Source: a virus. From it: a stretch of DNA of 38,674 nucleotides. Below the pieces are notes generated by a model, which searched no databases, was not told the DNA's origin, and saw only the letters and a list, made by a program, of their open reading frames with translations. The stretch covers positions 1 to 38,674 of IMG/VR virus record IMGVR_UViG_3300027413_000449; one strand, given 5' to 3'. Every line of letters begins with the position of its first letter. The first letter of the stretch is position 1. The translations under genes and the position numbers were made by a program. Shown piece after piece: positions 1-38,674 of the stretch.

Positions 1-1
1 T

Positions 2-718
2 TATATGTCACGGTATAATGGCAAGAGAGTGTATGTAAATACTAATGTAGATGACATATTTGAATCTGTTGTTAAATGGGAGGAAGGTTATACCAAAGTC
101 CCTGATCAGCAGGATCCCAAGTATACTATGGTAGATGTAGCATGCAATACTGATTTAGTATTAATGCAGAGACATTTACCAGAATTACTAATAGATTATC
201 TTAAAAGATATGATGATCATCCGCAACTTAATAGTACAATGGCTACCAAGTACCCTGGTCTATTAAATTTAGATGTTAATCACTTCAACAAAAAACCTAG
301 AGTAAGAGTTAGTCTTATGCCTCAAGTATATTCAGATCATCTTGAACCTAAGATGCAAAAGATTGAAGGAAGAATACATGACATAAACAGACTCAAGAAA
401 CTAGGCTGGGAAGTACACATCAACTATAGCCCATTAGTATTTACCGTAGGTTGGAGAAAAGAATACGATGAATTATTTAGAGCTGTACAAGAAGTTGCAG
501 GTGAAAATAAATGTGAGGTGATTGCATTAACTAATCATCCTAACCAAATGGAAAGAGCTAAGGGTAAAGTAAAAGAGTTAATGGAGAGATCCTCAGAAGT
601 AAAAAATAATAGTGGAGTAATGCGCTATCCTATAAAACACAAAGGCAGATTGCTAGAAGAGTTTAAATGGATATACAGTCAGTACTTTGATTTAGAAACA
701 ATAAGATATATATTTTAA
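2..718 (+). CDS. Spore photoproduct lyase-like radical SAM protein, 5' truncated by window edge
   Basis: The visible 238 residues match the C-terminal two thirds of the spore photoproduct lyase (SplB) family. A segment reading RVRVSLMPQVY, followed by a Glu/Lys-rich helix and then a stretch ending in GWRKEYDEL, has the order and spacing of the TIM-barrel part of SplB (RxSLN..., EERI..., GWEEEY...). The first ATG, at position 5, is probably internal. The frame is open to the window edge, and the residues YMSRYNG would directly follow the last cysteine of the radical SAM CX3CX2C cluster, which would lie just outside the window. Family members are about 340 residues. They repair the thymine dimer known as spore photoproduct by radical chemistry using a [4Fe-4S] cluster and S-adenosylmethionine. 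The substrate in a phage is unknown. The next gene starts 4 nt after the stop. Confidence 0.75.
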   Translation, partial: YMSRYNGKRVYVNTNVDDIFESVVKWEEGYTKVPDQQDPKYTMVDVACNTDLVLMQRHLPELLIDYLKRYDDHPQLNSTMATKYPGLLNLDVNHFNKKPRVRVSLMPQVYSDHLEPKMQKIEGRIHDINRLKKLGWEVHINYSPLVFTVGWRKEYDELFRAVQEVAGENKCEVIALTNHPNQMERAKGKVKELMERSSEVKNNSGVMRYPIKHKGRLLEEFKWIYSQYFDLETIRYIF

Positions 719-722
719 GAGT

Positions 723-965
723 ATGAGTAAAATGGGAAGATGGGTATTAGACCAACAGCAAAAAGAGATAGATAATCTCAACAAGCATAGACAAGTAAAA
801 GGTGTAGACAGTATACAAAGTCAAATTACACCTGAACAAAACAAGTTCTTGTATTGTCATTTAGGAGAGTTAGTAGATAAATACGCTAAGCACATGCCTA
901 ATGACGCAGATTTAGGTAAGGAAGTAAGAAAAGCATGGGTATCACTTTTTGAAAAAAATGATTAA
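723..965 (+). CDS. Hypothetical protein, 80 aa
   Basis: A small soluble, highly charged protein with no family I recognise. It begins with an amphipathic, Gln/Lys-rich helix (MSKMGRWVLDQQQKEIDNL) and continues with two more predicted helices. There is no signal peptide, membrane segment or metal-binding motif. It starts 4 nt after the SplB-like gene and is followed 9 nt later by another short gene, so the three are probably cotranscribed. The start at 723 is the first ATG in frame. A second in-frame ATG lies three codons on. Confidence 0.6.
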   Translation: MSKMGRWVLDQQQKEIDNLNKHRQVKGVDSIQSQITPEQNKFLYCHLGELVDKYAKHMPNDADLGKEVRKAWVSLFEKND

Positions 966-974
966 CTTTATCTT

Positions 975-1124
975 ATGAGTAGAAAGAAAAAAATTAATGT
1001 AGCCGTATTAGATAAGATTCATAAAGTGTTTGTACATAGTGAAACTGCATACGGCTATTTAGTAAGCAAAGAAGAAAAGCCAATCAAGCTATTTCATATA
1101 ACTACAAGTCAAGTGACCCCGTAG
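975..1124 (+). CDS. Small hypothetical protein, 49 aa
   Basis: A 49-codon frame starting MSRKKKINVAVLDKIHK and ending HITTSQVTP. It is basic at the N-terminus and otherwise beta-like. It begins 9 nt after the preceding gene and in the same direction. It fills an otherwise unexplained gap before the convergent lysis genes, and its TAG stop lies inside the 3' arm of the terminator hairpin at 1100-1133. The position, direction and balanced composition favour a real gene, but no family is recognised and the short length leaves doubt. Confidence 0.5.
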   Translation: MSRKKKINVAVLDKIHKVFVHSETAYGYLVSKEEKPIKLFHITTSQVTP

Positions 1125-1133
1125 TTTTTTTTC
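1100..1133 (+). terminator. Rho-independent terminator of the first + strand block
   Basis: A 6-bp stem AACTAC/GTAGTT (1100-1105 with 1121-1126) encloses a small inner stem GTC/GAC (1108-1110 with 1115-1117). A run of eight T follows directly. The hairpin overlaps the end of the 49-codon gene. The minus-strand reading lacks a U tract, so it should terminate only rightward transcription before the convergent lysis genes. Confidence 0.6.
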
Positions 1134-1156
1134 TTTAGTATCTCAAGTTACTATCA

Positions 1157-1576
1157 TCACAACACCACCGCAATCACACCAGTCAAAATAGCCAAGAGGG
1201 AAATCCCCCAACCAACCTTCAAAAACTTATTTTTTCTAGAAAGTTTCTTAACCTCAGAGTTTAAGACAGATATTTGATCAACATGTAAAGCAATGATCTC
1301 AACGTTATCTTTATTTATAGATTTATTTATAGAGATTATAGAGTCTTTAACGTCTATAGTTTGATTAAGAGAGGTTATTATGGAATCTTTAAGGGTTAGT
1401 TCCGTTTGAGACAACAAAAGCAGTGTATCGCACTCATTTGCCCTTATAACTCGCTTAGCAATAAGTTTTAATTCAGAGTTATTATAGCAGGTAAGCGTAT
1501 CGCTACCAATTTGACCGTACAATGCTGTCCAACTCATAGTTAGTAGCATGATCAACAAAAACATATATTTTTTCAT
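1157..1576 (-). CDS. Exported membrane-anchored coiled-coil protein, candidate outer spanin partner
   Basis: 139 residues. The N-terminus is a typical signal peptide: MKKY, then a hydrophobic core LLIMLLTMSW, then ALYG as a plausible cleavage site. The middle (about residues 45-115) is a heptad-like helix with repeated D-S-I units. The C-terminus has a hydrophobic segment (about 122-139, GWGISLLAILTGVIAVVL). The start codon lies inside the 3' end of the i-spanin-like gene, giving a 74-bp out-of-frame overlap that recalls Rz/Rz1 pairs. However, no lipobox cysteine is visible, so a classical lipoprotein o-spanin is not supported. The topology (signal peptide plus C-terminal membrane segment) is nearer to a unimolecular spanin lacking its lipid anchor. 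A role in envelope disruption is inferred from context only. Confidence 0.6.
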   Translation of the reverse strand: MKKYMFLLIMLLTMSWTALYGQIGSDTLTCYNNSELKLIAKRVIRANECDTLLLLSQTELTLKDSIITSLNQTIDVKDSIISINKSINKDNVEIIALHVDQISVLNSEVKKLSRKNKFLKVGWGISLLAILTGVIAVVL

Positions 1577-1865
1577 ACTTTGTTCTTACTTTAGTTTTAG
1601 ATAATCTTATATCTTCAACTAATAATTTTAGTGAATCAATTGAAGCTATATGTTTTTCTGATTGCAGATTTAATTCAAGAATGTATTGTTTTTTATATGC
1701 AACGGCTGAATACAGAGAATCAATTTTAATTTGACTCTCTGTAACATCAGGTGATTGATAGCCATCAGAACATGTTTTAAACATAAACATTAAAACAATA
1801 GAGAAAGCTATTAGCACAAAGACTTTAAAAATTAACAATAATAAATCTTTGTCTTTATACCACAT
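1503..1865 (-). CDS. i-spanin-like (Rz-like) membrane protein
   Basis: 120 residues. A single N-terminal membrane segment (about residues 9-29, LLLIFKVFVLIAFSIVLMFMF) is followed by a polar helical region with coiled-coil character (about 42-95) and a short C-terminal tail ending SNW. This is the architecture of inner-membrane spanin subunits (Rz), which span the periplasm and act with an outer-membrane partner in the last step of lysis. The start overlaps the stop of the holin-like gene as TAATG (1 nt), so translation is probably coupled. The 3' end overlaps the next gene by 74 bp in another frame. Assignment rests on topology and gene order, not sequence similarity. Confidence 0.55.
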   Translation of the reverse strand: MWYKDKDLLLLIFKVFVLIAFSIVLMFMFKTCSDGYQSPDVTESQIKIDSLYSAVAYKKQYILELNLQSEKHIASIDSLKLLVEDIRLSKTKVRTKYEKIYVFVDHATNYELDSIVRSNW

Positions 1866-2086
1866 TATTTTCCAGGAGCAAATCTTCTAAGAGTAGATAC
1901 TCCTAACATAGTGGCAGAAAAAATAAGCAATGAATCAAACATTGCATCATTAATATCATAGAAATGAAAACCGTCCACTACAAAAGCCATAAAAGCTAGT
2001 ACTGAGCCAATCATTCCTGTAACTTTTTTTGATGAATATTTCTTATCTTTAGGATCTTCCATCAAAATATCTTTGAAAAATTTCAT
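1865..2086 (-). CDS. Holin-like small membrane protein
   Basis: 73 residues. A charged N-terminus (MKFFKDILMEDPKDKKYSSKK) is followed by two hydrophobic segments (about residues 23-40, VTGMIGSVLAFMAFVVDG, and 48-64, AMFDSLLIFSATMLGVS) and a basic tail RRFAPGK. Size, two membrane segments and position as first gene of a minus-strand cassette with spanin-like genes fit a class II-type phage holin, which opens the inner membrane at lysis. It is the promoter-proximal gene after the divergent spacer at 2087-2134. No endolysin is encoded in the window. The assignment is by topology and context. Confidence 0.55.
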   Translation of the reverse strand: MKFFKDILMEDPKDKKYSSKKVTGMIGSVLAFMAFVVDGFHFYDINDAMFDSLLIFSATMLGVSTLRRFAPGK

Positions 2087-2134
2087 AGTTATTTGTTTTT
2101 AAGTTAAACAAATATAACATTTTAAATTAAAAAT
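2087..2134. promoter_or_regulatory. Divergent control region with 8-bp inverted repeat and candidate minus-strand promoter
   Basis: This 48-bp spacer separates the minus-strand lysis genes from the + strand replication module. It contains a perfect inverted repeat, ATTTGTTT (2091-2098) and AAACAAAT (2106-2113), around the 7-nt spacer TTAAGTT, which looks like an operator for a dimeric regulator. On the minus strand, 2116-2109 reads TATATTTG, matching the Bacteroidota -7 element TAnnTTTG, with TTG 22 nt upstream (2141-2139). No convincing + strand promoter is seen. The A-rich leader before 2135 is typical of Bacteroidota start contexts. Confidence 0.4.
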
Positions 2135-2755
2135 ATGACAAAATCCAAAACCCCACTTAAACATCTAGAAATGTTTGACTTAGTCTGTTCACAAGGATTA
2201 ACTGCATCTGAATACTATTTGTTAGCATCAATGCATCAATCAACAACAACACTATCAGGAAACACTTCAACAGCTTTAAAAGGATTAGTATTTAAAGGAT
2301 GGGTAGCAAACTTAAGTGAAGATGATACACCGGATTATCAAATATCAGAAAGAGGACATAAGCTTATTAATAAAGTTGAAAGCATATTCAAAGTCCAAAA
2401 AGAAAAAGCAACTAAACTAATTGTAGGTAGTAACTATAAAGAAAACATATTAAAGTATAAAGAAATGTTTCCTAACCAAAAATTACCACACGGTAAGGCA
2501 GCTAGATCTGCATACGGAAACTTAGAAAAAAACTTTAGATGGTTTTTTGAGAATCATAATTTTACATGGGAAGATATATTTAATGCAACAGCTGCATATA
2601 TAAATGATCATCAGAAAAAGAATTGGAAATTTATGAGAACATCACAGTATTTTATTAGAAAAGATAATTTAAGTGACTTAGCTGACATGTGTGAAAACAT
2701 AAAAAACGGAGGCTATAAAGAACAAGAACATATAATAAAAACAAAAGTCGTATGA
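2135..2755 (+). CDS. Possible winged-helix DNA-binding protein, replication initiator or helicase loader
   Basis: 206 residues. The N-terminal 75 residues have the pattern of a winged helix: several short helices, including LTASEYYLLASMHQ, then STALKGLVFKGWVANLSEDDTPDYQISERG, which reads as a recognition helix followed by a beta wing. The C-terminal half is helical and rich in aromatic and basic residues (RSAYGNLEKNFRWFFENHNF, KKNWKFMRTSQYFIRK). It is the first gene of the replication operon and lies shortly before the DnaB-like helicase, a position often occupied by replication initiators, helicase loaders or early regulators. Candidate binding targets include the inverted repeat just upstream. 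The function is inferred from fold pattern and context. Confidence 0.5.
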   Translation: MTKSKTPLKHLEMFDLVCSQGLTASEYYLLASMHQSTTTLSGNTSTALKGLVFKGWVANLSEDDTPDYQISERGHKLINKVESIFKVQKEKATKLIVGSNYKENILKYKEMFPNQKLPHGKAARSAYGNLEKNFRWFFENHNFTWEDIFNATAAYINDHQKKNWKFMRTSQYFIRKDNLSDLADMCENIKNGGYKEQEHIIKTKVV

Positions 2756-2958
2756 CACGAGAAACATATAACATGATTCATAGAATATTATTAGCAGCTT
2801 TAATGACTGTAATTATATGGTTAATAGTAAAGATATTCATTATAGACATTAAGTTTTTTCACTTTTTTTCTATTGAGATTCTCATTGTTATTGGAGAATT
2901 TTTTAGTAACTTTATAAAACGGAGAGCAGGTATTGATCGCACTTCTATCCCTAATTAA
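2752..2958 (+). CDS. Small membrane protein, 68 aa
   Basis: Two hydrophobic stretches (about residues 9-30, IHRILLAALMTVIIWLIVKI, and 33-52, IKFFHFFSIEILIVIGEFF) are followed by a basic tail KRRAGIDRT. The gene overlaps the previous one by 4 nt (ATGA) and is 11 nt upstream of the helicase gene, so it belongs to the replication operon. Small two-helix membrane proteins in early operons can tether replication to the membrane or block superinfection, but nothing in this sequence distinguishes these options. No family is recognised. Confidence 0.6.
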   Translation: MTRETYNMIHRILLAALMTVIIWLIVKIFIIDIKFFHFFSIEILIVIGEFFSNFIKRRAGIDRTSIPN

Positions 2959-2969
2959 ACCAACAAAAT

Positions 2970-3971
2970 ATGAACCCAAAAGACTATTGGAATAGTCAAA
3001 AAGCAGCCTATAAAGAAGCGTTAAAATATATACATGGTAGAAAGACCGGTGTAATTACAAGCTTTAAAACACCATGGCCAAAAATGAATGATGCAGGAGT
3101 CAATGGCTTTGAGTGGCATTCAATGACGGTTATTGGTGGAAGACCTGGTACTGGTAAGACTCTTATTAAAGATCAAATAGTACGTGAAGGTTTCAAAAGA
3201 AACAAAGGACAGAACATTAGAATATTAGAATTTCAATTAGAGATGGTGGCTAAGTCATCAAAAGTTAGAGAGTTTAGTTCTGTTTTGGGTAAGCCTTATA
3301 AATATATCTGCAGTGCATATCCTGATGATAAAATTACTGACGCAGATTTGCAAAAATTATATGAGCATTCTAAAAAAGCTGTAGACATAAATACTTCAGC
3401 CATAGATATTGTAGAAAAATCTCCAACACCAGATGAATTAGGATCTGTTGTTCAAGCATATATGGAAGAATATGCTACAGAAATAAATGGAGAAAAAGTC
3501 TATACAAATACTGTTATAACATTGGATCATTCATATTTGGTAAATCAAGGATCTCTTAAGAGTAAAACAGATATGTTATATAGATTAGGAGAAGTCTTAA
3601 CATTATTAAAAAGAAACTATCCAATAGCTTTTATTATTCTTTCACAGTTAGGTAGACATGTTGAATCACCAGAACGAAATGAAAATGGCAAGTACGGTAA
3701 TTATATATTAGAAACAGATATACTAGGTGGTGATGCATTATTTCAGCACGCGGATATAGTCATAGGTTTAAACAGACCTGCTAATAAATTTATAGAATAC
3801 TATGGACCAGAAAGATTTATAATAAAAGATGACACTGTATTGGTAGGTCACTTTCTTAAATGTAGAAATGGAGATACAAGAATGAGTTTCTTTGAAGCCC
3901 AATTTGATAAGATGTCTATACAAGAAATGGAGACTCCCCCAACACAACAAAAAAGAGTTTCAACATCATAA
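2970..3971 (+). CDS. DnaB-like replicative DNA helicase (RecA-fold ATPase)
   Basis: 333 residues consisting essentially of the C-terminal ATPase domain of DnaB-type helicases. Walker A is GGRPGTGKT (residues 56-64). The Walker B aspartate is D186 in VITLDHS. The motif H3 glutamine is Q226 in ILSQLGR, followed by the characteristic segment LETDILGGDALFQHADIVIGL seen around the arginine-finger region of the DnaB family. The N-terminal DnaG-interacting domain of cellular DnaB is absent: only about 50 residues precede Walker A. It should unwind DNA at the phage fork as a hexamer, working with the primase at 6110 and polymerase at 14479. It lies in the first block of the replication module, 11 nt after the membrane protein. 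Confidence 0.85.
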   Translation: MNPKDYWNSQKAAYKEALKYIHGRKTGVITSFKTPWPKMNDAGVNGFEWHSMTVIGGRPGTGKTLIKDQIVREGFKRNKGQNIRILEFQLEMVAKSSKVREFSSVLGKPYKYICSAYPDDKITDADLQKLYEHSKKAVDINTSAIDIVEKSPTPDELGSVVQAYMEEYATEINGEKVYTNTVITLDHSYLVNQGSLKSKTDMLYRLGEVLTLLKRNYPIAFIILSQLGRHVESPERNENGKYGNYILETDILGGDALFQHADIVIGLNRPANKFIEYYGPERFIIKDDTVLVGHFLKCRNGDTRMSFFEAQFDKMSIQEMETPPTQQKRVSTS

Positions 3972-3981
3972 ACAATGAAAG

Positions 3982-4530
3982 ATGATTAGTACAAAAGATC
4001 TCGGTGGAAATAGTAAGCCCACTAAAAGAGAAAAAATATTAAAATTACAGGAAAAACATTCAGCACTTTTTAAAAAAGAAGGAGTAGAAAATCCAAAGTT
4101 TATACCCCGCATGGCATATAAACATGAAGGAGATTTAATTATTGGATTCTATCCATCAGAAGCTAAAGGTGGTGTAGATATATATACTGAGTTTTGTAGT
4201 AGGGATTATGAACCTGAAGATGATGAAAGAAGATTATGGAAATGGATTTATAATCCAAACTATGCAGAAGAATATGTACATTCTGAAGCTCATCCAACAA
4301 CAGGAGATAAAAGATTCTTTGTTCCTATTGATGAATTAGTAAATGTAACAGAGTATCATACCAAAGATGTATCTAAAATAATAGAAGAGTTTGATGATAT
4401 ACCAGATCAAAATTCTGATTTACCATTAGAAGGCATGACTATTAGAGATTTTGCATCAGTTATGTGGAAAGAACCTGTAAGCCATAAAGCGTGGCTAAAT
4501 AAATTAATTGAATCAATTAAAAATAAATAA
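3982..4530 (+). CDS. Conserved-looking hypothetical protein in replication block, 182 aa
   Basis: A soluble, acidic protein with no recognised family. The N-terminus is basic and helical (TKREKILKLQEKHSALFKK). A mixed alpha/beta middle includes LIIGFYPSEAKGG and RRLWKWIYNP, and a short helical end LNKLIESIKNK closes it. There are no cysteine clusters, nucleotide-binding loops or membrane segments. It is sandwiched between the DnaB-like helicase (10 nt upstream) and the Sak4-like ATPase (4 nt downstream), so a helper role in replication or recombination is likely but unproven. The upstream ATG at 3975 leads to a stop after four codons and cannot be the start. Confidence 0.65.
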   Translation: MISTKDLGGNSKPTKREKILKLQEKHSALFKKEGVENPKFIPRMAYKHEGDLIIGFYPSEAKGGVDIYTEFCSRDYEPEDDERRLWKWIYNPNYAEEYVHSEAHPTTGDKRFFVPIDELVNVTEYHTKDVSKIIEEFDDIPDQNSDLPLEGMTIRDFASVMWKEPVSHKAWLNKLIESIKNK

Positions 4531-4534
4531 ATAA

Positions 4535-5305
4535 ATGAGTATTAAATTACCTACAAAAAAAGTTAAAGCGGCTACAAAAAGCCCAAACAATTTAATTATA
4601 TTTTCTAAACCAAAAGTTGGTAAGTCTTCCTTAATTGCTGAACTATCTGATTGTCTATTGTTAGATTTAGAAAACGGTTCTGATTTCTTAGATGCTGTAA
4701 AGATTAAAGCAAATACTATTGAAGATATAAAAGAAATTGGTGAAGAAATTAAAAAGGCAGGACATCCTTACAAATATGTTGCAGTTGATACGATAACAGC
4801 ACTTGAAGATAAGTGTATTCCTTTTGCTGAAAAGTTATACGCAAGAAAACCTATGGGTAAAGATTGGTTTAAAAAAGATGCTAAGGGTAATCTAACAGCA
4901 GATTCAGGAAAGATGAAGTATGGAAACATATTAAACCTTCCTAATGGTGCAGGTTATGCATATTTAAGAGAAGCAATGGTTAAAAGTATAGAGTACATTA
5001 AGACCCTTGCACCTAAAGTTATATTAGTTGGTCACATAAAAGATGTAATGCTAGAAAAAGCAGGTGCAGAATTTACTTCCAGTGATCTAGATCTCACAGG
5101 TAAAATTAAAAGAATTATGACATCTCAATCTGATGCCATAGGTTATCTATATAGAAAAGGAAATAAAAATATCCTGAGCTTTGCTACAAATGATTCTGTA
5201 GCATGCGGTGCTAGACCAGAGCACTTAAGGAACAAAGAAATAGTTCTAAGTGAACTAGAAGACAATAAATTTACAACCCATTGGGATGAAATTTATATTG
5301 ATTAA
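4535..5305 (+). CDS. Sak4-like RecA-fold ATPase (phage recombinase)
   Basis: 256 residues with the fold of phage Sak4/AAA_24 ATPases. Walker A is SKPKVGKSS (residues 24-32). The strand LLLDLENGSDF follows, and the Walker B aspartate is D85 in YVAVDTITALED. A further strand PKVILVGHIKD carries the motif III-like position. Sak4 proteins are short Rad51/RecA-like recombinases that promote single-strand annealing and depend on a cognate SSB. The next gene encodes an SSB-like protein 24 nt downstream, matching that known partnership. With the RecB-type nuclease at 12376 it could form a phage recombination system. The spacing of 4 nt from the preceding gene supports one operon. Confidence 0.75.
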   Translation: MSIKLPTKKVKAATKSPNNLIIFSKPKVGKSSLIAELSDCLLLDLENGSDFLDAVKIKANTIEDIKEIGEEIKKAGHPYKYVAVDTITALEDKCIPFAEKLYARKPMGKDWFKKDAKGNLTADSGKMKYGNILNLPNGAGYAYLREAMVKSIEYIKTLAPKVILVGHIKDVMLEKAGAEFTSSDLDLTGKIKRIMTSQSDAIGYLYRKGNKNILSFATNDSVACGARPEHLRNKEIVLSELEDNKFTTHWDEIYID

Positions 5306-5329
5306 TTAATAATTTTTTAAAAAACAAGT

Positions 5330-6013
5330 ATGTTAAGTACAAAAGACGTAGTAGACTCACAAGGTGGGGGACAAGCAAAAACAATTACTCCTGGAGTAAA
5401 CACATTAAAAATTAATGGCATTAATTTAAAAAGATATCCATTTATGGATAATGACAATGGTTACTTTTTGTTATTGAGCACAGAAACAAAACCTATTGAA
5501 GGATTTGAAGGCTTTCTAAGAGACACAGAAGATGAATCTAAAGGAAGATATGAAGGTCAGATTGGTACTGTAAAAACTAATCGTTACTATTATAAAGATG
5601 GCCAAACTAAAAGCGGCATCAAGATCAGTAGAGACATGGAGATTCTAAAGCAAATGAAAACTTTATGTAAAGCATGTGGATGTTTACCTTGGTTTGCAGA
5701 AGCTGATGGAAAGTACGCTACAATTGAAGATTTTGTAGAAGGCTTTGATACAGATAAACCTTTCAAAGATAAATGGTTTAACATAGTAGTAGCAGGTAAA
5801 GAGTTTGAAAGAAAAAACAGCAGCTACGTTGGTTATGATTTATTCTTTCCAAAAGGTAAGAAAGGTATGACTGTTATTGAATCTGCAGATGTAGAGAATA
5901 GCAATCTTATTGAATTCAACGAAGATGAGCACTGGACAAAGATCACACCTAAAGTTTTAGATGATGGATTTAGTGACGGTGATGATAAAAAAGCTCCTGA
6001 GTTTGATCTATAA
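5330..6013 (+). CDS. Single-stranded DNA-binding protein-like
   Basis: 227 residues. The main body is predicted beta-rich with interspersed aromatics (NGYFLLLSTETK, TVKTNRYYYKDGQ, KWFNIVVAGKEFER, VGYDLFFPKG), compatible with an OB fold. The C-terminus is an acidic tail ending DGDDKKAPEFDL, which resembles SSB tails that bind partner proteins through acidic residues and a terminal hydrophobic pair. A cysteine pair at CKACGC (about residues 109-114) is unusual. Adjacency to the Sak4-like gene supports the call, since Sak4 recombinases work with a linked SSB. Primary-sequence similarity to bacterial SSB is not evident, so the call rests on tail, composition and context. Confidence 0.6.
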   Translation: MLSTKDVVDSQGGGQAKTITPGVNTLKINGINLKRYPFMDNDNGYFLLLSTETKPIEGFEGFLRDTEDESKGRYEGQIGTVKTNRYYYKDGQTKSGIKISRDMEILKQMKTLCKACGCLPWFAEADGKYATIEDFVEGFDTDKPFKDKWFNIVVAGKEFERKNSSYVGYDLFFPKGKKGMTVIESADVENSNLIEFNEDEHWTKITPKVLDDGFSDGDDKKAPEFDL

Positions 6014-6066
6014 AAAATATCATTAATTGTTGGGGCTCATTAGTGGGCTTCCTTGATATTCAAATT

Positions 6067-6095
6067 AAAGAGGGATGTAACAGTCCCTCTTTTTT
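6067..6095 (+). terminator. Intrinsic terminator between SSB and primase blocks
   Basis: A perfect 9-bp stem AAAGAGGGA/TCCCTCTTT (6067-6075 with 6084-6092) with an 8-nt loop TGTAACAG, followed by T residues to 6095. It lies only 17 nt before the primase start codon, leaving no room for a conventional promoter between hairpin and gene. The preceding 50 nt (6014-6066) hold no gene but contain TTAGTGGGCTT, which has a near copy before the hairpin at 11305. Confidence 0.75.
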
Positions 6096-6109
6096 ATTAA
6101 ACCAATTTT

Positions 6110-7093
6110 ATGATAAGAACAACACAATTAGTATCTGATTTAAATGAAGTTCCAGAGACATGGATTTTTGAATACTATTTAAATTTAACAGAAAAGTTAG
6201 ATGGTCAAGATATAAAGATGACATCAATCTTTAATTCAAAAGATAAAGAACCATCAATGTTTGTTTACTTTAAAGATAACAGATATAAGTTCAAAGATTT
6301 TTCATCAGGATTACAAGGTGATGGTATGAACTTAGTTAAAGAGATTTTTAATCTTAAGTTTGGGGAAGCAGCATTAAAAGTCATAGGTGATTACAATAAT
6401 TATTTATTAGATCATAAACAGTATGACGTATCGCAATTCAAAATAAGAAACAAGTTTAAAATTAAATCTCATGTAAACAGAGAGTGGACATTGTCAGATA
6501 AAAACTATTGGAATAAATACAAAATTGGATCTAAGATTTTAGATTTATATAACGTTAAACCAATAGAGTCTTTTACTTTAGAAAAAGATAAAGATGATTG
6601 CTTTGTTATTACAGGTCTTAAAATGTATGGGTACTACAGATCCTCTGGAGAGTTGTATAAAATATACCAGCCGTTATCAGATAAAAGGTTTTTTAAAGTT
6701 GCTGATTATATTCAAGGAGTAGACCAACTAACATATAACACAAAGTATCTAGTAATATGTAGCTCTATGAAAGATCTTCTCGCCTTCCATAAGTTAGGGT
6801 TCACAAATGCAGAATGCATAGCACCGGATAGCGAGAATACAATGATTCCAAAACATGTGATTTTAAAACTACAAGAAAGTTACAATGCCATATGCACATT
6901 ATTTGACAATGATGAAGCAGGCATTAAAGCTATGCTTAAATACAAAGAAAAATACAACGTGCCATTTGCACACTTAAGATTAGAGAAAGACATATCAGAT
7001 TGTATAGAATCCCATGGACTACGTACAACTAGAGAACATCTTTATCCAATATTAACTAAAGCATTAACTGGTACAATAAAACATCTACCATGA
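6110..7093 (+). CDS. Phage DNA primase with TOPRIM domain
   Basis: 327 residues. The N-terminal part (about 20-105) resembles the DnaG zinc-binding region in layout but lacks the cysteines: KDKEPSMFVYFKDNRYKFKDFSSGLQGDGMNLV corresponds to the usual sequence of small folded strands ending in a GD...V helix. The C-terminal part is a TOPRIM domain: YLVICSSMKDLLAFHKLGF is the first strand and helix, and the metal-binding pair is D266/D268 in LFDNDEAG. The canonical glutamate of the first motif is replaced (SSMKD instead of EGxxD), as in some phage primases. It would make RNA primers for the PolB polymerase together with the DnaB-like helicase. The downstream gene overlaps by 4 nt (ATGA). Confidence 0.75.
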   Translation: MIRTTQLVSDLNEVPETWIFEYYLNLTEKLDGQDIKMTSIFNSKDKEPSMFVYFKDNRYKFKDFSSGLQGDGMNLVKEIFNLKFGEAALKVIGDYNNYLLDHKQYDVSQFKIRNKFKIKSHVNREWTLSDKNYWNKYKIGSKILDLYNVKPIESFTLEKDKDDCFVITGLKMYGYYRSSGELYKIYQPLSDKRFFKVADYIQGVDQLTYNTKYLVICSSMKDLLAFHKLGFTNAECIAPDSENTMIPKHVILKLQESYNAICTLFDNDEAGIKAMLKYKEKYNVPFAHLRLEKDISDCIESHGLRTTREHLYPILTKALTGTIKHLP

Positions 7094-7596
7094 AAAGTTT
7101 AAAGAATAAAATAAAGGAGGACATGTATCCTTGGAAAATAGAAATAGATGCTCCTGATCGACCAAGTAAAAAAAAGTTATTAGATTTTAATGAGAACTTG
7201 ATACCAGAAGGTGCTGTAGGATTTGTTTACATAATGAACTATTTAGACACCAAAAGCGGGATAATGTACGCTTATATTGGTAAGAAAAATTTTTACAGTA
7301 AGAGAAAGAAAAAGTTTGGAAAGAAAGCGCTAGCTGCTATGACAGACAAGAGAACTAAGAAATATGAAACGGTCATTAAGTTAGACTATGAAGACTATTT
7401 CAGTAGCAACAAAGAACTAAAGCAAGCATACAAAGATGGTAAAATGATATATAGAACCGTACTTAAAATTTGTTTTAGCAAAGCATCCTTGACTTATGAA
7501 GAAACCAAAGCTCAATTTAAGCATGGGGTTTTAGAAAAGGATCATTATTTAAACGGAAATATATTAGGAAGATTTTATAAAGGAAAAATAAATTAA
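7090..7596 (+). CDS. GIY-YIG family nuclease
   Basis: 168 residues. After a basic N-terminal extension, the two strands of the GIY-YIG fold are visible: FVYIM (Y47) and YAYIGKK (Y62-I63-G64). Downstream lie the conserved SKRKKKFGKKAL basic stretch, a helix with the candidate catalytic glutamates E137/E138 in TYEETKAQ, and an asparagine-bearing strand YLNGNILGRFY. This order matches phage-encoded putative endonucleases related to SegE. Such enzymes nick or cut DNA with one divalent metal ion. It overlaps the primase gene by 4 nt, which argues for an integral operon gene rather than a recently inserted homing element. A role in recombination intermediates or host DNA degradation is possible. 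Confidence 0.7.
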   Translation: MKSLKNKIKEDMYPWKIEIDAPDRPSKKKLLDFNENLIPEGAVGFVYIMNYLDTKSGIMYAYIGKKNFYSKRKKKFGKKALAAMTDKRTKKYETVIKLDYEDYFSSNKELKQAYKDGKMIYRTVLKICFSKASLTYEETKAQFKHGVLEKDHYLNGNILGRFYKGKIN

Positions 7597-7602
7597 AAAG
7601 AA

Positions 7603-7998
7603 ATGACTGAAAAAGAAATAACATTATTAGTAGAAGCAGGTATTGGGTATATACATGCAGAGTACATGGGTGGTGGTGACAGTGGAGCAATAGAAAACAT
7701 CACTTATATATCAAACTCTTGTGAACAAATGCAGGATGGTTGGAATGAAGAAAATTTAAATATCTCAGCACATGATTATGAAGAAGTATTAAAACCAAAT
7801 AAATTAGATCAACAGTTGATTGAAGACATGGCTTATAAACATTTAAATAATGTAGAAGATTGGTGGAATAATGAGGGAGGTTATGGTTGTCTAGTAATAG
7901 AAGTACCATCTTTGAAATTTAAAAATTTAAATGTCATAGAGTTTAGAGAAACTGAAAGTTACAATCATGAAGGTAATTTTGAAACAGAAGAATTATAA
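7603..7998 (+). CDS. Acidic small protein resembling DUF6878 family
   Basis: 131 residues, strongly acidic. The segment YIHAEYMGGGDSGAIENI, a strand followed by GGGDSGAIE, is the hallmark I associate with an uncharacterised phage/plasmid family (DUF6878) often found near vWA and MoxR genes. The C-terminal half has WWNNEGGYGCLVIEVPS and another acidic strand. No catalytic motif is evident beyond conserved Asp/Glu residues. It begins 6 nt after the nuclease gene and its stop overlaps the next start as TAATG, placing it in the block that leads to the metallopeptidase/vWA and MoxR pair. Family naming is from memory. Confidence 0.55.
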   Translation: MTEKEITLLVEAGIGYIHAEYMGGGDSGAIENITYISNSCEQMQDGWNEENLNISAHDYEEVLKPNKLDQQLIEDMAYKHLNNVEDWWNNEGGYGCLVIEVPSLKFKNLNVIEFRETESYNHEGNFETEEL

Positions 7999-8345
7999 TG
8001 GCGCATCCAAATCAACATGCAAAATCCTCAGTAAATAAATGGGGTGGAGTTATAGAAGATTACTTAGAAATACATGAATGGTTTGACGCAACTAAAGCTT
8101 GGTATGGTCATAGTAAACATAGACTGTTTAGACATCACAGTGAAGGTATCTTTGAATGCGAGAATGCATTTGGAAAAGCTTTTATTAATTCAGATGGTAA
8201 GACTGTATATACAAGATATGTTGCAGAGCAACATGTAAGAGAAGATTGCTATGGTTACATACCTACTGCAAAAGAATGGGTAGATAATATTCATGCAAGT
8301 AAACCACCAGAGTGGATGATAAGAACACAAAAATTACAAGACTAA
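7998..8345 (+). CDS. Histidine-rich small protein resembling DUF6915 family
   Basis: 115 residues. Motifs include MAHPNQHAKSSVNKWGG at the start, DYLEIHEWFDATK, RHHSEGIFECENAFG and VAEQHVREDCYGYIPTAKEW. The clustered histidines, acidic residues and the EQH...ED segment look like a metal- or phosphate-binding site. The sequence closely follows the pattern I recall for an uncharacterised family (DUF6915) found in phages and mobile elements. It overlaps both neighbours by 1 nt in TAATG junctions, so it is tightly coupled within the block. The biochemical role is unknown. Confidence 0.65.
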   Translation: MAHPNQHAKSSVNKWGGVIEDYLEIHEWFDATKAWYGHSKHRLFRHHSEGIFECENAFGKAFINSDGKTVYTRYVAEQHVREDCYGYIPTAKEWVDNIHASKPPEWMIRTQKLQD

Positions 8346-8785
8346 TGTTTATAACAGAAGAAAAATTAAAAAATATTTCTGACCAATTGAATGGTACACC
8401 AGAAGATAAAATGCTAGCTATAGAACTATTAACAGCTTTAATAAGCGATAAAAAATTCAGACAAGATAACCTGGCACAAACGTTATGGTTATTAAGATTT
8501 AAATCTAAGATAACCTTTGGATCTGAAGGTTCTCCATGGAATAAATCAATTGGTGAATTATTAGATGCTTTAAAACTTGATAAAGATTGTAAGAGTCCAC
8601 ATCTTAGAGCAAGGTATAGAGTTATAACAAGTATGAAATACAGAGATGTATTAAATTGCGGTACTCCTAAAGGTAAAGCAATAGTACTAAAGTTTTTTGC
8701 ATATAAGTTGCAAGATGTCTATATGTCTATTCCCAAATTAAAAACTAAAATAACATTTGAATATGACGGGATTGAATACGTATAA
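8345..8785 (+). CDS. Hypothetical protein, 146 aa
   Basis: The most likely start is the ATG at 8345, which overlaps the upstream stop as TAATG like its neighbour. An in-frame GTG at 8312 would add 11 residues and enlarge the overlap. The protein is helical (MFITEEKLKNISDQL, EDKMLAIELLTALISDKKF) with basic segments (SPHLRARYRVITSMKYRDVL). No membrane segment or enzymatic motif is seen. The 3' end overlaps the metallopeptidase/vWA gene by 23 nt. No family is recognised. Its invariant-looking position before the metallopeptidase/vWA and MoxR pair suggests a linked job. Confidence 0.6.
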   Translation: MFITEEKLKNISDQLNGTPEDKMLAIELLTALISDKKFRQDNLAQTLWLLRFKSKITFGSEGSPWNKSIGELLDALKLDKDCKSPHLRARYRVITSMKYRDVLNCGTPKGKAIVLKFFAYKLQDVYMSIPKLKTKITFEYDGIEYV

Positions 8786-9971
8786 TAAAGATGAAAGCTT
8801 GGCAAGAGCTACCAAAACGTTGATGTTAAAAGAACCTTTCTACGGATTGCTTCTTTTATCATTAATTAAACTTTGGACTAAGAAAATAAACACAGCAGCT
8901 GTTGGTGTAAAAGGAATGAACTACAATCTTTTTATTAATGATGAATTTTGGGAAAGCATTCCTGATGATCATAAAATAGGTGTATTAAAGCATGAGCTAT
9001 TACATATTGGATTTTTTCATTTATGTAACTATGAAAGTTACGAAAATAAAAAAGTACTTAATGTAGCTATGGATTTAGAAGTAAATCAATATATAAACCC
9101 TGATTATCTACCACAACCTGGAGATAAGTATTACGGGTGCATGCTGCATGATTTTCAAGCTGATTATCCTAAGTTAGATTTTAGTGAGATGCAAGGTACA
9201 AAGCATTACTATAATGAACTTATGAAGGATGAAAACCTTTGTAAAAGAATTGAACAGTCTGGAACAACTCCGTTAAAGATAAACGGAAATGAAACAGGAG
9301 AGATTGATCATGATTATTCTAATCAACTTAGTGAGGCTGAACAAAAAATGCTTGAATCACAAACAGGTCATATAGTTCAACAAGTAGCAGATCAAGTTTC
9401 TAAATCTCAAGGAACAATTCCAGGAGAGTTTTCTGAAATACTTGCTAGACTAAGACAGTTAAACCCTCCTGCATTTGATTGGAAAGGTTTTATGAGAAGA
9501 TTTATTGGTAAGTCTTCAAAGACTTATACTAAAAAGTCTAGGAGAAAATACAACAAAAGATCTCCTGAGTTTCCAGGCCTTAAGATTAAGAGACACAAAC
9601 ATATATTGGCAGGTATTGATACATCAGGATCTGTTAGTACAGGTGAATTAAAAGAGTTTCTTAATGAGTTACATCATTTAAAGAAGACAGGTGCAGATGT
9701 TACAATTGTACAGTGTGATACATCAATATCGCATATAGGAAAGTTTGATCCTAAAAAAGAGTTAGAGATACATGGCAGAGGAGGAACAAGTTTTCAACCT
9801 GTAATAGATCACTATAATGAACATATAAATAAGTACTCATGCTTGATGTACTTTACAGACGGAGAAGCATATGCCCCAGATAACGCAAAGGGACATATAT
9901 TATGGGTGATATCATCAAACGGCTCAGCCTATGATGAACTCCCAGGAACAGTAATACAAATAGAAAAATAA
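8763..9971 (+). CDS. Metallopeptidase-like plus vWA domain protein (DUF2201 type)
   Basis: 402 residues from the ATG at 8763. A TTG two codons upstream is a less likely start. The N-terminal domain has a zinc motif HELLH (H77, E78, H81) followed by NVAMDLEVNQYI, the pattern of the putative metallopeptidase domain of DUF2201-type proteins. A linker rich in Gln and basic residues follows. The C-terminal vWA domain carries the MIDAS signature DTSGS (D286-S290), a conserved threonine in GGTSF and FTDGEA. Proteins with this architecture are partners of MoxR-type AAA+ ATPases, and the MoxR gene starts 1 nt downstream. The pair resembles CobS/CobT or MoxR/vWA chaperone-chelatase systems in which the ATPase remodels a target held by the vWA protein. 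Confidence 0.75.
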   Translation: MTGLNTYNKDESLARATKTLMLKEPFYGLLLLSLIKLWTKKINTAAVGVKGMNYNLFINDEFWESIPDDHKIGVLKHELLHIGFFHLCNYESYENKKVLNVAMDLEVNQYINPDYLPQPGDKYYGCMLHDFQADYPKLDFSEMQGTKHYYNELMKDENLCKRIEQSGTTPLKINGNETGEIDHDYSNQLSEAEQKMLESQTGHIVQQVADQVSKSQGTIPGEFSEILARLRQLNPPAFDWKGFMRRFIGKSSKTYTKKSRRKYNKRSPEFPGLKIKRHKHILAGIDTSGSVSTGELKEFLNELHHLKKTGADVTIVQCDTSISHIGKFDPKKELEIHGRGGTSFQPVIDHYNEHINKYSCLMYFTDGEAYAPDNAKGHILWVISSNGSAYDELPGTVIQIEK

Positions 9972-9972
9972 A

Positions 9973-11262
9973 ATGAACGAAGTAAAATTAGACTCAGGAG
10001 AAATGAAAAACTTTCTCAAACACATTATTGAGAACAACAGACACATTCAAGCGCAAGGTAAAAAACCTGTAGCTTCAGAAGTTATTGGACCATCTGGTCT
10101 TGGTAAAACTAGTGTTGCTATACAAATGGCAGAAGAGTATGATTTAGATTTGGTTAAGCTAAATCTAGCACAGATAGAAGAGTTGGGTGACCTTGTTGGG
10201 TTTCCTGTTAGACAATTTCAAATGTGTAAAGAAGGTGCAGCAAAAGAAGTTGAGCCTCAATACACAGTAGTTGAAGAAGAAAAAACACTTCCTAACGGAC
10301 AAGTAATAAAAGTTAAGAAGAAAGTACCAATAAAAGCAGATAGTGCAGGGACAGATTGTATATGGGTAGATGAAAATGCTATTGATCAATACGCTAAACA
10401 AGGATATGAATTTACAGGTAGTAAGCGTATGTCCTACTGTCCACCAGAATGGATAGCAGATAAGACGAAAGGTGGTATACTAATGCTAGATGATTGGAAC
10501 CGTGCAGATATGAGATTTATTCAAGCTGTTATGGAATTAGTAGATAGACAAGAATATATTTCTTGGAAGTTACCAAAAGATTGGCATATATTATTAACTG
10601 CTAATCCAGATGACGGTGAATATCTTGTTAATTCAATTGACGTTGCACAGAGAACAAGATTCGTTTCAGTATTTATGAAATGGAATCATGAACGTTGGGC
10701 AGAGTGGGCAGAAGAGAATGCTATTGATGGCAGGTGTATTAATTTTGTTTTAATGCATCCTGAAATTATTAGTGATAGAGTTAATCCAAGATCTATTACT
10801 ACATTCTTTAATTGCATTAGCTCTTATAAAGTTTTTGAAGAACATTTACCAATGATACAAATGGTTGGTGAAGGATCCGTTGGTGGTGAAGTAGCAACTA
10901 TGTTTACCTCATTCATTAATAATCGTTTAGATAAGCTGGTAACACCAAAAGAAATACTTTTGGATATAGATTCTGCATTACTGAAAACGAAAATGATGGA
11001 TGCAATAAATGAGAACGGTGATTATAGAGCTGATATAGCAAGTATACTCACTACTAGATTCATTAATTATACTTTAAACTATGCAAGTAATAACAAGATA
11101 ACTGATGCTATACTAGCTAGGATGAAATTTCTTGTTAATGACCCTGATCTATTTACTAATGATTTAAAATATCATTTTGTAAAGAAGATCATCAATGGGA
11201 ATAAAGCTAAGTTTTCAAAGATGTTATTTGATTCTAAAGTTCAAGAGTATATTACGAAGTAA
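9973..11262 (+). CDS. MoxR-family AAA+ ATPase
   Basis: 429 residues. Walker A is GPSGLGKT (residues 39-46). Walker B lies in GGILMLDDWNRA (D173, D174). Sensor 1 is LLTANPDDGEY and the arginine-finger region is VAQRTRF. An insertion between Walker A and B (about residues 75-140) carries a Lys/Glu-rich beta hairpin. These features fit MoxR AAA+ ATPases, which work as hexamers with a vWA partner to remodel proteins or insert metal ions. The gene follows the vWA gene by 1 nt, and a hairpin terminator lies 42 nt after the stop. The substrate in this phage cannot be read from the sequence. Confidence 0.8.
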   Translation: MNEVKLDSGEMKNFLKHIIENNRHIQAQGKKPVASEVIGPSGLGKTSVAIQMAEEYDLDLVKLNLAQIEELGDLVGFPVRQFQMCKEGAAKEVEPQYTVVEEEKTLPNGQVIKVKKKVPIKADSAGTDCIWVDENAIDQYAKQGYEFTGSKRMSYCPPEWIADKTKGGILMLDDWNRADMRFIQAVMELVDRQEYISWKLPKDWHILLTANPDDGEYLVNSIDVAQRTRFVSVFMKWNHERWAEWAEENAIDGRCINFVLMHPEIISDRVNPRSITTFFNCISSYKVFEEHLPMIQMVGEGSVGGEVATMFTSFINNRLDKLVTPKEILLDIDSALLKTKMMDAINENGDYRADIASILTTRFINYTLNYASNNKITDAILARMKFLVNDPDLFTNDLKYHFVKKIINGNKAKFSKMLFDSKVQEYITK

Positions 11263-11304
11263 TAAATACAATAGGTAGTTTTAGTAGGCCTAAATCACTA
11301 ATTC

Positions 11305-11339
11305 AGGGAGGCTGTATGGCGTGCCTCCCTCTACTTTTA
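11305..11339 (+). terminator. GC-rich hairpin after the MoxR gene, probable terminator
   Basis: A perfect 8-bp stem AGGGAGGC/GCCTCCCT (11305-11312 with 11323-11330) with a 10-nt loop, followed by CTACTTTTATTT. The T tract is interrupted, so termination may be partial. The hairpin ends 26 nt before the next start codon. The upstream 42 nt contain TTAGTAGGCCT, similar to the element before the hairpin at 6067. The 94-nt gap otherwise holds nothing. Confidence 0.6.
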
Positions 11340-11356
11340 TTTAAATTAAAAAACAC

Positions 11357-12397
11357 ATGAACAATTTAGTACTAATAAATTTTGCTGCAGAAGATAACAT
11401 ACATAGTTGCAAAACCATATCAACATCTATATTAAAAGGATTTACTGCAGGTGAAATAGATCTACATCATAACCTTAATAAAGAAATTGAACAGAAGGGA
11501 CAAACAATTTATATTACTCCTGGTTGCGCTATACCTAGGCATAAAGTTAAATCATTAGGTTTTACAACTACAGTTAAACCTACTAAAGCAGATTGTATTG
11601 TGTTACCTGCTGATACTTATGGAGAGTCAAAACATTTTAGTTCAAATAGATTTTTACCTGTAGACGGTAAGGCACTATATGGTTTTGTTAAAGATATCTA
11701 TATAGAAACAGATGAGACTGACTATTGGGATACTCATGAAGAAAACAGACAGAGAGCTCTGACTTTTATAAAAGCTTATTTAGATATGCCTTATACTATA
11801 TTTGGTATTGCTCACAGTTCTTATGCGAAATATTTCTGGTATAGAAATGTTGTCTCATTAACTTTGCCTGATAGTTTGAGAAATTTTGTAGCTGCTCATA
11901 ATACAATTAATGTAGATACATGGTCTGCAAGAAAATGGAGTACTCTAGATAAATATTCCAAAGGTAAAATGGAATTCATAAAACCTTTAAACAAGGAATT
12001 ATTCTTAACAAATAAAGAATATTATACGGAAGATTCTTTGTTAAAGATTTCAAATTCAAATAAGATATCTATAACTAGAGATAACTATTTAGATTGGAAA
12101 AGCTTTGCAATGTCTGAAGATGAAGAGAATAAAAGTTTATTAATGGAGCTCATGACTAATTGTGATTTTGAAAGTAGCATAGCATTTCTGTACGCGCTTT
12201 TAGAAAAATATGGATATGGTCTTAGAAAGATTAAAGGTTATGATCACGTAGGATTTAGATCTTTATTAACTTACTTAGATTTAAGTAAGGCTGAATTAAG
12301 ATATCTGAGTTTGGATACAATTGAAAATAAAATTAAACATAAAAACTTATGGACGGACAAGGTGGCGGCAGACTTATGGTGGGCAACGGACAATTAG
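11357..12397 (+). CDS. Hypothetical protein, 346 aa
   Basis: I do not recognise the family. The N-terminal half is alpha/beta with ITPGCAIPRHKVKSLGF and KADCIVLPADTYG, the latter resembling a strand-loop at a ligand site. The middle has a Trp/Tyr-rich stretch (SSYAKYFWYRNVV, WSARKWSTLDKY). The C-terminal part is helical (LLMELMTNCDFESSIAFLYALLEKYGYGLRKIK). There are no membrane segments or zinc motifs. It is the first gene after the hairpin at 11305 and overlaps the nuclease gene at its 3' end, so both belong to one block with recombination or DNA-processing genes. Confidence 0.65.
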   Translation: MNNLVLINFAAEDNIHSCKTISTSILKGFTAGEIDLHHNLNKEIEQKGQTIYITPGCAIPRHKVKSLGFTTTVKPTKADCIVLPADTYGESKHFSSNRFLPVDGKALYGFVKDIYIETDETDYWDTHEENRQRALTFIKAYLDMPYTIFGIAHSSYAKYFWYRNVVSLTLPDSLRNFVAAHNTINVDTWSARKWSTLDKYSKGKMEFIKPLNKELFLTNKEYYTEDSLLKISNSNKISITRDNYLDWKSFAMSEDEENKSLLMELMTNCDFESSIAFLYALLEKYGYGLRKIKGYDHVGFRSLLTYLDLSKAELRYLSLDTIENKIKHKNLWTDKVAADLWWATDN

Positions 12398-13383
12398 ATT
12401 TAGACAATTTTAAATTTAGTTACAGCAGTTTGAAAAAGCTGCTGGATACGCCTAAGATATTCTATAAAGAATATGTATTAGGAGAAAAGGAAATAAGTAC
12501 TGAGAAGTACCTATTAGAAGGCAGTCTTATACATTATCTATTATTAGATAATGAAAAGTTTGATTCTAAATACATAGTGGCTAGCGATAAATTACCTAGC
12601 CCAACAAATATAGCAGTAGCAAAATATGTTTTTGAAAACAGTAGTAAGGGAAGTAGCCTTGAAGATAATGAGACTTTAATTCTTAAAAAGTTACAAGAGT
12701 TAGACAAACATCAGTCTTTAAAGGATACAAAAGATGGCGTGACAGGAGATTCAAAAAGATTGAAAAAGATAATTGAACCTAACACTGAAGAGTATTATAA
12801 CTTTCTTCAGTTAAAAGGTAGTAAAGAAATTATTGATTCAGAGATGCTTGACAAATGCACTAGACGTGTGGACATAATCAAAGAAGATGTAGATACTTTA
12901 AAGCTTCTTGGTCTTGATCAATACAAAGATTTGTACCAAGATGTTAAGTGTGAGTATCCAATTGATATTAAGAATGTTAGAGGTTCTAGATTTGGTTTAA
13001 AAGGTATACTTGATAATGTAACTGTAGATAAAAATTCTAAAGTGACAATCAATGACTTTAAAACAACCAGCAAAGATCTCTCAAAATTTTCTGAGACTGT
13101 GGACTTCTATAGATATTCATTGCAAGCTGCAGTCTATGTTGAATTAGTAAGAGTAATGTTTGAAGAAGAACTTGACATTAAACTTACTTCATCTGATATA
13201 GATTTTAATTTTGTTGTGTTTGATAGGTTTGATCAGTTGTATACATTTCCTGTATCAAAAGACACATTAGACAATTGGAAAATAGAATTTGTACATGATA
13301 TACTTCCTAAAGTTACTTGGCATGTTGAGTCTCAAAGATATGATTTACCTTATGAATTTGCATTAAAAAAGGTATATTTATAG
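12376..13383 (+). CDS. RecB/Cas4-type PD-(D/E)XK exonuclease
   Basis: 335 residues from the ATG at 12376. An ATG at 12349 would add nine residues and lengthen the overlap with the previous gene from 22 to 49 nt. The start of the domain is marked by FSYSSLKKLLDTPKIFYKEYV and EGSLIHYLLLDNEKF, the classical opening of RecE/Cas4/RecB-like nucleases. The catalytic site is D213 in GILDN, D227-x-K229 in INDFKTT, and the supporting motif YSLQAAVYVELV. Such nucleases resect double-stranded DNA to single strands for annealing. With the Sak4-like ATPase and SSB it could form a phage recombination set. Alternatively it may degrade host DNA. Confidence 0.75.
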   Translation: MVGNGQLDLDNFKFSYSSLKKLLDTPKIFYKEYVLGEKEISTEKYLLEGSLIHYLLLDNEKFDSKYIVASDKLPSPTNIAVAKYVFENSSKGSSLEDNETLILKKLQELDKHQSLKDTKDGVTGDSKRLKKIIEPNTEEYYNFLQLKGSKEIIDSEMLDKCTRRVDIIKEDVDTLKLLGLDQYKDLYQDVKCEYPIDIKNVRGSRFGLKGILDNVTVDKNSKVTINDFKTTSKDLSKFSETVDFYRYSLQAAVYVELVRVMFEEELDIKLTSSDIDFNFVVFDRFDQLYTFPVSKDTLDNWKIEFVHDILPKVTWHVESQRYDLPYEFALKKVYL

Positions 13384-13384
13384 T

Positions 13385-13960
13385 ATGGTGATTAAAAGTA
13401 TACAAGGAACATACATTCAGAAGAGTAGGATATTTTTATATCCTTTACTCGCAATAAGAAGAGGTGTAAGTGTAGTTCCCAAGCAAACGTTTATGTCTTG
13501 GGAAGGGACTTATAAGTTAGATGATTATAAATTAATTTGTAATTATCATATAAGAAAAGATAAAGAGTTCAAGTTATTTGAAGAAGTTAAACTATTAGGT
13601 AATAATTTATTTGATACTTATATAGAATTAGATGATGGTTCATGCGCATATGTATTTGATTTTTCAAAATATAAAAAGCAGTATGATATTATTATAGAAG
13701 GTAAGTATACAGATTTAGATAATGATTATAAGAAACAGATATTGAATTTTTTTAAGAACAATGTTAAAAATCATACAATGATTAGGAGTTATTTATATCC
13801 TTTAAACTATTACGATCAATATGCAAAGTTATATGACGTACCTGTTGATCTGTTAAAAGGTGTAAAACAGTTATGCTCTAAACCAGATTTAAAAGAAGAA
13901 TCATTTAGAGTTAATGAAAAAAGTTCTATATTTGATAAAAACAAAAAGATAAACCAATGA
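13385..13960 (+). CDS. Hypothetical protein, 191 aa
   Basis: A basic protein of mixed structure starting 1 nt after the nuclease stop. The N-terminal half contains SRIFLYPLLAIRRGVSVVPKQTFMSW, then EGTYKLDDYKLICNYHIRKD, and an acidic strand DTYIELDDGSCAYVFDF, which suggests a beta-sandwich. The C-terminal region is lysine-rich and helical (DYKKQILNFFKNNVKNH). No catalytic motif or membrane segment is visible and I do not recognise the family. The 4-nt overlap (ATGA) with the following gene and tight spacing to the nuclease indicate coexpression. Confidence 0.6.
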   Translation: MVIKSIQGTYIQKSRIFLYPLLAIRRGVSVVPKQTFMSWEGTYKLDDYKLICNYHIRKDKEFKLFEEVKLLGNNLFDTYIELDDGSCAYVFDFSKYKKQYDIIIEGKYTDLDNDYKKQILNFFKNNVKNHTMIRSYLYPLNYYDQYAKLYDVPVDLLKGVKQLCSKPDLKEESFRVNEKSSIFDKNKKINQ

Positions 13961-14415
13961 CAAAAAAAGCAACAACTTACGGAAAGAATATGCTTATGAT
14001 AAGCACATATCTTGGTAAAGGAAATACATTTAAGATGATTCCTGTAACAAGTGATTGCCCGTATTCAGAAGTAATTTATGATCCTACTACTACATTGTTA
14101 GTAGTAATTAGTAAAATTCAGAAAGAAAACTTTCATATGACTGCACGGTTAGATGAAGACGGTAATCCTATGCAAGCTAAGAAGCCAAAAGCAAATGGTA
14201 AAACATACAAAGAGAAAGAAGTAATCATGAAAACTTTTCAAGAATACTATGTTCCAGAGTATGATGAGCAAGTAGCATTTATTGAATCATTTGGCGTTAA
14301 TGCTGATTCCTTTAATTGGAGTAAGCATTTAAGGAACATTGACTCAGAACCTGCACTAGATTTGCTTAAGCAAGAAAAGCCAGCGATTGTAGACATGGCA
14401 GGAAAGGAAATGTAA
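13957..14415 (+). CDS. Hypothetical protein, 152 aa
   Basis: The N-terminal half is beta-like (TYGKNMLMISTYLGKGNTFK, CPYSEVIYDPTTTLLVVISK). It is followed by a basic loop KKPKANGKTYKEKEVIMKTF and an acidic helical C-terminus (DYVP-like segment, SEPALDLLKQEKPAIVD). No known family is recognised and no metal or nucleotide motif is seen. It overlaps the upstream gene by 4 nt and ends a block closed by the hairpin at 14436, immediately ahead of DNA polymerase. A replication accessory role is plausible from position only. Confidence 0.6.
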   Translation: MTKKATTYGKNMLMISTYLGKGNTFKMIPVTSDCPYSEVIYDPTTTLLVVISKIQKENFHMTARLDEDGNPMQAKKPKANGKTYKEKEVIMKTFQEYYVPEYDEQVAFIESFGVNADSFNWSKHLRNIDSEPALDLLKQEKPAIVDMAGKEM

Positions 14416-14435
14416 TTTATAAACATATCATATCA

Positions 14436-14460
14436 ATGGGGACCACGTGTCCCTATTTTT
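14436..14460 (+). terminator. Intrinsic terminator upstream of the DNA polymerase gene
   Basis: An 8-bp stem ATGGGGAC/GTCCCTAT with one G-U pair (14436-14443 with 14449-14456), loop CACGT, and four further T residues. The stem ends 22 nt before the polymerase start codon. Confidence 0.6.
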
Positions 14461-14478
14461 ATGCCTAAAAATTAAAAC

Positions 14479-16464
14479 ATGAGTCATTGGGTAATGGATT
14501 ATGAAACAAATGTAAATTGTTTTCTTGGTGTTTTTGAACACTATAAAACAAATGAAGTACATGTATTTACCTGTGGCAAATTGCGTAATGACTTTGATAA
14601 GTTTATAGATTTCTTAGATGGAAATATTGAAGAACAATCTTTTCATATTTCATATAACGGCTTGGCATTTGATTCACAGATAACAGAATATATATTAGTA
14701 AACAGAGATCTAATGTATACATTAGACGGTGAGGAAATAGCAAAGTTAATTTATGCAAAAGCTCAAGACTGTATAACTAGATCTAGAAATAAAGACTTTC
14801 AAGAATGGTATGATAAAACATTAAGCATTAAACAGATTGATGTTTTTAAATTAAATCACTGGGACAATGCTGCTAAGAGATCAAGTCTTAAATGGATACA
14901 ATGCAGTATGCGGTGGAATAATGTACAAGACATGCCTATTGATCATACAGAAGAAATAAATACAGTAGAACAATTAAAACAAATAGCAAGTTACTGTAGG
15001 AATGATGTTGCTAGTACTAAAAAGATAATGGAACTTAGTAGTGGAGAAATTAAACTTCGCATGGGCCTTACTGAAAAGTATAACATAATTCTATGGAGTG
15101 CATCAGAACCACGGATAGCAAAAGAACTATTTGCAGATGCCATATCTAAGAAGACAGGTATCAACAAGTATGACCTAAAAGAAATGCGTACTAATAGAAA
15201 TAGTATTATAGTTAAAGATTTAATTCTTGACTACTTACAATTCAATAGTCCTGTATTTAAAAATCTAAAAGACAAATTCTCAACACTAAGACTTGATGCT
15301 AATAACCTTAAAGGAAGTTTTCATGAAGTAATAAAATACAGAGGAGTTGAAATAAGCTTTGGTCTAGGCGGTGTTCACGGTGCTAAGAGAGGTATATATG
15401 AACCTGAAGAGTACATGACAATTGTTAGTAGTGATGTAGTAAGTTATTACCCTAACCTAGCAATAAAACAAGAATGGCATCCTGCTCATCTTCCAAAGAA
15501 AGATTTTTGTCACCAGTATGAATGGTTCTTTAAAGAAAGAAAGAAGATACCAAAGTCTAATCCACAAAATTATGTATACAAGATTGTATTAAATTCAGCA
15601 TATGGTCTAAGCAATGATCAGCATAGTTTTTTATATGATCCTGAATTCACAATGAGAGTTACTATTAATGGTCAATTAAGTTTGATGTTATTAAGTGAAA
15701 TGATTTGTGAAAATATACCAGGTGCTGTACCATTAATGTATAATACAGATGGTGTAGAAACGATAATACCTAAAAAGTATTATGATAAGTACATAGAGAT
15801 TTGTAATGAATGGGAAGTAATAACAAAGTTGTCATTAGAACATGATGAGTATTCCAAACTAATGCTGCCTGATTGTAATAATTATATAGGCGTGTTCAAG
15901 AAAAAGGAAATACACAAGGATGTATATGATGAGTTAATCAAAAAACCTACATATGATATACTAACAAAAGATGCAGATAAATATTACCTGTCTCCGGTAA
16001 AACTAAAAGGCCGTTTTGAGATAAGCAAAAAGCTACATAAAAACTGTAGTTATAAAGTAGTAGCAGAAGGTTTATATAATTTCTTTGTAAAAGGAATTGA
16101 ACCTGAATATACTGTAAGTAAAAATCGCAATGTGCTAGATTATTGTGCGCAAGCTAAAATAAAAGGTGATTGGTCTTTCTATTCTTTGAATATAGTAGAA
16201 GGCAATTATGTTAAAGAAAAACTTCAGAAAACAAATAGATATTTTGTAACCAATAAAGGTTGTAAGATTGTAAAAATAAATAACACTGATCAAAGAGAGA
16301 TACAATTAGAGTCAGGCAAATGGCTACAAAAAATCTTTAATACATATCAGAAAAGAAGTTGGGAAGATTATGACATCAATGAAGAATATTATATCCAAAA
16401 GATATATAAAGAAATCAAAGAGATGAATCCACAACTGTTTATAAACCAATATAAATTATTTTAA
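14479..16464 (+). CDS. Family B DNA polymerase with 3'-5' exonuclease
   Basis: 661 residues, compact for family B. Exonuclease motifs are present: Exo I DYE (D7, E9), Exo II NGLAFD (N60-D65) and Exo III YCRND (Y172-D176). Polymerase motif A is SDVVSYYP (D319), motif B is KIVLNSAYG (K368-G376) and motif C is YNTDG (D424), where the usual first aspartate position of the YxDTD motif is Asn. The C-terminal thumb region is lysine-rich. It copies the phage genome with proofreading, together with helicase and primase encoded upstream. No obvious terminal-protein region is visible. A hairpin lies just before the start and the next gene follows after 1 nt. Confidence 0.9.
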   Translation: MSHWVMDYETNVNCFLGVFEHYKTNEVHVFTCGKLRNDFDKFIDFLDGNIEEQSFHISYNGLAFDSQITEYILVNRDLMYTLDGEEIAKLIYAKAQDCITRSRNKDFQEWYDKTLSIKQIDVFKLNHWDNAAKRSSLKWIQCSMRWNNVQDMPIDHTEEINTVEQLKQIASYCRNDVASTKKIMELSSGEIKLRMGLTEKYNIILWSASEPRIAKELFADAISKKTGINKYDLKEMRTNRNSIIVKDLILDYLQFNSPVFKNLKDKFSTLRLDANNLKGSFHEVIKYRGVEISFGLGGVHGAKRGIYEPEEYMTIVSSDVVSYYPNLAIKQEWHPAHLPKKDFCHQYEWFFKERKKIPKSNPQNYVYKIVLNSAYGLSNDQHSFLYDPEFTMRVTINGQLSLMLLSEMICENIPGAVPLMYNTDGVETIIPKKYYDKYIEICNEWEVITKLSLEHDEYSKLMLPDCNNYIGVFKKKEIHKDVYDELIKKPTYDILTKDADKYYLSPVKLKGRFEISKKLHKNCSYKVVAEGLYNFFVKGIEPEYTVSKNRNVLDYCAQAKIKGDWSFYSLNIVEGNYVKEKLQKTNRYFVTNKGCKIVKINNTDQREIQLESGKWLQKIFNTYQKRSWEDYDINEEYYIQKIYKEIKEMNPQLFINQYKLF

Positions 16465-16465
16465 T

Positions 16466-17929
16466 ATGCCAAAAAAAGTAGGCTATAAGACGCTTAATGA
16501 TTTAATAAGCGCACCAATACCGCATGCAACAAAAAGTTATACTCCGTTATCACATGAAGATGCTATTGATACAATAAAAGAAATGCTTGATGACTATGGG
16601 TATGAGATAGAAGAATCAATATTTAGAGCAAATGAAAATGCAACACAAGCATATGGATACTTTGTATTCCGTGCCTCAGCAGATGATGAAATAAAAGGTC
16701 TGTATGCATTCCAAAATTCTTATGACAAAACAATGCGCTTTACAGGGGCTGTTGGTGTTAAGATAGATAATGAAGCAGTTGTTATATCTAATAGCAAAAC
16801 ACATATGCGTAAGCATACGGGAGCCGCTGTTACAGATATAAAAGAAGGCGTGGAAGGTCAAATCTCAAATGCTAGTTTAGATGTAAGCACAATGATTACT
16901 AGAAAGAACGATTTCTCTATGTATACTATTTCCAAAATAGAATACGGAAGATTAGTGGGAGAGTTATTAATAGAAGATATACTCATGCCTGACCAAGCAA
17001 CTGCAGCAGCACGCGCGTGGCCAAAGAATCCTGGGCGGAATGCATTAAAGATAGATAACATTACACTGTGGGAAGCATACAAGTTTATTAGTAAATCTGT
17101 TCAGTTAACAACTCCAATGAATTGGATGAAAAACTTAACAAGACTTTACTGGTATTTAACACGGTTCTGTGTAGACTTTACAATGAAGCCTTCTAATGAA
17201 GAAATACAAAATGCATTAGCAGAACAAAGTGAAGGATTTGACAATACAACTATTGATGATCATGAAGATTTAATAAGCTTAAACTCACCTGAAATAGATG
17301 GTATTCCTAATGGTGACACTATGAGTGATACTAGTGATGAAGACGTAGAACCAACTGATCCTAATCAAGTAGATTTAGAAGACGCAATTGCAGATGTTGA
17401 AGCTGAAGATGAAGATGAAGATAATCAAGAAACAGTTATACGATTACCGGAAACAGAAACAGAAAATGAAGAGGCAGGGAAAGATTTACAAATGATTCCT
17501 GTTGATGCATTAGAAGATGCAATAGAAGAGGAAGAATTTACATACGTACCAGTTGATGATTTATACGGCATGAATGTAGGTGATTTTGTAGAAGTTGGAG
17601 GGATGTACTATAAGTATGCGGATACTATTATTATAGATGATGAGGTATATGGAAAGTGTACACCAATAAAAGAAGAAAAAGAAGAAAAAGAAGAACTTCC
17701 TATAGAACTAATAGGAGATTCTTCATTTACAGTAGATGCAGATAAACCAATAGAATGGGCTGCTGCACCAGAAGATCCTAAAATTAGAGAAGTAATTAAG
17801 GATGAAATATATAGAGTATATGGTTCAAGCTTAGATTTTAAGTTTGAGAAAGTACAAAACATGTACCACATTACACTAGAAAATAGTGAAAACATATCTC
17901 TACCTTCTGATTACATTGATAGCATTTAA
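16466..17929 (+). CDS. Acidic-tailed hypothetical protein, possibly DUF932-like
   Basis: 487 residues. The N-terminal 240 residues form a probable globular domain: YGYFVFRASADDEIKGLYAF, then NSYDKTMRFTGAVGVKI and NSKTHMRKHTG, whose NSxDxTxRF pattern is faintly like DUF932 phage proteins. From about residue 255 the protein is highly acidic and repetitive (EDEDED, KEEKEEKEE), with an intervening motif YVPVDDLYGMNVGDFVEVGGMYY near residue 350 that could be a small beta domain. Acidic tails of this type can mimic DNA or recruit partners. It follows the polymerase by 1 nt, suggesting a replication-linked role. The homology call is weak. Confidence 0.6.
   Translation: MPKKVGYKTLNDLISAPIPHATKSYTPLSHEDAIDTIKEMLDDYGYEIEESIFRANENATQAYGYFVFRASADDEIKGLYAFQNSYDKTMRFTGAVGVKIDNEAVVISNSKTHMRKHTGAAVTDIKEGVEGQISNASLDVSTMITRKNDFSMYTISKIEYGRLVGELLIEDILMPDQATAAARAWPKNPGRNALKIDNITLWEAYKFISKSVQLTTPMNWMKNLTRLYWYLTRFCVDFTMKPSNEEIQNALAEQSEGFDNTTIDDHEDLISLNSPEIDGIPNGDTMSDTSDEDVEPTDPNQVDLEDAIADVEAEDEDEDNQETVIRLPETETENEEAGKDLQMIPVDALEDAIEEEEFTYVPVDDLYGMNVGDFVEVGGMYYKYADTIIIDDEVYGKCTPIKEEKEEKEELPIELIGDSSFTVDADKPIEWAAAPEDPKIREVIKDEIYRVYGSSLDFKFEKVQNMYHITLENSENISLPSDYIDSI
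17405..17422 (+). repeat. In-frame hexanucleotide repeat (GAAGAT)x3
   Basis: Three perfect copies of GAAGAT encode EDEDED in the acidic tail of the 16466-17929 gene. Such low-complexity tracts can slip during replication, and six-base units keep the reading frame. Confidence 0.8.
17669..17695 (+). repeat. In-frame 9-bp tandem repeat (AAAGAAGAA)x3
   Basis: Three perfect copies of the 9-bp unit encode KEE three times in the acidic tail of the 16466-17929 gene. Units are multiples of three, so copy-number change would only lengthen or shorten the charged linker. Confidence 0.8.
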
Positions 17930-17987
17930 GACTAAGTCTGAGCGTAATGCTATAAGCCAAGCCTCTCGCAAGGGAGGCAAAGCTTTT
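17920..17987 (+). ncRNA. Structured RNA leader with two hairpins, one capped by a GCAA tetraloop
   Basis: The first structure pairs TAGCATT (17920-17926) with AATGCTA (17946-17952) and contains an inner stem AGAC/GTCT (17929-17932 with 17936-17939). The second pairs GCCTCTC (17961-17967) with GGGAGGC (17972-17978) around the GNRA loop GCAA and can extend by AAGC/GCTT (17954-17957 with 17982-17985). The downstream T run is only four bases, so this is a poor terminator. The second hairpin ends 22 nt before the ATG at 18001. It may stabilise or regulate the message for the genes that follow. Confidence 0.4.
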
Positions 17988-18000
17988 AAAAAAAAAGAAT

Positions 18001-18168
18001 ATGGGAAATATGAAAAGAGCCATGGTAGAAATGATAGACATGGGCTTAAAACCAACAAATGAAAATTTATCAAAATACATAGAAATAAAAAGAAAAAAAG
18101 CAATAAAGAATGGAACAACAGTCAATGAAGAAATTAGACAAGGATCGGTCAGTAAAGTGGGTACGTGA
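18001..18168 (+). CDS. Small basic hypothetical protein, 55 aa
   Basis: A 55-codon frame beginning MGNMKRAMVEMIDMGLKP, predicted as helix-turn-helix-like with a lysine-rich middle (KYIEIKRKKAIKNG) and a helical acidic end. It starts 22 nt after the tetraloop hairpin, like other block-initiating genes here, and its A-rich leader is typical. Against it, the last 59 nt overlap the next gene in another frame, which is longer than other overlaps in the operon. No family is recognised. The alternative is that the region 17930-18109 is noncoding. Confidence 0.4.
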   Translation: MGNMKRAMVEMIDMGLKPTNENLSKYIEIKRKKAIKNGTTVNEEIRQGSVSKVGT

Positions 18169-18664
18169 TCCTAATGCTCCTAATCCAAGGGAAGAGCCGT
18201 GGCCAACATGCACAACAATGTTGTTTAATGATTTAGAACTAAACATAGGAGATTTAATAAATAAATATAATTTAGATCAGCCATGGAAAAATATATATGA
18301 TGATATAATTGCTAGCAATTCAATAGTTGAAATAAGATCTGTATATGTCCGTTCTAATCCGTCTAAAGAATTCGTTCTTACATTTGATAAACTAGAACCA
18401 GCATATGATACAAGATTGATTGGTTATATGTATATGAATAAAGAACAGTATCAAAGCATCGGTATAACATCAGAAGGGTTTAAAGAAGAAGCCGTAGTAA
18501 ATTCAATATTTAACCATGAATTAAAATACTATTTAAATTATATAAATGGAAATCTTATTAAGATTACATCTAAAAATAATGGAGAAGAAGAGTTTATGTA
18601 TGTAACACCTGATGATTTAGAAAAACACATTGAATATAAGATGTTAGAAAATGAAAAAGAGTAG
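18110..18664 (+). CDS. Hypothetical protein, 184 aa
   Basis: The N-terminus has MKKLDKDRSVKWVRDPNAPN followed by a Pro/Trp-rich segment REEPWPTCTTMLF. The body alternates strands and helices (EIRSVYVRSNPSKEFVLTFD, YLNYINGNLIKITSKNNGEEE). There are no motifs or membrane segments and no family I recognise. The start could be the ATG at 18110 or the one at 18125; the second reduces overlap with the 55-codon frame from 59 to 44 nt. It is the last gene of the main + strand module: the stop codon lies in the stem of the terminator at 18656-18685. Confidence 0.6.
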   Translation: MEQQSMKKLDKDRSVKWVRDPNAPNPREEPWPTCTTMLFNDLELNIGDLINKYNLDQPWKNIYDDIIASNSIVEIRSVYVRSNPSKEFVLTFDKLEPAYDTRLIGYMYMNKEQYQSIGITSEGFKEEAVVNSIFNHELKYYLNYINGNLIKITSKNNGEEEFMYVTPDDLEKHIEYKMLENEKE

Positions 18665-18685
18665 CTTAGGCTATTCTTTTTTTTT
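18656..18685 (+). terminator. Strong terminator at the end of the replication module
   Basis: Stem GAGTAGC/GCTATTC with one G-U pair (18659-18665 with 18670-18676) and loop TTAG, extended by A-T pairs to 18656, with nine T from 18677 to 18685. The 3' end of the last gene, including its TAG, lies in the 5' arm. Confidence 0.75.
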
Positions 18686-18694
18686 CCGTTAAGC

Positions 18695-18723
18695 TTTACA
18701 ATTAGTAAGTTTTTAGCTATATT
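18695..18723 (+). promoter_or_regulatory. Sigma70-like promoter for the insulated small unit
   Basis: TTTACA (18695-18700) and TATATT (18718-18723) are separated by exactly 17 nt, giving a textbook -35/-10 pair ten nt after a strong terminator. Transcription would start near 18730, about 17 nt before the ATG at 18747. It does not match the Bacteroidota -7 element TAnnTTTG, so the polymerase that uses it is uncertain. Confidence 0.5.
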
Positions 18724-18746
18724 ATAGTATAACCCAAAAAAAACTT

Positions 18747-18914
18747 ATGATGACTGAAGAATTGGCAAAAGAAGTAGCTGAACTTAAAGAAAGTCTTTCA
18801 GGTGACATGATGAAAGATATGGAGATTAGAGATAGGATTCATAATCTTGAAATGAAAATTGAAGGAACAAAACCTATGGACACAAGAATTGATTGTGTAG
18901 GTTGTGGATCCTAA
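18747..18914 (+). CDS. Small acidic helical protein with C-terminal CxxC, 55 aa
   Basis: 55 residues starting MMTEELAKEVAELKESLSG, mostly amphipathic helix with coiled-coil character (to about residue 40), then a short tail ending DCVGCGS with two cysteines three apart. The start could be either of two adjacent ATG codons (18747 or 18750). It is the only gene of a transcription unit bounded by a terminator upstream (18656-18685), its own promoter (18695-18723) and a UUCG-loop terminator (19001-19029). The CxxC could bind zinc or an iron-sulfur cluster as a dimer, or be redox active. No family is recognised. Confidence 0.6.
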   Translation: MMTEELAKEVAELKESLSGDMMKDMEIRDRIHNLEMKIEGTKPMDTRIDCVGCGS

Positions 18915-19000
18915 CATTTTAAAGATCTTTGGGAGAGTAAAGCAGCTATGGTTAAAGCCCATTACCAATGACAAATAGTTAAATATCTTTAAAATAATTT

Positions 19001-19029
19001 AACCCTTGATTCGTCAAGGGTTTTTTTTT
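19001..19029 (+). terminator. Strong terminator with UUCG tetraloop at the convergence point
   Basis: A perfect 9-bp stem AACCCTTGA/TCAAGGGTT (19001-19009 with 19014-19022) closed by the stable loop TTCG, with T residues to 19029. It ends rightward transcription of the small unit right at the stop codon of the minus-strand giant gene. The minus-strand reading lacks a clean U run. The 86 nt between the small gene and the stem contain an open 24-codon frame discussed under findings. Confidence 0.85.
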
Positions 19030-22000
19030 ACCTTCTAGCTTTAGCTTGATATGCTTGGAAGTTCTGTACTGCTAGTGCCGGATCCATAGATGTACCTGTT
19101 ATACCAAACATTTTAGCTGTATGGTTTATCCATTTAGATCCACCTTTTTGTTGCCATGAATATGGTCCAACATCTCTAGAGTATGCCGCTCTTTCATCAC
19201 CAGTAAGAGTATATTTTATATCATCTAGTATAGTAATGTATGCATCAGTAGTCGGACCAAATGCAACAGACTTTAAATCTAGCAGAGAGTTGTATTGTTT
19301 TAATCCACCAGTAAAGAAATTAAACTGTTCATTTTCTGATCGTACTTGCATCATTAAGTGCAGAGCATGCACTTGTGCCCAACCTATTGCATCAAAATCA
19401 TCACTACCTAATGCTCCACCTTGAAGGCTTCTAAGCTTTTTCATTCTATCTTCATCATCTTCATCCCATCCAAATATAGCTCCCATTAATAAACTAACAG
19501 CTACAAGAAATGCAATCTCAGATGCAAATTGTAACATAGCAGATTTTTCCTCTGGTAACATTGAATTAATATGTTCACCTCTACTCTTAAAAATATCCTT
19601 CATTGTTTCCAATGTCTGCATATAGAATCCCATTTCAGCATTACCTCTACCTGCATTAAATCGTTTTCTAGGATTTAAAAAGCTACCTGAGTGACCCATA
19701 CGTTTAGTAAACATTGTTGTAAAGTATCTTCTCATGTAAGAGATGTATCTAAATGCTAAATACCGTTGTGCTTCTGGTTGATCAAATGATGCGTATGCAC
19801 CACCTAGGTCATTCTGTACTTGTTGAATCCTATTCTTATGAAATTTAAATTCGCTATTATCAATATTATAAGATCCTTTATCTACTACTTGCTTATCATA
19901 TCGCTCATTGATTTTATTAATTTCATCTAAGGCCAATGTTCTTTCATTAGGATCAGTAATTGTATCTAATCCTACTTGCTCTAGTTCAAAGTTTCTAGAA
20001 TCATTTATTGCATCTATCATGTCAAGCTTTGCTTCAATAGTATTATTACCCAAAGCTTTTCTTATAACATCTTCAGTGGTATAATATTTTTTAGCTAATG
20101 CTTCTATCGTGTCAGTTTCTTTAACAACGGCAGATATAGCTTCTGTACCATATCTTACATCAATACCATCTTTTAATCTGATTTGATTATTAACAGTTTC
20201 AAAAGCATCTATGTAAGATATTTCAGTCATGTTACCATCAACGATTTGATTAATCTTCTGCTTGTAAAGCATGCCTGCAAACATTTGTACACCAGCTTGT
20301 TTCTCTACCCATTTTCTAAATGAATATAACCAACTAGCACTAGCTGCATCTTTAGCTGCAGTCCTAGATAATGATTCACCAAACTGTTGTTCAAACAATC
20401 CCTGGACAGGATCAAAGATTTCAACTAATTGTAACATATGATCTTTAGCCCCTTTGTTATAAAGCTGACCTCCAAAACTTAACTTACCCATCATTTTATA
20501 AGACCATGCATTTCCTTTTTGTAAGTTTAGATGATCAATATGTTCTCCTCCTGATGCAAACATCATAGAGTTAAACTTCATACCTAATGAGTTTTTCAAT
20601 GCAGAAGGTATATTCAAAGCAAAGAAAGAAAATGATGCTCGCTTAAATAGTACATTAGATATGTTATTAATTATGGCACTGTCAGATCCCCAACCTACTT
20701 GGTTAACTCCTTCAAAGTTTTTTTCTATAAAGTTATTGATTGCATTTAACCTTACATTCTTACTAGATGGAGATTTAAAACGAGTCATAATCCTTGCTAG
20801 GAAGTTTCTCTTATTCATTTCATCAGCATCATCGTCACCTTGCAAAGCTTCTGTTCCGCCTATGTTTTTTTCTACATTAGTTTTAACTGTACTTTGTATG
20901 GCCCTAACTACAGGTGATATACCTATTAGTTGTTTCTGTCTTTCAACAGACATCATATAACGCATCATTCCTGTAGTAACATCTGTTGATACATCATCTA
21001 TATCAATATCAAATAATCCAGACACAGGAACCTTAGTGACATCATTATCAAACATGTCAGCTCGCATTATATTTTGTTGACTAGAATAATTCATACCTAA
21101 CTCAGAAGAATCATCTTTAGCACCATATATAAATTCTTTCCACCTCTGAGCGATATAAGTAAACAAGTTAGATCCTTTCTGCTGGGCTTGACTAAGCGTA
21201 AGTGTTTGCCCTACCTCAAGATTACTCATCCTATACCTAGGCATATCCAAGTACAACTTACTGTTACGATCAATACCTACCTGATTATCTAAGTGATGTT
21301 TTTTTAACTTTTCAAGAAGTCTAAACTCTGCACTATTCCTATCCATAGAATAGTACTTTTCATTTATAAGTTTATATTTTTCTTCATCGTTAAGACCTTC
21401 TACCTTAGACATTTCTTCTTTACTCTTTGGCAACCACCTTCCTTTATTGTCAACAGTAGTTCCAATAATTTTAGGAGTTGTGTAAATCCTTTTAACTTTT
21501 CTAGTATAATAAGTCATAGCAGGAAGACCAGGTATAACTGCTTCTACTCCACCAAGAGCATTCTTAACTGGAAAAGATTCTAACATTGCAGGGTCATTAG
21601 GTTTAACAACACTCCATGCATAACCTCTTTTATAAACATCTACAGTAACATACTTACCATTCTTCTTTACAGTTTTAGTAGACTTAATGTGATTTTTATT
21701 AAACCAGTCTTTAAACTCAGGACTTTGACTTGTTAACTCTTCTACAATAGTAGGATCTAGAATAAAGTCCGCATCAGTCTTAGAGATATTATTAAACTCT
21801 GGACCATATTGATTTTTCAATATACCGATATCTAGCTTAGATAAATAGTTATTTACAATATCAACATACATATCTGTAGCAATATTTGTAGAAAGCTTTC
21901 TAAGCTCTGCATAATTTGCTTCCAATGTTTGCCTATCTGTTTTAGTAAGCTTACTTTTTTGTGATGCTTTAAGATCCATTAAGTATTGAATCCTAGATTG

Positions 22001-24949
22001 GCTGTAAGATCTTCCATTCTTCTTATCATCGTATAGCTTAGAAAGTTCTTCAGACTGTTCTAGAGTAAGTCCAGAGGCTCTTAAGGCTTTCTTCTTTATT
22101 GCTTCCAACTGATTCTCCAAATCGTGTAGTGTATCTAAAGCATCTTTAGTCATTTGGCTAGCATCTACTTGCCCACTCTCATCTTTGAAAGGTTTAGTCA
22201 TTCCTAATATTGTCTCCCAAATCTCTGTTTGATCTATTTCATCTCTTTCACTAGAATCTAACTTCTGCATGATGCTTTTAATAGATTCTATTATAGCACC
22301 TCGCCTTGCGTAAAAGTCAGATTTAATTGCATAGCGTGTATTTGATTTTAACCATTGCTCTAATCTATTATCATATTCAGATGCTGATAACTTTTCTGCT
22401 TTTAACTCTTGAACTTTTTCTAAATATTTAGTTTCAAATACACCCTTACGTAAAACGTTCTCTCTAAATCTACCACTAGCTTCTCTAACATCTCTAAGTC
22501 TTTGAGATACTTCTGCTTCCATTCCAGTTTTAAGATTACCATTCAAGTCAAGACGACTGTGCATTAGAGCCCACTCTCTCCACTTTAATGCTATCTCATC
22601 TTCTATACCAGCAATATCTCCAATCTTGTTTGCCTTGTCACTTAAGTTATTAAGTTCATCAAAAAAGTTGTCTCTTACAAACGCTGCTTGTTTACCTATA
22701 TCATCTTTTGTTAAAAGATCTTGAGCAGCATATACTTCAGGCGCATATTTTTGATTCCAAAACAAAGCTCGTTGCTCAGAAACTTCTGCTTTAACAGCTT
22801 TCAATTTTGCTTCAGTCTCAGCATTAGGTTGAGTTTTATATTGAAGAGAAGCAACTCTTAGCATCTCTTTTAGTCTAGTATCTTCAGCTCTCTCATTTTG
22901 AAACTTATCTAAAAAAGACCATACTTGTTTCTCTTCCAACTCTCCATCTTCTCCCCTAACAAGGATGGTATCTTTGTATCCCATACGTTTCCCCAAGTCA
23001 CCAATCTTATTTGGGTTGTAACCTGCGTCAATAAGATCCTGTCTTATGTCCTCAGCAAACCTATTAAATTTTCTTTGTGTTACTATCATCACATCGTTCA
23101 ATGCGTTCTTAACATAAAGTGCCAATCCACCAATCACTGGGTCAGTGTTATATAAATAACCCTCCAAGTAACTATTGAACCAATGGGCATCTTTCATCTG
23201 CCCCTCCATTAGTACTTCTATCTTCTCAGGAGATATAGATAAACCATCCATACTCTTCTTAGTAAGTTCCTTTAGTACCTTTTGGTCTTGTACAGTCAAT
23301 AATCCGGACTTTTGTTTCTTTGCTAAAGCCATAAAGGTCTCGTACTCAGCTTTATTCATACCGTGAAAATCTCTATACAACTTATCAATTCTTTCTGGCT
23401 TAACACCCTTACTATTAAGATAGGCAAGGTCTTCATCAAACTTTTGTTGCAATCCTCTCTTCATAGGTTCTAATGCACTATATATAGCTTCTCTACCACC
23501 ATTAGAATACATCTTGTCAATTTCTTTTCTTGACCTATCTATGTTATTAGATATATCATTAATCATTGAACTAAAAGCGGATCGTGAAGGAAGATTGTTT
23601 TCAGGATCTGTAATCACTTCTTTTATAGTAACCATAAAACTACCCCACTGTTCAATTAAGTGATTATAGTAATAAGCCTTATTCATATTTTCTATTGGAT
23701 CAGGATTCTCTTTCATGTTTCGCAGGTGATCCAATACATTCTCTACAACAGTCTCAAGCTTGAATAAACTATCAACTAATGCTCTAACTCTTTTATCGCT
23801 CTCACCCATTTGAGATACTAGAGTCTCAGCTTTCTTTTTTACAGATGTTTGCCACTTAGCTAAATTTGCCCTAATAGCATCTAGGTCACCTCTGTCATAA
23901 ACTGGATCTTTTAATATCTTTGCTAGTTCGTAGTATTTGTTATCACCATCTTGACCAAGAAGTTCTTGTATTTGTCCAACAGTGTTATCATGAAACAAAT
24001 TAATAATAGATTGTATATCTTGCTGTCTTAAAGTTAAAGCTTCGTCAAAAACTTGATCGTTAACATCATTGTTATATCGTACAATGGATTTTTCATCAAT
24101 AACTTCAGTATTAATTTTAATTCTACCGCCAGATTGTAATATTTCAGATAGCTCGTTTAAACTCGTAGATGGATTGATTTTGGAAATATTAATATCCATA
24201 CCAAACATTTTCCTACTAAGCTGTTTGATTGCATACATGATGTTATTGATAACTCGTGCAAACAAACTATTAGGCCTCATATTTTTAGAGTCCATTTTAC
24301 CTGCGGCAGTTAATGCTCTAACAAGAGCCTCAGCTTTTTTAAACTTATCAGGAAGAGTTGAATCAGACTTTTGAACAGAAGCAATAATACTTTGTCCTTC
24401 TTCTGTTCGTTGCAATTGGTTATATAAGTTATCAAACAATTGAGGATTTTCAATTGCAATAGTCTCTATAAAAGGATGTGCAAACTCATGAAGAACTAAA
24501 TCAGAAGTCATTCTATCTTGGATAAAATAAACTTTATCACCTAAGAAAAACGCTGGAGCACCATTATAAGGGTTTACAGTATTCTTAGTTAACTGTAGAG
24601 CTTCATTTTTACTTATTACTTGCCATTTTAATCCTAGTGTATCAGATAACTTAGAAGCAAACTCAATTGCTTTTGTTTGTTTTAATTTATCAGTATTTAA
24701 ACCAATAGGACTTACATCTGCAATATCTGTTGTCTTGTATGCTACTTCATTAATAGAAGCAGTATCAGGATTTATAACTAAAGATTCTTCTGTCCTTGAA
24801 GCTCTTTGAACTATTTTACGTTGTACTTCTTTAGGAGTTCTTATTTCTCCATTAGTTTCCATGAAGTCTTTATAAGCTTCTAACTGACCAACAGCTTCAA
24901 CTAAAGTATTCCATTCAGGAAGGTTGGTATTGGGACAACTTGCTGCCAT
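19028..24949 (-). CDS. Giant virion-associated protein with metallopeptidase-like domain, 1973 aa
   Basis: After a short conserved-looking N-terminus (NTNLPEWNTLVEAVGQLEAY), a zinc peptidase-like domain carries HEFAH (H154-H158), with E207 in KKAEALVRAL as possible third ligand. Most of residues 300-1100 are charged helix with coiled-coil character. The remainder is mixed, with a hydrophobic membrane-like segment at about 1808-1827 (FLVAVSLLMGAIFGW) followed by DEDDEDR. The start is 3 nt after the stop of the upstream giant gene (TAA ATT ATG), so translation is coupled. In crAss-like phages, such giant proteins next to the virion RNA polymerase are capsid cargo ejected with DNA. The same role is inferred here; the peptidase may process the polyproteins or act in the host. 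Confidence 0.7.
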   Translation of the reverse strand: MAASCPNTNLPEWNTLVEAVGQLEAYKDFMETNGEIRTPKEVQRKIVQRASRTEESLVINPDTASINEVAYKTTDIADVSPIGLNTDKLKQTKAIEFASKLSDTLGLKWQVISKNEALQLTKNTVNPYNGAPAFFLGDKVYFIQDRMTSDLVLHEFAHPFIETIAIENPQLFDNLYNQLQRTEEGQSIIASVQKSDSTLPDKFKKAEALVRALTAAGKMDSKNMRPNSLFARVINNIMYAIKQLSRKMFGMDINISKINPSTSLNELSEILQSGGRIKINTEVIDEKSIVRYNNDVNDQVFDEALTLRQQDIQSIINLFHDNTVGQIQELLGQDGDNKYYELAKILKDPVYDRGDLDAIRANLAKWQTSVKKKAETLVSQMGESDKRVRALVDSLFKLETVVENVLDHLRNMKENPDPIENMNKAYYYNHLIEQWGSFMVTIKEVITDPENNLPSRSAFSSMINDISNNIDRSRKEIDKMYSNGGREAIYSALEPMKRGLQQKFDEDLAYLNSKGVKPERIDKLYRDFHGMNKAEYETFMALAKKQKSGLLTVQDQKVLKELTKKSMDGLSISPEKIEVLMEGQMKDAHWFNSYLEGYLYNTDPVIGGLALYVKNALNDVMIVTQRKFNRFAEDIRQDLIDAGYNPNKIGDLGKRMGYKDTILVRGEDGELEEKQVWSFLDKFQNERAEDTRLKEMLRVASLQYKTQPNAETEAKLKAVKAEVSEQRALFWNQKYAPEVYAAQDLLTKDDIGKQAAFVRDNFFDELNNLSDKANKIGDIAGIEDEIALKWREWALMHSRLDLNGNLKTGMEAEVSQRLRDVREASGRFRENVLRKGVFETKYLEKVQELKAEKLSASEYDNRLEQWLKSNTRYAIKSDFYARRGAIIESIKSIMQKLDSSERDEIDQTEIWETILGMTKPFKDESGQVDASQMTKDALDTLHDLENQLEAIKKKALRASGLTLEQSEELSKLYDDKKNGRSYSQSRIQYLMDLKASQKSKLTKTDRQTLEANYAELRKLSTNIATDMYVDIVNNYLSKLDIGILKNQYGPEFNNISKTDADFILDPTIVEELTSQSPEFKDWFNKNHIKSTKTVKKNGKYVTVDVYKRGYAWSVVKPNDPAMLESFPVKNALGGVEAVIPGLPAMTYYTRKVKRIYTTPKIIGTTVDNKGRWLPKSKEEMSKVEGLNDEEKYKLINEKYYSMDRNSAEFRLLEKLKKHHLDNQVGIDRNSKLYLDMPRYRMSNLEVGQTLTLSQAQQKGSNLFTYIAQRWKEFIYGAKDDSSELGMNYSSQQNIMRADMFDNDVTKVPVSGLFDIDIDDVSTDVTTGMMRYMMSVERQKQLIGISPVVRAIQSTVKTNVEKNIGGTEALQGDDDADEMNKRNFLARIMTRFKSPSSKNVRLNAINNFIEKNFEGVNQVGWGSDSAIINNISNVLFKRASFSFFALNIPSALKNSLGMKFNSMMFASGGEHIDHLNLQKGNAWSYKMMGKLSFGGQLYNKGAKDHMLQLVEIFDPVQGLFEQQFGESLSRTAAKDAASASWLYSFRKWVEKQAGVQMFAGMLYKQKINQIVDGNMTEISYIDAFETVNNQIRLKDGIDVRYGTEAISAVVKETDTIEALAKKYYTTEDVIRKALGNNTIEAKLDMIDAINDSRNFELEQVGLDTITDPNERTLALDEINKINERYDKQVVDKGSYNIDNSEFKFHKNRIQQVQNDLGGAYASFDQPEAQRYLAFRYISYMRRYFTTMFTKRMGHSGSFLNPRKRFNAGRGNAEMGFYMQTLETMKDIFKSRGEHINSMLPEEKSAMLQFASEIAFLVAVSLLMGAIFGWDEDDEDRMKKLRSLQGGALGSDDFDAIGWAQVHALHLMMQVRSENEQFNFFTGGLKQYNSLLDLKSVAFGPTTDAYITILDDIKYTLTGDERAAYSRDVGPYSWQQKGGSKWINHTAKMFGITGTSMDPALAVQNFQAYQAKARR

Positions 24950-24952
24950 AAT

Positions 24953-27900
24953 TTAAATTTTACACATTTTCATAAAGTCTAGTACTGCTTGATCAGACTT
25001 TTCTATTAATTCTTGTTCAGATACATCTTGATTGACAGATTCTATTACTGCACTACCACTTGCACTTGTATTATAACCAGGGTTAATATAACCAAATCTT
25101 TTGAATAATTCTTCAGATAAGTACAACCATGTTTGCACACCAATTCGTTTTTCTGAATTTGGTAATGTTTTTAGCATATCCATACCATAACCTTCAGAAC
25201 TAAACTCTAACACATTATCTTCAGATACTCTATTTTCTATGGCATCTAATCTATCATCAATAGCTTCTTGAACTTTAGGGTCTATTTTCATAACACCATT
25301 AACTTCAATATCTTTTATAACATTAGAGAAAGCTTGACCACTCTTAAGGCCATAAGATGCCATACTTATTAAAGGTAGAGAGTTTATTTGCTCTTTTAAT
25401 ATTAATTCATCATTTGTTCTTGTACCTGGTTTATCATTAGGATCAATAGATCCGTTAACAATCATTATACCTTTAGGTATATATTTTTTAATAGAGCTAA
25501 CTGATTGTTGGAAATTAGGATATGTAGTATATCCACTACGATCTCCTGACTTAACAAGTTTGGATTGTATTTTTCTTTCACTTCCATCAAATAATCTCCA
25601 AGTACCAAGTACTTCACCATCTATTGTTATTTCACTATACAAATAACCTAGCTCAGTCATTGCTTCAAATAGCATGCGTTCTCCAGAATTATAAGTATTC
25701 TTTGGATCAAAGGTATAATCTTTGTTATCAGTTATTATAACAGCACCCCTGTCAACTGCAAAAGCAGCTTCTGATATGGTCTTTTTCTGAGCTGCTAATC
25801 TAAACTTTTTTGCTCCTCTCTCTCCACCAATAGATACAAATATTACATCATTACTATTATATTCACCCGTATTAGCAAATGGGCCGGCTTGTTTAGCATA
25901 ATTAGCTGTACTACTACCTGCAATATTATCAGCAAATCCTATGTACTGTGTTGCAATACTTGCTTTTACTGAAGCTTTTTGATCAGGTCGTCCTTGAATA
26001 GGAGTAATAGTAAAAAGATTCTTTACAGAAGTATCTATATCTCTTGATTGCAAAGAAGATTGAACAAGAGTATAAGATTCATTTAAAGCTTCAATAAACC
26101 AATTTTGTCCTCCTGTTTCCCAAACAGTATTTTGATTGGTAGGTTGATGTGTAGATCCTAATATCCAAGGTGTACCTCCCTGAGCAGTAATAGCTGTTGG
26201 GAGTTCTGTATATGTAGCAAGTTTAGTTTGTAACAAATCAACCATAAGAGCATAATTTTTACTCTTAAATCTATCAGGTTTTGTTTTAGATTCGCTAGTA
26301 TCTTTAAGAGCTTGATACGCCTCTTCTACATCTTTATATGTTTTATTCTTATAAGTTATAGGATAAGACTTGCTTATTTTTCCTTTAGACTTAGCTAACT
26401 CTGTTGGATTGGTAAGTGTTGCACCAAGTGTATCATTAGAGTTAGACGATATAGAAATACCTTTAACAGTTAATTGAGATGGTGGAATATGTCTAAAGTT
26501 AATGCTATAGCGTGTACCTTTAGCTCTACCTACTGAGTGGCTTAATTTTCCAGTACTCATTTCAGCTAATGAATTATTTTTAGCTTGAAAATCAACACCA
26601 CCAATTTTATGTTTATTTTTAGTTTCCCCAATGGAATAGATGGCAACACTTCCTACTTCACCTTTTTCATTATCATAAATACTTTCAGCATCAGTATGTG
26701 TCCCTATACCTACATCATCACCATATCTATTAATAAGCACATGATTATAATATCCTTCAGGTTTCCCTAGTTGTCGCTCAACATCTCTTGAAAGTTTTTG
26801 CATCCAATCAGGTTGTATCTTTTTTGTATGAATTGCAGTTCTTCCTGCACCCATACTATATCTATACTCTAAAGGACCATATGAAATAGCAACTTGCTTA
26901 GATTCATCATTTCTATTGCTCATTCTATTCTCTTCTGTATTTAGAAGATTTTCTACTTTATCAATAAAGTCTCTAGTTGCACCATCAGTAAAAACTTTAT
27001 CTATAGTAGTTACACTACCACCATTTACAGGAGTAGTGACCGCTTTTTTACTTAGTTGAGGTTTTTTTAAATCTTTAGTTACAGATTTAGAAATCAAGCC
27101 TGTACCTTCATCATTTACCTCAGTAATTAAACCATATCTAGTTTTTAATTGATTCTGTAGCCATAAAGCAAACCTATTAGGTACTGATGCTAATGAATTA
27201 GCAAACCCATCAGGAAATTTCTTAGAATCAAATTGATCTAACTTATCAAACTGTTCTAAGTTAATCTTTTGAAATAATTCAAAGTCAGCATTTGTATCTT
27301 GGAAATTTTGATTATACCATTGTCCTGTTCCTTTATACTCTTCTTTAATTTTAAGAGCTTGAGGTGTATTCCTATTTTCACTATAGAAATAATATTTTTT
27401 AGTTACTATGCCAATAGCATTAGGATTATTTCTAATTACAGCAGAACCTTTTCCAACTCTAGTATCTCCTATTGAGTTTATATTTTCAGTAAATACATAA
27501 GCTGTAGCAGGGTTTTCTTTTGGTGAATCTTTAGTCCATCTTTTAGTATTAATACTAACCTCAGTAGCTGATTGATTTAAATCTTTATTTATATCTGGAG
27601 CAGAAACAGGAGCCGTTGCATTTTTCCTTATTACTTCATCTATCTTAGATTTCATTTGCTTAGGAGTAATCAAAGTAGCAAACTTAGACTTTTTAATTGT
27701 AAGGTTTTTAGCAGCTCTTGTTATTGCAGTATACATCCATCTTGGACCCCAATTTCGTTCATTTCCTTGATTTACATAGACATTATCCCATTGACTACCT
27801 TGAGACTTATGCCCAGTTATTGCATATCCATATGTTGCAATTAAAGTTAAAGGCGAATCTTGTTTACTACTTAGATATGGTTCTTTCATTCTATCAAAAG

Positions 27901-30900
27901 CAATCATATTATTGCCATATAGATAATCCATGAATTCTTTATCTTCAACAGCGCCTTTCATTATATCGTCAGATAACATAGAAGCTTTAGCTGCATCTGG
28001 AAAAATTAAAGCTATTCCATCAAATCCTTCCATTCGGACAGCAACAACTTTTTGTTTACCTGCAGTACCAAAATCAATTACTTTTTCAAACTCTATTGAT
28101 TGAAAATTATCTAGCTTATGAGTTTCACCATTCTTAAATCCTAATTTTCTATTTGCTATAGCTATTAGACTTTCTCCAGGAACTACTGAATCAGCATCAG
28201 AACCATACAATTCTTTTCTTACAGTATTATTTACTCTAACTCTGTCTTTATTAGAGCCTGTTAGCATAACTGCATCATTTCCTTCTTTTAAGTCATCTAT
28301 AAATTTTTGTTCAAATTCATCTCTATTTTCAATTACTGTTACATCATTTGTAGATTCTGTAGGTTCATATGCTTTTTGATCTGTTCGCATTAGTGTAGCT
28401 AGTGTTAATATATCACTATCTAAACTTTGCCTCCGTACTTCTTGAAGTTCAACCATTTCCATGCCTTCCATTCCTTCAAATAATTTAGGATCTAGACCAA
28501 CTGGAGCAAGTTGAAAACTATCACCTAAAAATACAGCAATATTATTAGCACCTTTATTTAACTCTTTATTTAGATCTCTTAATAAAGTCTCATTTATCAT
28601 TGACGCTTCATCAACTATAAAAATGGTATTATTTACTGCCTCTACTGACTTATCATTAAATACAAACTCACCATCAACAGGTACTCCATACAACATTTTA
28701 TGCAGTGTATTAAAATCTTTATCTTTTCCTTCTAATTTAGTTTTTAATACATTAACAGCTTTATTAGTAGGTGCTGCTATTTTAACTTTAAATCCTTGAT
28801 CTATTGCATACTGTTGTATATTTTCAGCAATAGTTGTTTTACCTGTACCAGCATAACCCGCTAATAAGAAATATCTAGGATCAGTACCTTTAGATTTGTT
28901 TACATCGTCAATTAATGTTTGTACTTTTTCTAATGCTTGAGCTTGACCTGAAGTGTAATCTATTTTATTTCTTCTAGCTTCTAGTATAGAATCATATTTA
29001 AACTCTGCTCCATCTTTTTGATATGCATTTAATAAACGCATACTAATTTGAATATTTTTTTGTCTTAACTCAGCAAAAAATATTTCATTCATTTCTTGAA
29101 TGTTACCTAAAGCTGTAAGCATTGCGGTTCCAGCCTTTTCTATATTTTCACCCTTAACTGAACTAGGTTCAGAAAAGAAATTTCCTGTACCTCCAGCATC
29201 ATTATATAACTTTTGATAGCGCAAAAGAAAAGTGTATGCTCTTTCAGGAGTAGATAATAAGTTTTTTATATCTTGAGGTTCATATACTAAACCAACCTTT
29301 TCCAAAATAGCTTTTTGAACTTTAGCGTTAGTACCTTTATAAGTATCTTTTAAGATAGCATCTGAAACTTGTGCTGCTTGTTCAGGATTGCTTAAAGTTT
29401 TAATTATTATTTCATTGTCTCGGTTTCCTATAAGGACATCACTATCTCTTAAAACAACATGATCAGGAACTAAAATATCGTATAACTCTCTGTCATCAAA
29501 AAGTCTTTCATTCGGTACAGCATATCTGCCATTCCCAGGAGTAACTTGTTCAAAGTTTTTATATCTTATAAGCTGAGCACGCCCTTCTTTGGTTTTAATC
29601 AATTGATTAAAATAAGATTTATAATCTTGTACATCTATAGAAAAATCTTTTTTATTAAGTGCATTCTCAAGATATAGCGCATACTCTTCTTCTACAATAT
29701 TATTTATTGAATAACGACCACCAGTATTTAACCCAGTCTGTAAAAATGCAACTATTGGAAAATCATTAAAGACATCTACTATATTTTGTATCTCTGTATC
29801 TGTTAATGTAGGGACACTAGCTCTAAGCAAATCTGCATCTCTAAGTATTGACATCTCTTCTTTTAATGCATTAACTTCCATTAAGTCAGGTACTTCACTA
29901 TACTTTAAGTTACTTATCTTGCTGCCTTTCTTTCTATCTAACTCAAAGGCTTCAAATATTTTAAATTTATTTAGATCAGGAGTTATGCTCTTAACCATAA
30001 AGAATCTATCTGCAAAATTACCTGTAGGATTCTTAAATATTGATTCTATATTAAAGTTAGACATCAATGCCTCATCTCTTAGGAAAGACTCATATGCATA
30101 CTTAATTTGTCTTGACTTAAGTTTATCTAACGTTTCTTCTTTTCGTGGCTTAATTATAGATTCAGCAACTGATAAATTATTCTGAAAAAATACGTTTTCA
30201 GTCAATTTTTTATTCAGAGGTTTTAACTCTCTTTGTATTTCTCTTTCAATTGAAAATTTTATATAATCTTTTTTAGTTCCAAAGTAAGTAGAAGGTATTG
30301 GTGCTTTACCAAAGTTTTTAAAGAATTGATTATCAATAAATGATTTAGCATTGAATTGATTTTCCAATGTCAATTGGTCAAGAATTATTACACCATTTTT
30401 TACTGCGACTCCAGACTTTGGTAAAATTCCTTTCTCTACAGTAAGTTCTGTTTTAACATCTCTACGTTTATATGATGGATTTTCTGGATCATTAAACAAA
30501 GGTTTGTTATTCATTTCCCGTTGCCACATAAAAGGAATAAAATCATTTTTAAACATAACCATGTCCTTATCAGATAAGTCCATGTCTTCAGCTTGTATCA
30601 AAAGTAATTTATTTAATTCTTCAGAGTTTCTTATTGGCTGTAGTATTCTTGCTAAGGATAATTGTAAGTCTTGTATGTAGAAAGGTGATATAGCAGAATC
30701 TGTAAGAAGCTTATCTACTATTTCTTCAGGAAGAGCTTTGCTATCTCTGATTTTTTCAATCTTGTTTTGTCTATCGTATGCATCAAATACAGTAGTATCT
30801 TTACTAGTATCAACATTTGTTACCATTTTTATATCTCTAATTGGTAACGCCATCTTTTCTAATTGTATAAAATGCAGCAACATCTGAATTGATTTTAAAG

Positions 30901-33900
30901 AAGCAATGTTATCTTCAAATCCATTATTCTTTTTAAAACTAGTGAGCTCATTTTTCATTTCACCCATGGTAAAATTCTTATTGTTTCTTATTCTAGTATG
31001 TGTAAGAAGTTTATGCTGTAGCTTTGTCAAAATCATCTTGATAGCTCTAATGTTTCCTTCTTCTAGTGCTGCTATATCAGCTTCAGATAAAGCATCAATA
31101 GCTTTTAATCCATCAAACACTCCAAATTCAGGATCCATTATGAGTTCAAATGCGGCAATATTTCTATAGTTTCTTTTATTAACAGAAATTGGATTTCCTT
31201 TTACAGCATCATAAACAACACTTTTAACAAACTTTTGCTTTTCAACATAAGCTCTAGTTAATGGATTGGCTACAAAGTAAACTGCTTGATCTATAGGAAC
31301 ACCTGCTTGTACCATTGCTAATAGTGTAGGTGAAACTTCTTTAGTAGCTTGTACATCAAATACCCAACCACCTTTAGCAACATCAACCCATCCATTCATT
31401 AATTGATTAATCACATCAGATATAGAATAACTTGTAATACCTTTAGGAAATAATTGTGATAAAGAAATCACATCCTCATCTTTAACTTTTGTGGTATTAT
31501 GATCTAAAAGTATTGTTTGTACAGTTGTGGACATTAGCTTTTCTGTCTCTGGATCTCCTAATCTTTCACCATTAGCCATCTTACCTAGTAATCTTAATAC
31601 TTCTTCTTTAGTAACATCAGTGTTAGTAGGATTCATATACGCACCAACATTATTAAATAATATATTATATGTGTTATCAACAGCACCTAATCCTAAAGCT
31701 TCTTTACCAATTTTATTTTCTTGATGCTTAAGCATATTATACTGATACTCAAAAATACTTGTGGCAGGTAAAACAGGGCTTATAACTTTTCGTATAGAGT
31801 CCTCATCTCCTGGAATATCCTGCATTTCATATTCTTTTACATTGTATTCTCTAGTCAATCCTCCTACTGTGTCTACTAATGATTCATCAGTACCTTCAAA
31901 GTCTCTAGTAAATAGCGCAGTACTATTAGGTGTTACTAGGTTATTGTAGTTTGATTTTAAAGAAAGTATATCAGATATATTTTTTATAAGTCTATTTTCT
32001 ATAGCAGATTTAGAATCTCCTTTAGTAAGATTTACTTCTGTTAATGTCTTAGAATTTATTATCTCATATATTTTTTTATCATTCTCAGTAAGTTGGTATA
32101 CAGGAATGGTTTCTAGCATTTCAGTTCTACTAACAAATAACTGGTCGCCTTCACGTTTACTTCTTAAAGAAGTAATAGGTTCTGTTAATGCTTCATAGTC
32201 AGTGCTTTCAACAATATCCAAAATCATTTGAACATTGTCTCTACTAAAATCAAGATCAGGATTTTCACTTTGCAAATCACTTAAGAAAGTATTTGTTAAA
32301 GATTCCTTGCTAACCTTTCTTTCAATGTTAGGCATCATTACAGTCATCTTATCTACATCATAATCAGCTCCTGATTTAGATACTACTTCAGATGGAGATA
32401 TAATAATGTTACCTGCTTCAGCCGGTAAGAATTCTCTTACTTGCATAAATTCCATAGAGTTCAAACCTTGTACTGGAATACGAACAGCAGTCATAGTAAT
32501 CATCTGTCTATGATCTCCTGTATTTAACCATTTTTCGTCTTTAATGGCAATGTTTAAAGTTTCTATATTTCCTATTCTTGTTCCTTCATATTCTAAGTCT
32601 AAAAGGTTTTGGAACTTACCTCTAAGACTTACTTTTACATCCATAGGTAATGTTTCACCATTAGGCCCTTCTCTATAAAATCTTAAACCATTAGTTCCAT
32701 ATTCTTCTAAATCTTCTTTGGTTGGATTTGCAAATGATGATTGTACTGCATCTTTATTTTCAAACAAAGTAGAAGCTACTTGAACTAGAGCTTCACCATT
32801 TACTTTACTTGTTACTAATCGTTTTACAAGTATAGAGTTTAATACTTTTTCAATTTGAGCAGAGTAAAATGATAATGATAAATCACCTTTAGTGTTTCGT
32901 CCTTGTCTGTCTATAAAGCTAATGGCATGATCAGGAAGATCATCCTTCAGCTCTTTTTTCATAAACTGTACAAGACTTGCAATATCACCTTCGTATTCTT
33001 TTGTATCTTCATTAAAAGTGATTCCTATTTCTCTAAGCAAATTATCTTTATATAAATCTGCAAGAGCTTTAATATTACCTTCAAAAGATTTTAAGAGTTT
33101 GTAATTATCAGAGTTTTGCTCACCCTCACCTTTACTAACAAGTTCCTCCCATTTTTCTTTACGAACCTCTTGGTCAGTTTCATCAGTCATAAAGTCTTTT
33201 GGTACACCACCTTCCAGCAAACCATCAGAAACTAATTTTCTAAGCTGAGTAGAAAAAACAACGCTACCTTTATCTTTGCTAGCAATATCTAATTGATTTT
33301 TTAGATACTTTATATGAATAACATTCTTTGTAAATACTTCAGTATTAGGATCAGATTCTTTTATACTTGGTAACAAAGTTCTATTGTTTGTGCCTTCTTC
33401 AAATATTCTATCTGCACCACTATCTTTACTTCTATGAATTGTGCTTACTTTAGATCCTGATTCAAAAGTAACATACTGGATGTTTTCTTGAATCATTTTC
33501 TTATGTATATCTTCTGCCTTTGTACCTTTAGTCATACTAGGTATCAGGGGCATAAGAGAGTACTTATGAAACGCTACCAAATTTAATCTATTATTTGTAA
33601 CAGCCAAAGGTCCCCAGTATTGGAATTTTTTGACTGCAAAGAAATTAGTAACATCTGTTGGATCTACTTCTACACCATTAATAATGTCGCGGTATAATAA
33701 TTCTTGTTCGTTTGACCATTCATTTTGAGCAATTGATAACGCTCTATAGGCATCAAAAGTAATAAGTCCTTGTGCATCTGCTTCTTGCATTTCAGCTTCT
33801 GCATAGTCTCGTGCTTTTTCTGGACCTAACTTTTCTACTAATGAATTATAATAAATAGAACCAACTTTCATCTCTTTGATGATTCCTGTATTCAATGTAT

Positions 33901-36900
33901 CACTATAATTAAAATCATTACCTTCTGGAATTATAAATCCATCACGTTTTAATTTAGAAGCATATGTATGATAAGTTAATGCATCATTATTAATAAAGTC
34001 TTGCATTACTTGGTCAGTTCTAAGTATAGTTCCTGTTGAACCTGCACCCGCATTACGTTTGTGAAATTCTTGTTTTACATGATTATACAATGCTACATCT
34101 CCATAAATCATACCCATGGTGTCATAATTATGCAACCAATGGTTAACAGTAAATGCAGTAATCAATTGACCAGGAGAAAGTCCAGAACTAGAATCTGTAA
34201 ATCTCTTAACTCTATTATCAAAAATACCATTATTGATCCTAGCTTGTCTCTCAAAGTAAGTAATAATATGTGGAGCTACTAACTCTTTAATCTCAGCTTG
34301 ATTATTCTCAATATTTTTTTGGAAAGACAATTCATTGTCAAACTTATTAATAATTTCCTTTAGCTGATTTATTACTTTTGTTGGTAAAATTTTTTCAAAA
34401 ATCTGAAAGTTTTGCCCATTCTCAATATATTTAAAATCATAGTTCTCAAAGTTTTTATCAGCTGCATATCCTTTAAGAATAGATATTCTAGACATCTCTC
34501 CATAAAGAGCAGGTAAAACTTTATCCACAGTTTCAGCTTTCCAAGCAGTTGATTTAAAATCATTTAACTTAACATGCCTATCTTGAGCACTAGGACCTAC
34601 TACTTTAACCATGTAAGAAGTTCCTTTATCTGCATGCCTCATGTTTTCAAAATAACCTTTCTTAAATAAAGCTAAGTCCATAATGATCTTAGTATACTCA
34701 TCAGATCCAGCAGCAGATTTACCTACAACATTATCGTTTTGTTCAAAAGCTAATCCACTAAGATTAAATACAGCTAACTTGTTACCAGTTCTATCACCGT
34801 ATTTTTTATCTTTTGGTAAGTTGTTTATGTCTAAATAAAACAACTGATTCATTATGTCATTATAGTTTGAAAAAGGATTGTTTGTCACATTTAAGTGACT
34901 CATGGATGGCTGATTTATTACGTCATAATAATCTTTAGCATTGTTTAAATCATTTATTAATGATGTCATGCTATTATTAAGCTGATGTTCAAACTGTGCA
35001 TTACCTTCAGCATTACTAGTCATATAGTTGTTTACATGATCACCAAACCTTGCTTCTAGTTGAATCAATCTGTTCCATGTACCTGCATTACCTCTTAGTG
35101 TAACGTTTACATTATTAGCATCATTCTTAACGTTTACTTCAGAATAAAGATCATTAAGATCTCTTATTTTCATTTGTTCTCCGTCTATACTAACACCTTT
35201 ATTAACTGCTGAAACTCTTTCCCAAAAGAATTGAGGATCAAACAAATTACTAGATTTAATTTTATCAAGTATATTTCTTTTGTTAGATAAGTCAAAACCA
35301 ATAGCTTTAAAGAAACCTATCCTATCACTTTGAGCAGATGCTTTACTAGGAAATGCTTGCATTACTTTTACAGTATTCAAATAGTTTCCTTCATTATCTC
35401 TAGACATGTAAGAATTATTTGGCTGTGAAGCTCTAAATCTTGAATTCCATATTGTTCCTATTTTTCTATCCGCACCAAAAGCTTGACCTACAGTTTCACT
35501 AAACGAAACGTTATTATCAGCATCTACTTCTTTTTTAAGAGTAACTTGAACTAAAGGAACTCTAGATTTATTAAATGCATCAAAGAAGTCTGTCCAATAT
35601 CCATGTTCACTAAATGAAACAACATCGCTACTTGGAACACCAAGTCTTGTAAATATTTCATTTAATGTTTTATCTTCTTTGGCAGCCGCAATTAGTTTTT
35701 CTACAAGACGATCAAAGTCTGGAGTATTTTCAGTAGTCTTTGCTACGTTATTCCAAACTAAATCCATATCCATCTTTTCAGCTACACCATACTTATTAAA
35801 TACAATGTTTCCATTAGAATCATATTTAGGTAATGTGCTAAATAAGTATACAATGTTTGCCTTTGCTAAAGCTTTTAAAGAATCTTCATTACCTTTTCTT
35901 ACATAACCTGTTCTAGATACAAGCTCTGGAGCAATTGATTCTTGAGCAAAGTACTGCATGTCATCAAAAAACTTAGAATTTAAAACATGAAAACCTGTAA
36001 CATCTTTGTAACCATTTGTAAGTGCAATCTTAGGATTACGTCTTTCACCAAAGTTATTTACAGCGCTATTTAATACATTAAGCTTTTGTTCTTCTCTTTG
36101 TAATTCATTTAGAGCTCTATTAATAAGATTTGCGTCATTACCTTTAGCAACTTCATCGTACTTCTTTTTCTTTTTATCAACTACCTCAGCTTGTTTATTA
36201 GATAAGTCTTGAAATCTTTTATATGCATATTCATACGCTTCAGCCAAAGACCCAGGTTTTCTAAAAATATCACCACTATATTTATTAGTGGCATTTCTAT
36301 TAAACGCATCTCTTTTTTGTTTAATAACTTGATTTAGAATATCAACTGATATTATCCTAGATTTCTCTTCAGGCGTTATAATATTTGCCTCACTTAATTT
36401 GTTTATAGAGTCCTTAATAAACTGGCTTATAACAGTCCTGCTACGTCCAGTAAGACTTGAGTTATATTCAATATCATTTAGTAATAAGTATTGTTCTTGT
36501 TGTTCATTTGAACGTCCAGAGTTTTTTTGATCAATATGCTCTACAATAAAATTATCCATTAAGTCTAATACGTCACTAGAATCTCTATAGTTAAGAGGAG
36601 CAGCATCTTTATTAGACGGATCAATAACATTTAAATTCAGTGTACCAAACGTTGCATTGTTTTTATAGCTAAAGTTTTCTACTGAAAAACTACCTGATTT
36701 TAATTTACTAAACGTCTCTAGTATTAATGCATCAGACATTGGATTACTATAAGTCTCAAAATAACTTGCTTCACTAAACAATGCTTTTAATGCATTAAAT
36801 AATTTTCTAAAGAAACCATTTTGTTTTGATTTACCTTTAGCAGTCTTTTGACCATTAATCATATACGTTCTGAAAGACTCAGCTAAATACTCTTCAATTT

Positions 36901-38674
36901 CTCTATCCGTAGCATTATCAAATGTTTTTGAATTACCTTCAAAAGTTGTAAAAGTTCCACTGTATTTTCTTACTGCATTATATAAATCTTGTTTTTCTTT
37001 TTTACTAAGAAACCCTTGTGTAAATGAATGAAATGCTTCATGCCACATATCAGTCCAATCAGCCCCTTTAAATAAAGTAATTCCATCTCTAGTCCAATTA
37101 GCAAATACATCAGGGTTTTTACTATTTACTTTCTCCCATAATAAATTAAAAGGAACAACTTTAGAAAGAGGACTGCTTCTCCACCATTTCTCAGCAGCTA
37201 TAATATCTTTACCTGCAGGTGTAGTTCTTAAATCTCTAATAACCTTACTGATGTCTAGTGGATCTACATCTGGCTTTTCATCTTTTTTATTTTGTTCTTC
37301 TTTTATAGGGAGTATATTTTCTCCTTTAGAAGGTTCGCTAGTCTCTTGAAGTATAGATTTACTTTCATTTACTTTTACATTAACAGGAGAATCAAATGTA
37401 ATATATGGTCTACTCTTATTTACTTCTCCTCCATTGATATCAGCGTTTGATAATCTTGTTATTCTAAAACCACCTTGAGACAGATACTCAATGTTACTAA
37501 TTTTTTCATACTTTATAGAATTAGTATTAGGGTCATATTTAGCAACATCGCTTCTATCTTTTAAATGTTTTGAAGATGCATTTAGTTTAGCATGAGCTGC
37601 AGGATAAGAGTATGATGATCCTTGTTTTTGAATCCTATCTCCTAATAGCTTGTCAAAGATTTGTAGTGCTTCATTCTTACCTTCTTCAGTAGAAAGTTTT
37701 TCAGCACTAAATGTCTGTAATGAATTATTACCAGAGTCAATAGTCAAAGAATAACCTGAGCCATCTTGCTTAAAACTTATAAGTCCTGGTTTGTCTTCTC
37801 TATATGATGTAAGTTTTGGATTAACAAAACTTGTAATCAAATTAACACGTTCTTTTAATGAATAGTTATCTCCGTTTTGTTTTTTTAAATCTTGATTAAA
37901 GTACAACGCTTTGATTGTTGGAACAAAACTACTATCTATTATTGCAGGTTTTTCTAATTCAAAAAGAGTATTTGAATTGTCAGTTAAAAACTTAATACTA
38001 ACCGTATTAGTTTGACCAGAAGTAAATGCTGTAGAAATAGTAAATGGTTCAGAAACTGAAGATACAAGAGCCATATCACTAGTGTTCGGAATCTTTTGAG
38101 ATTGCTTTAACATTATACTGTCAGAACCATTGGCTATATTTAATGCTACTCTATTTGTTTTTGGACTTGCATTTATATGTTTTTTTATTGCATTAAGAAC
38201 TGCAAACTCTTGTTCCAATATAGTCTTTGCTTGAGAGGGAGCTATTCTTAATGATTTTGACAATGCAGTAACCATTTTATCATTAAATGTTGTCGCATCT
38301 TGTTTAGCATTTCCTTGCATTGAAAAATAGACATAATCACCATTCCAAGATTTCTCACCTTCACTGTCATAAGTTGAAGGCACAAAGTCACCAGGGTTAA
38401 GCTGACTTTCTTCTGCTACTAAAAGACCTATAGTTCCTCTTTCTATATCTGCCTCAGTTATATACTTATTTGCAATAAGTTGATTTTGAACATCTTTAGA
38501 AAGTTCTTTAACATTAATAGCTAATAACTTATCTTTAGATTCTGCTAATGGATCATTTACATTTTTAATTATGTTAGCTAATACCTTTTGAGCAGACTCT
38601 GATCCAGTCTGTCCAACAGTCGTTCCTAAAACACTAGGTATACTTAAATTAAAAGCAGTTTCTACTCCTTCAAC
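24953..38674 (-). CDS. Giant polyprotein with virion RNA polymerase, SF1 helicase and AlkB-like domains, 5' end outside window
   Basis: At least 4573 residues. The frame has no stop up to the window edge, and the GTG at 38383 is not convincing as a start because 97 further codons are open upstream. Counting from the edge: HEAFH (545-549) with EYLAE (595-599) is a gluzincin-type peptidase motif. K1704 (FHKYSLMPLIP), K1742 (SGSKV), a run with RIPVQG and FLPAEAG, and DYDVD (2104-2108) match the double-psi barrel core of crAss-like single-chain RNA polymerases. An SF1 RecD/Dda-type helicase has Walker A GYAGTGKTT (3273-3281), DEAS (D3355), GDSFQLAPV, GHKSQG and AITRA (about 3652). An AlkB-like dioxygenase has HTD (3993-3995), H4046 and RYSINFR (4055-4061). 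A NADAR-like region lies near 4102-4205. It is probably ejected with the genome to transcribe early genes. Confidence 0.8.
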   Translation of the reverse strand, partial: VEGVETAFNLSIPSVLGTTVGQTGSESAQKVLANIIKNVNDPLAESKDKLLAINVKELSKDVQNQLIANKYITEADIERGTIGLLVAEESQLNPGDFVPSTYDSEGEKSWNGDYVYFSMQGNAKQDATTFNDKMVTALSKSLRIAPSQAKTILEQEFAVLNAIKKHINASPKTNRVALNIANGSDSIMLKQSQKIPNTSDMALVSSVSEPFTISTAFTSGQTNTVSIKFLTDNSNTLFELEKPAIIDSSFVPTIKALYFNQDLKKQNGDNYSLKERVNLITSFVNPKLTSYREDKPGLISFKQDGSGYSLTIDSGNNSLQTFSAEKLSTEEGKNEALQIFDKLLGDRIQKQGSSYSYPAAHAKLNASSKHLKDRSDVAKYDPNTNSIKYEKISNIEYLSQGGFRITRLSNADINGGEVNKSRPYITFDSPVNVKVNESKSILQETSEPSKGENILPIKEEQNKKDEKPDVDPLDISKVIRDLRTTPAGKDIIAAEKWWRSSPLSKVVPFNLLWEKVNSKNPDVFANWTRDGITLFKGADWTDMWHEAFHSFTQGFLSKKEKQDLYNAVRKYSGTFTTFEGNSKTFDNATDREIEEYLAESFRTYMINGQKTAKGKSKQNGFFRKLFNALKALFSEASYFETYSNPMSDALILETFSKLKSGSFSVENFSYKNNATFGTLNLNVIDPSNKDAAPLNYRDSSDVLDLMDNFIVEHIDQKNSGRSNEQQEQYLLLNDIEYNSSLTGRSRTVISQFIKDSINKLSEANIITPEEKSRIISVDILNQVIKQKRDAFNRNATNKYSGDIFRKPGSLAEAYEYAYKRFQDLSNKQAEVVDKKKKKYDEVAKGNDANLINRALNELQREEQKLNVLNSAVNNFGERRNPKIALTNGYKDVTGFHVLNSKFFDDMQYFAQESIAPELVSRTGYVRKGNEDSLKALAKANIVYLFSTLPKYDSNGNIVFNKYGVAEKMDMDLVWNNVAKTTENTPDFDRLVEKLIAAAKEDKTLNEIFTRLGVPSSDVVSFSEHGYWTDFFDAFNKSRVPLVQVTLKKEVDADNNVSFSETVGQAFGADRKIGTIWNSRFRASQPNNSYMSRDNEGNYLNTVKVMQAFPSKASAQSDRIGFFKAIGFDLSNKRNILDKIKSSNLFDPQFFWERVSAVNKGVSIDGEQMKIRDLNDLYSEVNVKNDANNVNVTLRGNAGTWNRLIQLEARFGDHVNNYMTSNAEGNAQFEHQLNNSMTSLINDLNNAKDYYDVINQPSMSHLNVTNNPFSNYNDIMNQLFYLDINNLPKDKKYGDRTGNKLAVFNLSGLAFEQNDNVVGKSAAGSDEYTKIIMDLALFKKGYFENMRHADKGTSYMVKVVGPSAQDRHVKLNDFKSTAWKAETVDKVLPALYGEMSRISILKGYAADKNFENYDFKYIENGQNFQIFEKILPTKVINQLKEIINKFDNELSFQKNIENNQAEIKELVAPHIITYFERQARINNGIFDNRVKRFTDSSSGLSPGQLITAFTVNHWLHNYDTMGMIYGDVALYNHVKQEFHKRNAGAGSTGTILRTDQVMQDFINNDALTYHTYASKLKRDGFIIPEGNDFNYSDTLNTGIIKEMKVGSIYYNSLVEKLGPEKARDYAEAEMQEADAQGLITFDAYRALSIAQNEWSNEQELLYRDIINGVEVDPTDVTNFFAVKKFQYWGPLAVTNNRLNLVAFHKYSLMPLIPSMTKGTKAEDIHKKMIQENIQYVTFESGSKVSTIHRSKDSGADRIFEEGTNNRTLLPSIKESDPNTEVFTKNVIHIKYLKNQLDIASKDKGSVVFSTQLRKLVSDGLLEGGVPKDFMTDETDQEVRKEKWEELVSKGEGEQNSDNYKLLKSFEGNIKALADLYKDNLLREIGITFNEDTKEYEGDIASLVQFMKKELKDDLPDHAISFIDRQGRNTKGDLSLSFYSAQIEKVLNSILVKRLVTSKVNGEALVQVASTLFENKDAVQSSFANPTKEDLEEYGTNGLRFYREGPNGETLPMDVKVSLRGKFQNLLDLEYEGTRIGNIETLNIAIKDEKWLNTGDHRQMITMTAVRIPVQGLNSMEFMQVREFLPAEAGNIIISPSEVVSKSGADYDVDKMTVMMPNIERKVSKESLTNTFLSDLQSENPDLDFSRDNVQMILDIVESTDYEALTEPITSLRSKREGDQLFVSRTEMLETIPVYQLTENDKKIYEIINSKTLTEVNLTKGDSKSAIENRLIKNISDILSLKSNYNNLVTPNSTALFTRDFEGTDESLVDTVGGLTREYNVKEYEMQDIPGDEDSIRKVISPVLPATSIFEYQYNMLKHQENKIGKEALGLGAVDNTYNILFNNVGAYMNPTNTDVTKEEVLRLLGKMANGERLGDPETEKLMSTTVQTILLDHNTTKVKDEDVISLSQLFPKGITSYSISDVINQLMNGWVDVAKGGWVFDVQATKEVSPTLLAMVQAGVPIDQAVYFVANPLTRAYVEKQKFVKSVVYDAVKGNPISVNKRNYRNIAAFELIMDPEFGVFDGLKAIDALSEADIAALEEGNIRAIKMILTKLQHKLLTHTRIRNNKNFTMGEMKNELTSFKKNNGFEDNIASLKSIQMLLHFIQLEKMALPIRDIKMVTNVDTSKDTTVFDAYDRQNKIEKIRDSKALPEEIVDKLLTDSAISPFYIQDLQLSLARILQPIRNSEELNKLLLIQAEDMDLSDKDMVMFKNDFIPFMWQREMNNKPLFNDPENPSYKRRDVKTELTVEKGILPKSGVAVKNGVIILDQLTLENQFNAKSFIDNQFFKNFGKAPIPSTYFGTKKDYIKFSIEREIQRELKPLNKKLTENVFFQNNLSVAESIIKPRKEETLDKLKSRQIKYAYESFLRDEALMSNFNIESIFKNPTGNFADRFFMVKSITPDLNKFKIFEAFELDRKKGSKISNLKYSEVPDLMEVNALKEEMSILRDADLLRASVPTLTDTEIQNIVDVFNDFPIVAFLQTGLNTGGRYSINNIVEEEYALYLENALNKKDFSIDVQDYKSYFNQLIKTKEGRAQLIRYKNFEQVTPGNGRYAVPNERLFDDRELYDILVPDHVVLRDSDVLIGNRDNEIIIKTLSNPEQAAQVSDAILKDTYKGTNAKVQKAILEKVGLVYEPQDIKNLLSTPERAYTFLLRYQKLYNDAGGTGNFFSEPSSVKGENIEKAGTAMLTALGNIQEMNEIFFAELRQKNIQISMRLLNAYQKDGAEFKYDSILEARRNKIDYTSGQAQALEKVQTLIDDVNKSKGTDPRYFLLAGYAGTGKTTIAENIQQYAIDQGFKVKIAAPTNKAVNVLKTKLEGKDKDFNTLHKMLYGVPVDGEFVFNDKSVEAVNNTIFIVDEASMINETLLRDLNKELNKGANNIAVFLGDSFQLAPVGLDPKLFEGMEGMEMVELQEVRRQSLDSDILTLATLMRTDQKAYEPTESTNDVTVIENRDEFEQKFIDDLKEGNDAVMLTGSNKDRVRVNNTVRKELYGSDADSVVPGESLIAIANRKLGFKNGETHKLDNFQSIEFEKVIDFGTAGKQKVVAVRMEGFDGIALIFPDAAKASMLSDDIMKGAVEDKEFMDYLYGNNMIAFDRMKEPYLSSKQDSPLTLIATYGYAITGHKSQGSQWDNVYVNQGNERNWGPRWMYTAITRAAKNLTIKKSKFATLITPKQMKSKIDEVIRKNATAPVSAPDINKDLNQSATEVSINTKRWTKDSPKENPATAYVFTENINSIGDTRVGKGSAVIRNNPNAIGIVTKKYYFYSENRNTPQALKIKEEYKGTGQWYNQNFQDTNADFELFQKINLEQFDKLDQFDSKKFPDGFANSLASVPNRFALWLQNQLKTRYGLITEVNDEGTGLISKSVTKDLKKPQLSKKAVTTPVNGGSVTTIDKVFTDGATRDFIDKVENLLNTEENRMSNRNDESKQVAISYGPLEYRYSMGAGRTAIHTKKIQPDWMQKLSRDVERQLGKPEGYYNHVLINRYGDDVGIGTHTDAESIYDNEKGEVGSVAIYSIGETKNKHKIGGVDFQAKNNSLAEMSTGKLSHSVGRAKGTRYSINFRHIPPSQLTVKGISISSNSNDTLGATLTNPTELAKSKGKISKSYPITYKNKTYKDVEEAYQALKDTSESKTKPDRFKSKNYALMVDLLQTKLATYTELPTAITAQGGTPWILGSTHQPTNQNTVWETGGQNWFIEALNESYTLVQSSLQSRDIDTSVKNLFTITPIQGRPDQKASVKASIATQYIGFADNIAGSSTANYAKQAGPFANTGEYNSNDVIFVSIGGERGAKKFRLAAQKKTISEAAFAVDRGAVIITDNKDYTFDPKNTYNSGERMLFEAMTELGYLYSEITIDGEVLGTWRLFDGSERKIQSKLVKSGDRSGYTTYPNFQQSVSSIKKYIPKGIMIVNGSIDPNDKPGTRTNDELILKEQINSLPLISMASYGLKSGQAFSNVIKDIEVNGVMKIDPKVQEAIDDRLDAIENRVSEDNVLEFSSEGYGMDMLKTLPNSEKRIGVQTWLYLSEELFKRFGYINPGYNTSASGSAVIESVNQDVSEQELIEKSDQAVLDFMKMCKI

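Follow-up and report, generated by a model that had tools for sequence, protein, structure and literature searches.

Helicase, AlkB-type dioxygenase and divergent NADAR modules in a giant crAss-like phage RNA polymerase

In the human gut, few phages are as abundant as the crAss-like ones, whose giant polymerases frequently carry the label 'hypothetical' protein. What such a chain carries besides a polymerase is the question raised by IMG/VR virus record IMGVR_UViG_3300027413_000449, the entire 38,674 bp of which were analysed here (the window), and in which one minus-strand frame of 13.7 kb runs to the contig edge. In this study, we report that this frame encodes a crAss-like RNA polymerase backbone with a cassette of five module types, an architecture and set of domain identities of which we are highly confident. 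Polymerases as long as ~6000 aa are a recognised hallmark of Crassvirales (PMC10136315) and the crAss-like phage cr55_1 has a homologue of 4551 aa, so that size is not what is new; the new element is the exchangeable cargo cassette within the polymerase chain.

Integrity and backbone of the giant frame

The frame runs through 4573 sense codons to its only stop, the terminal one, and, as the first-pass annotation had described, is uninterrupted and open at the contig edge. The chance of an equally long stop-free run at the base composition of the window is ~10^-159. GC3 lay between 0.12 and 0.23 in each 300-codon block and codon-position GC was even throughout, thus giving no sign of a switch of the frameshift or chimera kind. 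The earliest in-frame start is the GTG at 38383, but residues 1-284 align with residues 481-766 of the relative L019; because this homology begins upstream of the GTG and crosses it, the GTG is unlikely to be the true start. Judging from this alignment, the complete protein probably has about 5,000 aa and starts beyond the window.

Since the window is a 38.7-kb fragment out of a virus contig collection, an assembly chimera or annotation artefact fusing unrelated genes had to be weighed. A separate record, contig L004, carries the zincin, polymerase, helicase, AlkB, NADAR and C-terminal domains in the order of the window and in one frame, with 48.6% identity over window residues 396-3687 (3.3 kaa), and further independent contigs show related fusions. 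The matching order in the independent L004 rules out an assembly fusion; together with the even codon periodicity and the absence of stops, it in effect refutes the artefact explanation, the probability of which is negligible. No frameshift or assembly error, the reservation attached to the first-pass annotation, was found.

The motifs that had been read from the sequence were all present and in the order claimed: HEAFH (545-549), DYDVD (2104-2108), the helicase motifs (Walker A GYAGTGKT at 3273, plus FIVDEAS and GHKSQG), the AlkB-type HTD (3993-3995) and RYSINFR (4055-4061), and a NADAR-like stretch (~4113-4190). A profile of the polymerase region, built from 10 sequences, had exactly one match in the PDB, namely 6VR4 (DNA-dependent RNA polymerase, 2194 aa; E=1.1e-39), with the window DYDVDKM in register with DFDIDKM of 6VR4, and the RNA polymerase call therefore holds. 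The 'putative RNA polymerase' of crAss001 was matched by tblastn, as were other crAss-like phages. In local HMM searches, where E-values refer to small sets and several profiles include the window by construction, the polymerase profile matched crAss001 gp50 (E=1e-30); two proteins were matched by the zincin profile, crAss001 gp47 in its C-terminal part and the 4551-aa protein of cr55_1 at residues 1984-2117. By these matches, the window backbone is a crAss-like (virion-type) RNA polymerase, with two predicted double-psi beta-barrels in one chain.

Relatives were sampled as 68 non-redundant giants from the best 80 of 194 loci, chosen on polymerase sequence alone. A zincin was present in 64 of these 68 and a C-terminal domain in 52, a prevalence that makes zincin, polymerase and C-terminal domain the likely ancestral backbone. 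The coordinates of all features are listed in Table 1.

Table 1. Features of the window; residues are those of the giant open reading frame
Feature	Residues	Position	Strand	Basis or remark
Giant crAss-like RNA polymerase ORF	at least 4573 aa	24953..38674	(-)	5' end outside contig
N-terminal region, divergent	1-470	37265..38674	(-)	residues 1-284 match L019 481-766
Zincin-like metallopeptidase domain	491-691	36602..37204	(-)	alignment; HEAFH 37028-37042
RNA polymerase	~1400-2994	29693..34477	(-)	profile match 6VR4; DYDVDKM 32345-32365
Cargo 1, SF1B (RecD2/Dda-like) helicase	3200-3690	27605..29077	(-)	Pfam, PHROGs, NCBIfam
Cargo 2, DUF7831	3715-3860	27095..27532	(-)	PF25176, 32.9 bits (cutoff 27)
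Cargo 3, AlkB-type 2OG-Fe(II) dioxygenase	3883-4061	26492..27028	(-)	profile and motifs
Cargo 4, divergent NADAR	4066-4214	26033..26479	(-)	AlphaFold2 and VIA; E4117, K4124, H4176, W4185
Cargo 5, unclassified alpha/beta domain 'SIG'	4225-4372	25559..26002	(-)	AlphaFold2; IGF..SST..ANTG motifs
Conserved backbone C-terminal domain	4371-4573	24956..25564	(-)	alignment
Companion protein	1973 aa	19028..24949	(-)	3 bases downstream of polymerase ORF
Bidirectional terminator-like hairpin		19001..19022	.	between convergent polymerase and replication operons
Replication module		2970..16464	(+)	convergent; DnaB-like helicase, Sak4-like annealing protein, DnaG-like primase, exonuclease, DNA polymerase

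The surroundings of the frame also have crAss-like traits. The best matches of the window primase were crAss-like phages, and homologues of the companion protein sit directly after the polymerase gene in relatives. The relative G004 (99.9 kb) has the crAss order of TerL, portal and MCP, then the giants, then convergent replication genes, the transcription and replication blocks being convergent in both G004 and the window; the Crassvirales TerL/portal/MCP/gene75 block lies outside the window fragment. The MCP of G004 was nearest to those of Leptolyngbya phage Lbo-JY46 and epsilon crAss, and Lbo-JY46, the nearest by capsid protein, gave zero matches with the polymerase, zincin, C-terminal, NADAR and SIG profiles. 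The phage encodes a full replication module and, apart from the giant, a 1973-aa polymerase-associated protein, so that calling the chain a 'self-contained takeover machine' overstated the case; of the earlier interpretation every domain call stands, and it is that wording and the term 'polyprotein' that are not supported.

The cargo cassette and its modules

The polymerase and the C-terminal domain lie 150-160 aa apart in the cargo-free relatives L017 and L019 and ~1,440 aa apart in the window. Measured from the polymerase core, the distance to the C-terminal domain ranged over 808-2189 aa in 52 relatives from the best 80 of 194 loci (median 984) and reached 2214 in the window, whose span and insert are the longest among the giants of that sample. 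By this comparison, ~1,380 residues are inserted between the polymerase core and the C-terminal domain, in the order SF1B helicase, DUF7831, AlkB-type dioxygenase, NADAR and SIG. DUF7831, SIG and the backbone C-terminal domain were absent from the first reading.

The SF1 helicase call was confirmed by matches to Pfam AAA_30 (E=7e-25) and UvrD_C_2 (E=4e-11), to the Dda-like phrog_325 (E=2e-72) and to TIGR01448 RecD2 (E=3e-33), and the presence of both Walker A/B and a C-terminal UvrD_C_2 places it in SF1B (RecD2/Dda). DUF7831, which follows it, is also the terminal domain in the giant of cr55_1. When the DUF7831 and AlkB stretch was used as query, no relatives were found in IMG/VR.

The AlkB family is known for the repair of alkylated DNA and RNA. 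The HxD...H...RxxxxxR signature is present in the window as H3993, D3995, H4046, R4055 and R4061, the RYSINFR motif corresponding to RYSITLR/RFSITLR of relatives. Because PF13532 scored 26.8 bits on the window, below its cutoff of 31.2, the AlkB identity in the window rests on relatives: of eight further giants whose post-polymerase regions are long, five (L103, L114, L141, L145, L169) had PF13532 above cutoff, and a profile of L103, L114, L141 and L145 only, searched against a small local set, matched the window at iE=9.5e-9. The second-iteration value (E 5.8e-34) came from a profile containing the window itself and was excluded as evidence. A two-sequence profile of the window and L004 gave weak PDB matches (E 0.3-2), 14 of 15 of them AlkB homologues. 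The AlkB-type call is thus upheld by the signature residues and by the profile of other domains borne on RNA polymerases.

Pfam, NCBIfam and PHROGs left residues 4064-4400 unnamed; this stretch was modelled as NADAR and SIG separately, one model each. The AlphaFold2 model of the NADAR segment, from a 27-sequence alignment, had a pLDDT of 91.2. The top Foldseek hit was YbiA (E 9.8e-3, probability 1.00) and the second an oomycete NADAR-ADP-ribose complex, and with VIA the values were Z=10.1 for YbiA (rmsd 3.0, 124 residues), 9.7 for 8BAU (2.7, 121) and 2.6 for the next unrelated fold. E4117 and K4124, seven residues apart, were at least 90% conserved and fall on YbiA E48/K55 in a weak profile alignment; this E/K pair, E88/K95 in the E. 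coli C7 NADAR, is largely conserved across the superfamily and required for guanine de-ADP-ribosylation (PMC11543638). A near-invariant histidine, H4176, stands nine residues ahead of the invariant W4185 and, by spacing alone, may be the histidine marking phage NADARs. PF08719 gave zero matches in the eight module members scanned, and the label 'divergent NADAR' therefore rests on the fold and the catalytic pair. By model and pair, the window domain is a divergent NADAR, and what had been called a 'probable NADAR-like domain' is borne out.

PHROGs yielded a weak match to the unnamed phrog_1017 in 18 of 27 NADAR-module members, and none of 50,697 named phage genomes held a match to the window-type family. 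Relatives stand alone (132-150 aa) in Tychonema and Agitococcus, and one lies inside a Variovorax ORF. The giant L170 has a canonical PF08719 NADAR (above cutoff) downstream of its AlkB domain, missed by the window-type profile, so that the pairing of AlkB with NADAR arose at least twice.

The SIG model had a pLDDT of 88.1. Its best structural matches were generic methyltransferase/Rossmann folds (Z of at most 5.4) and BFVD was without a convincing match, so that no fold name was given and the designation 'SLOG-like' was dropped. A single-sequence query found no relatives of SIG in IMG/VR; an alignment query found the family at 36 viral loci, with few exceptions within giant ORFs of the polymerase type; whenever the polymerase motif could be seen, SIG usually followed it by several hundred residues. 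Stand-alone relatives of SIG occur in Vibrio phages, e.g. Kuja, immediately upstream of ribonucleotide reductase.

Shuffling of modules among related polymerases

Dozens of giant polymerases from uncultured relatives have these modules, alone, in pairs or in other orders. The orders found include SIG-NADAR-zincin-polymerase (L011), polymerase-SIG-NADAR (L022), polymerase-NADAR-helicase (L044-L046), polymerase-SIG-helicase (L060, L068), polymerase-SIG-AlkB (L103), AlkB-NADAR (L033, L037) and helicase-AlkB-NADAR (L004), and in L043 NADAR is a separate ORF immediately upstream of the polymerase. Within the 68 giants from the best 80 of 194 loci, AlkB was counted in 12, the helicase in 7, SIG in 7 and NADAR in 3, these counts being lower bounds, as the NADAR of L170 that escapes the window-type profile illustrates. 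At least one of these module types was found in 21 of the 68, and the other 47 had no AlkB, helicase, SIG or NADAR by the same profiles; since about two thirds of the sampled giants are module-free, the modules would be dispensable for transcription. The window has five module types, DUF7831 included.

In 22 giants having both, mean identity was 63% for NADAR and 35% for the polymerase core, and the two were near-uncoupled (Spearman 0.23 over 231 non-independent pairs). The window and L026, for example, share 78% identity in the core and 58% in NADAR; the window and L028, with 24% in the core, again share 58% in NADAR. We read this near-uncoupling as horizontal exchange, and it suggests that NADAR moved in this way among the giants; strong constraint on NADAR is a weaker explanation of its flat identity.

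A carrier of enzymes: proposed function, alternatives and significance

The polymerase core of the window is homologous to those of phi14:2 gp66 (6VR4) and crAss001 gp50, with DxDxD in register, but unlike the 2194-aa 6VR4 the window chain adds the zincin, the C-terminal domain and ~1,380 aa of helicase/AlkB/NADAR cargo. A further close parallel is the cr55_1 'hypothetical protein' QOR58155.1 (4551 aa), with zincin (1984-2117), polymerase (2761-3451) and DUF7831 (4351-4508) in window order; unlike the window chain, it stops just past DUF7831, its polymerase is 24% identical, and the profiles used found in it no NADAR, SIG or window-type C-terminal domain. Polyvalent proteins, known from phages and conjugative elements (PMC5512222), likewise join several unrelated enzymatic domains and an embedded metallopeptidase in a single chain with predicted delivery with the DNA, whereas the chassis here is a crAss-like multisubunit-type RNA polymerase; neither NADAR nor 2OG/AlkB nor crAss appears in the main text of the founding paper, Iyer et al. 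2017 (PMC5512222). The NADAR shares its fold and E...K pair with YbiA (2B3W), the oomycete 8BAU and phage gp30.3, its His near the Trp resembling the phage type, and differs from them in being missed by Pfam NADAR and fused to an RNA polymerase. Virion polymerases joined to other functions in a giant chain are also reported for Thermus phage P23-45 (PMC10770324) and N4 (PMC12633501); according to their abstracts, the former is fused to a tape measure and the latter belongs to the ejectosome, and neither is joined to repair or ADP-ribose enzymes. No paper linking crAss-like phages with AlkB was found, and for NADAR with a virion RNA polymerase only a general jumbo-phage review, in a search outside which lay most subscription papers and supplementary domain figures.

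Taken together, the best overall explanation of the locus is a virion-type polymerase chain turned enzyme carrier, to which we assign a probability of about one half. In crAss001 virions the polymerase-related gp47, gp49 and gp50 were found by mass spectrometry (PMC10172136), and early transcription in phi14:2 is the work of a polymerase that belongs to the virion (PMC7886860); by analogy with both, delivery of the window protein with the DNA is plausible. The giant chain would travel in the phage head, be ejected from it along with the genome and refold inside the host, where the polymerase would transcribe the early genes of the phage DNA while the tethered enzymes worked on that DNA and on the RNA emerging from it. 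The helicase would open or clear the template, AlkB would oxidatively strip alkyl or other adducts, and NADAR would hydrolyse guanine ADP-ribose set by DarT1-type host defences. DarTG ADP-ribosylates phage DNA and blocks its replication and transcription (PMC11543638), and co-injection with the polymerase would offer protection ahead of any phage gene expression. That the injected polymerase also strips host-imposed ADP-ribose and alkyl marks from phage nucleic acid is proposed tentatively, at odds a little short of even. NADARs take ADP-ribose off guanine and a phage NADAR does so in vitro, but the phage and other NADARs not linked to DarT1 that have been tested so far were inefficient DarT1 antitoxins in cells (PMC11125620), so that the true substrate may be something other than guanine ADP-ribose in DNA.

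Several other readings have to be weighed against the enzyme carrier. The chain may be a true polyprotein, the N-terminal zincin freeing helicase, AlkB, NADAR and polymerase by its putative cleavage after injection or maturation. This accords with the retention of the zincin in 64 of the 68 giants (best 80 of 194 loci), with the split of the domains over genes in crAss001, where the zincin match is in gp47 and the polymerase is gp50, and with the auto-processing by embedded peptidases proposed for polyvalent proteins (PMC5512222); the zincin is, however, also found in cargo-free giants and hence is not specific to cargo release, and we regard this reading as doubtful. It would be compatible with the carrier explanation. 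Somewhat less credible, and in our view unlikely, is that the polymerase is a mere delivery vehicle and that NADAR, possibly with DUF7831 and SIG, targets soluble ADP-ribose derivatives of host signalling defences. The L050 protein joins NADAR-like and DUF7831-like segments without a polymerase, so that tethering is not required; yet the neighbouring helicase and AlkB are nucleic-acid enzymes, AlkB adjoins NADAR in several lineages (the window, L004, L033, L037), and the known activity of NADAR covers base-linked ADP-ribose.

General template maintenance, in which helicase and AlkB (with NADAR) mend virion DNA or early RNA damaged spontaneously or by the environment and have no anti-defence role, would suit a repair family acting on alkylated DNA and RNA and a helicase of the RecD2/Dda type. 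It is nevertheless quite improbable, as NADAR and the weak ART-like matches in L141 and L179 fit conflict systems better, and the patchy, shuffled occurrence and near-uncoupled identities are typical of conflict genes and not of housekeeping.

The crAss-like virion polymerase could serve as a general injection chassis, with exchanged modules providing a transcription-coupled, injected counter-defence before phage protein synthesis, in which marks set by host defences, such as guanine ADP-ribosylation and alkylation, would be removed from phage DNA or RNA in the first round of transcription, a broader proposal that we offer as speculative and, on present evidence, rather doubtful. Exchangeable NADAR, AlkB and helicase modules give a concrete idea of what the surplus length of the giant polymerases may be for in environmental relatives, and would link the virion polymerase to DarTG-type ADP-ribosylation defence. 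AlkB and NADAR are suggested as additions to the domains that phages deliver with their genomes, and the interval between the polymerase core and the C-terminal domain is a place to look for new counter-defence domains.

The SIG domain and the neighbours of the polymerase gene

SIG, an alpha/beta cargo domain of the giant crAss-like RNA polymerase (residues 4225-4372), belongs to a family that has no name or clear fold match and was found almost exclusively in giant polymerase-type ORFs. The protein encoded 3 bases downstream of the polymerase gene showed weak similarity to crAss001 gp49. Inspection by eye of window positions 8757-11262 (+) indicated that the product labelled an HNH endonuclease by PHROGs is instead a putative HExxH and von Willebrand A protein adjoining a MoxR-like ATPase, and the label of phrog_1314 is possibly a misannotation.

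Coordinates of features in the window
Feature	Position	Strand	Remark
HNH endonuclease (PHROGs call)	8757-9971	+	phrog_1314
1973-aa companion protein	19028-24949	-	HExxH motif present (HEFAH)
SIG domain, unclassified	25559-26002	-	well-conserved family; fold modelled with confidence

NADAR and other ADP-ribose-related modules

The polymerase giant of the relative L170 carries AlkB and a canonical Pfam NADAR (residues 3380-3652 and ~3952-4059), apparently an independent gain of the same two functions. Putative macro-like (FVFGSNTEGRHGAGSA) and YpsA/SLOG-like stretches adjoining NADAR were seen by eye in L046 (residues 2500-2840) and L004 (residues 3780-3990), and in L141 and L179 the post-polymerase region, the same part of the polymerase giants, scored weakly and under the cutoff against ART-PolyVal, a polyvalent-protein ADP-ribosyltransferase.

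In L043, NADAR occupies its own 1637-aa ORF (6110-11020), ending where the polymerase ORF (11020-20361) starts; this arrangement may represent gene fission or a pre-fusion state. Small stand-alone NADAR-like proteins are encoded by viral contigs and by Tychonema and Agitococcus, and one Variovorax ORF contains such a domain (L048/L049, 9977-10378; L100-L102); together these are a possible source of the polymerase-borne module.

Capsid protein of a relative

The closest named capsid protein to the major capsid protein of the 99.9-kb relative G004 (L093, 12668-14317) was that of the cyanobacterial phage Leptolyngbya Lbo-JY46 (29%, E=7e-58), with epsilon crAss ranking behind it, and the hosts of the G004 lineage may extend past Bacteroidota.
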